42,948 nucleotides of DNA, taken from positions 1-42,948 of the forward strand of contig JARLHP010000086.1 in assembly GCA_031292195.1 (NCBI GenBank), in the 5' to 3' direction. The notes under the pieces are model-generated. The model saw only the letters and a list, made by a program, of their open reading frames with translations, searched no databases and was not told the origin of the DNA. This document shows, one piece after another, positions 1 through 42,948 of this stretch; positions within the stretch are counted from its first letter, which is position 1, and the number at the start of each line of letters is the position of its first letter. Source of the stretch: Syntrophobacteraceae bacterium (GTDB lineage: Bacteria > Desulfobacterota > Syntrophobacteria > Syntrophobacterales > Syntrophobacteraceae). The position numbers were made by a program, and so were the translations under genes.

Positions 1-1203
1 CAACATATCCAAACGCCTGGTTACCGAGCGGCACAGAAGGGATGAGACTTCGTTGAGTTCTTCCATCATCTTGATCGGAGTGACCTTTCCGACCACAAAC
101 CATCTTACCGTCAAATGAGAGAAGGCCCCGAAGAACAGGTTTTTGAAAACTCTATTATCAATATCCTCCCTGAAAGTGCCATCCTTTTTCCCCTCGTCTA
201 GAATCTTATAGAGCGTAGATATGCAATCGAAAAGATATGAGTAGGACTTAATATTGAGCTTTTTATTTAATTTAGTATCCCTCAAAAATACAATAGCAAA
301 TGATGGATCTGAAAGCAACAAGTTGGAAAAATAATAAATGAGACGCTGCAACTTGGCCAATGGTTCTTCCGGCTCAAAAAGGCTTTCAATATATTTATTC
401 TGGGAGCTGAATTTGTCCTCGGAAATCGCCAGCAAAAGGTCCTCTTTAGTTTTAAACATCTCATAAATGGTTCGTTCCGCGACTCGTGCATCATTGGCAA
501 TTTCGGCAATAGTTGCCTTATCATATCCCTTATTGGCAAAAACTCGCTTTGCCGATTCTATAATACGCCTGAATTTATCGTTAGTATCTTCAGGACTGTG
601 TGTGTGAGTACCATTCTGAATCATTGCGAAAACCAAAGACATTATCGGCTCAAAGTCAGGAATAGTCTTGTCGACTTCCCCGATAAGTAAACAACTGAGA
701 GCTTCCTCGTCTAGTAGACCAAAAACCATTTCCCGTACGAGGTGGAGACTGAAATCGCTTCTAAACGCCGAACTTTCAACACCCTCTTTAAGAATTGACA
801 CCATAATCCCGGCATAGCGTCTTAGCGAATCATAGCCGGGATGGGAATAAAATTGGCTGTTGGAGCGGCATTCAAAAAGCAGGTACTTAAGGACGCGGGT
901 CGAATCCGACTCATTGTCATTGATGTTAAGATGAAACCAAATCATTTTGCTGAGCTTATTGGTGGCCCCGATGATTCCGCTGAAATGGAACATGAGTTCC
1001 TTCATTACCCCCTCGAGCCGTTCGGACAGGGAGTAAAACAGCAGGTCCTCCTTATTTTTATAATAGCGGTAGATTTCGGAATCAAAGACCCCCGCGCGTC
1101 TGGCTATTTCGGAAACCGTAGACTGCCGGAGACCCTTCTCGGCCAGTATGTCCTGCGCAGCCTGGAGTATGGTCTCCTTTTTCTCGGCTACGTTCTCATT
1201 CAT
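1..1203 (-). CDS. Tandem double TetR-family transcriptional regulator (3' end outside window)
   Basis: The frame is open from an ATG at 1203 to the left window edge (401 codons, no stop), so the C-terminus is missing. A GGGAGGAA ribosome site lies six bases upstream of the ATG. Residues about 8-55 form a TetR helix-turn-helix (ILQAAQDILAEKG, then VSEIARRAGV and IYRYYKNKEDLL), followed by a helical ligand-binding region. A second complete TetR N-terminus starts near residue 205 (RRIIESAKRVFANKGYDKA, IAEIANDARV, TIYEMFKTKEDLL) and is followed by its own effector domain. TetR proteins are normally about 200 residues and dimeric, so this is a two-repressor fusion in one chain. It diverges from the bss-type genes, which makes it their likely local regulator (inference). 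Its DNA is visibly more AT-rich than the neighbours. Confidence 0.88.
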   Translation of the reverse strand, partial: MNENVAEKKETILQAAQDILAEKGLRQSTVSEIARRAGVFDSEIYRYYKNKEDLLFYSLSERLEGVMKELMFHFSGIIGATNKLSKMIWFHLNINDNESDSTRVLKYLLFECRSNSQFYSHPGYDSLRRYAGIMVSILKEGVESSAFRSDFSLHLVREMVFGLLDEEALSCLLIGEVDKTIPDFEPIMSLVFAMIQNGTHTHSPEDTNDKFRRIIESAKRVFANKGYDKATIAEIANDARVAERTIYEMFKTKEDLLLAISEDKFSSQNKYIESLFEPEEPLAKLQRLIYYFSNLLLSDPSFAIVFLRDTKLNKKLNIKSYSYLFDCISTLYKILDEGKKDGTFREDIDNRVFKNLFFGAFSHLTVRWFVVGKVTPIKMMEELNEVSSLLCRSVTRRLDML

Positions 1204-1312
1204 GCCTATTCCTCCCATGGCCGGGGGCAGGTTGAAAAGAATTAAACACCATAGAAAACTCGCTTCCGTGCAGCTACATTTACTTCGGCATGCGCCCGCG
1301 CCCGGAGAGATA

Positions 1313-1347
1313 TTGCCTCTGGCAAAAAAGTTCGCACCCTTTATAAT
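1313..1347 (+). promoter_or_regulatory. Candidate sigma-70 promoter with overlapping palindrome
   Basis: A perfect TATAAT (1342-1347) lies 17 bases after CTGGCA (1319-1324, four of six matches to TTGACA). The -35 box sits inside the palindrome TTGCC-TCT-GGCAA (1313-1325), a layout compatible with repressor control. This is a consensus match only. The direction agrees with transcription of the bss-type genes. Confidence 0.3.
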
Positions 1348-1496
1348 ACTATACGCCTCCTCAAAAAAGTACAAGAATGTTGTCGTTAAATAATGAGTGT
1401 TGATTTCATTGAATAAATAGCTGCGGAGTGCATCCCTCATCGTTCGGGGTGAAGTTTTTAAAAAAAACAATTGACAAGCATCGCTCAATATGATTC

Positions 1497-1613
1497 TGTG
1501 AATATCACTGGTACATCGCGTTGGCTACAAATCAAATTCACACTCGCATAGCTCTCTTCTTCGCTCTGACCCTCATTTTGGCGCCGCTATTCTCTCTGAT
1601 GATTTGTGAATAT
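1497..1613. repeat. TGTGAATAT repeats, candidate operator words
   Basis: TGTGAATAT occurs at 1497-1505 and again at 1605-1613, each preceded by GATT. The inverse word ATTCACA lies between them at 1536-1542. Three related words in the divergent promoter region could be binding sites for the adjacent tandem TetR protein. There is no direct evidence of binding. Confidence 0.3.
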
Positions 1614-1827
1614 TAATGAAAAAATCCACAAGGTGGATCGTTCTAAAGGATGACAGCGCATGACGGATCGTGCAAAACGCTGTTTTCTTCTCGGGAATCG
1701 GTACCGTAACCCGTGGCGTTGGACCGTTCCGTTTTGTCTCTAGCTGAGAGTGTTCCGTTAGGCCCGAACAGACGGGGCCTATTCTCCATTAACAGGCGGC
1801 CATTTTGTGTCGGCCGGGAGGTGCGGA

Positions 1828-2859
1828 ATGGAAACTTTTGCGGCAAATCTTGATGCTGGCGGTCTTGCTCGTGAGGCCGACAAGTCGATTCCCCTTATCA
1901 CCGAGATCCAGCGCTTTTGCCTCCAGGACGGGCCGGGAATCAGGACGACGATTTTTATGAAGGGATGCCCGCTTCACTGTCCCTGGTGCCATAATCCGGA
2001 AACACAAAGCCGAAAGCGCGAGATCTATTTTTACGCCGACAAATGCACGGGGTGCGGCCGGTGTGCGCAGGTGTGCACGACGGGGGCCTCGCGGATCGTA
2101 AAGAACGCCGGGGGACAGATTTGCGCTGTGGACCGCTCCAAGTGCCTCGGATGCATGAAGTGCGTGGAGGTCTGTCTTTCCGAAGCACGGGGGGCTGTGG
2201 GCAGAGAGCATTCGATGGAGGAAATAGTGAAGGAAGCGGTCGCCGACCTTCCCTTTTTCAAACAGAGCGGGGGAGGCGTCACTCTGAGCGGCGGCGACCC
2301 GTTGCTCTTTCCGGAGTTTTCTCTAAGACTCGCCTCTCGTCTCAAGCGCGAGGGCATACACGTGGGTATGGAGACCAGCTGTTTTGCGCCATGGAAAGTG
2401 ATACTGCCTCTGCTTGGCGCCATCGACCTTTTTCTGGTGGATATCAAGTCCATGGATGCCGAAAAACACCAGAGCGTCGTGGGCTTTCCGTTGGAGCCCA
2501 TTCTCAAAAACATCCGCGCCCTCATAATGTCGGAGGCCAATGTCCGGCTCCACCTGCCCATCGTCCCCGGATTCAATAATTCTTCAGACGATTTTCAGGC
2601 CTACGTGGAATTCCTGCGACCGTTTTCCGGAAGGCTCACCGGTGTGGACATTCTTCCCTACCACGTCTACGGCGAGCGCAAATACGAATTTCTCGGCCGC
2701 AAGGAGACCTATCGGTACAAGGGGATAAAAGAGATTCCTCCCCGGGAACTGGTTCCGTTCGCCAAGGCCCTGGCCGAGTGCGGCATCATCCAGGTGAGCA
2801 TTGGCGGGATGGTTGGAATGGGTACGCAGAGGGGGCTCAAACCAGGGGAAAGGAGGTGA
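1828..2859 (+). CDS. bssD: Glycyl radical enzyme activating enzyme, BssD type (radical SAM)
   Basis: A 343-residue radical SAM protein that would install the glycyl radical on the BssA-like enzyme encoded two genes downstream. The SAM cluster motif CxxxCxxC is at C47, C51 and C54 (CPLHCPWCH), preceded by GPGIRTT, a hallmark of glycyl radical activases. An inserted ferredoxin-like domain carries two 4Fe-4S motifs at C73/C76/C79/C83 and C106/C109/C112/C116, as in the BssD/PFL-AE-like group with extra clusters. SGGDPL is the GGE-like SAM-binding motif. An upstream in-frame GTG at 1807 is possible, but the ATG at 1828 has GGGAGGTG at good spacing. It is the first gene of the operon, in the same relative position as bssD in known toluene operons. 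Confidence 0.93.
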   Translation: METFAANLDAGGLAREADKSIPLITEIQRFCLQDGPGIRTTIFMKGCPLHCPWCHNPETQSRKREIYFYADKCTGCGRCAQVCTTGASRIVKNAGGQICAVDRSKCLGCMKCVEVCLSEARGAVGREHSMEEIVKEAVADLPFFKQSGGGVTLSGGDPLLFPEFSLRLASRLKREGIHVGMETSCFAPWKVILPLLGAIDLFLVDIKSMDAEKHQSVVGFPLEPILKNIRALIMSEANVRLHLPIVPGFNNSSDDFQAYVEFLRPFSGRLTGVDILPYHVYGERKYEFLGRKETYRYKGIKEIPPRELVPFAKALAECGIIQVSIGGMVGMGTQRGLKPGERR

Positions 2860-2936
2860 AGGCAGACTCAACCATTTCACTATTGGGTTCGGACTTTGAT
2901 AAGGGGTATTAACTCATATAATCGAGAGGGAAACCG

Positions 2937-3113
2937 ATGGCTAGATGTGCAGATTGTGCGTTCTTTTTCCAGGTGCCCGAGGGTGAGGCTGATTTTGAAC
3001 CCGGCAAGGCCGACTGTGTTACGGAACTCAAGGACCAGAAGGGCAAATATTGGCTCTCCAAGCCGGTATTCGAAACGACCGAAACCTGCCCGACTTTTCG
3101 GCAACGTTCATAA
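2937..3113 (+). CDS. bssC: Benzylsuccinate synthase gamma subunit-like small Fe-S protein
   Basis: A 58-residue protein starting MARCADCAFFF with a GAGAGGGA ribosome site. Four cysteines (C4, C7, C27, C51) are spaced as expected for the single low-potential 4Fe-4S cluster of the BssC/TutF family. The conserved core (ADFEPGKADCVTE and KGKYWLSKPVFE) resembles BssC as I know it. In the family this subunit binds the catalytic alpha subunit and helps shape and stabilise it before activation. It lies between the activase and the alpha subunit, 21 bases before bssA, which is the canonical D-C-A order. Confidence 0.9.
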   Translation: MARCADCAFFFQVPEGEADFEPGKADCVTELKDQKGKYWLSKPVFETTETCPTFRQRS

Positions 3114-3134
3114 TTCAAGACAAGGGAGTGCGAC

Positions 3135-5729
3135 ATGACGACACTGGCTCAGCCCGTAACGTATAGAGGAAAGATCATCAATTTCCCCCCGGCCAATCCC
3201 AAAGAGGCCGATATTCCGGACGAGGAACTCCATGAGCACCTGTTTGCGCCCTCCACCGACAGAACCAGGAGACTCAAAGGGCGATGCAGGTGGAAGCATG
3301 CCTCGGCCGGTGAATTTGTGGAAAAGGGGGTGCGGGCCGGCATCGAAAGAATGAGGCTGGTCACCGAAGCGCACAAGCAATCGCGTGGGAAGCCCGAGGT
3401 CATTCGACGCGCCCTGCAACTGGCGGCCGTTCTGACCAGGGGAACGGTAGTCGTGCAGCAGGATGAGTTCATAATCGGCTATCATGCCGAAGATCCCAAT
3501 ATGTTTCCGCTCTATCCGGAACTTTCCTACATGAACGTCAAAGACTACCTGCAAAGCGACTATTCACCCCAACCCGCCTCCGAAGCCGAAGAGATCAACA
3601 ACTACTGGTGGCCCCACAGCTTGCAGTCCAAATGCGAAAAATATTTCGATCCGGTCGACTTGCAGCGGATGTACCAGGTGAGCACCATGGAGGCGCCATC
3701 GTTTGCGCACGGCTACAACAGCATTGTGCCTCCCTACGAGACCATACTGGAAGACGGCCTTCTGAAGCGGATCGAATTGGCCGAAGAACATATTCGGGAA
3801 GCCAAGGCCGAAATGGCCAAACAGCCGTGGGACGGCACCAAAGGGCTCGACTGGATAGAGAAGATAGATAACTGGGAAGCGATGGTAATCGCTGACAAGG
3901 CGGTTATCAGCTGGGCCCGACGGCATGCCAGACTGTGCGAAATCGTAGCGGAAAACTTTGAAACCGACCCGGCCAGGAAGGAAGAACTGCTGGAGATGGC
4001 CGAGATCAGCCGCCGAGTGCCGGCAACGCCATGCAAAGGGTTAAAGGATGCTTTCCAGGTAAAGTGGTACACCTATATCCTCTGCCACGGCATCGAAAGG
4101 TATGCCAGCGGCTATGCCCACAAGGAAGACAAGGTCCTGTGGCCTTTCTACCAGACAAGCGTGCTCAAAAAGTCCTTCCAGCCGATGACCCACGAGGATG
4201 TGGTGGAACTGGTCGAGATGGAGCGGCTAAAGATCTCCGAACACGGCGCGGGCAAATCCCGAGGCTACAGGGAGATCTTCCCCGGCTCCAACGATCTTTT
4301 CATATTTACCATCGGAGGCACCAACCGGGACGGTTCCGACGGCTGCAACGACATGACGGATGCAATCCTTGAGGGCGCCAGAAATATCCGGACCACCGAG
4401 CCTTCCATTGTTTTCAGATACAACAAGATAAACCGGGAAAAAACTCTCTACCACGTGTTCGAGTGCATTCGGGACGGACTGGGATACCCGTCCATCAAGC
4501 ACGACGAAATCGGCACCGAACAGATGAAATATTACAGCCAGTTCAGCCTCAACAAAAACGGGGCAACCGATGAGGAAGCCCACGACTGGGCCAATGTTTT
4601 GTGCATGTCCCCGGGTCTTGTCGGCAGAAGAAAGACTCAGAAGACCCGCTCGGAGGGCGGTGGCTCGATTTTCCCCGGCAAGATTTTCGAAATCACGCTC
4701 AACAACGGCTACGACTGGTCGTATGCGGACATGCAACTGGGTCCCGAAACCGGATACGCCGAGGACTTCCAGACCTTCGAACAACTCTGGGAGGCTTACA
4801 AAAAACAGTATGCTTATTGCATCAGCCTTCTGATCCGGGCCAAAGACGTGAGCCGTTACATGGAAGGCCGCTTTTTGCAGCTTCCTTTCGTCTCCAGCCT
4901 CGACGACGGGTGCATGGAGCTTGGGGCCGAGGCCTGTTCCCTCTCCGAACAGCCCAACGGGTGGCATAACCCCATTACCACCATCGTTGGCGGAAACTCC
5001 CTGGTGGCCATCAAAAAGCTCATCTATGACGACAAAAAGTATACCATGAAGCAGTTGACGCAGGCATTGAAGGCCAACTGGGAAGGCTTCGAGGCAATGC
5101 AGAAAGACTTCAAGAACGCCCCGAAGTGGGGAAATGACGATGATTACGCCGATGGGATCATCAAGAGCTACTACGAAGAGATCGTCGGCGGCGAGATGAG
5201 AAAGGTTACCAACTACTCCGGTGGGCCGGTACTGCCCGTGGGGCAGGCTGTCGCCCTCTATATGGAAGTCGGCTCGCGCACCGGTCCGACCCCGGATGGC
5301 CGCTACGGCGGAGAGGCCGCCGACGACGGCGGTATCTCCCCCTATTTCGGTACGGACAAAAAAGGTCCGACGGCGGTCCTCAAATCGGTTGCCAAGGTGC
5401 AGGAAAACCAGAAGGCCAACCTGCTCAACCAGCGCTTGTCGGTGCCCATGATGCGCAGCAAGCACGGCTTCGATATCTGGCATGCCTATATGAACACCTG
5501 GCATGATCTCAAAATCGACCACGTGCAGTTCAATGTTGTGAGCACGGCCGAGATGAAGGCGGCCCAAAAAGAACCGGAAAAACACCAGGACCTCATCGTT
5601 CGTGTCGCCGGATTTAGCGCCCGTTTTGTGGACCTGCCGACTTACGGGCAGAATACGATTATCGCCCGCACCGAGCAGCAGTTCGGCGCTGAAGACCTGG
5701 AGTACCTAAACGTCGATTTGACCAACTAA
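3135..5729 (+). CDS. bssA: Benzylsuccinate synthase-type glycyl radical enzyme, alpha subunit
   Basis: An 864-residue glycyl radical enzyme predicted to add a hydrocarbon across the double bond of fumarate. The C-terminal glycyl loop reads RVAGFSARFV with the radical site at Gly826. The thiyl cysteine is Cys490 in LCMSPG. Their separation (336) equals that of Cys493/Gly829 in Thauera BssA, and Arg505, 15 residues after the cysteine, matches the fumarate-carboxylate arginine (Arg508 in BssA). Length and the surrounding TQKTRSEGGGS, EQPNGWHNP and NYSGGPVLPVGQA blocks favour the Bss branch over shorter alkylsuccinate synthases. The exact substrate (toluene, xylene, cresol or other) cannot be read from the sequence. 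Small subunits and activase are adjacent, so the enzyme is complete. Confidence 0.93.
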   Translation: MTTLAQPVTYRGKIINFPPANPKEADIPDEELHEHLFAPSTDRTRRLKGRCRWKHASAGEFVEKGVRAGIERMRLVTEAHKQSRGKPEVIRRALQLAAVLTRGTVVVQQDEFIIGYHAEDPNMFPLYPELSYMNVKDYLQSDYSPQPASEAEEINNYWWPHSLQSKCEKYFDPVDLQRMYQVSTMEAPSFAHGYNSIVPPYETILEDGLLKRIELAEEHIREAKAEMAKQPWDGTKGLDWIEKIDNWEAMVIADKAVISWARRHARLCEIVAENFETDPARKEELLEMAEISRRVPATPCKGLKDAFQVKWYTYILCHGIERYASGYAHKEDKVLWPFYQTSVLKKSFQPMTHEDVVELVEMERLKISEHGAGKSRGYREIFPGSNDLFIFTIGGTNRDGSDGCNDMTDAILEGARNIRTTEPSIVFRYNKINREKTLYHVFECIRDGLGYPSIKHDEIGTEQMKYYSQFSLNKNGATDEEAHDWANVLCMSPGLVGRRKTQKTRSEGGGSIFPGKIFEITLNNGYDWSYADMQLGPETGYAEDFQTFEQLWEAYKKQYAYCISLLIRAKDVSRYMEGRFLQLPFVSSLDDGCMELGAEACSLSEQPNGWHNPITTIVGGNSLVAIKKLIYDDKKYTMKQLTQALKANWEGFEAMQKDFKNAPKWGNDDDYADGIIKSYYEEIVGGEMRKVTNYSGGPVLPVGQAVALYMEVGSRTGPTPDGRYGGEAADDGGISPYFGTDKKGPTAVLKSVAKVQENQKANLLNQRLSVPMMRSKHGFDIWHAYMNTWHDLKIDHVQFNVVSTAEMKAAQKEPEKHQDLIVRVAGFSARFVDLPTYGQNTIIARTEQQFGAEDLEYLNVDLTN

Positions 5730-5880
5730 CCGGGTTCGTGCCGCGCTCTGAGAGCGTGACCGGGGGGGCGCCGACTTTATCGTGCCCACCCGGCCGGCGC
5801 GACGCCCGGGCGCGTGAGTGAACAGCGGCAAACCGATGGGGCGCAAGTCCCGTAATTTCCATGCCTTAAGGAGATACCAA

Positions 5881-6108
5881 ATGGATACTGTTGCTGTAGA
5901 GAGTCTACTCCATCATGAAACAGGAACGTCAAAACCCTGCAAGTCGTGTAAGTGGCAGGTCCCCGACCCCACAAACCCCGATCAGGGCCAGTGCACGGTC
6001 AACCGGACAAAAATGGGATCCGTCTGGAAACGCTGGGTTCGGGATGCGCAAAACATGACCTGCACCAAGCACGAAGTAGGTAAGCTGAGCTTCCGCGATC
6101 ACGTGTGA
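5881..6108 (+). CDS. bssB: Benzylsuccinate synthase beta subunit-like Fe-S protein
   Basis: A 75-residue protein with a strong AAGGAGAT ribosome site. Four cysteines (C20, C23, C38, C61) are placed to bind one 4Fe-4S cluster. The blocks KPCKSCKW, GQCTVNR, GSVWKRWVRD and KLSFRDHV are those I associate with the BssB/TutG family. In that family the beta subunit covers the active-site entrance of BssA and must move for activation. It follows bssA after a 151-base GC-rich spacer, the longest gap in the early part of the operon, completing the D-C-A-B order. Confidence 0.9.
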   Translation: MDTVAVESLLHHETGTSKPCKSCKWQVPDPTNPDQGQCTVNRTKMGSVWKRWVRDAQNMTCTKHEVGKLSFRDHV

Positions 6109-6133
6109 GGCTCCTCGGATGATGGCGCGAGTT

Positions 6134-6155
6134 CCCCTGCCTCTCGCGGCAGGGG
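6134..6155 (+). other. Perfect 8-bp hairpin between bssB and the VWA gene
   Basis: CCCCTGCC (6134-6141) and GGCAGGGG (6148-6155) pair perfectly around a six-base loop. No T-run follows, so this is not a typical intrinsic terminator. It sits 26 bases after the bssB stop and could be a 3'-stabilising or processing structure that lets the bssDCAB part of the message accumulate above the downstream genes (inference). Confidence 0.45.
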
Positions 6156-6215
6156 GCGCGCGCTTGACTTGGCGTAAAATCTCGCCACTCGGTTTTGGTT
6201 CAGGAGGTGATCCAT

Positions 6216-7919
6216 ATGAATGAAGCGGCAAGGTCCGAATCCGGGGTGGTCGACCGCTTCCTGGTGCAAGGGGAGCGGGGGTACTCGGCTTTTTGGAGAA
6301 GGGACAAGTCCCCGATAGAAGTTATCGAGCTTGCAAAGCTTCTTGGGAGCCTGAGAAAAATCGGGTCGTTCATAGGTCCCAACCTGGGGACCATCGTTTG
6401 GACAGGCATGGAGCATAAAAACGGCCTTGCTCTCGATCCGACTCCCGTGGTCGGGGTATATCCCGTCCCGGCCGACCGGACCGACATCATGGTCGGCATC
6501 ACCGTCCGCCAGGCCTTTGAAACCAGGGAATGGAGCGAACGGCTCAAAAGAATCGGCATCGAGAAGGCCTCTCCGTTGCCCCCCTATCGGTACAAGCTCA
6601 AACTGTTTCTCGAAATGTGCGAAAAGGTCTACGTGGATTGCCTGGCCAACCGCACCTTTCTGGGTGTCTATACCGAAAAGGCGCGGCTTTGGGAATACAT
6701 CAACAAAGCCCAGGGCTTCCTTACTCCCCCGACCTTTACTCATGTCCTCCATTTATGGTGGAGAATCGCCGCCGACCGCTCCGGTGAAAAATACAAGGAA
6801 CGGTTCCGAGACATAACGGCAGGCAACGTCAGGGGAGTGGGCGATCTCGCCAAGCTCTACGGCAAGCCCATTGCCCTTTTGAATTCAATGGTCGAGCGGC
6901 TCATTGACGAATGCCCGGAAATTCCACGCGTCACCGAACGTAGCGAATACCGTCTCAACCTCTACCTGTCCGTTTGGTCGGAACTTTTGGAGTACGTGAA
7001 GTTCTGGCCCGGAGACCGCTCCGACCCGTTTCTCATTCAGGACCCGGATTTTAGAGAGGTTGAACTCGAAGACGACGAAAAGAAGGCCCTCCAGGAGACC
7101 ATTTACAGCTTTGCCCGTCAGATTGAATCCACGTTCCGCAGGAAGGTGAGTTACAGCGAGGATGTCAGGGGCAATGTCAAGAACATAGATGATGTCGTTC
7201 AAATCGAAAAAAACGACCTCGTTATGGATGCCGCCAACAGGGTGGACAAAGCGCTCCTTCAAAAACTCAAGCTCATCATCAAGGCCGCCTCGCAGAGGAA
7301 GACCACCTACAACAGGGGCTTGACCTCGGGAAAGATCGACCGGAGGAGACTGTACAGGGCGCCTACCTCGGGATTGGCTTTTCACGTCAAGAAAAATGAA
7401 TTCGAACTTCTAAACGATATCGTCATAGTGGTTGACGCATCGGGGTCGATGGCCGATCCGGAGAAGTGGGAACAGACGGAAACAATTGTTCAAACTCTGT
7501 TTACCGCGGTCAAGAGCTTCAATTCGACTTCCAGGATGTTCGCCTACAACGAGGTCAACAATAAGTGCCGATTGACGGAAATCTTCGTCCGGGGGGGATT
7601 TTTCTCCGTGCTTCCTCATGGCAAGACCGCCTCGGGGGAAGCAATAATCGCCACGGCGTTGAGTATGAAAGTCGGACGCAAAAAACCTTTTCTTATTCAT
7701 ATTACGGACGGCGCCTCCAATTGGGGCTGCGGCGTGGGCGACGCCATAGCATTTTGCAAGAAGAAAAGAATTAGTCTCTTAACACTGGGGATAGGTTGTA
7801 CTCCATCCGCTAAGCAATCGTTAACAAAAGAATACGGCAATCTGGTTCAGTATATCGATAAGATTGATGAGCTTCCCAATGTGTTTGGATCATTGATCAG
7901 GTGCATCAACTGGCAATGA
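6216..7919 (+). CDS. von Willebrand factor A domain protein, partner of the MoxR ATPase
   Basis: A 567-residue soluble protein. The C-terminal third is a VWA domain with an intact metal-ion-dependent adhesion site: D407-A-S-G-S411 (DxSxS), a threonine in GKTASGEA and an aspartate in HITDGASN. Residues 1-390 are helical and charged, with no domain I can name. VWA proteins encoded beside MoxR-type AAA+ ATPases (NorD/NorQ, CoxE/CoxD types) act with them to mature or insert metal cofactors into enzymes, so this protein probably assists assembly or reactivation of the adjacent glycyl radical enzyme. The ATG at 6216 has an AGGAGGTGAT ribosome site (6203-6212). An earlier in-frame start at 6195 is less likely. 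Confidence 0.85.
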   Translation: MNEAARSESGVVDRFLVQGERGYSAFWRRDKSPIEVIELAKLLGSLRKIGSFIGPNLGTIVWTGMEHKNGLALDPTPVVGVYPVPADRTDIMVGITVRQAFETREWSERLKRIGIEKASPLPPYRYKLKLFLEMCEKVYVDCLANRTFLGVYTEKARLWEYINKAQGFLTPPTFTHVLHLWWRIAADRSGEKYKERFRDITAGNVRGVGDLAKLYGKPIALLNSMVERLIDECPEIPRVTERSEYRLNLYLSVWSELLEYVKFWPGDRSDPFLIQDPDFREVELEDDEKKALQETIYSFARQIESTFRRKVSYSEDVRGNVKNIDDVVQIEKNDLVMDAANRVDKALLQKLKLIIKAASQRKTTYNRGLTSGKIDRRRLYRAPTSGLAFHVKKNEFELLNDIVIVVDASGSMADPEKWEQTETIVQTLFTAVKSFNSTSRMFAYNEVNNKCRLTEIFVRGGFFSVLPHGKTASGEAIIATALSMKVGRKKPFLIHITDGASNWGCGVGDAIAFCKKKRISLLTLGIGCTPSAKQSLTKEYGNLVQYIDKIDELPNVFGSLIRCINWQ

Positions 7920-8035
7920 GAACTCGTGAATCGGCAAAAACGGAGGCGATGTCCGAATGTCCAAGAGCGGATATCTCTCATGAGAATATAAGTTTCATTT
8001 ATTTGCAGGCTATTCACTCGTAAAGGAGATACGCC

Positions 8036-8902
8036 ATGTCCTTCAAGGAAAACAATGGAATCCCCATTCCGCAGGAAGACCCATATTTCTACATTGACAA
8101 TGAAACGCTGGACATTTTGGAAAGAATTCATCGCATCGCCCAAAGGCACCCCGTAAACGTGCTTGTCGCCGGAAGGCAGGGATGCGGTAAATCTTCGATC
8201 GTTCATCAGTATGCCGCGGTCTATCAGCGACCGCTTGCCACCTTCCAGGTGGGAATCCTTTCCGAACCCGGCCAGCTTTTCGGGGAATACGCCCTGGAAA
8301 GCGGCGAGACCAAGTACAAGCAGTTTCTCTTTCCCCAGGCCATCCAGACCCCGGGTTGCGTCATCCACCTCGAAGAAATCAACCGGCCCGAGCATCCCAA
8401 AGCCCTTAACATGCTCTTTTCCATTCTATCCGACGACCGACAGGTGTGGATGGATGAGCTGGGAATGTTGAAGGTCGCAGAAGGGGTCGTCTTCTTCGCC
8501 ACTCTTAACGAAGGCGAGGAATACGTGGGCACCGAAATGCTCGATCCCGCCCTGCGGGACCGTTTCTACGTGATCTTGATGGACTACCTCCCCAATGCGG
8601 TCGAAAGGGAGGTCTTGATTCGCAAAACGGGTATTACCGAAGAGCAGGCGGACCAGATCATGCACGCCATAAACCTCATTCGCGGCAACTCCGAGATGTC
8701 CCTGGACGTCTCCACGCGAACCAGCCTGATGATAGCAGAGATGGTTGGAGCCGGGGCCACTCTTCGGGAGTCTTTGGTCACCAGCCTTCAAGCCAGCAAG
8801 CCCACTCTCGAATCGATCCTTCTCACTCTCCAGATGCAGAAGGGCTTCCTTGAAAAGACAGAGAGCGAATACCTGAGATTCTGCCGCAACGTTGTCTTGT
8901 AA
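8036..8902 (+). CDS. bssE: MoxR-family AAA+ ATPase, BssE-like
   Basis: A 288-residue AAA+ ATPase. Walker A is GRQGCGKS with Lys52. The Walker B region reads VIHLEEINRP, so Glu113 replaces the usual aspartate while the catalytic Glu114 is kept. Sensor-like FFATLNEGEEY and the arginine finger DPALRDRF are present. BssE of toluene degraders is a MoxR/NorQ-type ATPase encoded just after bssB; here a VWA gene lies between. The likely role is ATP-driven remodelling or activation of the BssABC complex together with the VWA protein. The start is set by AAAGGAGAT upstream of the ATG at 8036. Confidence is high for the family and moderate for the bssE symbol. Confidence 0.85.
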   Translation: MSFKENNGIPIPQEDPYFYIDNETLDILERIHRIAQRHPVNVLVAGRQGCGKSSIVHQYAAVYQRPLATFQVGILSEPGQLFGEYALESGETKYKQFLFPQAIQTPGCVIHLEEINRPEHPKALNMLFSILSDDRQVWMDELGMLKVAEGVVFFATLNEGEEYVGTEMLDPALRDRFYVILMDYLPNAVEREVLIRKTGITEEQADQIMHAINLIRGNSEMSLDVSTRTSLMIAEMVGAGATLRESLVTSLQASKPTLESILLTLQMQKGFLEKTESEYLRFCRNVVL

Positions 8903-8978
8903 CCGGGGGCTCGGCTCAACCGACCGGCGGGACCGCCTCGCGCCATGTCCCGCGCACGGGTGAAAGGAGAAACGATTC

Positions 8979-9263
8979 ATGATGATTTTGGTCAAACTGC
9001 CTTCGGTTTTTGCCTCCCGGGCAGGCGAGCAGAAAAGGATCCGCCTGGATGTGGCGGAAGAAAGGCTGCTTGGCCCCGTGCTCGATCTTTTGGCGCGGAA
9101 GTTCCCGGAGTTGCGCGAGGCCACCGGGATTGGGCCCCAAACCATACCGGACCATATCAACGTCTATCATAACGGCGACAACGTCCGCTATCTGGAAGGC
9201 CTGGACACCATGCTCCGTGACGGGGACACCATACAGATCATTCCCGCCGAAGCCGCGGGATGA
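8979..9263 (+). CDS. ThiS/MoaD-type beta-grasp (ubiquitin-like) protein
   Basis: A 94-residue protein with the pattern of a ThiS/MoaD beta-grasp fold: an N-terminal strand (MILVKLPSVFA), a helix (LLGPVLDLLARKFPEL), a mid-region NVYHNGDNVR corresponding to the usual hN.....R loop, and a final LRDGDTIQIIPAEAAG. The DGDxIxIIP ending followed by a short tail is diagnostic of sulfur-carrier proteins. The tail ends Ala-Gly rather than the normal Gly-Gly. A matching E1-like gene lies one gene downstream. Such pairs form acyl-adenylates and then thiocarboxylates for cofactor biosynthesis, or conjugates. No thiamin or molybdopterin genes are nearby, so the target is unknown. The second codon is also ATG; GGAG precedes the first. 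Confidence 0.82.
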   Translation: MMILVKLPSVFASRAGEQKRIRLDVAEERLLGPVLDLLARKFPELREATGIGPQTIPDHINVYHNGDNVRYLEGLDTMLRDGDTIQIIPAEAAG

Positions 9264-9281
9264 GCGTGAGGGAGAGAGGCG

Positions 9282-9806
9282 ATGATCATCGACAGACCCG
9301 AGTCGCATTTCATCTTCATAGTTCCGCGAAGCCATTATTACGGGGATTACAATTACATCAACTATCAGGGCCGGCAGCTCACAAATAGCCAATACCTCGA
9401 AAACTGGGGAAAGTGGATAGTCCTGGGCCCCGTTGAAGAACTCGCCGGATTGGCCAAAAAGATCGATCCCTACGTCGAGAGGAAAATGATTCCGGCCGCC
9501 AAGTATGACCGTAAGGTCATCGGGGAATTCAAGTTGGGCGACTGCGTGATGTGCGTCTATTGCCACTTCGGGCAAAGGGAGCAAGTATGGGATATTCTTT
9601 GCTCTTTGGGCGTAGAGGAAAAGATGTGGGTCTTTGAGCGGGAGACCATGGAGAGGTGGTTGCCGGGGGGGCGGTTGCTGGAAAGATGGATAAGCGGCCG
9701 GAACATAAGTGAAGAGGAGGCGCGGCGCATGAGAGAAGGGGCAAAGGAGAAATTTCGAAAAATGTTCGAAGATCCCGACGCACTCTTCAGAGGGGTTGAA
9801 CAATAG
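9282..9806 (+). CDS. Unrecognised 174-residue protein with a CxxCxxC motif
   Basis: I do not recognise this family. The protein is soluble, rich in aromatic residues in its first half (HYYGDYNYINYQG) and has C88, C91 and C94 in the pattern CVMCVYC, which could hold a metal or Fe-S cluster or receive sulfur. The C-terminal 50 residues are a charged helix (SEEEARRMREGAKEKFRKMF). It starts at an ATG preceded by GAGGGAGAGAGG, 18 bases after the beta-grasp gene, and ends two bases before the E1 gene. The three therefore look like a single functional unit. It may be the substrate, acceptor or scaffold of the beta-grasp/E1 pair (inference). Confidence 0.7.
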   Translation: MIIDRPESHFIFIVPRSHYYGDYNYINYQGRQLTNSQYLENWGKWIVLGPVEELAGLAKKIDPYVERKMIPAAKYDRKVIGEFKLGDCVMCVYCHFGQREQVWDILCSLGVEEKMWVFERETMERWLPGGRLLERWISGRNISEEEARRMREGAKEKFRKMFEDPDALFRGVEQ

Positions 9807-9808
9807 CC

Positions 9809-10567
9809 ATGGGATATGAATCGCTTGAAGCCCGAAGGCATTCGAGGCAAATCAGCATGCCCGAGATCGGGCCGGAGGGTCAGCGCAAGCTTGGCGGTGC
9901 GAGGGTCCTGGTGCTGGGCGCCGGGGGGCTCGCCTCGGCGGCTCTCTATTACCTTGCCTGCGCGGGGGTGGGAATGCTTGGGATAGCCGATGATGACCGT
10001 ATCGAACTCTCCAATTTGAACCGCCAGATCCTTCATAACCCTCAACGCATCGGAACGCCGAAAGTATTTTCCGCCAAGGATACGATCGCCTGCTTCAGTC
10101 CGGAAACACTAATCGTGACCTATCCCCGTCGGGTGGAATCGGTAATGGAAATGCTCGAAATGGTAAGACACTTCGATGCCGTAATCGATTGCACCGACAA
10201 CTTCGAGGCCCGCGACCTGATTAACCAGTCCTGCATACTGGCCCGAAAACCATGGGTGTACGGGGCCGTTTCCGGGTTCGAAGGACAAATCATGACCATT
10301 ATCCCCGGCAGGGGGCCGTGCTATCGCTGCCTCTATCCCTCCTCGCCCCCATCGACCTCCAATTCGTCCGCACCCGGGGTGATCGGGGTGTCCGCCGGAT
10401 TTGTGGGGATTTTGCAAGCCTCGGAGGTCATAAAACATATCCTCGGACAAGGAAGCTTGCTGGTCGGGCGGTTGCTCTACGCAGACCTGCTGGAGATGGA
10501 TTTCTCGGAACTCCGTGTCTCCATGAATCCCGGGTGCGACTACTGCGGGGGGCACACTGAGCCTTGA
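9809..10567 (+). CDS. ThiF/MoeB/HesA-family E1-like adenylating enzyme
   Basis: A 252-residue E1-like ATPase expected to adenylate the C-terminus of the beta-grasp protein encoded upstream. The nucleotide-binding motif is GAGGLAS (37-43), followed by DDDRIELSNLNRQ with the conserved arginine, K85 region GTPKV, and DCTDN (127-131) with the catalytic Asp130. Zinc cysteine pairs are C171/C174 and C243/C246. At the position of the thioester-forming cysteine of ThiF/MoeB (NC..AGV) this protein has serines (NSSAPGV, 185-191), so it probably only adenylates. It follows the 174-residue gene by two bases, which implies translational coupling. Standalone ThiF and MoeB are similar in length. Confidence 0.87.
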   Translation: MGYESLEARRHSRQISMPEIGPEGQRKLGGARVLVLGAGGLASAALYYLACAGVGMLGIADDDRIELSNLNRQILHNPQRIGTPKVFSAKDTIACFSPETLIVTYPRRVESVMEMLEMVRHFDAVIDCTDNFEARDLINQSCILARKPWVYGAVSGFEGQIMTIIPGRGPCYRCLYPSSPPSTSNSSAPGVIGVSAGFVGILQASEVIKHILGQGSLLVGRLLYADLLEMDFSELRVSMNPGCDYCGGHTEP

Positions 10568-10660
10568 GGGCCAGGTGGCGCTCAAACCCCGGTGCAAGCT
10601 CTTTGGGACCGAGCGGGGAAGAACCCGGCATCACTAATCAACAGCATGGAGATGACCACC

Positions 10661-12640
10661 ATGAAGCTATTCGACCCTATCCGGATCGGGGGAGTGGAAG
10701 TTCAAAACCGCATCGTTATGGCGCCGATGACCACTCATTTTGCAACAGACGGATATGTAAGCGATCGAATGATCCGGTTCTACGACAGGAGGGCGAAGGG
10801 CGGCGTCGGTCTCATCACCATTGAAGACGGAATTGTGGAATGTCCGATCGGCAACAACACCGATCATCCGCTGGCTATCGACAGAGACCGATATTTGCCG
10901 GGTCTAACGAAACTGGCCTCCACCATACGCGGCCACGGGGCGGTCTCCGTCATGCAACTCTCTCATGCGGGCAGAAGGGCCGGGCAGATAGCCCCGGGCA
11001 ATGGATGTCTCAAAAGAACCGGCGGACGGCTGCCCATCGGGCCCTCTCCCCTGGCCCATCCCGCCCCCGGACACGTTGTGCCCAAACCGCTCGGAGTCGA
11101 TGAAATCCAGAGGGTCATCAGCCGCTTCGGTCAAGCTGCCGAAAGGGCCGTAAGGGCCGGGTTCGACATGATCGGCCTCCACTGCGCCCACATGTATCTT
11201 TGCGGCCAGTTCCTGTCTCCCTGGTCGAACCAGCGCACCGACCAGTACGGGGGAAGTCTCGAAAACAGAATGCGGTTCGTGCTGGAAATCGTAAAAAGCA
11301 TAAAAGCCGCGGCCGGCTCTCACATCCCCATAGTTTGCCGAATGAACGGCAAGGAACCCCAAGGGGGCAACTCGCCGGAAGAGATAGCTCAAATCGCTGT
11401 CGCGCTGGAAAAGGCGGGGGTTGACGCCTTGCACATTTCGACCGGCTTTGCCAGTGTTTTATGGGACAGGGATTTTATTCCCGCCGAAGCGACCATCGGC
11501 ATGCCCGAAGGCTGCATTGTGGACTTGGCCGCGGCCATAAAACGGGCGGTTTCCATTCCGGTGATCGCGGTCAATAAGATACGCCATGTTCAGTTTGCCG
11601 AGCGGGTGCTTCAGGAAAACAAAGCCGATATGATCGCACTGGGCCGGCCGCTCCTGGCTGACCCCGACTGGCCGCTAAAAGCCTGCCAAAACCGGGCCGA
11701 AGATATTCGTCCCTGCATTTCCTGCTGTCAGGGTTGCGTGGGAAATATCGAGAAGGGTCTGCCTATAACGTGTCTTACCAATCCGCAACTGGGACAGGAA
11801 AACGAATTGCCGTTTCGGCTGCCCAAAGCCGTCTCCAGTAAAAAGGTCTTGGTGGTAGGCTCCGGTCCTGCCGGACTCGAAGCCGCCCGGACCGCGGCTT
11901 CCCGTGGACATGCCGTAACGATATGGGAAAAGGCCCCGACCATTGGCGGTAAGTTTCAGATGGCCTCCCTATTGCCGGAAAAAGGAGAATTTGACGAGCT
12001 GAAGGACTTTTTGGTGCGCGCGGCTCGAAAAGAGGGTGTCGAGATTGTGGTCGGGAAAAACGCGGATGCAAAATCGGTAAAACTGCTCAATCCTGATGTG
12101 GTGATTCTGGCCACGGGCTGCCGACCGGCCCTGCCGAGCAAGCTGGTGGCCAAGGAAGGCGCAAGCTATCTTTCGGCTGTCGACGTGATCGGAGGCTACA
12201 AGCCCATTGGCGCATCGGTGGCTATAGTCGGAGGAGGCATGGTGGGCCTGGAAACAGCGAAAATACTCTCGGATCAAGGACACGCTGTTACCGTTTTGGA
12301 GATGCTCGACGATGTGGGAACGGATATGCCGGCCATCACTCGCATCCCCCTGCTGCTGGAGCTCGCGGCAAAGGGTGTAAAGCTTTTGCGACGCACCTCC
12401 GCTCGGGAATTCAACGCGGAGGGGGTAAGGTGGGAGCATGGAGGGCCCGACGGCATCCTGAAACGCGGTATTCTAAATGTCGATACGATAATTGTTGCCG
12501 TGGGGGGAACGCCCGAGGACGGACTCAAAAAAGAACTGGAAGGAATAGTCGCACGGGTGTTTCCGGCGGGCGACTGCAAGCGCCCGGGCGACATGCGGGC
12601 AGCTATCGCCGACGGGTATTCGGCTGGGCTTGGCGTTTAG
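10661..12640 (+). CDS. Old yellow enzyme-family NADH:flavin oxidoreductase (2-enoate / dienoyl-CoA reductase type)
   Basis: A 659-residue multidomain flavoprotein. Residues 1 to about 340 form an FMN-binding TIM barrel (RIVMAPMTTHF near the start, catalytic-region HxxH-like GLHCAHMYL, SPWSNQRTDQYGGSLENR). A 4Fe-4S motif follows (CxxCxxxC-x11-C in CISCCQGC...C). The C-terminal half has FAD (VVGSGPAGLEAA) and NAD(P)H (IVGGGMVGLETA) dinucleotide folds. The family reduces activated C=C bonds of enoates or enoyl-CoAs. Here it could act on a product of the fumarate-addition pathway or dispose of electrons; the substrate is not predictable. The start is chosen at the ATG at 10661, nine bases after GGAG, and matches family N-termini. 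ATGs at 10646 and 10652 are alternatives. Confidence 0.88.
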   Translation: MKLFDPIRIGGVEVQNRIVMAPMTTHFATDGYVSDRMIRFYDRRAKGGVGLITIEDGIVECPIGNNTDHPLAIDRDRYLPGLTKLASTIRGHGAVSVMQLSHAGRRAGQIAPGNGCLKRTGGRLPIGPSPLAHPAPGHVVPKPLGVDEIQRVISRFGQAAERAVRAGFDMIGLHCAHMYLCGQFLSPWSNQRTDQYGGSLENRMRFVLEIVKSIKAAAGSHIPIVCRMNGKEPQGGNSPEEIAQIAVALEKAGVDALHISTGFASVLWDRDFIPAEATIGMPEGCIVDLAAAIKRAVSIPVIAVNKIRHVQFAERVLQENKADMIALGRPLLADPDWPLKACQNRAEDIRPCISCCQGCVGNIEKGLPITCLTNPQLGQENELPFRLPKAVSSKKVLVVGSGPAGLEAARTAASRGHAVTIWEKAPTIGGKFQMASLLPEKGEFDELKDFLVRAARKEGVEIVVGKNADAKSVKLLNPDVVILATGCRPALPSKLVAKEGASYLSAVDVIGGYKPIGASVAIVGGGMVGLETAKILSDQGHAVTVLEMLDDVGTDMPAITRIPLLLELAAKGVKLLRRTSAREFNAEGVRWEHGGPDGILKRGILNVDTIIVAVGGTPEDGLKKELEGIVARVFPAGDCKRPGDMRAAIADGYSAGLGV

Positions 12641-12669
12641 TCCGCCACATCGACTGGAGGTGATCGGCG

Positions 12670-13248
12670 ATGCCATCGGGCTCGGAATTTCAGTGGTGCG
12701 GGGAAGCGATCCGGCGTGGGGAGATGTTTCTCTCAGAGCATGTGATCAGAGAGCTGGTAGCCTGCAGGGTGAGCCTTTCCATCATCATCTCGGTGCTCTC
12801 GTCGGGGCGGGTGATCGAAATTCATAGCCACCCGCGACGCATGCCGTTTTATGTGGCTCTTGGCTTTGCGGGCGATAAACCGCTGCATGTGATGTTTTGT
12901 GGATCCCAAGAGTCGGGCGTGAGGGTGCTTATCGTCTATCAGCCTGCCTTGCCGCTCTGGTCGACTCCCCGAACCCGGTCCCGATTCAGCGAGGAATACA
13001 TGGAAAACTTCAAAGGCAATTGTCCTTTCTGCACGGGTGCAATAAAGCCGGTTGTCGTGGGAAATTTCGATTACCGGCTCGAAGGTCGACTTTATGTAAT
13101 CAAGGATGTACCTGCCGGTTTATGCGAACAATGCGGTGAAAAATATATCAGTCTCGATACGGCCCGAAAAATGGAGACATTGGCATCGTCGGGCGAATCC
13201 GAGGAACTGGAAGCCGTAAAAGTGCTGAGATTTTCCGCCACTGTATGA
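12670..13248 (+). CDS. DUF4258 domain fused to a YgiT/MqsA-type zinc finger
   Basis: A 192-residue protein with two parts. Residues 1 to about 95 resemble DUF4258 (LSEHVIRELVACRVS, a variable strand region, then VMFCGSQESGVRVLIVYQP). Residues about 108-185 form a YgiT-type zinc finger with CPFC and LCEQCGEKYIS, the N-terminal domain of MqsA-type antitoxins. These two domains are commonly encoded as separate neighbouring genes in toxin-antitoxin-like pairs; here they are one chain with no DNA-binding helix-turn-helix. It starts after GGAGGTGATC and sits inside the operon, so a pathway-linked regulatory role is possible, but none is established. Confidence 0.72.
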   Translation: MPSGSEFQWCGEAIRRGEMFLSEHVIRELVACRVSLSIIISVLSSGRVIEIHSHPRRMPFYVALGFAGDKPLHVMFCGSQESGVRVLIVYQPALPLWSTPRTRSRFSEEYMENFKGNCPFCTGAIKPVVVGNFDYRLEGRLYVIKDVPAGLCEQCGEKYISLDTARKMETLASSGESEELEAVKVLRFSATV

Positions 13249-13287
13249 GCTAGGGATGACTTTACACTTTTTCCGTGGAGGGGTCAC

Positions 13288-14202
13288 ATGAACGTACTCG
13301 ATATTAGTGAGAGATTCTTCCGTATGCACGGTGACAGGATGATAAGCTCCAAGTTTCCCCGATTGCAGCACAGGATGGCCGTCGGTCTTGTGGGAGAAGG
13401 CTCTGAGTGTTTCGGCTTCGACGATGAGATTCTCCGGGATCGCTACTGGGGACCGGGGTTTTGCATTTGGCTCGAATCCGATGACTATAATGCTCTCGGT
13501 CCGGCGCTCCAGGCCGAATATGAAAGACTGCCAAAGAGAGCCGAGTCTGCTTCCATCCGGGGAAAAACCGGTGTGGGAGTGTTTGAAATAGGGGAATTCT
13601 ACCGCCGCTTCATAGGCTTGACCTGTGTCCCCAACGACCCTCTCAAATGGTTTTATATACCCGAGCCAAACCTTGCCGCCTGCACCAATGGAAAGATATT
13701 CTACGATCCTCCGGGAAGATTTTCAGCCATCAGGCAGGGTCTATTGGCGTTTTTCCCCGAACAGGTGCGGTTTGCGAAAATGGCGTTGCGCTGCGCCGCC
13801 GCTCACATCTGCCAGGACAGCATCCCGGGATTGATCGGACAAAACCAGCCCGCCGAGGCCGAATATGCGGCCACCAAGTATGCTTCCGAAATAATCTCCT
13901 TGGTATTTCTCATCAACCGCCGCTTTCGTCCATCTTATCAATGGAGCCTTAGGGCCATGCGCTCGCTTCGCATAAAGGGGGATTTCTTTTACTCCCGAAT
14001 AAGCGAGATGAACGCTGAACCCCACTTGGGCAAAAAGATGGATTTGATGGAACAGATGAGTTCGGCGGTAATCGGGACACTGAAATGGCTGAAGCTGAGC
14101 ACGGTTGACAGCGATTACCTGTTGGATCACTCCAATGCGATTGCCGAAAAGATCTCGACCAAGAGTATACGGGACAGGATCGATCCGCTGATAGTGGGGT
14201 AA
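13288..14202 (+). CDS. DUF4037 protein, paralogue 1 (degenerate active-site motif)
   Basis: A 304-residue DUF4037 protein. This family resembles nucleotidyltransferases: GEGSE (36-40) followed by an acidic pair. Here the pair reads D51-R-Y53, whereas the paralogue at 14848 has D51-H-D53, so the second metal-binding aspartate is lost and this copy is probably catalytically inactive. Long segments are nearly identical to the paralogue (AVGLVGEGSECFGFDDEI; DPLKWFYIPE; NLAACTNG). A TGGAGGGG ribosome site precedes the ATG. A DUF4125 gene follows after 12 bases. The biochemical role of DUF4037 is not known to me; an active/inactive heteromer with the second copy is an inference. Confidence 0.82.
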   Translation: MNVLDISERFFRMHGDRMISSKFPRLQHRMAVGLVGEGSECFGFDDEILRDRYWGPGFCIWLESDDYNALGPALQAEYERLPKRAESASIRGKTGVGVFEIGEFYRRFIGLTCVPNDPLKWFYIPEPNLAACTNGKIFYDPPGRFSAIRQGLLAFFPEQVRFAKMALRCAAAHICQDSIPGLIGQNQPAEAEYAATKYASEIISLVFLINRRFRPSYQWSLRAMRSLRIKGDFFYSRISEMNAEPHLGKKMDLMEQMSSAVIGTLKWLKLSTVDSDYLLDHSNAIAEKISTKSIRDRIDPLIVG

Positions 14203-14214
14203 AGGGGAAATCCA

Positions 14215-14814
14215 TTGGAAAAGGTAATGAAGATGGGAAACCTGCCGGAAGCCCTGGAGTTGGTCGTTGCGGTGCTCGACTCCGAATGGGAGATGTTTCG
14301 GAGGGTGAGAAGCGCCTACCCCGTGGCATGCCAGCAATCTCCGGCTGCATTTCGCCAAATTCGGGCAAGCATCTTCGAACTATGGACCGAGGAGATGCTT
14401 GCCTCCTATCTTGTCGATCTACTCCAGGCCGAAGCTGCCGGTCGAAACCTTCTGGCCGAAAAATACGCCCGCATGGACAATCTGATTCCCCGAACGAATT
14501 TCAACCCCTTGATTGAAAGGATCGTCGCGGTTGATAGCCATTGGCAGGCGGAAGTAAGAAATAAATATCCCCATGTCTATCGTGTGGCATGCAGGGGAAT
14601 GGAACCAACCGATGATGGCAGGAATTTTAGCGTCTATCTTCGCTGCGAACTGGAAACCTACGGCCACAAAACTATCGAATTATACTATCGGCAGATCGAC
14701 CAGGCTCTTGCCAACGGGGAAAACCTCACGCTCAAAATGCTCGAAAGATTGGTCGAAAAGGGTGGGTTCAAAGATTTGGAGCATGCTGAACTCTACTTCA
14801 AAAGTCTCGGATGA
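14215..14814 (+). CDS. DUF4125 family protein
   Basis: A 199-residue protein that I recognise as DUF4125 from the blocks EWEMFRRVRS, ACQQSPAAFRQIRASIF, GRNLLAEKYARMDN, WQAEVRNKYPHVY and VYLRCELETYGHKT. It appears all-helical and soluble, with no catalytic motif I can name. DUF4125 and DUF4037 domains are often adjacent or fused in anaerobes, so it likely works with the flanking DUF4037 proteins. The TTG at 14215 is taken as start because AAAGGGGAAA lies just upstream; ATG codons at 14227 and 14233 are alternatives. Confidence 0.78.
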   Translation: MEKVMKMGNLPEALELVVAVLDSEWEMFRRVRSAYPVACQQSPAAFRQIRASIFELWTEEMLASYLVDLLQAEAAGRNLLAEKYARMDNLIPRTNFNPLIERIVAVDSHWQAEVRNKYPHVYRVACRGMEPTDDGRNFSVYLRCELETYGHKTIELYYRQIDQALANGENLTLKMLERLVEKGGFKDLEHAELYFKSLG

Positions 14815-14847
14815 AAAAATCTCTTTCCACGTTGAAAGCAGGCGCGC

Positions 14848-15777
14848 ATGAAGGGGCTCGATCTCAGCCGGAGATACTTTCACACCCACGGTGAGAAAAT
14901 GATAGCGGCCAGGTTTCCCGGTTACCGGGACCGGATCGCCGTCGGTCTTGTGGGCGAGGGGTCGGAGTGTTTCGGCTTCGACGATGAGATCTCCCGCGAT
15001 CACGATTGGGGCCCCGGCTTTTGCCTCTGGCTGGCCCCGGACGACTTTGCGGCTGTGGGTTCGGCGCTCCAGGCCGAATATGAAAAATTGCCGAAAAAGT
15101 TTGAGAACTTCCAGCGCCTTGAATCCTTTTGGGGAAAATCCCGGGTGGGAGTGTTTGAAACCGGGGCTTTTTATCGCCGCTTCCTGGGATTGCCTCATGT
15201 CCCCGACGACCCTCTGAAATGGTTTTATATCCCCGAAGCAAACCTTGCCGCCTGCACCAATGGAAGGGTATTCCACGACCCTTGCGGAAAATTCTCGGCG
15301 ATTCGGGAAGGCCTTCTGGCTTTTTTCCCCGAAGATGTGCGCCTGGCGAAAATAGCCCTTTGTTGTGCCTCGGCAGCTCAGGCCGGTCAATACAATCTGA
15401 GGCGCATGATCGGGCGCGGACAAATTTTTCCCGCTCAATACGCGGTTACAAAGTTCTCTTCCGAAATTATCGCTCTGGGGTTTCTCCTCAATCGATGTTT
15501 CCGCCCTTTTTACAAGTGGAGCCATCACGCGGTGCGCTCGCTTTCCTTAATGGGAGATTTCCTTTACTCCCGCATCGAAGACCTGGCCGTAGAACCTGAT
15601 ATGAGCAAAAAAATGAATCTCATTGAAAAGATCAGCGCCGCGGTAATCGGGTCGCTGCGCCTGGAGCATCTCAGCACCCTCGACAGTGACTTTCTTCTGG
15701 ACCACGCCAATGAGATAGCCCGAAAAATCTCGGACCCCCGTGTATTGGAAAGGATTAAACCCTTAGGTGAGAGATGA
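14848..15777 (+). CDS. DUF4037 protein, paralogue 2 (intact DxD motif)
   Basis: A 309-residue second DUF4037 protein, clearly paralogous to the product at 13288. It keeps the nucleotidyltransferase-like signature: GEGSE (36-40) and D51-H-D53-W-G. It carries a short insertion around residues 85-95 (KFENFQRLESFWG) relative to paralogue 1. The stop overlaps the ATG of the next gene (ATGA), indicating translational coupling to the SDR gene. If the family is a nucleotidyltransferase, this is the active copy. Ribosome site weak. Substrate unknown. Confidence 0.82.
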   Translation: MKGLDLSRRYFHTHGEKMIAARFPGYRDRIAVGLVGEGSECFGFDDEISRDHDWGPGFCLWLAPDDFAAVGSALQAEYEKLPKKFENFQRLESFWGKSRVGVFETGAFYRRFLGLPHVPDDPLKWFYIPEANLAACTNGRVFHDPCGKFSAIREGLLAFFPEDVRLAKIALCCASAAQAGQYNLRRMIGRGQIFPAQYAVTKFSSEIIALGFLLNRCFRPFYKWSHHAVRSLSLMGDFLYSRIEDLAVEPDMSKKMNLIEKISAAVIGSLRLEHLSTLDSDFLLDHANEIARKISDPRVLERIKPLGER

Positions 15778-16730
15778 TGGAAAACCTGCTGATTATCGGC
15801 GGAAGTTATTTTGCCGGGAGAGTCTTCATTGAAAAACTGATCTCTCGGGAGCAATTTAATATATTTGTGTTTAATCGCGGCAATCTTCCTCTAAATTTTG
15901 AGCGGGTTGCAGAGATCGTGGGCGATCGGGACCAGCCGGAGCTGATCCGAAAGCGCATCCCGGCCCTCCATTGGGATGCGGTGATTGACTTTTGCGCCTA
16001 TACGCCGGAGCACATACGGTCTTTGATCGGCAACCTCGCCGGTTCGGTGGGTCATTATATTTTAATCAGTACCACCACGGTTTACGCCGACACCGCCGAT
16101 CTACCGGTCAAAGAATCCGCGGATAAGGTTTCGGCGCCGCAGCCCGAACTCGGACCTTACGCGGATTACGGCCTCAATAAGTGGCTGGCCGAACAAGAGC
16201 TTGCCTCACTGAGCGGCAAAAAAGGTTTTCGCTACACCGTTCTGCGGCCTGCCATCATTTACGGCCGCTACAATTACGCTCCGAGGGAATCCTATTTCTT
16301 CGATTTGATCGAAAAAAACCGCACACTCATCCTCCCGGATACGAGTTTGCCTCTTTTCAGCTTCCTGCGGGTGGATGATCTCGCCTCTCTTACTCTAAAA
16401 TGTATCAATGAGCACAAGGTATCGGGAGAAGCATTCAATGTCTGCGGCCCTGAACTTGTTTCTTATCAGAGGCTGGTGGAAGTATTGGAAATAATTACCG
16501 GCCGCCGACTCCAGGTGGAAAAACTTTCCCCTTCCGAGATCGATAATCACCGGATTCCGCTGCCCTTTCCATTGGATCATCACTTAGTCTATTCATGCGA
16601 TAAAATTCGCGAAGCAACAGGCTTCACCTTTACTCCGTTTCTTGAGGGCATGCGAGAGACCTGGCAATATTATCAACGGCTTTCCGCAAGAAAAAAAAAT
16701 ATGAACTGTCGCACTCCGATCACTCCCTGA
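15774..16730 (+). CDS. NAD-dependent epimerase/dehydratase (extended SDR family)
   Basis: A 318-residue extended SDR protein. The NAD-binding glycine motif is IIGGSYFAG near residue 8, the active-site pair is YGLNK (Tyr and Lys) about residue 137, and the mid-region YTVLRPAIIYG is typical of UDP-sugar epimerase-like SDRs. The closest type is the atypical epimerase/isoflavone-reductase-like group, not a dedicated GalE. It overlaps the preceding DUF4037 gene by four bases. Its last residues (NMNCRTPITP) and stop codon are encoded by the first copy of a 77-bp direct duplication, so the C-terminus may have changed when that duplication arose. Substrate unknown. Confidence 0.83.
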   Translation: MMENLLIIGGSYFAGRVFIEKLISREQFNIFVFNRGNLPLNFERVAEIVGDRDQPELIRKRIPALHWDAVIDFCAYTPEHIRSLIGNLAGSVGHYILISTTTVYADTADLPVKESADKVSAPQPELGPYADYGLNKWLAEQELASLSGKKGFRYTVLRPAIIYGRYNYAPRESYFFDLIEKNRTLILPDTSLPLFSFLRVDDLASLTLKCINEHKVSGEAFNVCGPELVSYQRLVEVLEIITGRRLQVEKLSPSEIDNHRIPLPFPLDHHLVYSCDKIREATGFTFTPFLEGMRETWQYYQRLSARKKNMNCRTPITP

Positions 16731-16952
16731 TCTCGGGGAAACGAGGGTGAACATGGCGATCGAGATTTTGTAGGGTGGGCAAGGCCTTATCTTGCCCACC
16801 CTTTCGGTGGGCACGGTGAAACTGTGCCCACCCTATACATTCGCCGCCGTTTTTGAATTTAACCGGACAGTAGTGAAAAAAAATATAAACTGTCGCACTC
16901 TGATCACTCCCTGATCTCGGGGAAACGAGGGTGAACATGGCGATCGAGATTT
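16692..16952 (+). repeat. 77-bp direct duplication spanning the SDR 3' end and the hdrC 5' end
   Basis: Positions 16692-16768 and 16876-16952 are the same 77-bp sequence with two mismatches, offset by 184 bp. Each copy contains GATCACTCCCTGATCTCGGG, the ribosome site GAGGGTGA and an ATG followed by GCGATCGAGATT. Copy 2 supplies the real hdrC start (16937). Copy 1 holds the SDR stop codon and a decoy start at 16753 that opens a six-codon frame (MAIEIL, stop at TAG). Between them lie 107 unique bases containing a REP-like palindromic element. Confidence 0.9.
16770..16838. repeat. REP/MITE-like palindromic element (GTAGGGTGGGCA type)
   Basis: Two hairpins stand side by side: AGGGTGGGCA (16772-16781) pairs perfectly with TGCCCACCCT (16793-16802), and GGTGGGCAC (16806-16814) with GTGCCCACC (16824-16832). 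The ends GTAGGGTGGGCA and TGCCCACCCTATAC are themselves inverted. This is the form of a non-coding interspersed palindrome. It lies inside the spacer of the 77-bp duplication. Confidence 0.7.
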
Positions 16953-17344
16953 CCGATAAGACAATCAATCACGAGTTCATAGAAAAAATAAATCAATTGA
17001 GCGGACAGGATATTCGCCTGTGCTTTCAATGCGGTACCTGCGGCGGCGCGTGCCCCATGTCTGAAAACATGCAGACCCTGCCCAGGAGAATAATGCGCAT
17101 GTTGCAGTTTGGGATGGCCCACCGTATCGCCGATGTTGAAACGGGCTGGGAATGTGCCTCCTGCCACTCATGCACGGTAAGTTGCCCGAGGGGAATCGAC
17201 GTTGCGAGGGTGATGGAAGCCGTTCGGCTCCTTGTTCTGCGAAAAAACATCAACAGGATAGAGCCTTCCAGGCTGCCTGACGGCGCCGTTCGAGAGATGC
17301 CCCAGGTAGCTCTGGTGAGCGGCTTCAGAAAGCTGACGAGTTGA
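16937..17344 (+). CDS. HdrC-like electron-transfer protein with two 4Fe-4S clusters
   Basis: A 135-residue protein with two CxxCxxCxxxCP motifs at C29/C32/C35/C39 and C73/C76/C79/C83, as in the heterodisulfide reductase subunit HdrC. Such subunits pass electrons between a flavin or ferredoxin-type partner and HdrB. It is followed directly by an HdrB-like gene and then by fumarate-reductase-type subunits, so it probably belongs to an Hdr-linked fumarate reductase/succinate dehydrogenase. The ATG at 16937 follows GAGGGTGA; a GTG at 16931 is in frame. The stop overlaps the start region of the next gene. Its leader is a duplicated copy of sequence found 184 bp upstream. Confidence 0.87.
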   Translation: MAIEISDKTINHEFIEKINQLSGQDIRLCFQCGTCGGACPMSENMQTLPRRIMRMLQFGMAHRIADVETGWECASCHSCTVSCPRGIDVARVMEAVRLLVLRKNINRIEPSRLPDGAVREMPQVALVSGFRKLTS

Positions 17345-17352
17345 GGGATATC

Positions 17353-18249
17353 ATGAAAGTAAGCTATTATCCGGGATGTACCCTGAAGACAAAGGCCAAG
17401 CACCTCGAAGATTCGGCCCTGGCATCTCTTACCGCCTTGGGAGTGCAAGTCGGTGAACTGCCAAGATGGAACTGCTGCGGTGCGGTCCATTCTCTGGCCG
17501 ACGACGATCTCATACACCACGTCGCCCCCGTGCGGGATCTGGTGCGGGCGATGAACGAGGGAAGCGAGCGTCTCGTCACCCTATGTTCCATGTGCTACAA
17601 CTCGCTCGCCAGGGCGAACCTGCTCATGCGCCACGACGAGATCAAAAGAAAAACCATAAACGACTTCATGAACGAGGAAAACGATTACCACGGTGAAGTC
17701 GAAGTCGAGCATCTCATCACTTTCCTTCGTGATACGGTCGGTTGGGACAATTTGCGGGCAAAAATAAAAGTGCCGCTCAGCGGGATGAAAATTGCCGCTT
17801 ATTACGGCTGTACCCTGGTTCGGCCAAAAGATGTAGCAATCGAGCCCCCCCACGGCAGGGTCATGAACGAATTCGTCGAAGCCCTTGGCGCCGAGGCCGT
17901 CGACTTCTCGGCCAACACCGTCTGCTGCGGCTCCTACCAAGTGCTGGCTCACCCCGACGTGGTCGTCGATGTGGTCGGAAGAATCATCGCGAGTGCCTCG
18001 GACGGAGGCGCCGATGCCCTCATACTCAGCTGTCCTCTTTGCGAATATAACCTTGTCAAAAAGCAGGGGGAGCTTTTACAACAGCAAAAAATCGCCCGCA
18101 AGCTGCCCGTTTTCTATTTTTCGCAGCTTCTTGCCATGGCGCTTGGTCTTGGCCCCGAATCCTATCGGCCGGATAGAAACGATGCCGCTTCCGTCGAATT
18201 TTTGCGCTCGAAAAACTTTCCGGTGGGGTCGGCTTCCGTACAACCATAA
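17353..18249 (+). CDS. HdrB-like protein with two CCG domains
   Basis: A 298-residue protein with two CCG-type cysteine domains, as in heterodisulfide reductase subunit HdrB, which binds unusual non-cubane 4Fe-4S clusters. Domain 1 has C9, C41-C42-G and C78xxC81, matching the C-x31-CC-x35-CxxC spacing. Domain 2 has YYGC, VCCGSYQ and SCPLC. In thiol:fumarate reductase of methanogens the CCG domains lie in TfrB; here they are on a separate chain next to FrdB and FrdA, resembling the SdhE-like arrangement. The likely partner is a thiol, menaquinone or another carrier. The ATG at 17353 follows GAGGG. Confidence 0.87.
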   Translation: MKVSYYPGCTLKTKAKHLEDSALASLTALGVQVGELPRWNCCGAVHSLADDDLIHHVAPVRDLVRAMNEGSERLVTLCSMCYNSLARANLLMRHDEIKRKTINDFMNEENDYHGEVEVEHLITFLRDTVGWDNLRAKIKVPLSGMKIAAYYGCTLVRPKDVAIEPPHGRVMNEFVEALGAEAVDFSANTVCCGSYQVLAHPDVVVDVVGRIIASASDGGADALILSCPLCEYNLVKKQGELLQQQKIARKLPVFYFSQLLAMALGLGPESYRPDRNDAASVEFLRSKNFPVGSASVQP

Positions 18250-18302
18250 GAAATTCCCGGTCGAATATGTTGATCAATTCAAGTTCCAGGGAGATAAATT
18301 AA

Positions 18303-19076
18303 ATGTCAGCACGCAAACAGGTTGCAACTGGTGACAGGGCCATACTGCCCGAAGGGGCTAAAACCATCCCTATATTTGTGATGGGCAAGCGCTATGAAGT
18401 GCCGGAAACGCTTACCATAATGAAGGCAATGGAGTATGCGGGCTTTAAGTTCCTGAGGGGCGCGGGCTGCCGGGGCGGCATCTGTGGAGCATGTCCTACG
18501 GTCTACCGCGGGGAAGGCGACTACAAACTCTATTTCGGTCTTGCCTGCCAGACGGTTGTCGAACCCAACATGTTCCTGGCCCAGATCCCGTTTTATCCCG
18601 CAAACCGGGCTCAATACGACATCGAGACAATCGAGCCGCTCGCCGATGCTGTCCATGCCCTCTACCCGGAAATTTTCCGCTGCGTCGCCTGTAACAACTG
18701 CTCCAAGGCCTGCCCGATGAAAGTCGAAGTGCTCGACTATATTTCGGCAATAAAACAGGGTGATCTGGCCAGGGCCGCCAAGCTCTCCTTCGACTGCATC
18801 CAGTGTGGGATGTGCGCCGGCCGCTGCATGGGCGAACTGCCCCAGTATCATATAGCCCAGCTCGTGCGCCGCCTTTACGGAAAATACATGCAGCCCGGGG
18901 CCGCGCATCTGAAAAAGCGTGTCGCGGAAATCGAGTCCGGAAAATACGATGCCCTGCTGGCCGGACTTCAGAAGATGAGCCATGCCGAACTCGAAAAGAT
19001 CTACAAGGAGCGGGAACGCGAACCCGATATGGTTGGGCTGGGGACATGGATGCCTAAGGACGTAAGTCACCTGTAG
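18303..19076 (+). CDS. Fumarate reductase/succinate dehydrogenase iron-sulfur subunit-like protein
   Basis: A 257-residue FrdB/SdhB-type protein. The N-terminal 2Fe-2S ferredoxin domain carries C56, C61, C64 and C82 (GCRGGICGAC). Two cubane motifs follow: C127/C130/C133/C137 and C165/C168/C171/C175. Canonical SdhB has 2Fe-2S, 4Fe-4S and 3Fe-4S clusters; here both C-terminal motifs have four cysteines, as in TfrB- and Hdr-like relatives. It should wire the flavoprotein encoded next to the HdrBC pair upstream. AGGGAG precedes the ATG. Confidence 0.85.
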   Translation: MSARKQVATGDRAILPEGAKTIPIFVMGKRYEVPETLTIMKAMEYAGFKFLRGAGCRGGICGACPTVYRGEGDYKLYFGLACQTVVEPNMFLAQIPFYPANRAQYDIETIEPLADAVHALYPEIFRCVACNNCSKACPMKVEVLDYISAIKQGDLARAAKLSFDCIQCGMCAGRCMGELPQYHIAQLVRRLYGKYMQPGAAHLKKRVAEIESGKYDALLAGLQKMSHAELEKIYKEREREPDMVGLGTWMPKDVSHL

Positions 19077-19135
19077 GCCGCTTCTCGCCACCCTTTTCAC
19101 CTATTGCGAAAAAGGCAAGTTTCCAGGAGAAACCG

Positions 19136-20803
19136 ATGAGTTATACACCTCAAATGCAGGAACTGATAAAGAAGGTTGAAGCAACCAGGCCGGAGCGGGT
19201 GGCCAGGGCGAAGCGCGGAGAGAACTTTCCGGCGTTGAACCTCGAGGAGCGCGCGGTGGTTCTCGCAAAATTTCACCCCGACTATCAGGAGGAAGGCCGC
19301 AGACCTCTGAGGGTTGGCCCGGACAAGGGGCTGGTCGTACCGGAGGAAGTAAGAAGGGTCATGGAATCGCGTTCGATGCTCCATCCCGAAAAGGTCGATC
19401 TTTCCAAACTCGATTACGATACCGACGTCCTGATTCTCGGGGCGGGCGGTGGCGGCACCTCGGCCGCCCTGATGGCTACCGACGCGGGCCTTAAAGTCAT
19501 CGTGGCAACCAAGCTCCGCCACGGGGACGCCAACACGATGATGGCCGAGGGCGGTATCCAGGCTGCTACCCGGGAGTGCGATTCCCCCTACTATCACTAC
19601 CTTGATACGATAGGCGGCGGCCACTTCACCAACCAGCCCGATCTTGTCGCCGCTCTGGCCCATGACGCCCCCATCTCCATCGCCTGGCTCGAGTCCCTTG
19701 GCATGATCTTCAACAAGCTGCCCGACGGCCGTCTCGATTGCCGCCATTTCGGGGGCTCCTGCCGCAAGCGCATGCAGTCCTCGGGAGATATGACCGGCGC
19801 TGAAATCATGCGTGTTCTACGAGATGAGGCTAGAAACCGCAGGGACCGCATCTCCATTCTCGAATTTTGCCCCGCTGTGGAAATCATCCTCGATGAAACC
19901 GGAAAATGCGCGGGCGCCATTCTCTACAACATGGAGACCCGGGAGTTTTTCATAGCCCGCGCCAAGGCGGTAATCATCGCCACCGGTGGAAACGGGCGGC
20001 TTCATATCAAAGGCTTTGCAACCACCAACCACTACGGGGCGACGATGGACGGCGTCGTCATGTCCTATCGCGCCGGAGTCGGAACCACCTGCCTGCCCTC
20101 GACGCAGTATCATCCCACCGGCGTTGCCTTCCCGGAACAAAACGTGGGCCTTCTCATCACGGAAAAAGTCCGCGGCCTTGGCGCTCATGTGCTAAACGTC
20201 GACGGCGATCAGTTCTGTTTTCCCCTGGAGCCCCGCGATGTCGAATCCGCCGAACTCATTAAGGAAGCAATAGAAAAGAACAAGGCGGTAGTGACTCCGA
20301 CCGGGCGCTACGGCCTGTGGTTCGATTCCCCCATGATCGACCTGCTCCACGGCGAAGGGACTGTCAAAAAGGAATTGCCCGCAAAATTCATCCAGTTCGA
20401 ACGCCACGGCATAGACATCAGCAAGCAGCCCATGCTGGTCTATCCCACCTTGCACTATCAAAACGGCGGCATAGCCATAAATGCCGATTGCGAAACGGTT
20501 GTCCCCGGGTTGTATTCCGCCGGCGAGTGCACGGGGGGACTCCACGGTGAAAACCGCCTCATGGGCAACAGCCTCCAGGATGTCATCACTTTCGGTCGAA
20601 GGGCCGGGATAAGCGCCTCGAAGTATGTGAGCGGCGGCGTCGAGTTGGGTAAACTCACCCTGGAGCATGTGGCCAGGTTTGAAAAAGAACTTGTCGACGC
20701 AGGTATTACCGACTCGATTGTCGCGCCGATCCTTCTGCCGGATTATTCCACCGACCAAGTGAGCGCGCGGCGTCTTGTCGAAGGCAGGCAGGAAAGCGAA
20801 TAG
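19136..20803 (+). CDS. Fumarate reductase/succinate dehydrogenase flavoprotein subunit-like
   Basis: A 555-residue FAD protein of the FrdA/SdhA/NadB superfamily. The FAD motif VLILGAGGGGTSAAL starts near residue 98, preceded by about 95 residues that canonical SdhA lacks. LRHGDANTMMAEGG occupies the flavinylation-site region, TQYHPTG is the substrate-binding motif, and LHGENRLMGNSLQD the C-terminal signature. With the FrdB-, HdrB- and HdrC-like genes upstream it forms a four-gene soluble complex (no membrane anchor gene is visible). Oxidation of succinate would supply fumarate, the co-substrate of the BssA-like enzyme, or oxidise a pathway succinate adduct (inference). CAGGAG precedes the ATG. 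It is the last gene of the operon. Confidence 0.85.
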   Translation: MSYTPQMQELIKKVEATRPERVARAKRGENFPALNLEERAVVLAKFHPDYQEEGRRPLRVGPDKGLVVPEEVRRVMESRSMLHPEKVDLSKLDYDTDVLILGAGGGGTSAALMATDAGLKVIVATKLRHGDANTMMAEGGIQAATRECDSPYYHYLDTIGGGHFTNQPDLVAALAHDAPISIAWLESLGMIFNKLPDGRLDCRHFGGSCRKRMQSSGDMTGAEIMRVLRDEARNRRDRISILEFCPAVEIILDETGKCAGAILYNMETREFFIARAKAVIIATGGNGRLHIKGFATTNHYGATMDGVVMSYRAGVGTTCLPSTQYHPTGVAFPEQNVGLLITEKVRGLGAHVLNVDGDQFCFPLEPRDVESAELIKEAIEKNKAVVTPTGRYGLWFDSPMIDLLHGEGTVKKELPAKFIQFERHGIDISKQPMLVYPTLHYQNGGIAINADCETVVPGLYSAGECTGGLHGENRLMGNSLQDVITFGRRAGISASKYVSGGVELGKLTLEHVARFEKELVDAGITDSIVAPILLPDYSTDQVSARRLVEGRQESE

Positions 20804-20849
20804 AAGGATTGCTCTATCACATTGAAAATCCACCGGCGCTATTTAGTGT

Positions 20850-20944
20850 CCATCCGGAAACCCCGGTCGTGTCCGTCCGCAAATTCGGGTCGTCACGGGG
20901 GTGCGCACAAGCGCAGCGTTGCACATCAGGAACTTTCTGGATGG
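20850..20944. repeat. 95-bp element bounded by 11-bp inverted repeats
   Basis: CCATCCGGAAA (20850-20860) is matched in inverse orientation, with one mismatch, by TTTCTGGATGG (20934-20944). The interior is GC-rich and non-coding. The size and terminal inverted repeats suit a miniature transposable element or REP variant; no target duplication is evident. Confidence 0.45.
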
Positions 20945-21258
20945 AAGATAGCTTTTGACTTTTTTCTTTTGCCTTCGCGCAACCTATCCCCCCGTTCAGC
21001 CTTTGCCGTCTCCTGTAGCCGTTTCTATTGCCATTTCTATTGCCGCTTCTGGTTTCCGTTTCCAGTTGCCGTTTTGCGGCCGCAAATACCCTCGTGATAG
21101 AAGTTCTGTGGATTCAAGCGCCGACGAATCGACAGGGTACATCCCATCGCCGTCCGCAGGTCGCCTCACCTGGTGACCCCGCTCTTTGAAAACTGAATAC
21201 CTCCGCCATCACCCTTCCCTGTCCCCATTGCTATACTAGCTGGCTGTTACTGGCTTGT

Positions 21259-21277
21259 ATGAAACTTCAAGTTTCAT
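21259..21277. repeat. Perfect 19-bp palindrome
   Basis: ATGAAACTTCAAGTTTCAT reads the same on both strands around a central C at 21268. It could be a dimeric regulator site or an interspersed palindrome. It lies about 400 bases upstream of the response regulator start. Confidence 0.5.
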
Positions 21278-21313
21278 TCTGGTTCAAACCGCGTCCGAGG
21301 AGGCGGCGGCCCC

Positions 21314-21352
21314 GCTGTTAGCTGGCTGTTCCCATGCTGTTAGCTGGCTGTT
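21314..21352 (+). repeat. Tandem 17-bp repeat, period 22
   Basis: GCTGTTAGCTGGCTGTT occurs at 21314-21330 and again at 21336-21352. A partial copy (AGCTGGCTGTT) lies at 21238-21248 and a further CTGGCTGTTAT follows at 21357. Function unknown. Confidence 0.6.
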
Positions 21353-21359
21353 TTTCCTG

Positions 21360-21467
21360 GCTGTTATTACGCTGTTATTTTGGACCTCAAAATCCAAAAG
21401 TGTTTGAAAGTCGTTATGTTACAAGATGGAGGATTGAAAAATAGTGTCAATAACAGCGTATAACAGC
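21360..21467. repeat. Inverted repeat of about 20 bp around a 69-bp core
   Basis: The 20-base arm at 21360-21379 (two GCTGTTAT units) is complementary, with one base inserted, to 21449-21467 (two ATAACAGC units). The core contains no gene. Either a small element with terminal inverted repeats or paired binding sites for a regulator of the response regulator downstream. Confidence 0.5.
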
Positions 21468-21513
21468 ATAGGCGGCTTCCATAAACAGAGCGCGTGTGCC
21501 CCAATCCCTGGGG

Positions 21514-21538
21514 GAGCGGGGGAGACGCTCCCCCGCTC
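21514..21538 (+). terminator. GC-rich hairpin, possible weak terminator
   Basis: GAGCGGGGGAG (21514-21524) and CTCCCCCGCTC (21528-21538) form a perfect 11-bp stem with a three-base loop, followed only by TTTGG. It could end transcription arriving from the upstream operon or insulate the promoter at 21585. The T-run is too short for confidence. Confidence 0.4.
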
Positions 21539-21584
21539 TTTGGAACTTCCCCTTTTCCGCCTCGCAGCCTGCGATGAAAAATAT

Positions 21585-21601
21585 TCGGCACGAAAATTGC
21601 C
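21585..21601 (+). promoter_or_regulatory. Sigma-54 (RpoN) type promoter
   Basis: TCGGCACGAAAATTGCC contains GG at 21587-21588 and GC at 21599-21600, separated by exactly ten bases, within a close match to the TGGCAC-N5-TTGC consensus. It lies 63 bases upstream of the response regulator start in the correct orientation. Sigma-54 promoters need an AAA+ enhancer-binding protein, which is not encoded in this window. Confidence 0.65.
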
Positions 21602-21663
21602 TTAATAATCTCAGCGCACTGCAACCGCCGGTTCCCAAAAGACCTCGATGGAAGGGTTAAACC

Positions 21664-22344
21664 ATGCAGGAGATAAAAAGGATCGTTCTGGCCGAAGACC
21701 ATGCAATTCTTAGAGAGGGACTCAGAATGCTTTTGTCCGCCCAGTCGTCCTTTGAGGTGGTAGGCGAGGCGGGCGACGGCCGGGAGGCCGTCCAACTGGT
21801 CAAATCTCTTAAGCCCGACCTGGTCATAATGGACCTTTCCATGCCGGTGCTCGACGGGGTGGGGGCGACCAGAGAAATTAAAAAGATAAGCCCCTCCACC
21901 AAAATCCTGGTGCTGACCGTTCACAAGACAGAGGAGCGCATTCTGGACGCCCTTGCCGCCGGCGCCGACGGCTACGTTCTAAAGGACGCATCCCACTACG
22001 AATTGATGCTGGCCATAGAAGAGGTTTTCTCGGGCAGGGGTTCTATAGGCGCCTCGATTCCTCAGAAGCTGATTGTCGGTTACCTGGAAGGCGGAAAGAG
22101 GATAAAATCGCGCACATCCTGGCAGACCCTGACCCCGCGTGAGCGCCAGATTATCAAAATGATCGCCGCGGGAAGTAAAAACAAGGAAATTGCCGATTGC
22201 CTGTCCATAAGCATCAAAACGGTTGAAAAGCACCGCGCCAACCTTATGAGAAAACTCGACCTGCACAGCGCCGCCTCGATTACACATTTTGCCATGGAAA
22301 AAGGTCTTACCAAAAATAGCGACTCTCCCGAAGATTGCGCCTGA
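21664..22344 (+). CDS. NarL/FixJ-family response regulator (orphan)
   Basis: A 226-residue two-component response regulator. The receiver domain (1 to about 120) has the acidic pocket EDH, the phospho-acceptor aspartate in LVIMDLSMP, a threonine in VLTVH and the lysine in VLKDAS. The C-terminal LuxR-type helix-turn-helix reads LTPRERQIIKMIAAG...NKEIADCLSISIKTVEKHRANLMRKL. GAAGGG precedes the ATG. No sensor kinase is visible in the window. Toluene operons of denitrifiers are controlled by the NarL-type TdiR/TutB regulators, so a role in hydrocarbon control is possible but unproven. It is preceded by a sigma-54-like promoter and followed by the CoA ligase. Confidence 0.9.
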   Translation: MQEIKRIVLAEDHAILREGLRMLLSAQSSFEVVGEAGDGREAVQLVKSLKPDLVIMDLSMPVLDGVGATREIKKISPSTKILVLTVHKTEERILDALAAGADGYVLKDASHYELMLAIEEVFSGRGSIGASIPQKLIVGYLEGGKRIKSRTSWQTLTPRERQIIKMIAAGSKNKEIADCLSISIKTVEKHRANLMRKLDLHSAASITHFAMEKGLTKNSDSPEDCA

Positions 22345-22527
22345 TGGATTGCCCGACTCAAGGCCCTCTCTTTTTTGCCGCCGGGTTTTGCGGAGGGCGA
22401 AAAAATCCTTGCAAATCAAGATGAAAGTGTGTTCTTTACTATTGATTTCTCTGAAATTGTTGTTCCAAACTCATGCCGACTTTGTTTAAAGACGATATTC
22501 CGATGCCAGGTGAAGGGAGAAAGCGTT

Positions 22528-24144
22528 ATGTCTGAAGATCAAAACAGAGTTTTTTTCGATGTGCTCACGCCAGTCAATTTTCTGAGCCGCAGCGAGTCGA
22601 TTTACCCGGATAAAACCGCCGTCGTCTACGAGGACAAGCGGTACACCTACCGGGATTTCTACGGCAGGGTAAACCGTTTGGCAAGCGCTTTAAAGAAGAT
22701 CGGAGTGGGCAAGGGCGACAAGGTTGCCTTTATTTGTCCCAACACCCCTCCCATGCTGGAAGCCCACTATGCCGTGCCCATGATCGGCGCCGCGCTTGTA
22801 AGCGTCAATATCCGCCTTTCGCCGCGCGAAATAGCCTATATATTGAATCACTCGGATTCAACAGCTCTGTTCGTGGACAACGAATTTGCCAATTTGGTTC
22901 AGTCTGTAATGGGCGAACTGACCAATATCAAGACGGTGGTCAATATCTGCGACATCAGCAGCGAAAAGCCCTTAGACGGCATGGAATACGAAGAGTTCCT
23001 GCAGACCGGCTCGGATGCGCCCATGGCGCCTGTTGTGGACGACGAATACCAGGTGGCCACCATCAATTACACCAGCGGCACCACAGGGCTTCCCAAAGGC
23101 GTAATGTATCACCATCGCGGAGCATACTTGAACGCCCTGGGGGAAGCCGTGGAATTCAGCCTGACCTCGCGGTCCAACTATTTGTGGACACTGCCGATGT
23201 TCCACTGCAACGGCTGGTGCTACACCTGGGGTGTCACGGCCATGGGCGGCACTCACGTTTGTCTGCGTAGAGTCGTTCCCGAAGAGATCTACCGGTTGGT
23301 TGAAAGAGAAAATATTTCCCACCTGTGCGCCGCTCCCACGGTCCTGATCGGCATGGCCAACTATCCCGGCGCAAAAGACGTGAAATTCAAGCAGCAGCTC
23401 CAGGTGATAACCGCCGGCGCCCCGCCCGCCCCCGCGGTTATCAAGAACATGGAGGAGCTGGGGGTAAACGTCACGCAGGTTTACGGCCTGACTGAGGTCT
23501 ACGGCCCCCACAGCATATGCGAATGGCAGACCAAGTGGGATAGCCTGACGCTTGAAGAAAGGGCCCACATAAAGGCGCGCCAGGGCGTGGCCTATGTCAC
23601 CGCCCTTCACCTGGACGTGGTCGACCCCATCACCATGCAGCCGGTCCCCCGCGATGGAAAAACCATTGGGGAGATCGTCATGCGGGGCAACAACGTCATG
23701 CTCGGCTACTACAAGGACCCCAAAGCGACGGAAGTAGCGTTTGCCGGGGGCTGGTTCCACAGCGGAGACCTTGCCGCCATGCACCCGGACAACTACATCC
23801 AAATCATGGACCGTAAGAAGGACATCATCATCAGCGGCGGCGAAAATATTTCTACCGTGGAGGTGGAAAATGCCATTTACCAACACCCGGACGTGTTGGA
23901 AGTGGCCGTGGTGTCAACCCCCGACCCCAAATGGGGTGAAGTGCCCAAGGCTTTCGTGGTGTTAAAACCGGGCAGGACCCTTACGGAAAAAGACATCATA
24001 GATTATTGCAAGGAAAACCTTGCTCGTTTCAAAGCACCCAAAACGGTGGAGTTCGGGGAATTGCCCAAGACGGCCACCGGCAAGATCCAGAAGTTCAAGC
24101 TGCGCGACAAGGAGTGGGCCGGCCGGGAGCGGAAAGTGAATTAA
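22528..24144 (+). CDS. AMP-forming acyl-CoA synthetase (acyl-CoA ligase)
   Basis: A 538-residue ANL-superfamily enzyme that adenylates a carboxylate and transfers it to CoA. The ATP-binding loop is YTSGTTGLPKG (about 177-187), the A5-type motif is VYGLTEVYG, the hinge is DRKKDIIISGGENIS and the catalytic lysine lies in KTATGKIQKF. Sequence style is that of medium-chain FadD-like ligases. Known alkylsuccinate-degrading gene sets include such a ligase (AssK type), whereas toluene degraders usually use a CoA transferase (BbsEF), so it may activate the fumarate adduct. The substrate is not readable. The ATG at 22528 follows GAAGGGAGA; upstream in-frame starts extend into poorly conserved sequence. 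Confidence 0.88.
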   Translation: MSEDQNRVFFDVLTPVNFLSRSESIYPDKTAVVYEDKRYTYRDFYGRVNRLASALKKIGVGKGDKVAFICPNTPPMLEAHYAVPMIGAALVSVNIRLSPREIAYILNHSDSTALFVDNEFANLVQSVMGELTNIKTVVNICDISSEKPLDGMEYEEFLQTGSDAPMAPVVDDEYQVATINYTSGTTGLPKGVMYHHRGAYLNALGEAVEFSLTSRSNYLWTLPMFHCNGWCYTWGVTAMGGTHVCLRRVVPEEIYRLVERENISHLCAAPTVLIGMANYPGAKDVKFKQQLQVITAGAPPAPAVIKNMEELGVNVTQVYGLTEVYGPHSICEWQTKWDSLTLEERAHIKARQGVAYVTALHLDVVDPITMQPVPRDGKTIGEIVMRGNNVMLGYYKDPKATEVAFAGGWFHSGDLAAMHPDNYIQIMDRKKDIIISGGENISTVEVENAIYQHPDVLEVAVVSTPDPKWGEVPKAFVVLKPGRTLTEKDIIDYCKENLARFKAPKTVEFGELPKTATGKIQKFKLRDKEWAGRERKVN

Positions 24145-24188
24145 GCCTGCTCGACCGCGCTTACGCCACCAAGATGAAAGCGATCAAA

Positions 24189-24214
24189 AACGGCGCCCCG
24201 CCCGGGGCGCCGTT
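24189..24214 (-). terminator. Intrinsic terminator, best read on the minus strand
   Basis: AACGGCGCCCCG (24189-24200) pairs perfectly with CGGGGCGCCGTT (24203-24214). On the minus strand the stem is followed by a T-run (the AAAAA at 24186-24190), giving a rho-independent terminator for the tmk-side transcript. On the plus strand the T-run is absent, so it would end the CoA ligase message less efficiently. Confidence 0.6.
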
Positions 24215-24480
24215 AATCGCCGGAGTGGAATCCCGGGGGGACAATGGTTTGGTTGTGGGAAAGGGCCGCCCTTTAAAAGCACGGTTTGCCGGATCGTAAT
24301 TTGAGCGCAAATGACAATCCGGGTGAGAAAAGGGAGTTCACGCCATGGCATTTCGAGTCTCCTTTCCATGGCGCCTGCTCTCAAAAAGCGCCATCCCCGC
24401 ACACCCGTCGCCAATCAACCCTGCGGCAATGATGACGTGCCGGCCGGTAGCCCTTTCGACGGCGCCCGGAGGAACCGTAG

Positions 24481-24508
24481 GTTGGGCTAAGCGGTAGCGC
24501 AGCCCAAC
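24481..24508. repeat. Short interspersed palindrome (GTTGGGCT type)
   Basis: GTTGGGCT (24481-24488) pairs with AGCCCAAC (24501-24508), and an inner GCG/CGC pair extends the structure. It resembles widely dispersed bacterial palindromic repeats and is similar in design to the element at 16770. Confidence 0.55.
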
Positions 24509-24523
24509 AAGATCCGCGGGATG

Positions 24524-25171
24524 TCAGCGCCCGATTTCAGCCAGCCAGAACCGTTTGCGGAAATCTTCCACCACCTCTTCGAGCGGCATGGAACCGTCCA
24601 GGAGCAGGAACCGCGAGGGTTCCTTGCGGGCGAGCGCAAGGTAGCCCTCGCGCACCTTGCGGTGAAACGCGCTCTCTTCCCGCTCGATCCGGTCCCGGGC
24701 CGCGCCGTCCCTTCCGCTCAGCCTGGAGGCGGCCAGATCGACATCGCAGTCCAGCAGGACCGTTTTGTCCGGCATGAGTCCGCCTGTCGCCCAGTGTTGA
24801 ATCATGGCCAGATGCTCCAGGTCGAAGCCGCGCGCAAACCCCTGGTAGGCGAAGGTGGCGTCCACGAACCGGTCCGCCAGGACCCACGCGCCTTTTGCCA
24901 TGGCCGGAGAGATGACCTGCCAGGTGAGTTGCGCCCGGCTGGCGCTGTAGAGAAGCACCTCGGCCCTGCCGGTCATCTCGGAGGAAGCCGGATCGAGCAG
25001 GATCTGGCGGATCTTTTCGCCGATCGGTGTGCCTCCCGGCTCGCGCACCCTGATGTAGGGGATGGAGGCCTCCGTCAGCCAGCCCGCCAAACGGTCCATG
25101 AGGGTGCTCTTGCCGCAGCCGTCGATCCCCTCGAAACTTATGAATTTTGCCCGGAGCCTGGAATCGTTCAT
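24524..25171 (-). CDS. tmk: Thymidylate kinase
   Basis: A 215-residue dTMP kinase (dTMP + ATP to dTDP). The P-loop is FEGIDGCGKST near residue 13, the DRX-type motif is ADRFVDATFAYQG, and REPGGTPIGEKIR is the conserved thymidylate kinase block. Length is typical. It is the last gene of a thyX-dut-tmk set, 12 bases after the dUTPase-like gene. No strong ribosome site is visible, suggesting translational coupling. Confidence 0.93.
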   Translation of the reverse strand: MNDSRLRAKFISFEGIDGCGKSTLMDRLAGWLTEASIPYIRVREPGGTPIGEKIRQILLDPASSEMTGRAEVLLYSASRAQLTWQVISPAMAKGAWVLADRFVDATFAYQGFARGFDLEHLAMIQHWATGGLMPDKTVLLDCDVDLAASRLSGRDGAARDRIEREESAFHRKVREGYLALARKEPSRFLLLDGSMPLEEVVEDFRKRFWLAEIGR

Positions 25172-25183
25172 GGTCTTGAGACG

Positions 25184-25771
25184 TCAAATCTCGATGGTGC
25201 GGTTGTCATCTTCCGTTTTTGTGTCCTCGTTGTAATTTTTGCGCTGCCGCTCGAAGTTGATCCTGTTTTTGGCCACGTAGATCTTTTTGAGTTCCTGGAA
25301 ATCCAGCCCGAAAACGGCGCAGATTCGAAAAAGCACCTCCCACAGGTCCCCAACGGCCCTCTTGGCCTTCTCCGGTTTGAAACCGCCCCCTTTGGCCCAC
25401 CATTTCCACTTGAGGCTCCCCTGCAGGTCGTCTAGGGCCAGAAACGCAAGAATGGCGCATGAGTCGAATGAATCCCCGTTTGCACCCGGGCCGAAAGAAG
25501 GGACCTCCTCCGGGTTTAAGCCCACGATCTGGGAAAGACTCACCAGGAAATGAAGAATATCGACAATTTCCACCTTGCCGTTTTGAGTCGAAAGGCCCTG
25601 GTCGCGAACTTCCCGGATCAGTTCGGCAAGTTCGGCGGAAAGCGCCTTGCGGTAGTTTTCGATCCAGACCACCTTTTGTTCCGGATCGTTCATCGTCGCC
25701 TCGAAGTCCTTGCCGGTGTTTGCCAGCGTGTGGACGTTCAACTCCCACTGAAGAGAAAATATCTCCCGCAT
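25184..25771 (-). CDS. All-alpha dimeric dUTPase-like pyrophosphatase
   Basis: A 195-residue protein of the all-alpha NTP pyrophosphatase group resembling dimeric dUTPases: an opening MREIFSLQWELN, an EELAELIREV-like acidic helix (SAELAELIREVRD), NGKVEIVDILHFLVSL supplying the second acidic motif, and a long helical C-terminus. It would hydrolyse dUTP to dUMP, the substrate of ThyX encoded just upstream. The ATG at 25771 is preferred because the protein then begins at the conserved core; an in-frame extension to 25813 would overlap thyX. Confidence 0.78.
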   Translation of the reverse strand: MREIFSLQWELNVHTLANTGKDFEATMNDPEQKVVWIENYRKALSAELAELIREVRDQGLSTQNGKVEIVDILHFLVSLSQIVGLNPEEVPSFGPGANGDSFDSCAILAFLALDDLQGSLKWKWWAKGGGFKPEKAKRAVGDLWEVLFRICAVFGLDFQELKKIYVAKNRINFERQRKNYNEDTKTEDDNRTIEI

Positions 25772-25796
25772 CCCTATCCGTTTACTCCCGTCTGTG

Positions 25797-26804
25797 TCAG
25801 CACTCGAGGCCAAGGCCTTCGAAGTATTTCCTTACCTCTTTGGCGAGGAACCGTATCCGCGGATGGGCCTGGCCGGAGTCCCGGAGCATAATGAAATGCT
25901 TCCAGCCGCTCCACCTGCCGCTCACAAAGAGCTCGCTTTTCAAAAGGTTGGGCAGAATGTCCCGTGCGATCTCGGGCCTCAAGCCCCGTGCCAGATCTTC
26001 GCCGTACCAGTGAAAGAGCAGTTCCGCGCGCTTTTGCCACTCGCCGGCCAGAAGGTCGTCGGGGTCCGTCTCGCCCTTTTGGTCATCGTAGGAATTGTAC
26101 AATTCTTCGGGCAGAATGAGAACTATGCCCCTGTTTCCATAATTTACGTAGCGCGTGCTCTCCTGGGTGAAGGAAAACACCCGGTGCCGCACGACTTCAT
26201 GGGTGATGCCCCGGTCGCACACGAACTTGAAGACAAAGACCGGAAGGTCGGACGAGAGGTCGCTTTTAAGCAGCCGGAGCTGTTCCTCTTCGCCCACCAG
26301 CGTTGCCCGGCAGGGGATCGGACACTCCTGGCCCGGAGTGCCCGGGTCCGCAAAAATGGCCGGAAAAAACCGCCCGAGGCTTTGAAGAAAAAAGTCGTGC
26401 ATGCTTTTACGCGGCTTCAAAAGGTCCAGCGTGTCGATCCACGCCCGGAAATTTCCGGCCATCAAAAAACCGTCGCCGGAAGGAATTGGGTGGATGCGGT
26501 GAAAACCGAGCCTGTCGCGCAGCGCTTCGAGCATCATTTCAAAGGTTATAGGGGCTTCCGAGCCACCGATCGGGACTTCGGGGTCTTTTTCGATCCTTAG
26601 CACGATGTTGCTGTGTTCGAGCACCGACAGATGGCCGTGCGACTTGAGCATCAGCACAAATTTTCTGGCCGAATCCTCCGTTATCTTGTCCTCGGATTTA
26701 TAGGCGGTCCTTCCGCACAGCTCGACAAGACGCAAAGCGCGGTTTTCATCGGCCGGCGCCGGACCGTACGCGGAGACCGAACTTTTGACGAACCGAACAG
26801 ACAT
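25797..26804 (-). CDS. thyX: Flavin-dependent thymidylate synthase ThyX
   Basis: A 335-residue ThyX, which makes dTMP from dUMP using FAD and methylene-tetrahydrofolate. The signature RHRxxSxxxxSxR is seen as RHRVFSFTQESTRY. The region HGHLSVLEHSN is the conserved N-terminal FAD/dUMP block. It is longer than the roughly 220-250 residues of many ThyX proteins, with extra sequence in the middle and at the C-terminus. GGAGGGTG precedes the ATG. First gene of the thymidylate set; the dUTPase-like gene starts 25 bases after its stop. Confidence 0.93.
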   Translation of the reverse strand: MSVRFVKSSVSAYGPAPADENRALRLVELCGRTAYKSEDKITEDSARKFVLMLKSHGHLSVLEHSNIVLRIEKDPEVPIGGSEAPITFEMMLEALRDRLGFHRIHPIPSGDGFLMAGNFRAWIDTLDLLKPRKSMHDFFLQSLGRFFPAIFADPGTPGQECPIPCRATLVGEEEQLRLLKSDLSSDLPVFVFKFVCDRGITHEVVRHRVFSFTQESTRYVNYGNRGIVLILPEELYNSYDDQKGETDPDDLLAGEWQKRAELLFHWYGEDLARGLRPEIARDILPNLLKSELFVSGRWSGWKHFIMLRDSGQAHPRIRFLAKEVRKYFEGLGLEC

Positions 26805-26877
26805 AACACCCTCCTTTGTGGAAACATCGCTCCGTGCGCCGAATCGCTGGTTCTAAAAGCCCGAAGCCGAAGGCCTC

Positions 26878-26938
26878 GGGCAACCCGGCTGCGGCGGCAC
26901 GCCGCTCGGGGCAACCCGGGAGCGTCGGCACGCCGCCC
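26878..26938 (-). repeat. Two-copy 31-bp tandem repeat
   Basis: GGGCAACCCGG followed by a CGGCACGCCGC-type block occurs at 26878-26907 and again, diverged, at 26909-26938, immediately after the icd stop codon and upstream of thyX. It could form a GC hairpin in the spacer. Function unknown. Confidence 0.5.
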
Positions 26939-26940
26939 GC

Positions 26941-28176
26941 TCAACTCATGTGGTCGATTATCGCCCGGCCGAAGGCGGAGCACCCCACCTCTTTGGCCCC
27001 CTTCATCTGCCGGGCCAGATCGTAGGTGGCAATTCCAGCCCCGATGGTGCGCTCGATAGCCTCTTCAATGAGCTTCGCAGCCTCCACCCACCCCAGGTGA
27101 TCGAGCATCATGGCGCCGGAAAGAATCACCGAGCCGGGGTTCACCTTATCCAGGCCCGCATATTTGGGCGCCGTTCCGTGAGTGGCCTCGAACACCGCCG
27201 CCTCATCTCCGATGTTTGCCCCCGGCGCCATTCCCAGGCCGCCGACCTGCGCGGCCAGCGCATCGGAGAGGTAGTCTCCGTTCAAATTGGGCGTGGCAAT
27301 CACACTGTATTCTTCCGGCCTTAGCAGCACTTGCTGAAACATCGAGTCGGCGATTCGCTCCTTGATCACCACTTTGCCTTCCGGCGCTTTTCCCCCGTGC
27401 GCCGACTGAACTTCCTCTTCGGTCACGGTGCGATCCGCGAATTCCTCCTTCGCCAGTTCAAAGCCCCATTTGCGAAAAGCCCCTTCCGTGTATTTCATGA
27501 TGTTTCCCTTGTGGACCAGGGTGACGGAAGGAAGTCCACGATTGATGGCGTGGGCTATGGCGCGCCGCACCAGCCTTTTGGTTCCCCCGGGGCTGATCGG
27601 TTTTACCCCGACGCCCGATTTGGCGGGAAGAGTGACGTTGAAAGTGTCCAGAAGAAAGCGTGTGAACCTTTCGGCTTCAGGAGACCCCGATTCCCATTCG
27701 ATCCCCGCATAGACGTCCTCGGTATTTTCCCGGTACACGATCATGTTGACTCTTTCCGGGTGGCGAACGGGCGAGGGAATGCCCGGGAAATATCTCACGG
27801 GACGGATGCACGCATAAAGATCGAGGACTCGTCTAATCGTAACGTTGAGGCTCCTCATGCCGGTCCCCACCGGGGTGGTGAGCGGACCCTTGATGGCTAC
27901 CACGCACTTTCTGATCAGCTCGATGGTCTTTGCGGGAAGCGGCTCCCCGGTTTCCTTCATACTCCTCGCACCAGCCAGGAGTTCGAACCAGTGGAGCTTT
28001 TTTTGCCCGCCGTAAGCTTTGAGCACCGCCGCATCCAATACCGGCCGCGCCGCAGCCCAGATGTCCGGGCCGCTTCCGTCCCCCTCGATAAAACCGATGT
28101 TGGGGTTGGGCGGCACGCTCATCGCCCCCTGTGCGTCCTGCGTGATCCATTCCCCACTCATGGGTGTTTCTTGCAT
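26941..28176 (-). CDS. icd: Isocitrate dehydrogenase, NADP-dependent
   Basis: A 411-residue NADP-type isocitrate dehydrogenase (isocitrate to 2-oxoglutarate and CO2). [11 protein letters not shown] is the substrate loop containing the serine phosphorylated in E. coli Icd. [11 protein letters not shown] and [17 protein letters not shown] are family motifs. NADP specificity is indicated by APKYAG (Lys-Tyr pair) and TYDLARQM (Tyr...Arg), which match the E. coli determinants. AAGGGAAAG precedes the ATG. It follows prmA by 12 bases. Confidence 0.94.
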
Positions 28177-28188
28177 GCACTTTCCCTT

Positions 28189-29049
28189 TCACTTCGCAAA
28201 GGCCAAAAGAACCCATTCACCGGCTGATGACCTGCCGACGGGGGCAAGGCCCATTTTTTCATACTCGGCGCACACCTGATCGGCCTGTTCGGCCAGGATA
28301 CCGCTAAGCCCCAGGCGCCCTCCCTCCCGCAACCGGGAGGAAATCGTGCGCGCCATCCGGATGAGAGGCCCCGATTCTATATTGGAAACAACAACGTCGA
28401 ATTGGTCTTCGACCTCTTCAGGCGTAGAGCACAACAACCGTATTTTACCCGAAAGTCCGTTTAACAAGACGTTTTCTTTGGCCGTTTCGACGGCCTCCGG
28501 ATCGTTGTCGACCCCCACGATTTGGTCGAACCCGAGCAGGGCGGCGCCGATGGCCAGTATTCCGGAGCCTGTGCCTACGTCGAGAAGCGACCCCCGGGGG
28601 GAGCCGCCGTGCAAAAGGCAGCTTTCAAGCCACTCGAGGCACAGCCGCGTCGTCTCATGGTGCCCGGTCCCGAAGGCGCGCCCGGGATCGATTCGTATGA
28701 TCAGCCTCTCCGGGTCGCGGGGTACCTCTTCCCAGGTCGGGGTGACAAGAAATCGCCTTCCCACTGAAAGGGGCTTGAAATGCTCCTTCCACTTCCTGGA
28801 CCAGTCTTCGTCGGGTACCTCCGAGAAGGAAATTTTCCCCGGCGCCTCGCCTGGCTGCGGAACCACACTATCGACGATCCGCCCCAGCCGCTCCTTTTCC
28901 GCGGCAAACCGCTTTGCCGCCAGGTACATGCGGAGCCCGCCCGAAATGAATTCCACACTCACCCCGAAGGCCTCGGCAAGTTCCGATGCCAGGATCTCGG
29001 CCGCGTCCGCCCCGCAAATTATATCTATGCACACCCAGTTTTCGTTCAA
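28189..29049 (-). CDS. prmA: Ribosomal protein L11 methyltransferase
   Basis: A 286-residue SAM-dependent methyltransferase. The PrmA-specific block RIDPGRAFGTGHHETTRLC precedes the SAM motif LLDVGTGSGILAIGAALLG, and VVSNIESGPL is the NPPY-like catalytic-region motif. The N-terminal substrate-recruitment domain is present. The start appears to be TTG at 29049 with GGGGTG upstream. It sits between ridA and icd, 12 bases from each, so these three genes form one transcript. Confidence 0.92.
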   Translation of the reverse strand: MNENWVCIDIICGADAAEILASELAEAFGVSVEFISGGLRMYLAAKRFAAEKERLGRIVDSVVPQPGEAPGKISFSEVPDEDWSRKWKEHFKPLSVGRRFLVTPTWEEVPRDPERLIIRIDPGRAFGTGHHETTRLCLEWLESCLLHGGSPRGSLLDVGTGSGILAIGAALLGFDQIVGVDNDPEAVETAKENVLLNGLSGKIRLLCSTPEEVEDQFDVVVSNIESGPLIRMARTISSRLREGGRLGLSGILAEQADQVCAEYEKMGLAPVGRSSAGEWVLLAFAK

Positions 29050-29061
29050 AAAACACCCCGT

Positions 29062-29451
29062 TCACGCAGGCGGCGACACCGCCACGCATTTTATCTCCAC
29101 CATCACCCCTTTGGGCAACCCCTTTACCTCCACAACGGCTCTGGCAGGCTTGTGGGCCGAGAAGAACTCTTCGTAGACCTGGTTGAAAGCCGCAAACTGG
29201 CTAATATCGGTTACAAAAACATCCACCGCAACAACTTTCTCCAGACCGACGCCCGAAGCGATAAGGATCTGCTTCAGGTTTTCGAGCGACTGCCTCGCCT
29301 GATCGACAAAACCTCCGCTCACAATTTCTCCGCTCCGTGGATCGATCGGAATCTGGCCGCTAACGAAAACGAATCCGTTTGCCCTGACCGCCTGCGAATA
29401 AGGCCCGATAGCGGCGGGCGCCTTATCGGTGCGTATCGTCTCAACGCTCAT
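29062..29451 (-). CDS. ridA: RidA family reactive intermediate deaminase
   Basis: A 129-residue RidA/YjgF protein of normal length, which hydrolyses 2-aminoacrylate-type enamines. IGPYSQAV near the start, FVSGQIPID, and the C-terminal signature KPARAVVEVKGLPKGVMVEI with the substrate-binding arginine are all present. An AGGAGG ribosome site precedes the ATG. First gene of the ridA-prmA-icd set. Confidence 0.94.
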   Translation of the reverse strand: MSVETIRTDKAPAAIGPYSQAVRANGFVFVSGQIPIDPRSGEIVSGGFVDQARQSLENLKQILIASGVGLEKVVAVDVFVTDISQFAAFNQVYEEFFSAHKPARAVVEVKGLPKGVMVEIKCVAVSPPA

Positions 29452-29626
29452 TTTTTCCCTCCTCCTTGCGAAGCAGTAGAAGTTGTCGTTGCCGGTACCT
29501 TAAAGTAACGACATAGATTGTTCAAATCCATTTTTCACCTTATTATGAAGAGCGTAAGGGAAGAAATGACAAATTGTAATTTGGGAATTGGGAATTGCTC
29601 ATAAAAAACAAACAACGGAGTGATTG

Positions 29627-30865
29627 ATGAAACGGATCGGCGCCAGAAAGATATTCATGGGATTGATTGTTTGCGCCCTGGTGGGCTTGGGCGGCGCGAT
29701 GACCGGCGCAGTGCTGGACCGGGCGGTCGTTGCCAAAATGTATTCGCAAGACGATCCGGGACTCGATTACAAGCTCATATCCCAGGCATGGGAACTGATC
29801 CAGGAAAGATACGTGGACCGCTCCGCCATCCGCCCCACCAAACTCACTTACGGAGCTATAACGGGGATGGTGAACGCCTTGGGGGATACCGGGCACAGCA
29901 GTTTCCTCGACCCCGATATGGTCGCTATCGAGGCCCACTACCTCCAGGGCAATTTCAGCGGCATTGGCGCCCAGATCCAGATCAAAAACGGCCACGTCGT
30001 AATCCTCGCTCCGCTCGACGGCTCTCCGGCGCTGCACGCCGGTCTTAAAACCGGCGACATCATCATGAAAGTCAACGGCAAGGACATCACCGGGCTTCCC
30101 CTGGAGCAGGTCGTGACGCGCATCGCGGGAAAGGCCGGCACGTCGGTGGAGTTGACCATCATGGACCCCAAAACGGGGCAGTCCAGGCGCTTGACGATCG
30201 TTAGGGCCAAGATCAACGTTAAAAATGTGACATGGGCCTTCGTGCCCGGAACGAAAATCGCCGATCTCCGGATAGCCGGTTTCAGTGAAGGAATCTCAAA
30301 AGCGGTCCGAAATGCCCTGAGGGAGATCCAAGAGCAGAGGGCCGCGGGGTTGCTCCTGGACATGCGCGACAACCCCGGAGGCGTGTTGAATGAGGCAGTC
30401 GCAACGGCCAGCCAGTTTCTTAGCAGCGGGACCGTCGTGCTCCAAAAGAACAGCAAAGGCGAAACCAAGCCGATCCCGGTTCAGTCTGGTGGTCTGGCCA
30501 CCAGCATTCCCATGGTGGTGCTGATTAACCAGGGGACCGCCAGCGGGGCGGAAATCGTCGCGGGAGCGCTAAAAGACGCAAACCGGGCTACGCTGGTGGG
30601 AGAAAAAACCTTCGGCACCGGCACCGTGCTCCAGGAATTCCGCCTCTCGGACGGTTCTGCCATCCTTCTGGCCATCGCCGAGTGGCTCACACCGGCCGGC
30701 CACGTCATATGGCACAAGGGCATCGAACCTGACGTGAAAGTGAGCTTGCCGCCCTCCATCATGCCGCTTTACCCGGAAAAAGAAAAGGGCATGTCCAGCG
30801 CTCAGCTCAAGGTGAGGGGGGATGCCCAACTGATGAAGGCAGTCCAACTGCTGCAAAAACGGTAA
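29627..30865 (+). CDS. S41-family C-terminal processing protease with PDZ domain
   Basis: A 412-residue CtpA-type periplasmic serine protease. An N-terminal membrane segment (IFMGLIVCALVGLGGAMTGAVL) acts as signal or anchor. The PDZ domain spans about residues 95-180 (GIGAQIQI, LHAGLKTGDIIMKVNG). The catalytic serine lies in NQGTASGAEI and the lysine in GEKTFGTG, the Ser-Lys dyad of tail-specific proteases. CGGAG lies just upstream of the ATG at 29627. It is divergent from ridA and monocistronic, ending at a strong terminator. Confidence 0.92.
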   Translation: MKRIGARKIFMGLIVCALVGLGGAMTGAVLDRAVVAKMYSQDDPGLDYKLISQAWELIQERYVDRSAIRPTKLTYGAITGMVNALGDTGHSSFLDPDMVAIEAHYLQGNFSGIGAQIQIKNGHVVILAPLDGSPALHAGLKTGDIIMKVNGKDITGLPLEQVVTRIAGKAGTSVELTIMDPKTGQSRRLTIVRAKINVKNVTWAFVPGTKIADLRIAGFSEGISKAVRNALREIQEQRAAGLLLDMRDNPGGVLNEAVATASQFLSSGTVVLQKNSKGETKPIPVQSGGLATSIPMVVLINQGTASGAEIVAGALKDANRATLVGEKTFGTGTVLQEFRLSDGSAILLAIAEWLTPAGHVIWHKGIEPDVKVSLPPSIMPLYPEKEKGMSSAQLKVRGDAQLMKAVQLLQKR

Positions 30866-30881
30866 CCGGTTGGTCGCAAGC

Positions 30882-30931
30882 AAAAAGGCAAAAACAAAAA
30901 GGGTTTCCCTTTTCTGTTTTTGCCTTTTTTT
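30882..30931 (+). terminator. Rho-independent terminator of the S41 protease gene
   Basis: An almost perfect long stem begins with AAAAAGGCAAAAAC at 30882 and closes with GTTTTTGCCTTTTTT ending near 30930, around an inner AAAAGGG-TTT-CCCTTTT hairpin. A run of T follows. It starts 16 bases after the stop codon. The A-run before the stem makes it usable from the other strand as well. Confidence 0.88.
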
Positions 30932-30991
30932 TACCAAAGAGGGCTCCACCTGGATTTTTCTGTTCCCTTGCCGCTCGCTTTCCTCTTCTCA

Positions 30992-31119
30992 GTCTAAAAG
31001 GTTAGACTCCGACTTTTTGCTTTTGACCTTAAAGATTGGTAACCTTTCGGTCCTATTATGAAAGGGTGCCGTCTAGAAATCTGGACTAAGAGAGAGGCTG
31101 TTTGTCTAAAGGGCTGGAC
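30992..31119. repeat. Three 16-bp GTCTA-N6-T(A/G)GAC repeats
   Basis: GTCTAAAAGGTTAGAC (30992-31007), GTCTAGAAATCTGGAC (31071-31086) and GTCTAAAGGGCTGGAC (31104-31119) share fixed ends and length and are imperfect palindromes. They lie between the convergent S41 protease and asparagine synthetase genes, where regulatory sites are not expected. The rest of the 332-bp spacer (30866-31197) holds the terminator and nothing else I can identify. Confidence 0.6.
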
Positions 31120-31197
31120 TGCGGTGGCAAATTCAGAGCGAAAAAAAAGTAAGTTTGACAAAAATTCGGATAGACCACAGCTTAAAACTTGAATATT

Positions 31198-33102
31198 TCA
31201 TGTCGGTTGTGTGTCCAGAAATTTCCGGCACCAGATCTCAGTGCACATGAGAGCGAACAAAGTGTAAGCCGCATCGACTTTTCCGCTCTGATGGCGTGTT
31301 AAAAGCTTTTGGACGGCGCCTGGCTCGAACAATCCACGCCGCCGCAGAGTGGATTCAGAGAGCAGGTCGCCTGTAAGCTCCCGCAGTTCATAGCGGAGCC
31401 AGCGGCTAAGCGGAGCCCCAAAGCCCACCTTCGGCCTGTAAATGGCCTCACGGGGCAGGTAGGGCTCCATCGCCTTTTTCAGGACCCATTTGCCAAATAG
31501 ACCTCGCTGCTTGAATTTGGCCGGGATTCTCCAGGCGTGTTCCACCAGATCGCGGTCCAGAAACGGCACTCGGACCTCCACGCCCGTGGCCATGGACATC
31601 TTATCGGTATAGATAAGATTATGATCGGCGAGAAAGAAGCGTTGCTCAAGGGCCAGCATTCTATCCAGCTTGCCCGCAGCGGGCGGTAGAGACTCGATGA
31701 AATCGAGCAGCGGGGAGGCGGCTCTCAGGGACTTGATCTCCTCACGGAAATCGGGTGCGTAGAGCGCCCGAAGGCTGTCTTCACGCATCCAAAAAAAATA
31801 GTGCGCCAGTCGTTCATTGCCGTCCAGTTCCAAGCCATTGCACAGTCTGCTGGCCCGGCGCCCAAAGCTGCCGCCCCCCTCCCAACCGGCGCTCCGGGCG
31901 TCCAGGGTCCTTCTCAGGCAGGCCGGCAGCCAGTCGAAAAGAAACTCACAGTTCAAGGCAAGATGGCGACGATAGCCCGTGTACAGATCGTCTCCACCAG
32001 CGCCCGAAAGCAGCACTTTCATGCCCAGCTCTCTGGCGAATCGGCTGATGTAGAGAACCGCCAGCGGGGCCGGATCGGCTAAGGGTTCATCGAGCTGACT
32101 CACCATTTGTTCGAGATCGGATGCCATATCGGAACTCTCCACCCGGACCACGTTCAAAGGCACATCGAGATGTCTTGCAACCATGCGGGCATAGGGCAGG
32201 TCGTCGACAAAACCGGGATCTTGCCTGCCTCTGGAATCCATTGTGAAGCATTGGATTTTGGGGGCCGCTTCCCGCGCAAAGGCTACCACCGAGGAGGAAT
32301 CCAAACCGCCTGATAAAAAGGCGCCCACCGGCACATCGGCTACCATCTGCCGGTGTACCGCCCGGCGCAGCATGGCAGCCGTGCCCCTAACCGCATCCTG
32401 CTCCCCGAGGTCCGCAGGCAAACCGCGAAAAACAGGCAAGTGGTACCAGGAGCGTCGACTGGCTATCTTACACCCGGAGATCTGTAAAATCTCCCCGGGA
32501 CAAAGCTTGCGAACCGCACGCAAGGGCGTTGCTTCCCCGGGGCACCACAGGAAGCTCAAGTAGCGGTGCAAAGCGGCCGCATCCAGTTGCCGCGCATCCA
32601 GCGCCCAGGGCAACAAGGCTTTGATCTCGCTTGCGAAGGCAAAGCCCCGCGTCCCCTCGGTGTAATAGAGCGGCTTCACACCCATGGCGTCCCGCGCCAC
32701 AAACATCTCCTTGATTCGGTTGTCCCAAATCGCAAAGGCAAAAATACCATTGAGCCGGTTTAGCAAATCCAAGCCCTCAGCCAGGTATAATTGCAGAAGC
32801 ACTTCGGTATCCGAATGGCCGCGAAATTTATGTCCCTTAGCCTCCAGGCCCTTCCGCAGTTCACGGAAATTGTAGATTTCGCCGTTGAAAATCAATGCTA
32901 CGCTGCCATCCTCACTAAACATTGGCTGGTGACCAAGCGGGGACACATCAAGAATGGAGAGCCTCACGTGTCCAAACCCAACCTTGGCCTCTTCGTCTAC
33001 GAACATGCCCCAATCGTCGGGACCTCGGTGAGCCATGGCCTGTATGCCCTTACGCAGGCCCTGGCTGTCAAAGTTGCCAAAATAGCCTGTAATCCCGCAC
33101 AA
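31198..33102 (-). CDS. asnB: Asparagine synthetase-type glutamine amidotransferase
   Basis: A 634-residue AsnB-family enzyme. The N-terminal class II glutaminase domain begins MCGITGYFG with the nucleophilic Cys2 and includes FNGEIYNFRELR and GHSDTEVLLQLY. The C-terminal synthetase domain has the PP-loop SGGLDSSSVV. The start codon is TTG at 33102 with AGGAGGG upstream. Members of this family within polysaccharide loci often amidate sugar or peptide carboxylates rather than serve bulk asparagine synthesis. It is the most distal gene of the exopolysaccharide set, 194 bases from the previous gene. Confidence 0.88.
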   Translation of the reverse strand: MCGITGYFGNFDSQGLRKGIQAMAHRGPDDWGMFVDEEAKVGFGHVRLSILDVSPLGHQPMFSEDGSVALIFNGEIYNFRELRKGLEAKGHKFRGHSDTEVLLQLYLAEGLDLLNRLNGIFAFAIWDNRIKEMFVARDAMGVKPLYYTEGTRGFAFASEIKALLPWALDARQLDAAALHRYLSFLWCPGEATPLRAVRKLCPGEILQISGCKIASRRSWYHLPVFRGLPADLGEQDAVRGTAAMLRRAVHRQMVADVPVGAFLSGGLDSSSVVAFAREAAPKIQCFTMDSRGRQDPGFVDDLPYARMVARHLDVPLNVVRVESSDMASDLEQMVSQLDEPLADPAPLAVLYISRFARELGMKVLLSGAGGDDLYTGYRRHLALNCEFLFDWLPACLRRTLDARSAGWEGGGSFGRRASRLCNGLELDGNERLAHYFFWMREDSLRALYAPDFREEIKSLRAASPLLDFIESLPPAAGKLDRMLALEQRFFLADHNLIYTDKMSMATGVEVRVPFLDRDLVEHAWRIPAKFKQRGLFGKWVLKKAMEPYLPREAIYRPKVGFGAPLSRWLRYELRELTGDLLSESTLRRRGLFEPGAVQKLLTRHQSGKVDAAYTLFALMCTEIWCRKFLDTQPT

Positions 33103-33296
33103 GGTATCGCCCTCCTAATATTCGTACAGGCTGCAGTGCCTGCATGTGCCATCGAGGCAGGTCTTTGCATTGCCCCGGAATGATTTTCTCAACGTCAACA
33201 GGAGCGGAGCGTTTCTCATATGAAACATGCCGCCGGATCGAAAGCGACATTTTCGAGTGTGTTTTTATGTCTCCGGTTGCGTATATCTTCAACCAT

Positions 33297-34487
33297 CTAC
33301 CTCATTAATCCTGCAGACGGAGCCCGCGGGGGCGCCGAGGCGCTGGTTTCCGCCTCCCGGGTTGTAGACCTGGACAGAAATGAGAACATGTCGCGCGCGC
33401 ACCTCTCCCATTCGAACTGCCCGGCGCGGCGGTAGGCCAGATCCGAGCACTCCCGCCGCCTCGCCCGATCCAGTACCAGTTCTCTCATCGCTCGGGCTAT
33501 CTGCTCGGGAAATTCCGGATCAAAATATAAACCGGCCTCCCCCAGCATTTCGGGCATTGGCCCTCGATTGGAACAGGCGATGGGAAGTCCGGAGGCCATG
33601 GCTTCCAGCAGGATGTTGGGCATGTTTTCGCAGCTCGACGCAAACACGAAAAGCTCTGAGCGCCGGTAGACCGATGGGAGTATGGAGTGCGGGATTTCAC
33701 CCAGACATCGGATGAACATTCCCGAGGGGTCCACCTCGCCGAGCAGCCGTTTAAGTCGGTTCATGTAGGGCCGGTAAGGCGGGCCGACTAAGTCGAGCGC
33801 CACCGGAATCCCTTCCCTCCGAAGACGCGCCACCGCCTTGACAACGCACACCTGGTGTTTAAACACCGTGATGGTCGAAACATAGAGGATGCGGAACGGA
33901 TGGGCACTGGAGCAATTGTCTATCCTCCTTGGGGGGCGGGGCGGGGCAAAGAAGTTCCGGTTTATTCCGTGAGGTATCACAGCGTATGGCTTATTTAGCC
34001 CGGTTGCGGCCATAATCGTTCGAGCCGCATACCAACTGAGGTAAATCACGCTGTTTGCAGCCTTGAAGGCCGACACCTGGGAGCTTCGAACCATGAGGAG
34101 CCTTAACAACATCGGGGAGACCCCATAGCGCCGGGCCTCCGACCATTCGAAGGGAAGCATGTTTTGCGACATGGCCACAAAAGGCCGGAAGGAGCCTGTA
34201 TAGGAGCCCCCGGGGCAAAACAGAAGATCGCAGCCCTTCTGCTGCGCCAGGTTTTTGAGCAGCAATCTCTGCCAAAGCCGCCTTAAGGGTAAAGACCGGT
34301 CCAACAGAGGTTGGTGGACCTTTTCCAGCCAGGGTCGGTCCTGAATTTTTTGAAGGGTTTGCGCGCCGCCCCAGAAAATCACCCTGGAGACGCCATGAGG
34401 CTTGGGTTCGGCAGCCCGCAAGACTTCCACCAGATGAGTGACTCCGCCTCCCTCCCGGATATTCGATCCATCGATGCCTATACGCAT
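33297..34487 (-). CDS. Glycosyltransferase, GT4 family
   Basis: A 396-residue GT-B fold glycosyltransferase. The N-terminal domain begins MRIGIDGSNIREGGGVTHL, a typical GT4 opening. The donor-binding C-terminal half has FRILYVSTITVFKHQ and the EX7E motif in SSCENMPNILLEAMASGLPI. It overlaps the GT2 gene upstream by ten bases. It would transfer one sugar during assembly of the repeat unit of the polysaccharide; donor and acceptor are unknown. Confidence 0.86.
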   Translation of the reverse strand: MRIGIDGSNIREGGGVTHLVEVLRAAEPKPHGVSRVIFWGGAQTLQKIQDRPWLEKVHQPLLDRSLPLRRLWQRLLLKNLAQQKGCDLLFCPGGSYTGSFRPFVAMSQNMLPFEWSEARRYGVSPMLLRLLMVRSSQVSAFKAANSVIYLSWYAARTIMAATGLNKPYAVIPHGINRNFFAPPRPPRRIDNCSSAHPFRILYVSTITVFKHQVCVVKAVARLRREGIPVALDLVGPPYRPYMNRLKRLLGEVDPSGMFIRCLGEIPHSILPSVYRRSELFVFASSCENMPNILLEAMASGLPIACSNRGPMPEMLGEAGLYFDPEFPEQIARAMRELVLDRARRRECSDLAYRRAGQFEWERCARDMFSFLSRSTTREAETSASAPPRAPSAGLMR

Positions 34488-35467
34488 GACGCGGTGACCT
34501 GTTTTAACAGCTTGCGTAACCTCCGGTGCGCCCGGCCTCCCATAAAGGTGGACAGCCAGAGCGCCGCATACCCGGGACGCGGTCCGTAATGCCTGAAATA
34601 GCGCCTCAGGAGCGTCCTCGCTTCCCCCATATAGTTTCCGCCTACCGCAAGCTTTATCAGCAGCAGGAGGTGAGTCCTGTCTACAGTTGTCTCCACATTT
34701 ATGTTCAGAAGCGTCCGCGGGTCGAACCGGGGGTAGGGATCGCTTCCGGTCTGCCGGCGCATATCGAAGTACTCTTTGGCCAAATCTTTGAAGAGTATGT
34801 AAAAGAACCTCCTGATATATCTGCTAAACGGCTCGTCGGCAGCCATTCTGTAGTACACCAGGGGCTCGTCCAGACACGCCAGGCAACGCCCGTCCAGGAG
34901 CACTTGGAGATAAAAGTCGTAGTCTTCGGAGTAGCGAAATTTATCGCGGTAGAAAAGACCGCGGCGATTCCTGAACATCACCGAGTTGTGCGCAAGGCAG
35001 TTGTCGCCGGCGGCGAGCCGCGAGGCGATACGCTCGGGGCCGCCGGGAAAGGGCCAGGTCGAGACAACTCGCCCGAACTGGTCCATGATGAGGACTCCCG
35101 TTGTCAGCAGGTCAATGCCGGGATGATCCTCCAGGAAGTCGACTTGGCGTCGAAGCCGGTGCGGGAGCGATATGTCATCGCCGTCCTGCCGGGCGATGTA
35201 CCTGCCTTTGGCCGCCTCCAGGGCCCGGTTCAACGAAGCGGCCAGCCCCAGGTTTACCCCGTTTACCAGAAGCCGAATTCTAGGGTCCCGGGCGCAATGT
35301 TTTCGGACGATCTCGCCGGCCCGACCGCTCGATCCATCGTCTACGATTATCAGTTCAAAATCACCCAAAGTCTGCGACAAGATGCTCTTGATCGAAGCGA
35401 CCAGATAGTCTTCCCTCACGTTGTAGACGGGCATCAAAACCGAGACCACCGGCTCATAAGTCTCCAT
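34478..35467 (-). CDS. Glycosyltransferase, GT2 family
   Basis: A 329-residue GT-A fold glycosyltransferase. The N-terminus VVSVLMPVYNV, IIVDDGSS and RQDGDD (DxD metal site) are classic GT2 motifs, with the acceptor-side histidine/arginine region near DYDFYLQVLL. No membrane segments are evident, so it works at the cytoplasmic face on a lipid-linked intermediate. It overlaps the flippase gene by 14 bases and the next glycosyltransferase by ten. Confidence 0.88.
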   Translation of the reverse strand: METYEPVVSVLMPVYNVREDYLVASIKSILSQTLGDFELIIVDDGSSGRAGEIVRKHCARDPRIRLLVNGVNLGLAASLNRALEAAKGRYIARQDGDDISLPHRLRRQVDFLEDHPGIDLLTTGVLIMDQFGRVVSTWPFPGGPERIASRLAAGDNCLAHNSVMFRNRRGLFYRDKFRYSEDYDFYLQVLLDGRCLACLDEPLVYYRMAADEPFSRYIRRFFYILFKDLAKEYFDMRRQTGSDPYPRFDPRTLLNINVETTVDRTHLLLLIKLAVGGNYMGEARTLLRRYFRHYGPRPGYAALWLSTFMGGRAHRRLRKLLKQVTASCV

Positions 35468-36776
35468 TATTGAAGGCCTCCCTGCCGGGGATCAGACTCG
35501 CCACGGCTTTGTAGAGGAAAACCCAGTCCGCTTTGCATGGCAGCAGGCAGTTGGCGGCCGACACGCCGCAGAACCTTCCCGCACAGAGACAGCCGCTCAG
35601 GGCGGCAAAGCCGCTGCCGCACAAAGCGCCGAGCGCCGCCCCTCCAATTCCGTAGCGGGGTATGAGGAGTAAGCTCGAAGAAGCCAGAACGGCAAACATG
35701 CCGGTTGAAATCCAAATATTTGCGGAGGGGTGTCCGGCGCCGTTTAACAAATTGCTAAAGATCACGAACAATGACAAGGCGCCCGCCGAAGGCGCCAGGA
35801 ACAGCAGGGCGGCCTGCGCCCCCAGATACTGCCTGCCGTAGAGAAGCCAGATTATCTGTTTGCCGCCCCAAAAAATAGCCAGGCAAACACCAATGGCAAA
35901 CAAAACAAATACCCTGACCACGGCCTCCACTTGCCTGGCCCTCTGTTTGCCGCTCGCCGCGCTCCATTGAGACATTAAGAGCGGGCCGATATAGTTGGGG
36001 ATGAGTATGATCAGGCCGCTGAGCGCCGCGGCGCGGGAATAAAGGCCCACAGCGGCGAATTTGCCGTAAAACTTGAGGAGGATAAGACTCAATTCGGCCG
36101 AGAGCAGATAAATCGTGTGGTAGAGCGAGAGCTTTATGCCGTACCGCAGGGTTTGTCCAAAGAGGCGCCAGTCAAAAGGGGGGAAACCGCCAAGAGATTT
36201 GCGAAGGAAAAATAGAAGGACCGCCACCGCCAGACAGGAGTTTAGCAGGGTCAAAACGAGCGCGGAGCAAACATTGAGACATCCCGCGCAGGCAAGGATT
36301 GCCGCAAAGAGAAGCGAGGCGCCTGCCTGCAGCACTTCGACACCGACCACTTTGCCTATCTCCATCTCCGCCACCAGGAGCTGACGCAAAAATGTCATGC
36401 AGATTCCCAACCCGGCCCCGGCGGCGAACAGGGCTGCAACCGGCCAGGGGGCCTTCCCGAAGTATCCGGGGTTCCGGCAGACCAGCGCCAAAACGAGGCC
36501 CGCGCAAAGAGGCCCCAATACCATCAGCAGCCTGAAAGAATTCGCCAGGATCTGGACTTTTGAGGTTTTCAAATGATTTAGAAAGTAAATGTTGGCTGTT
36601 GCAATCCCCATCGTAAAGAGGGTCGCCACGATGGTGGCCGCCCCCACCCACAGCCTGTATCTGCCAAAGCTCGCTGGTCCCAGGCGCCGGGAGAGGATAA
36701 TCGAGAAGACCTGGACCAGGAAGACACAGGCGAGATTTGCGGTCGAACCCAGAGCTGCTTTCCTGATAAATCCCAT
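35454..36776 (-). CDS. Wzx-like oligosaccharide flippase
   Basis: A 440-residue polytopic membrane protein with about 12-14 hydrophobic segments, opening MGFIRKAALGSTANLACVFLVQVFSIILSRRLGPASFGRY, as in MATE/MOP-superfamily polysaccharide exporters. LYSRAAALSGLIILIPNYIGP is the typical middle region. It would flip lipid-linked repeat units to the periplasm for the Wzy-like polymerase encoded upstream. It lies 19 bases after a GT4 gene and overlaps the GT2 gene. Confidence 0.87.
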   Translation of the reverse strand: MGFIRKAALGSTANLACVFLVQVFSIILSRRLGPASFGRYRLWVGAATIVATLFTMGIATANIYFLNHLKTSKVQILANSFRLLMVLGPLCAGLVLALVCRNPGYFGKAPWPVAALFAAGAGLGICMTFLRQLLVAEMEIGKVVGVEVLQAGASLLFAAILACAGCLNVCSALVLTLLNSCLAVAVLLFFLRKSLGGFPPFDWRLFGQTLRYGIKLSLYHTIYLLSAELSLILLKFYGKFAAVGLYSRAAALSGLIILIPNYIGPLLMSQWSAASGKQRARQVEAVVRVFVLFAIGVCLAIFWGGKQIIWLLYGRQYLGAQAALLFLAPSAGALSLFVIFSNLLNGAGHPSANIWISTGMFAVLASSSLLLIPRYGIGGAALGALCGSGFAALSGCLCAGRFCGVSAANCLLPCKADWVFLYKAVASLIPGREAFNNGDL

Positions 36777-36795
36777 AGGTGATCTTTATCCCGCT

Positions 36796-37941
36796 TCAGC
36801 TCGACCAGCGAGGGCCGGGCCGCGTTCTGCGCTCCGCACACACGTACTCGATTATGTCCAGAAAATAATCTGCAACCGCCGCCCCCTCCAGGCGACCCGA
36901 CCATCGGGCGATGCGGGCGCGCACCTCAGGGACAAGGGGCCCCTTTGCGATCCACCTGTTCAGAGCCCGGGTGAGCGAACCGGGAGAGGCGCACTCGAAA
37001 ACCTCGCCGTTGAAACCGGGGATGATCAGATCCGCGGCGCCGCAATAGTCGCTGCAAACGACAGGCACCCCGCTCATCAGGGCTTCGTTTACGACCGCGC
37101 CCCAGCCGTCCCACCGGCTGGGAAGCACCAGCAAATCCGAGCCGGCCAGTTCACGCCTTACGGCCTCGTTATTTAGAGACCCCACAAACTCCACCTTGTC
37201 GGAAAGGTCCAGTTCGGCCGCCTGCTTCTCAAACACGGTCCGCCCGGTCCCAGCGCCTATAATCCTCAAGGTCCATCCCGTGCGGTCTGTTTGCCCCAGG
37301 GCCTCAAGCAGCAGATCGAGACCTTTTCGCCTGATGAGCTGGCCTACAAAAGTCAGGACCACCCCGCCGGAAATTCTGCCGGCCGCAGGTACCGGCTTCG
37401 GGTTTTCCACCGTGTAGCAAAACGGGAACAGCCGCTCGGCGTCGAACCCGCACTTCCGGTACCAACCATAGGCGTGGCGCCCTATGGCCAGGACAAAATC
37501 GACCTTGTGGCGACAGGTTCTTTCGTGGAAAAAGCTGTGGGCTGTCCGCAGGGCGCCGTGGAGGCCCCGGGAATCCCTGGCCTCGGAAAGCAGGCCGGCC
37601 ACGGCCCCGGCGCGCAGGGCTCTTTTCAGGGCGCGGTTTATCGACGGGACATACACTGCCCCCGAAAATATATGAATAGTGTCATCGGGCTTTTCATTTA
37701 TGAGAGACTCGAGTTGGCCTTCGCCGGGAGACATGAAAATCTTTGCCCCGCCATAGTCGGGAGCACTCCCCGGTTGCGCCCACCCCGAAGCAAGACGTTC
37801 GGCCGGCAGGCCCTCCTGCAGGACCGCCATGACCTGTCCTTCGGGAAGCCTTTGGGCGAGCGGTCTGATCCAGGGCGCCTGGAGGGGGCAGGTGTTTTTT
37901 TGCCAGAAGATAAATCGGCAGCACTTTTTCTTTGTATTCAC
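36796..37941 (-). CDS. Glycosyltransferase, GT4 family
   Basis: A 381-residue GT-B glycosyltransferase. The C-terminal donor domain has VVLTFVGQLIRRKGLDLLLEAL, LLVLPSRWDGWGAVVNEALMSGVPVV (variant EX7E region, with the first position not glutamate) and VFECASPGSLTRAL. The N-terminus MNTKKKCCRFIFWQ is basic and cysteine-rich, unlike the usual GT4 opening. It overlaps the preceding GT4 gene by four bases. Sugar specificity unknown. Confidence 0.84.
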   Translation of the reverse strand: MNTKKKCCRFIFWQKNTCPLQAPWIRPLAQRLPEGQVMAVLQEGLPAERLASGWAQPGSAPDYGGAKIFMSPGEGQLESLINEKPDDTIHIFSGAVYVPSINRALKRALRAGAVAGLLSEARDSRGLHGALRTAHSFFHERTCRHKVDFVLAIGRHAYGWYRKCGFDAERLFPFCYTVENPKPVPAAGRISGGVVLTFVGQLIRRKGLDLLLEALGQTDRTGWTLRIIGAGTGRTVFEKQAAELDLSDKVEFVGSLNNEAVRRELAGSDLLVLPSRWDGWGAVVNEALMSGVPVVCSDYCGAADLIIPGFNGEVFECASPGSLTRALNRWIAKGPLVPEVRARIARWSGRLEGAAVADYFLDIIEYVCAERRTRPGPRWSS

Positions 37942-38969
37942 AGGCGCCCCCCATCAAGCTCCGAGGCCAGGCGCAAATAGCGACGAGCCATCAGGCCGGC
38001 GGTAAAGCCCAGGGACCACCTTTGTCTGGCGCGAATCGAGAACTCGCGTCTCTTTTGGTCGGCTCCCATCAACTCTTCGATCTCGGCGGCATAGTCGTGC
38101 GGTCTAAAGCCTGCGACCAGGATGCCGTCCCCGTCGTCTTCGATCAGCTCCGCCGCCCCCGGGATACTGCTCGCAACCACCGGGACGCCAAAGGATTTGG
38201 CCTCGAGGAGCACCATCGGACATCCGGTGACATCGGGGCCGCGGGGCTGGGAAGGAAACAGGAGCACATCCATCCGGGGGTAGATGGCACGCGGATCGGT
38301 TTCGTTGCGAAACCACCTGATCAGGCCCTGCCGGGCTGCGGTGGCCACCAGTTCGCTCCTGGGGCCATCTCCGAAAACGACAAATTTTACCCTCGCGCCA
38401 TCGAGAATTCTGGCGACTTCCAGAAAAATATGGATGCCCTTGTTCCAGGAAAAGTCGCCCACAAACCCGATATGGAGATTATCCGCGCGCCGCATCGGCG
38501 CGGCCGTCGAAGCCTCCGGAACCCCGTTGGGCAGTACGGTTATCGGAAAAGCGCGCCCGGCCATATGCTTCATGGTTTCCCCGCAGTGGCGGGAAACCGA
38601 GACAATCGTCGCCGGACGCCTGGATAGAAGGCGAAGTTCTAAAATATCCCTCGGGACCTCAAGGCCCCTTGGTCCGACCATGCCGTGAATTGTGGTAATA
38701 CAGCGCACCCCCCTTTGCGGCCTCGCGTAGAGCCAGCTTCTCAGCCCGCAGTGAAGGTGCGCTATGGAGCCGGAAGGCAGTGACCGTATGGCCCTCCTTG
38801 CCGCAAGCAATTTGCCGCCTGCCGACACAATTCGGCTCGCACCGCTGCCATCGAGCCGGCAGATCTTTTGTTCGAACCCCTCCAGGCCGGTTGTCACTAG
38901 ATTTTCGACAACTCGCCCCACCCCTCCGTGCATGGAGTTCACCACATGCAGCCAGATCCTTTTTGCCAT
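37938..38969 (-). CDS. Glycosyltransferase, GT4 family
   Basis: A 343-residue GT-B glycosyltransferase. The N-terminus LHVVNSMHGGVGRVVENLV is a typical GT4 acceptor-side loop. The donor half has IGFVGDFSWNKGIHIFLEVARIL, FVVFGDGP, and CPMVLLEAKSFGVPVVASSIPG as the EX7E-region equivalent. Its ATG overlaps the stop of the Wzy-like gene by one base (TGATG), indicating coupled translation. Confidence 0.86.
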   Translation of the reverse strand: MAKRIWLHVVNSMHGGVGRVVENLVTTGLEGFEQKICRLDGSGASRIVSAGGKLLAARRAIRSLPSGSIAHLHCGLRSWLYARPQRGVRCITTIHGMVGPRGLEVPRDILELRLLSRRPATIVSVSRHCGETMKHMAGRAFPITVLPNGVPEASTAAPMRRADNLHIGFVGDFSWNKGIHIFLEVARILDGARVKFVVFGDGPRSELVATAARQGLIRWFRNETDPRAIYPRMDVLLFPSQPRGPDVTGCPMVLLEAKSFGVPVVASSIPGAAELIEDDGDGILVAGFRPHDYAAEIEELMGADQKRREFSIRARQRWSLGFTAGLMARRYLRLASELDGGRL

Positions 38970-40312
38970 CAGTTATCTCCCATGGTTTGGGCGGTTTGCC
39001 GGAAGACCATCCCGGCAACCAGGTAAAACCAGAGCAACTTGTGTCCCGGGGCTGAAAAGGAGAAAAGAATGACGTTTATGGCCATAAAAGGCAGGAAGAC
39101 GACCATCGATCCCCCGCCTCTGCGCTTCCAAAGGTTGTAAGAGCAATAGAAAACGCCCACAAGCATCAGAAACATTCCCGGTATGCCGTATTCGAGCCCG
39201 ATGCTTAGCAGCGTGTCGTGCGGGGCGCAGTAGCGGTTGACAAATTTCGCTTCGCCCGGTCCGAACAGGGGGTGGCGCAGGATTGGCTCCACCGCCAGCT
39301 TGTTAATGGTCCTAACCAGCGTAAAGCCTCGCTCGCGCACCACAGAGAACGCCCGGGTATGCGTGTGGGTGGCGATAAACAGCGCCACCATGGCGCCGAT
39401 CAGGGCTACCAGCAGCAGGTTGCCCCACTGGCCGCTCCTCAGAGCCAGGCCGGCCTGCCACAGGACGAAGAGGGCCAGGCAAAGAGATGCCGTGTAAAGA
39501 CCCCCTCTTGATTGAGGCGCCCAGAGAGCCAAAAAAAAGGCGGCCGAAAGACCGAGGTAAATGGCTTTTTTCAACACACCTTTTTGGGCGCCGGCGGATG
39601 CCAGGCAGATAGCAAACCCCACCACCAGGATCGAAGACAGATAATTGGGATCATTTAGGATGCCGCGATAACGGAGTCCCTCGCCGGTGACAAGGTAGTC
39701 ATGCCAGTGGACCGGGCGCAGGTGGAATGATGCCGAAATGGTCGAAATAACAGTGGGAAAAAGCCCGAGCCAGACCAAGTTCGATACGGAGCATTCCTCT
39801 TCGACTATTGCCAGGAGGAAAAGACAGACGGCGGCATAGGCCAACATCATGATCACTTCTTCAAGACCGCCCAATTCGGCGCGAACATATATGCAGAGCA
39901 GGCACCACATCCCGAAGGCCCATAGATACATCAAGGCAATCAGATGCTCTGTTTCGATTCGCCCCGAAACGCGCTTATAGCGCGCCAGAAGCGCGATCGC
40001 CGCAAAGATCAGGGCGACCCGCATCGGCGTGAAAACATGACCGCTCACGATATCCAAAGACGTGGCCAGCGACAGGGAAAAAATTAGAAGCGGGGGCCTG
40101 TACAAACCTGCTGCAAGAGAGATAATGAGGGCGATGAACCTCGCATTGGCATCCCCGTACAGGAATGCACAGGCCGATACAGAGACCAAAACGGCTGCGA
40201 GCAAATAATCGGGGGTCGCGGCGCGGGCCTTGCGGCCCGAAAGGCTTATCCCCGTTATTTTGGCGGCAGGCCTTGCCGCACCTAAACTTAGATCGGCTTG
40301 AAGTTCATTCAT
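38969..40312 (-). CDS. O-antigen ligase/polymerase-like membrane protein (Wzy/WaaL superfamily)
   Basis: A 447-residue protein with ten or more membrane segments and a large periplasmic loop (about 180-370). The loop contains RYRGILNDPNYLSS and HPLFGPGEAKFVNRYCAPHDTLLSIGLEYGIPG, the pattern of Wzy_C-type O-antigen polymerases and ligases. Within a locus that also has Wzx, a polymerase role is more likely than lipid A ligase. It overlaps the secreted protein gene upstream by four bases (ATGA). Confidence 0.84.
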   Translation of the reverse strand: MNELQADLSLGAARPAAKITGISLSGRKARAATPDYLLAAVLVSVSACAFLYGDANARFIALIISLAAGLYRPPLLIFSLSLATSLDIVSGHVFTPMRVALIFAAIALLARYKRVSGRIETEHLIALMYLWAFGMWCLLCIYVRAELGGLEEVIMMLAYAAVCLFLLAIVEEECSVSNLVWLGLFPTVISTISASFHLRPVHWHDYLVTGEGLRYRGILNDPNYLSSILVVGFAICLASAGAQKGVLKKAIYLGLSAAFFLALWAPQSRGGLYTASLCLALFVLWQAGLALRSGQWGNLLLVALIGAMVALFIATHTHTRAFSVVRERGFTLVRTINKLAVEPILRHPLFGPGEAKFVNRYCAPHDTLLSIGLEYGIPGMFLMLVGVFYCSYNLWKRRGGGSMVVFLPFMAINVILFSFSAPGHKLLWFYLVAGMVFRQTAQTMGDN

Positions 40313-41934
40313 GAAAGCGGCCTTGCCTCCCCGTTTTTTTCGGTTACCCGGTAGAAGTTTCCTGACGGGCCCACAGTGACGGTGATACTGCCGTATTCGG
40401 GTATGTTGATTCCCACGTTATCTCTTTGCCCAAGAGGCGAGTGAGCATAGACCAGCCACTCTCTATGGGGCTGCTCTCCGAGCACCAGCGCCAGGGCAAA
40501 AACCGGCGGAGTTGTCGTCATGGTCCACGGCCCGGGCGGGTCGAGGCTGGTGTCGAGCAAAAACCACCTTCCGGTGTTGCGATACTCTTCGGGAATGTCT
40601 GCCTGGTAAGGGTTCTGTCTCCCGGGGTTTTCGACCAGGCGAGCGAACCGCCAAAATCTGCGCAGGGTCGGGTTTCGGTAGATCATATCCACCGAATCGG
40701 CCACGGCCATGAAATAGGCGCCCGAGTTGCTCACCGTATCGTCCCAGAAACGAAAGTCGCGCACCAGGCGGGGCCGAACGAGCCACATGCAGAACCTGAC
40801 CATGCCCGCGTAGCGCCCGGGAGAGTACACCTGGCCAAGGGAAGCATAAACCGACCGCTTATCCTTTGACGGATCCGATTCGTGTCCGTCCCAGACCGAG
40901 AGTTCCAACCAGAAACAGGGGTTTAGACGCAGGGCCTCCTTACTCATAAAGACGTAGTTCATTTCGAACACCTGCGGACTGAAGACGGTGTAGTCCGAAT
41001 TGGAAACGGGGGCGCCGTCCACTCCGGACGGCGCCGAGGCTCCGTCCCAGGCAAGAGGCCACGGCTCGAAGCGGTTCGGAATGTAGAGCGAATCCCTCAT
41101 CCAATCCCCGGTCCTTCCGAAATTGGGAGAGCCGAAGGCATTAAACCCTATGAAGCGAGCATTTTTCTTCCAGACCGGCGTGACCAGTTCTTCTCGCATC
41201 CCGCCTTGAAGGGCCCTGTAGCGGTCGATCCAGGCATCGCCGATCACTTTGCGTTTGAATGCATCACTTTTCCCATGGCCGTAGCGGGCCAGGAACCGGT
41301 TGGACTGCTCGGCTTCCCACCAGCCAAGCCTTGGCTGCTCGTTGTTGGAGATGAATAAAACCAGCGGAGGGTCCGGGTACCATTGCTGAAGCTTCTTTAA
41401 AAGCGGGGTCGCCGTCCACCGGGAACCCACCCGGCGCCATAACTCCACCGGCCCGAAGGGCGAGAGTTCCGGGATGTCTCTTGCGATTGTCGCCCGCACA
41501 TTCGGATTGATCTCCGAAGGAAGATGCCGGTATTGCGGCAGGTACCCCAGCAGGCTCTCCCACTGGGTGCTCAAAAAAGATAGGGGAAGGTGGAGTTTTG
41601 CGGCCTTTTTGATCGCGGATTCATAATATTCGTCTTGAAAGGCCCACCCGGGAGGGGGAAGGTAAAACCAGGGCAGCAGGTGAGAGCCGCGCCCGATCCT
41701 GGCCATCTGGTAGTCGGGACTGAAACCGCCCGGCTTTTGCCCCGCATTCCAGCTCGCTGCAAGCGGCAGCGGCCTGCCCGCCTTACTGTTGTCGGGCAGC
41801 AGGGCTTCCCCGGTTATATCTTCTCCGGTTTTGCCGAGGGTTTCCGCCCCCCGTGCCGGGCCGAAAGAAAGAAAAAGGCACAACAGGACGGCACCTGATA
41901 GCGCGCCTGCCCTCCTTCCCGCAAGAAGCTTCAC
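40309..41934 (-). CDS. Secreted glycoside-hydrolase-like protein of the polysaccharide locus
   Basis: A 541-residue exported protein with a clear signal peptide (KLLAGRRAGALSGAVLLCLFLSFGPARGA). The mature part is rich in Trp, Tyr and Pro and contains VLFISNNEQPRLGW, where an Asn-Glu pair after a beta-strand resembles the acid/base position of clan A (TIM-barrel) glycosidases, and LNPCFWLELSVWDGHES further on. I cannot assign a family. First gene of the operon, so it probably trims or processes the polymer made by the downstream genes. A GTG at 41934 with an AGGGGGG ribosome site is chosen because it gives a compact signal peptide; a GTG at 41967 is also possible. Confidence 0.72.
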   Translation of the reverse strand: MKLLAGRRAGALSGAVLLCLFLSFGPARGAETLGKTGEDITGEALLPDNSKAGRPLPLAASWNAGQKPGGFSPDYQMARIGRGSHLLPWFYLPPPGWAFQDEYYESAIKKAAKLHLPLSFLSTQWESLLGYLPQYRHLPSEINPNVRATIARDIPELSPFGPVELWRRVGSRWTATPLLKKLQQWYPDPPLVLFISNNEQPRLGWWEAEQSNRFLARYGHGKSDAFKRKVIGDAWIDRYRALQGGMREELVTPVWKKNARFIGFNAFGSPNFGRTGDWMRDSLYIPNRFEPWPLAWDGASAPSGVDGAPVSNSDYTVFSPQVFEMNYVFMSKEALRLNPCFWLELSVWDGHESDPSKDKRSVYASLGQVYSPGRYAGMVRFCMWLVRPRLVRDFRFWDDTVSNSGAYFMAVADSVDMIYRNPTLRRFWRFARLVENPGRQNPYQADIPEEYRNTGRWFLLDTSLDPPGPWTMTTTPPVFALALVLGEQPHREWLVYAHSPLGQRDNVGINIPEYGSITVTVGPSGNFYRVTEKNGEARPLS

Positions 41935-41967
41935 TCCGCGCCCCCCCTTTGTGTTTTTAAGACCCAC

Positions 41968-42400
41968 ACCGCTCCGCAGACTCGGTTACGTTCCGATGGA
42001 CGAGATGTTGCGCTGAACCGTAGGTTTCATGAAAGCAAATACCGTGCAAAGTGTTTTCCAGACCCCTCTTTACGGGGCTTTTCCGACTATTTCGCCCCGG
42101 CGCGGCCGATCTCCTCGGGCTGTGGAAAATCCGGAGTGAAACCTGGCGAAAACCGGAGGGGGTAAACCGTTTAAGAAACATATAAGTATTGGTAACTACA
42201 GAATAAACATATTGTGCACGATACTTGCAACCCTATTTGCTCACTCGTAGATGAGGAAACGGCAAGCACGCATTGCCGATAAAAGGACCCGGAACTTGAA
42301 AACCTTTTTTCCTCCCGCCGGCCCGCGGGTCCAGGCAACAGGACAGGGTATTGGTCTTGCGGGTCCCATTGGAATTTCAAACCAATCAAAGGGGGCATAG
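41968..42400. other. Divergent promoter region, non-coding
   Basis: The 433 bases between the polysaccharide operon and the collagen-like gene must hold both promoters. I see no convincing -10/-35 pair or sigma-54 site. A weak hairpin (CCCC...GGGG, about 42064-42078) followed by CTTTT is present. The middle part (42180-42245) is AT-rich, as expected for promoters. Confidence 0.5.
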
Positions 42401-42948
42401 ATGAAAGGCCGGTTAACAGCCATATTGGCAATCCTGGGACTCAGCGTTGGTCTGGCATGCGGCGCCGCTTCCGCGGACAGCGGCACCATCACCGCATGCG
42501 TGGGCCGGTCGGGGAGGGTACACCTTCTTCTTTCCAGCACCCAGAAATGCACTGCGAGTCAGACTACCCTGACCTGGAACGTAGCGGGAAAAACAGGAAC
42601 CGCGGGTCCTGCCGGAGCGCAGGGACCCGCCGGCCCAACAGGCGCAACAGGCGCAACAGGCCCCATGGGCCCACAGGGGACAGCGGGACCGGCGGGACCA
42701 GCGGGACCGGCAGGACTGGCAGGACTGGCAGGACCAACCGGCGTGGCCGGACCTGCCGGCGCGGCCGGCGCAAAAGGGGCCATAGGTCCCCAGGGACCAG
42801 CCGGCCCAATCGGCGCCATAGGCCCGCAGGGCCCTGCCGGTCCAGCCGGGCCAACCGGCGTGGTCGGCGAAAAAGGGGCCATGGGTCCCCAGGGACCAGC
42901 CGGACCAACCGGCGCCATAGGCCCGCAGGGCCCTGCCGGTCCAGCCGG
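42401..42948 (+). CDS. Secreted collagen-like Gly-X-Y repeat protein (5' part)
   Basis: The gene runs off the right edge after 182 codons. AAAGGGGG precedes the ATG. A signal peptide ([19 protein letters not shown], likely cleaved at AASA) is followed by a short cysteine-bearing domain ([11 protein letters not shown]...[12 protein letters not shown]), a segment commonly seen before collagen repeats in bacterial surface proteins. From residue about 64 the sequence is uninterrupted Gly-X-Y triplets, mostly GPA, GPQ, GPT and GAI. Such proteins form triple helices at the cell surface and are used in adhesion or matrix building. The position beside a polysaccharide export locus fits a matrix role. 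The C-terminal part is unknown. Confidence 0.9.
42772..42948 (+). repeat. 99-bp repeat unit within the collagen-like gene
   Basis: The block starting AAAAGGGGCCATAGGTCCCC at 42772 recurs from 42871 with a few changes and continues to the window end. The period is 99 bases, or 33 residues (11 Gly-X-Y triplets). Another shared block (CCAACCGGCGTGG) is offset by 117 bases, so units were rearranged. Such arrays vary in copy number and are prone to assembly collapse. Confidence 0.8.

What the first reader, a model, noticed from the sequence alone, without database searches (positions are those of the whole stretch)
6216..10567. VWA + MoxR + ubiquitin-like protein + E1 enzyme cassette inside a glycyl radical enzyme operon
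Right after the bss-type genes come five tightly spaced genes: a VWA protein, a MoxR ATPase, a ThiS/MoaD-like protein, an unknown CxxCxxC protein and a ThiF/MoeB-like E1. Only the MoxR gene (bssE) is a known bss companion. No thiamin, molybdopterin or tungsten-enzyme genes are present to explain the sulfur-carrier pair. This could be a dedicated system that makes a sulfur-containing cofactor, repairs Fe-S clusters of BssB/BssC, or tags and recycles a damaged glycyl radical enzyme in an ATP-dependent way.
Basis: partly seen in the sequence, partly recalled or inferred. Interest (0 to 1): 0.8.

Follow-up and report, generated by a model that had tools for sequence, protein, structure and literature searches.

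The report
Ubiquitin-like module for hydrocarbon-activating radical enzymes
Next to the genes of a toluene-type radical enzyme sits a three-gene set (a ubiquitin-like protein, its activating enzyme and an unnamed protein family) that follows this class of anaerobic hydrocarbon-attacking enzymes in the two groups of bacteria tested, probably to help build, repair or control them.

Summary
Five intact, tightly spaced genes (VWA, MoxR, UBL, X174, E1; 6216-10567) follow a complete bssDCAB set. BssA is benzylsuccinate-synthase-like. VWA and MoxR are the known companions bssF and bssE, so only the trio UBL-X174-E1 is new; X174 matches no Pfam or NCBIfam family. X174 tracks fumarate-adding glycyl radical enzymes (XSS: bss/ass type): in 395 genomes of the phylum, 12 of 15 with X174 have an XSS against 9 of 380 without (p=5e-15); in the class of a Desulfotomaculum genome, 9 of 10 against 4 of 103 (p=1e-9); neither test is corrected for kinship. 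None of 53 X174 loci matched the genome's own aldehyde oxidoreductase or MoeA. UBL lies within 3 kb of X174 in 44 of 53 loci, MoxR within 10 kb in 28. UBL/X174-adjacent MoxR proteins form their own clade. Cys94 is invariant in X174 (52 of 52 copies), the CxxCxxC is not. Best reading: E1 charges the UBL, X174 takes the charge at Cys94 and works with MoxR-VWA to mature or repair the radical enzyme. The chemistry (sulfur transfer or conjugation) is inferred. Ten searches of an open-access library listed no paper that makes this link.

The parts
1807..2859 (+). BssD-type glycyl radical activase (radical SAM)
   Evidence: TIGR04003 2.6e-142, 473.6 bits, just under the curated cut-off of 496.45
2937..3113 (+). 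BssC-type small subunit, 58 aa
   Evidence: read from DNA; 84% match in TSK
3135..5729 (+). BssA, glycyl radical subunit
   Evidence: 1580 bits to TutD 4pkc; in the printed alignment the catalytic Cys, the glycyl loop and the two pocket isoleucines are kept
5818..6108 (+). BssB small subunit (start codon uncertain)
   Evidence: PF18512 5e-39
6216..7919 (+). VWA protein, BssF-type partner of MoxR
   Evidence: PF00092 4.6e-6; MIDAS DxSxS; name BssF after PMC7285207
8036..8902 (+). MoxR-class AAA+ ATPase, BssE-type
   Evidence: PF07728 3.2e-19; Walker A GRQGCGKS; falls in the GRE-side MoxR clade
8979..9263 (+). UBL: ubiquitin-like / sulfur-carrier protein, 94 aa, ends -EAAG
   Evidence: PF02597 5.4e-9, SAMP1 1.4e-13 below its curated cut-off; nearest solved relatives of the family profile 3dwg and 4n6e
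9282..9806 (+). X174: unnamed family, invariant Cys94
   Evidence: no Pfam/NCBIfam family; no Pfam family in more than 1 of 16 members; family alignments; AF2 pLDDT 91.5
9809..10567 (+). E1: MoeB/ThiF-type adenylyltransferase with CxxC...CxxC
   Evidence: PF00899 2.9e-71; conserved residues
10592..12640 (+). FadH/Old-yellow-enzyme-type oxidoreductase; neighbour, role in the system not shown
   Evidence: PF00724 2.3e-66; first part kept at 78% at the contig end in TSK

Best explanation
UBL-X174-E1 is an accessory module of fumarate-adding glycyl radical enzymes. The MoeB-like E1 adenylates the C-terminal glycine of the UBL (inferred from family). The activated UBL, most likely as a thiocarboxylate, is passed to X174, whose invariant Cys94 takes the sulfur or forms a thioester (inferred). 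X174 works with the MoxR-VWA remodeller (BssE/BssF here, a second pair in other genomes), which opens the enzyme so that the payload reaches it during maturation or repair. Shown: gene set, conservation, co-occurrence with XSS genes, neighbourhood with MoxR-VWA, invariant Cys94. Inferred: activation, transfer, target and outcome. I rate sulfur delivery above protein conjugation at about 3 to 2.
For: X174 tracks XSS: 12 of 15 X174 genomes against 9 of 380 others in the phylum sample, p=4.9e-15; 9 of 10 against 4 of 103 in the class of G429, p=1.2e-9. Of 37 genomes reached through 38 of the 48 loci (at least five of them are also in the phylum sample), 26 have a BssA match of >=400 bits, and 6 more match an ass-type query at >=44% identity, partly as contig-end fragments. 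UBL within 3 kb of X174 in 44 of 53 loci; in the fetched DNA E1 in 29, MoxR in 28, VWA in 26, GRE in 18 (many contigs are short). MoxR tree of 39: one clade (98/96) holds all 13 copies adjacent to UBL/X only, the other 15 of 16 GRE-adjacent ones and the window's. Cys94 in 52 of 52 copies from 49 loci, against Thr in 5 of 5 members of a paralogous family without a UBL recognised nearby. UBL profile nearest to CysO (3dwg) and 4n6e; UBL C-terminus Gly in 41 of 44. Precedents: MoxR/VWA pairs that mature metalloenzymes, one with a sulfuration step (PMC4240915, PMC9976466; abstracts).
Against: The trio is not needed for every XSS: 9 of 21 and 4 of 13 XSS genomes have no full X174 match. In 15 of the 44 loci with a UBL no E1 was found in the fetched DNA. 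No cysteine desulfurase or rhodanese turned up among the Pfam-scanned window genes, so a sulfur source is not named. Subfamily Xb (7 loci) sits beside a GRE without a UBL in the fetched DNA, so part of X174's role may not need the UBL. The window's own X174 departs from the C-D-x-R motif (H95, G97). Five of 37 X174 genomes showed no XSS with either query (G399, G407, G408, G416, G420). No expression or biochemical data were seen.
Confidence: 0.5

Rival explanations
1. Protein tagging: the E1 charges the UBL, X174 acts as an E2-like carrier through Cys94, and the UBL is attached to lysines of the glycyl radical enzyme or its activase, switching it off or marking damaged enzyme for unfolding by MoxR-VWA.
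For: The UBL profile also matches SAMP1 proteins, and SAMP1 linkage is reported to inhibit molybdopterin synthase (PMC4443979, start of abstract in the listing). Invariant Cys94; neighbourhood with AAA+ ATPases.
Against: No convincing JAMM-type deconjugase: one motif match in 52 loci, in an ORF antisense to a regulator gene (a crude regular expression). The E1 has no Cys beyond the zinc ligands that is kept in more than 14 of 28 copies. E2-fold proteins and proteases were not searched for systematically.
Confidence: 0.25
2. Sulfur carrier for a small molecule or tRNA, co-regulated with hydrocarbon use but not acting on the glycyl radical enzyme.
For: MoeB/ThiF-like E1, CysO-like UBL; UBL/E1 operons of unknown metabolic role are known (PMC1779556, passages).
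Against: The neighbours that recur in my homology scan are MoxR, VWA, GRE and activase; that scan used a fixed set of 29 query proteins, so an unlisted biosynthetic gene could be missed. A radical SAM/SPASM protein occurs near X174 in 6 of 53 loci.
Confidence: 0.17
3. Passenger: a mobile or neighbouring gene set that happens to travel with XSS gene clusters.
For: Sporadic distribution; rare (48 loci in a collection of 84,980 species). The co-occurrence tests do not correct for kinship.
Against: In several genomes X174 and the XSS genes lie on different contigs or tens of kb apart and still co-occur (for example G182, G347, G366, G426); it comes with MoxR proteins of two clades; record titles span Desulfobacterota, Bacillota and Dehalococcoidia.
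Confidence: 0.08

Closest known systems
bssDCABEF operon of anaerobic toluene degraders
   Same: BssD, C, A, B, a MoxR-class ATPase and a VWA protein
   Different: VWA precedes MoxR here, and UBL-X174-E1 follow; no such genes are named in the passages of PMC5874301 and PMC7285207 that I saw
CoxD/CoxE and NorQ/NorD MoxR-VWA couples
   Same: AAA+ plus VWA partner that matures an enzyme; CoxD serves a sulfuration step (abstracts)
   Different: target here would be a glycyl radical enzyme, with a UBL/E1 pair added
CysO sulfur carrier (3dwg; the name CysO is recalled, the hit is titled 9.5 kDa culture filtrate antigen) and the ThiS/MoaD protein of 4n6e
   Same: nearest solved relatives of the UBL profile
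   Different: no JAMM protein found by motif scan; cysteine-synthase partners were not looked for outside the window
MoaD-MoeB of Mo/W cofactor synthesis
   Same: UBL family and MoeB-type E1
   Different: no AOR or MoeA match in 53 X174 loci; the genome has such a set on another contig
BLES03 / eIF4E / SpvC fold group
   Same: weak Foldseek matches of the X174 model: BLES03 1ztp prob 0.99 but E 0.038, TM 0.38; eIF4E and OspF lower; these families share a fold (PMC4159009, passages)
   Different: no match with E <= 0.001; the Pfam model Bles03 did not match any of 16 members

Membership tests
bss operon (benzylsuccinate synthase and accessories) | BssA with catalytic Cys and glycyl loop, BssB, BssC, BssD | tested here: met
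   BssD model just under its curated cut-off
bss operon (benzylsuccinate synthase and accessories) | MoxR (BssE) and VWA (BssF) genes | tested here: met
   names from PMC7285207
MoxR-VWA couples | Walker A in the ATPase and MIDAS in the VWA protein, genes adjacent | tested here: met
MoaD-MoeB (Mo/W cofactor) | neighbouring aldehyde oxidoreductase or MoeA | tested here: not met
   no tblastn match in 53 X174 loci with the genome's own proteins as queries, which do match their own locus
MoaD-MoeB (Mo/W cofactor) | neighbouring moaA, moaC or moaE | tested here: inconclusive
   none among the Pfam-scanned window ORFs; not looked for in the other loci
ThiS-ThiF (thiamine) | ThiF-type extra catalytic Cys beside the zinc ligands (recalled, not from a call) | tested here: not met
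   beyond the zinc ligands only positions 128 and 142 reach 30% Cys, 14 of 28 each
ubiquitin-like carriers (CysO/SAMP/Urm1 type) | beta-grasp family match and C-terminal Gly | tested here: met
   C-terminal Gly in 41 of 44, GG in 29 of 44; SAMP1 model below its curated cut-off
ubiquitin-like carriers (CysO/SAMP/Urm1 type) | thiocarboxylate or protein conjugate formed | not testable with these tools
   needs biochemistry
JAMM-containing prokaryotic UBL/E1 operons | JAMM/JAB peptidase in the neighbourhood | tested here: not met
   regular-expression scan, 1 doubtful match in 52 loci
BLES03/SpvC-type lyases | shared fold and catalytic residues | tested here: inconclusive
   weak fold match; no residue-level structural alignment available

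The most novel reading that the evidence does not exclude
X174 founds a new class of E2-like or sulfur-acceptor proteins in bacteria, and UBL-X174-E1 with MoxR-VWA is a dedicated ubiquitin-like pathway that switches, repairs or matures the radical enzymes which open anaerobic hydrocarbon degradation.
Probability: 0.2. Interest if true: 0.9.

Novelty: new variant of a known kind. Interest (0 to 1): 0.7.

Why it matters
Fumarate-adding enzymes start the anaerobic breakdown of toluene and alkanes in oil reservoirs, sediments and aquifers, and the function of their conserved partners BssE and BssF is described as uncertain (PMC7285207). A UBL/E1 pair and a new protein family that follow these enzymes give a concrete handle on how they are built or kept active, and would add a new client to ubiquitin-like chemistry in bacteria.

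Tried and rejected
Mo/W or thiamine cofactor role: rejected as the main reading because no AOR or MoeA match lies in 53 X174 loci and the genome has a separate ThiS-family/ThiF/MoeA/AOR locus. CxxCxxC metal site in X174: rejected, only C94 is kept. Anti-phage role: PADLOC matched the E1 (generic E1-E2 models) and, weakly, the ATPase, and not the VWA, UBL or X174 proteins. JAMM deconjugase: one doubtful motif match. Fold of X174: Foldseek weak; hmmsearch of PDB sequences gave chance-level hits only; the Bles03 family rang in 0 of 148 genomes and 0 of 14 controls, so that test says nothing. A second AF2 job on the Bacillota paralogues gave a poor model (pLDDT 51.7) and was not used. A plasmid search with BssA: 120 records, the 25 listed all below 30% identity, other glycyl radical enzymes where annotated. 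Gene fusions between cassette members: none among the profile hits in 53 loci. Paper searches (all ten used; 48 and 74 asked about BLES03 and CoxD): none of the rows listed ties an XSS to a UBL/E1 set, but most listings were cut (for example 20 of 26, 40 of 208), one search was spoiled because 'ThiS' matched the word 'this', and the library lacks most subscription journals.

That holds for 8 loci but not for the window, L043, L046, L051, L053, L060 and L062, and it is no longer used as evidence.
Full report
What is there. The window carries a bss-type operon: BssD (1807-2859), BssC (2937-3113), BssA (3135-5729), BssB (5818-6108), then a VWA protein (6216-7919), a MoxR-class ATPase (8036-8902), a ThiS/SAMP1-type ubiquitin-like protein (UBL, 8979-9263), a 174-residue protein without any Pfam or NCBIfam family (X174, 9282-9806), a MoeB/ThiF-type E1 (9809-10567) and an Old-yellow-enzyme-type oxidoreductase (10592-12640). 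All frames are intact. BssA scores 1580 bits against the Thauera benzylsuccinate synthase alpha chain and keeps, in the printed alignment, the catalytic cysteine, the glycyl loop and the two isoleucines that PMC12583861 names as toluene-pocket residues (I matched the positions by eye, allowing an offset of one). The genes from BssD to E1 and the start of the oxidoreductase are in the same order in Desulforhabdus sp. TSK at 78-93% identity.

What is known about it. The MoxR and VWA genes are bssE and bssF; [quoted passage not shown] PMC5874301 says that BssE is essential and that a bssF disruption prevents growth on toluene, though an effect on genes downstream was not excluded (passages).

Does the trio track the radical enzyme? 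I tested X174 as its marker. In a sample of 395 genomes of the phylum X174 was found in 15. Genomes with a BssA match of at least 400 bits, my working line for bss/ass-type enzymes (XSS), number 21; the best match per genome leaves a gap between 429 and 369 bits there and between 442 and 347 in the second sample, but single matches between 337 and 403 bits occur. Twelve genomes have both, 3 have X174 only, 9 have XSS only; Fisher p = 4.9e-15. The 3 exceptions are G041, whose X174 contig carries an ass-type cluster but whose best radical enzyme match to an ass-type query is 35%; G070, with a 33% radical enzyme on the same contig; and G130, which has ass-type fragments at 69% to 94%. In the class of a Desulfotomaculum genome (113 genomes, class not named by the tool) X174 is in 10, XSS in 13, both in 9; p = 1.2e-9. 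A further 7 genomes there had weak matches of 20-27 bits that belong to a paralogous family and were not counted. That class was chosen because it contains X174 genomes, neither test corrects for kinship, and at most two candidates per genome were scored. At least five of the 37 are also in the phylum sample.

Neighbourhoods. The scan of 84,980 species genomes gave 48 X174 loci, in Desulfobacterota, Bacillota and Dehalococcoidia by record title. Over 53 loci (window, these 48 and 4 more) UBL lies within 3 kb in 44; within the fetched DNA, E1 in 29, MoxR in 28, VWA in 26, GRE in 18, activase in 16, a radical SAM/SPASM protein in 6 (many contigs end close by). In 15 of the 44 loci with a UBL no E1 was found. 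None of the 53 matched the genome's own AOR or MoeA proteins, which did match their own locus. Seven loci form a second subfamily (Xb) beside a glycyl radical enzyme, six with an activase and four with another AAA+ protein, without UBL. L046 has bssCAB-MoxR-VWA-X174 without a UBL within 10 kb. Of 11 XSS loci from X174-free genomes, 7 have MoxR and VWA beside the radical enzyme; the others are two loci of one genome with a BssA at 50%, one ass-type locus and one 3-kb contig. None of 8 XSS loci from genomes with X174 elsewhere shows the pair, three of them on stretches under 10 kb; but the window and L043, L046, L051, L053, L060 and L062 do have a MoxR on the radical enzyme's side, so there is no simple rule. 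A tree of 39 MoxR proteins splits at 98/96 into a clade with all 13 copies adjacent to UBL/X only and a clade with 15 of 16 radical-enzyme-adjacent ones, including the window's. L051, L060, L075 and L076 carry both kinds. MoxR-VWA pairs of two clades have thus come to lie with UBL-X174, which speaks for a working link.

The proteins. X174: Cys94, Lys74 and Arg77 are each kept in 52 of 52 copies from 49 loci; the paralogous Bacillota family, homologous by profile comparison (hhalign 97%, E 2.5e-11), has Thr, Lys and Asn there in 5 of 5. Cys88 and Cys91 of the window are not conserved. 41 of 52 copies end in Gln. The AF2 model is good (pLDDT 91.5), but Foldseek finds only weak matches, led by BLES03, with eIF4E and OspF among the next (and unrelated AcrB chains between them). 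PMC4159009 groups the first three in one fold; I treat this as a lead. UBL: ends in Gly in 41 of 44, GG in 29, the three others being Dehalococcoidia ending in GA; nearest solved relatives of its profile are 3dwg and 4n6e. E1: Arg72, Lys85, Asp127, Asp130 and seven others invariant in 28; zinc cysteines in 26 of 28, the two exceptions being the divergent E1s of L064 and L071; no other Cys in more than 14 of 28, as in MoeB rather than ThiF (the comparison with ThiF's cysteine is recalled).

How it may work. The E1 should activate the UBL tail; with no conserved cysteine of its own outside the zinc site, the next acceptor must be sulfide, a persulfide or another protein. X174, coded next to the UBL and with an invariant cysteine that its paralogues lack, is the natural candidate. 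MoxR-VWA couples help to insert cofactors into enzymes, including a sulfuration step in CO dehydrogenase (abstracts). I therefore propose delivery of sulfur, or of the UBL itself, to the radical enzyme complex during maturation or repair. That X174 was not found in 13 of 34 XSS genomes of the two samples says that it is an aid, not part of the basic chemistry. Sulfur delivery and conjugation are not separated by anything here.

Novelty. None of the rows listed by the ten paper searches ties an XSS to a UBL/E1 set (most listings were cut, and most subscription journals are not held). The survey of UBL/E1 operons PMC1779556 has no hit for glycyl radical, MoxR or benzylsuccinate, and the Smithella cisternae genome paper PMC5606693 has none for ThiF or MoeB (listing). 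UBL/E1 operons and MoxR-VWA couples are known kinds; their union around hydrocarbon-activating radical enzymes, with a new protein family, is a new variant.

Noticed in passing
L184, L185, L186, L187, L188: A paralogous family of X174 (130-153 aa, no Pfam family in 4 members scanned) in genomes of the Desulfotomaculum class; beside L185's copy lie a DUF815 AAA+ ATPase and a dynamin-like GTPase, and similar ORFs flank the others.
   Followed up: partly
L077, L082, L083, L084, L085, L086, L090: Subfamily Xb of X174 beside a distinct glycyl radical enzyme, with activase genes in six (two in L077, L082 and L083) and another AAA+ protein in four.
   Followed up: partly
window 9564-9572: The window's X174 has His95 and Gly97 where 45 of 46 Xa copies have Asp and Arg; could be real or an assembly error.
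   Followed up: no
window 13288-15774: DUF4037-DUF4125-DUF4037 gene row; the same two domains are LrcM and LrcL of a limonene operon in a Syntrophobacteraceae genome.
   Followed up: no
window 12670-13248: One frame with a DUF4258 domain and a YgiT-type zinc finger, a toxin-antitoxin-like pairing in one ORF.
   Followed up: no
window 1-1488: A frame with two TetR-type N-terminal domains in tandem upstream of bssD on the other strand, possibly the regulator.
   Followed up: no
L073 1379-3231: Three X174 copies in tandem in a Dehalococcoidia MAG.
   Followed up: no
L054, L055, L057, L058, L065, L080 (and L029, scanned with Pfam): A radical SAM/SPASM protein near X174, possibly a further partner.
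   Followed up: partly
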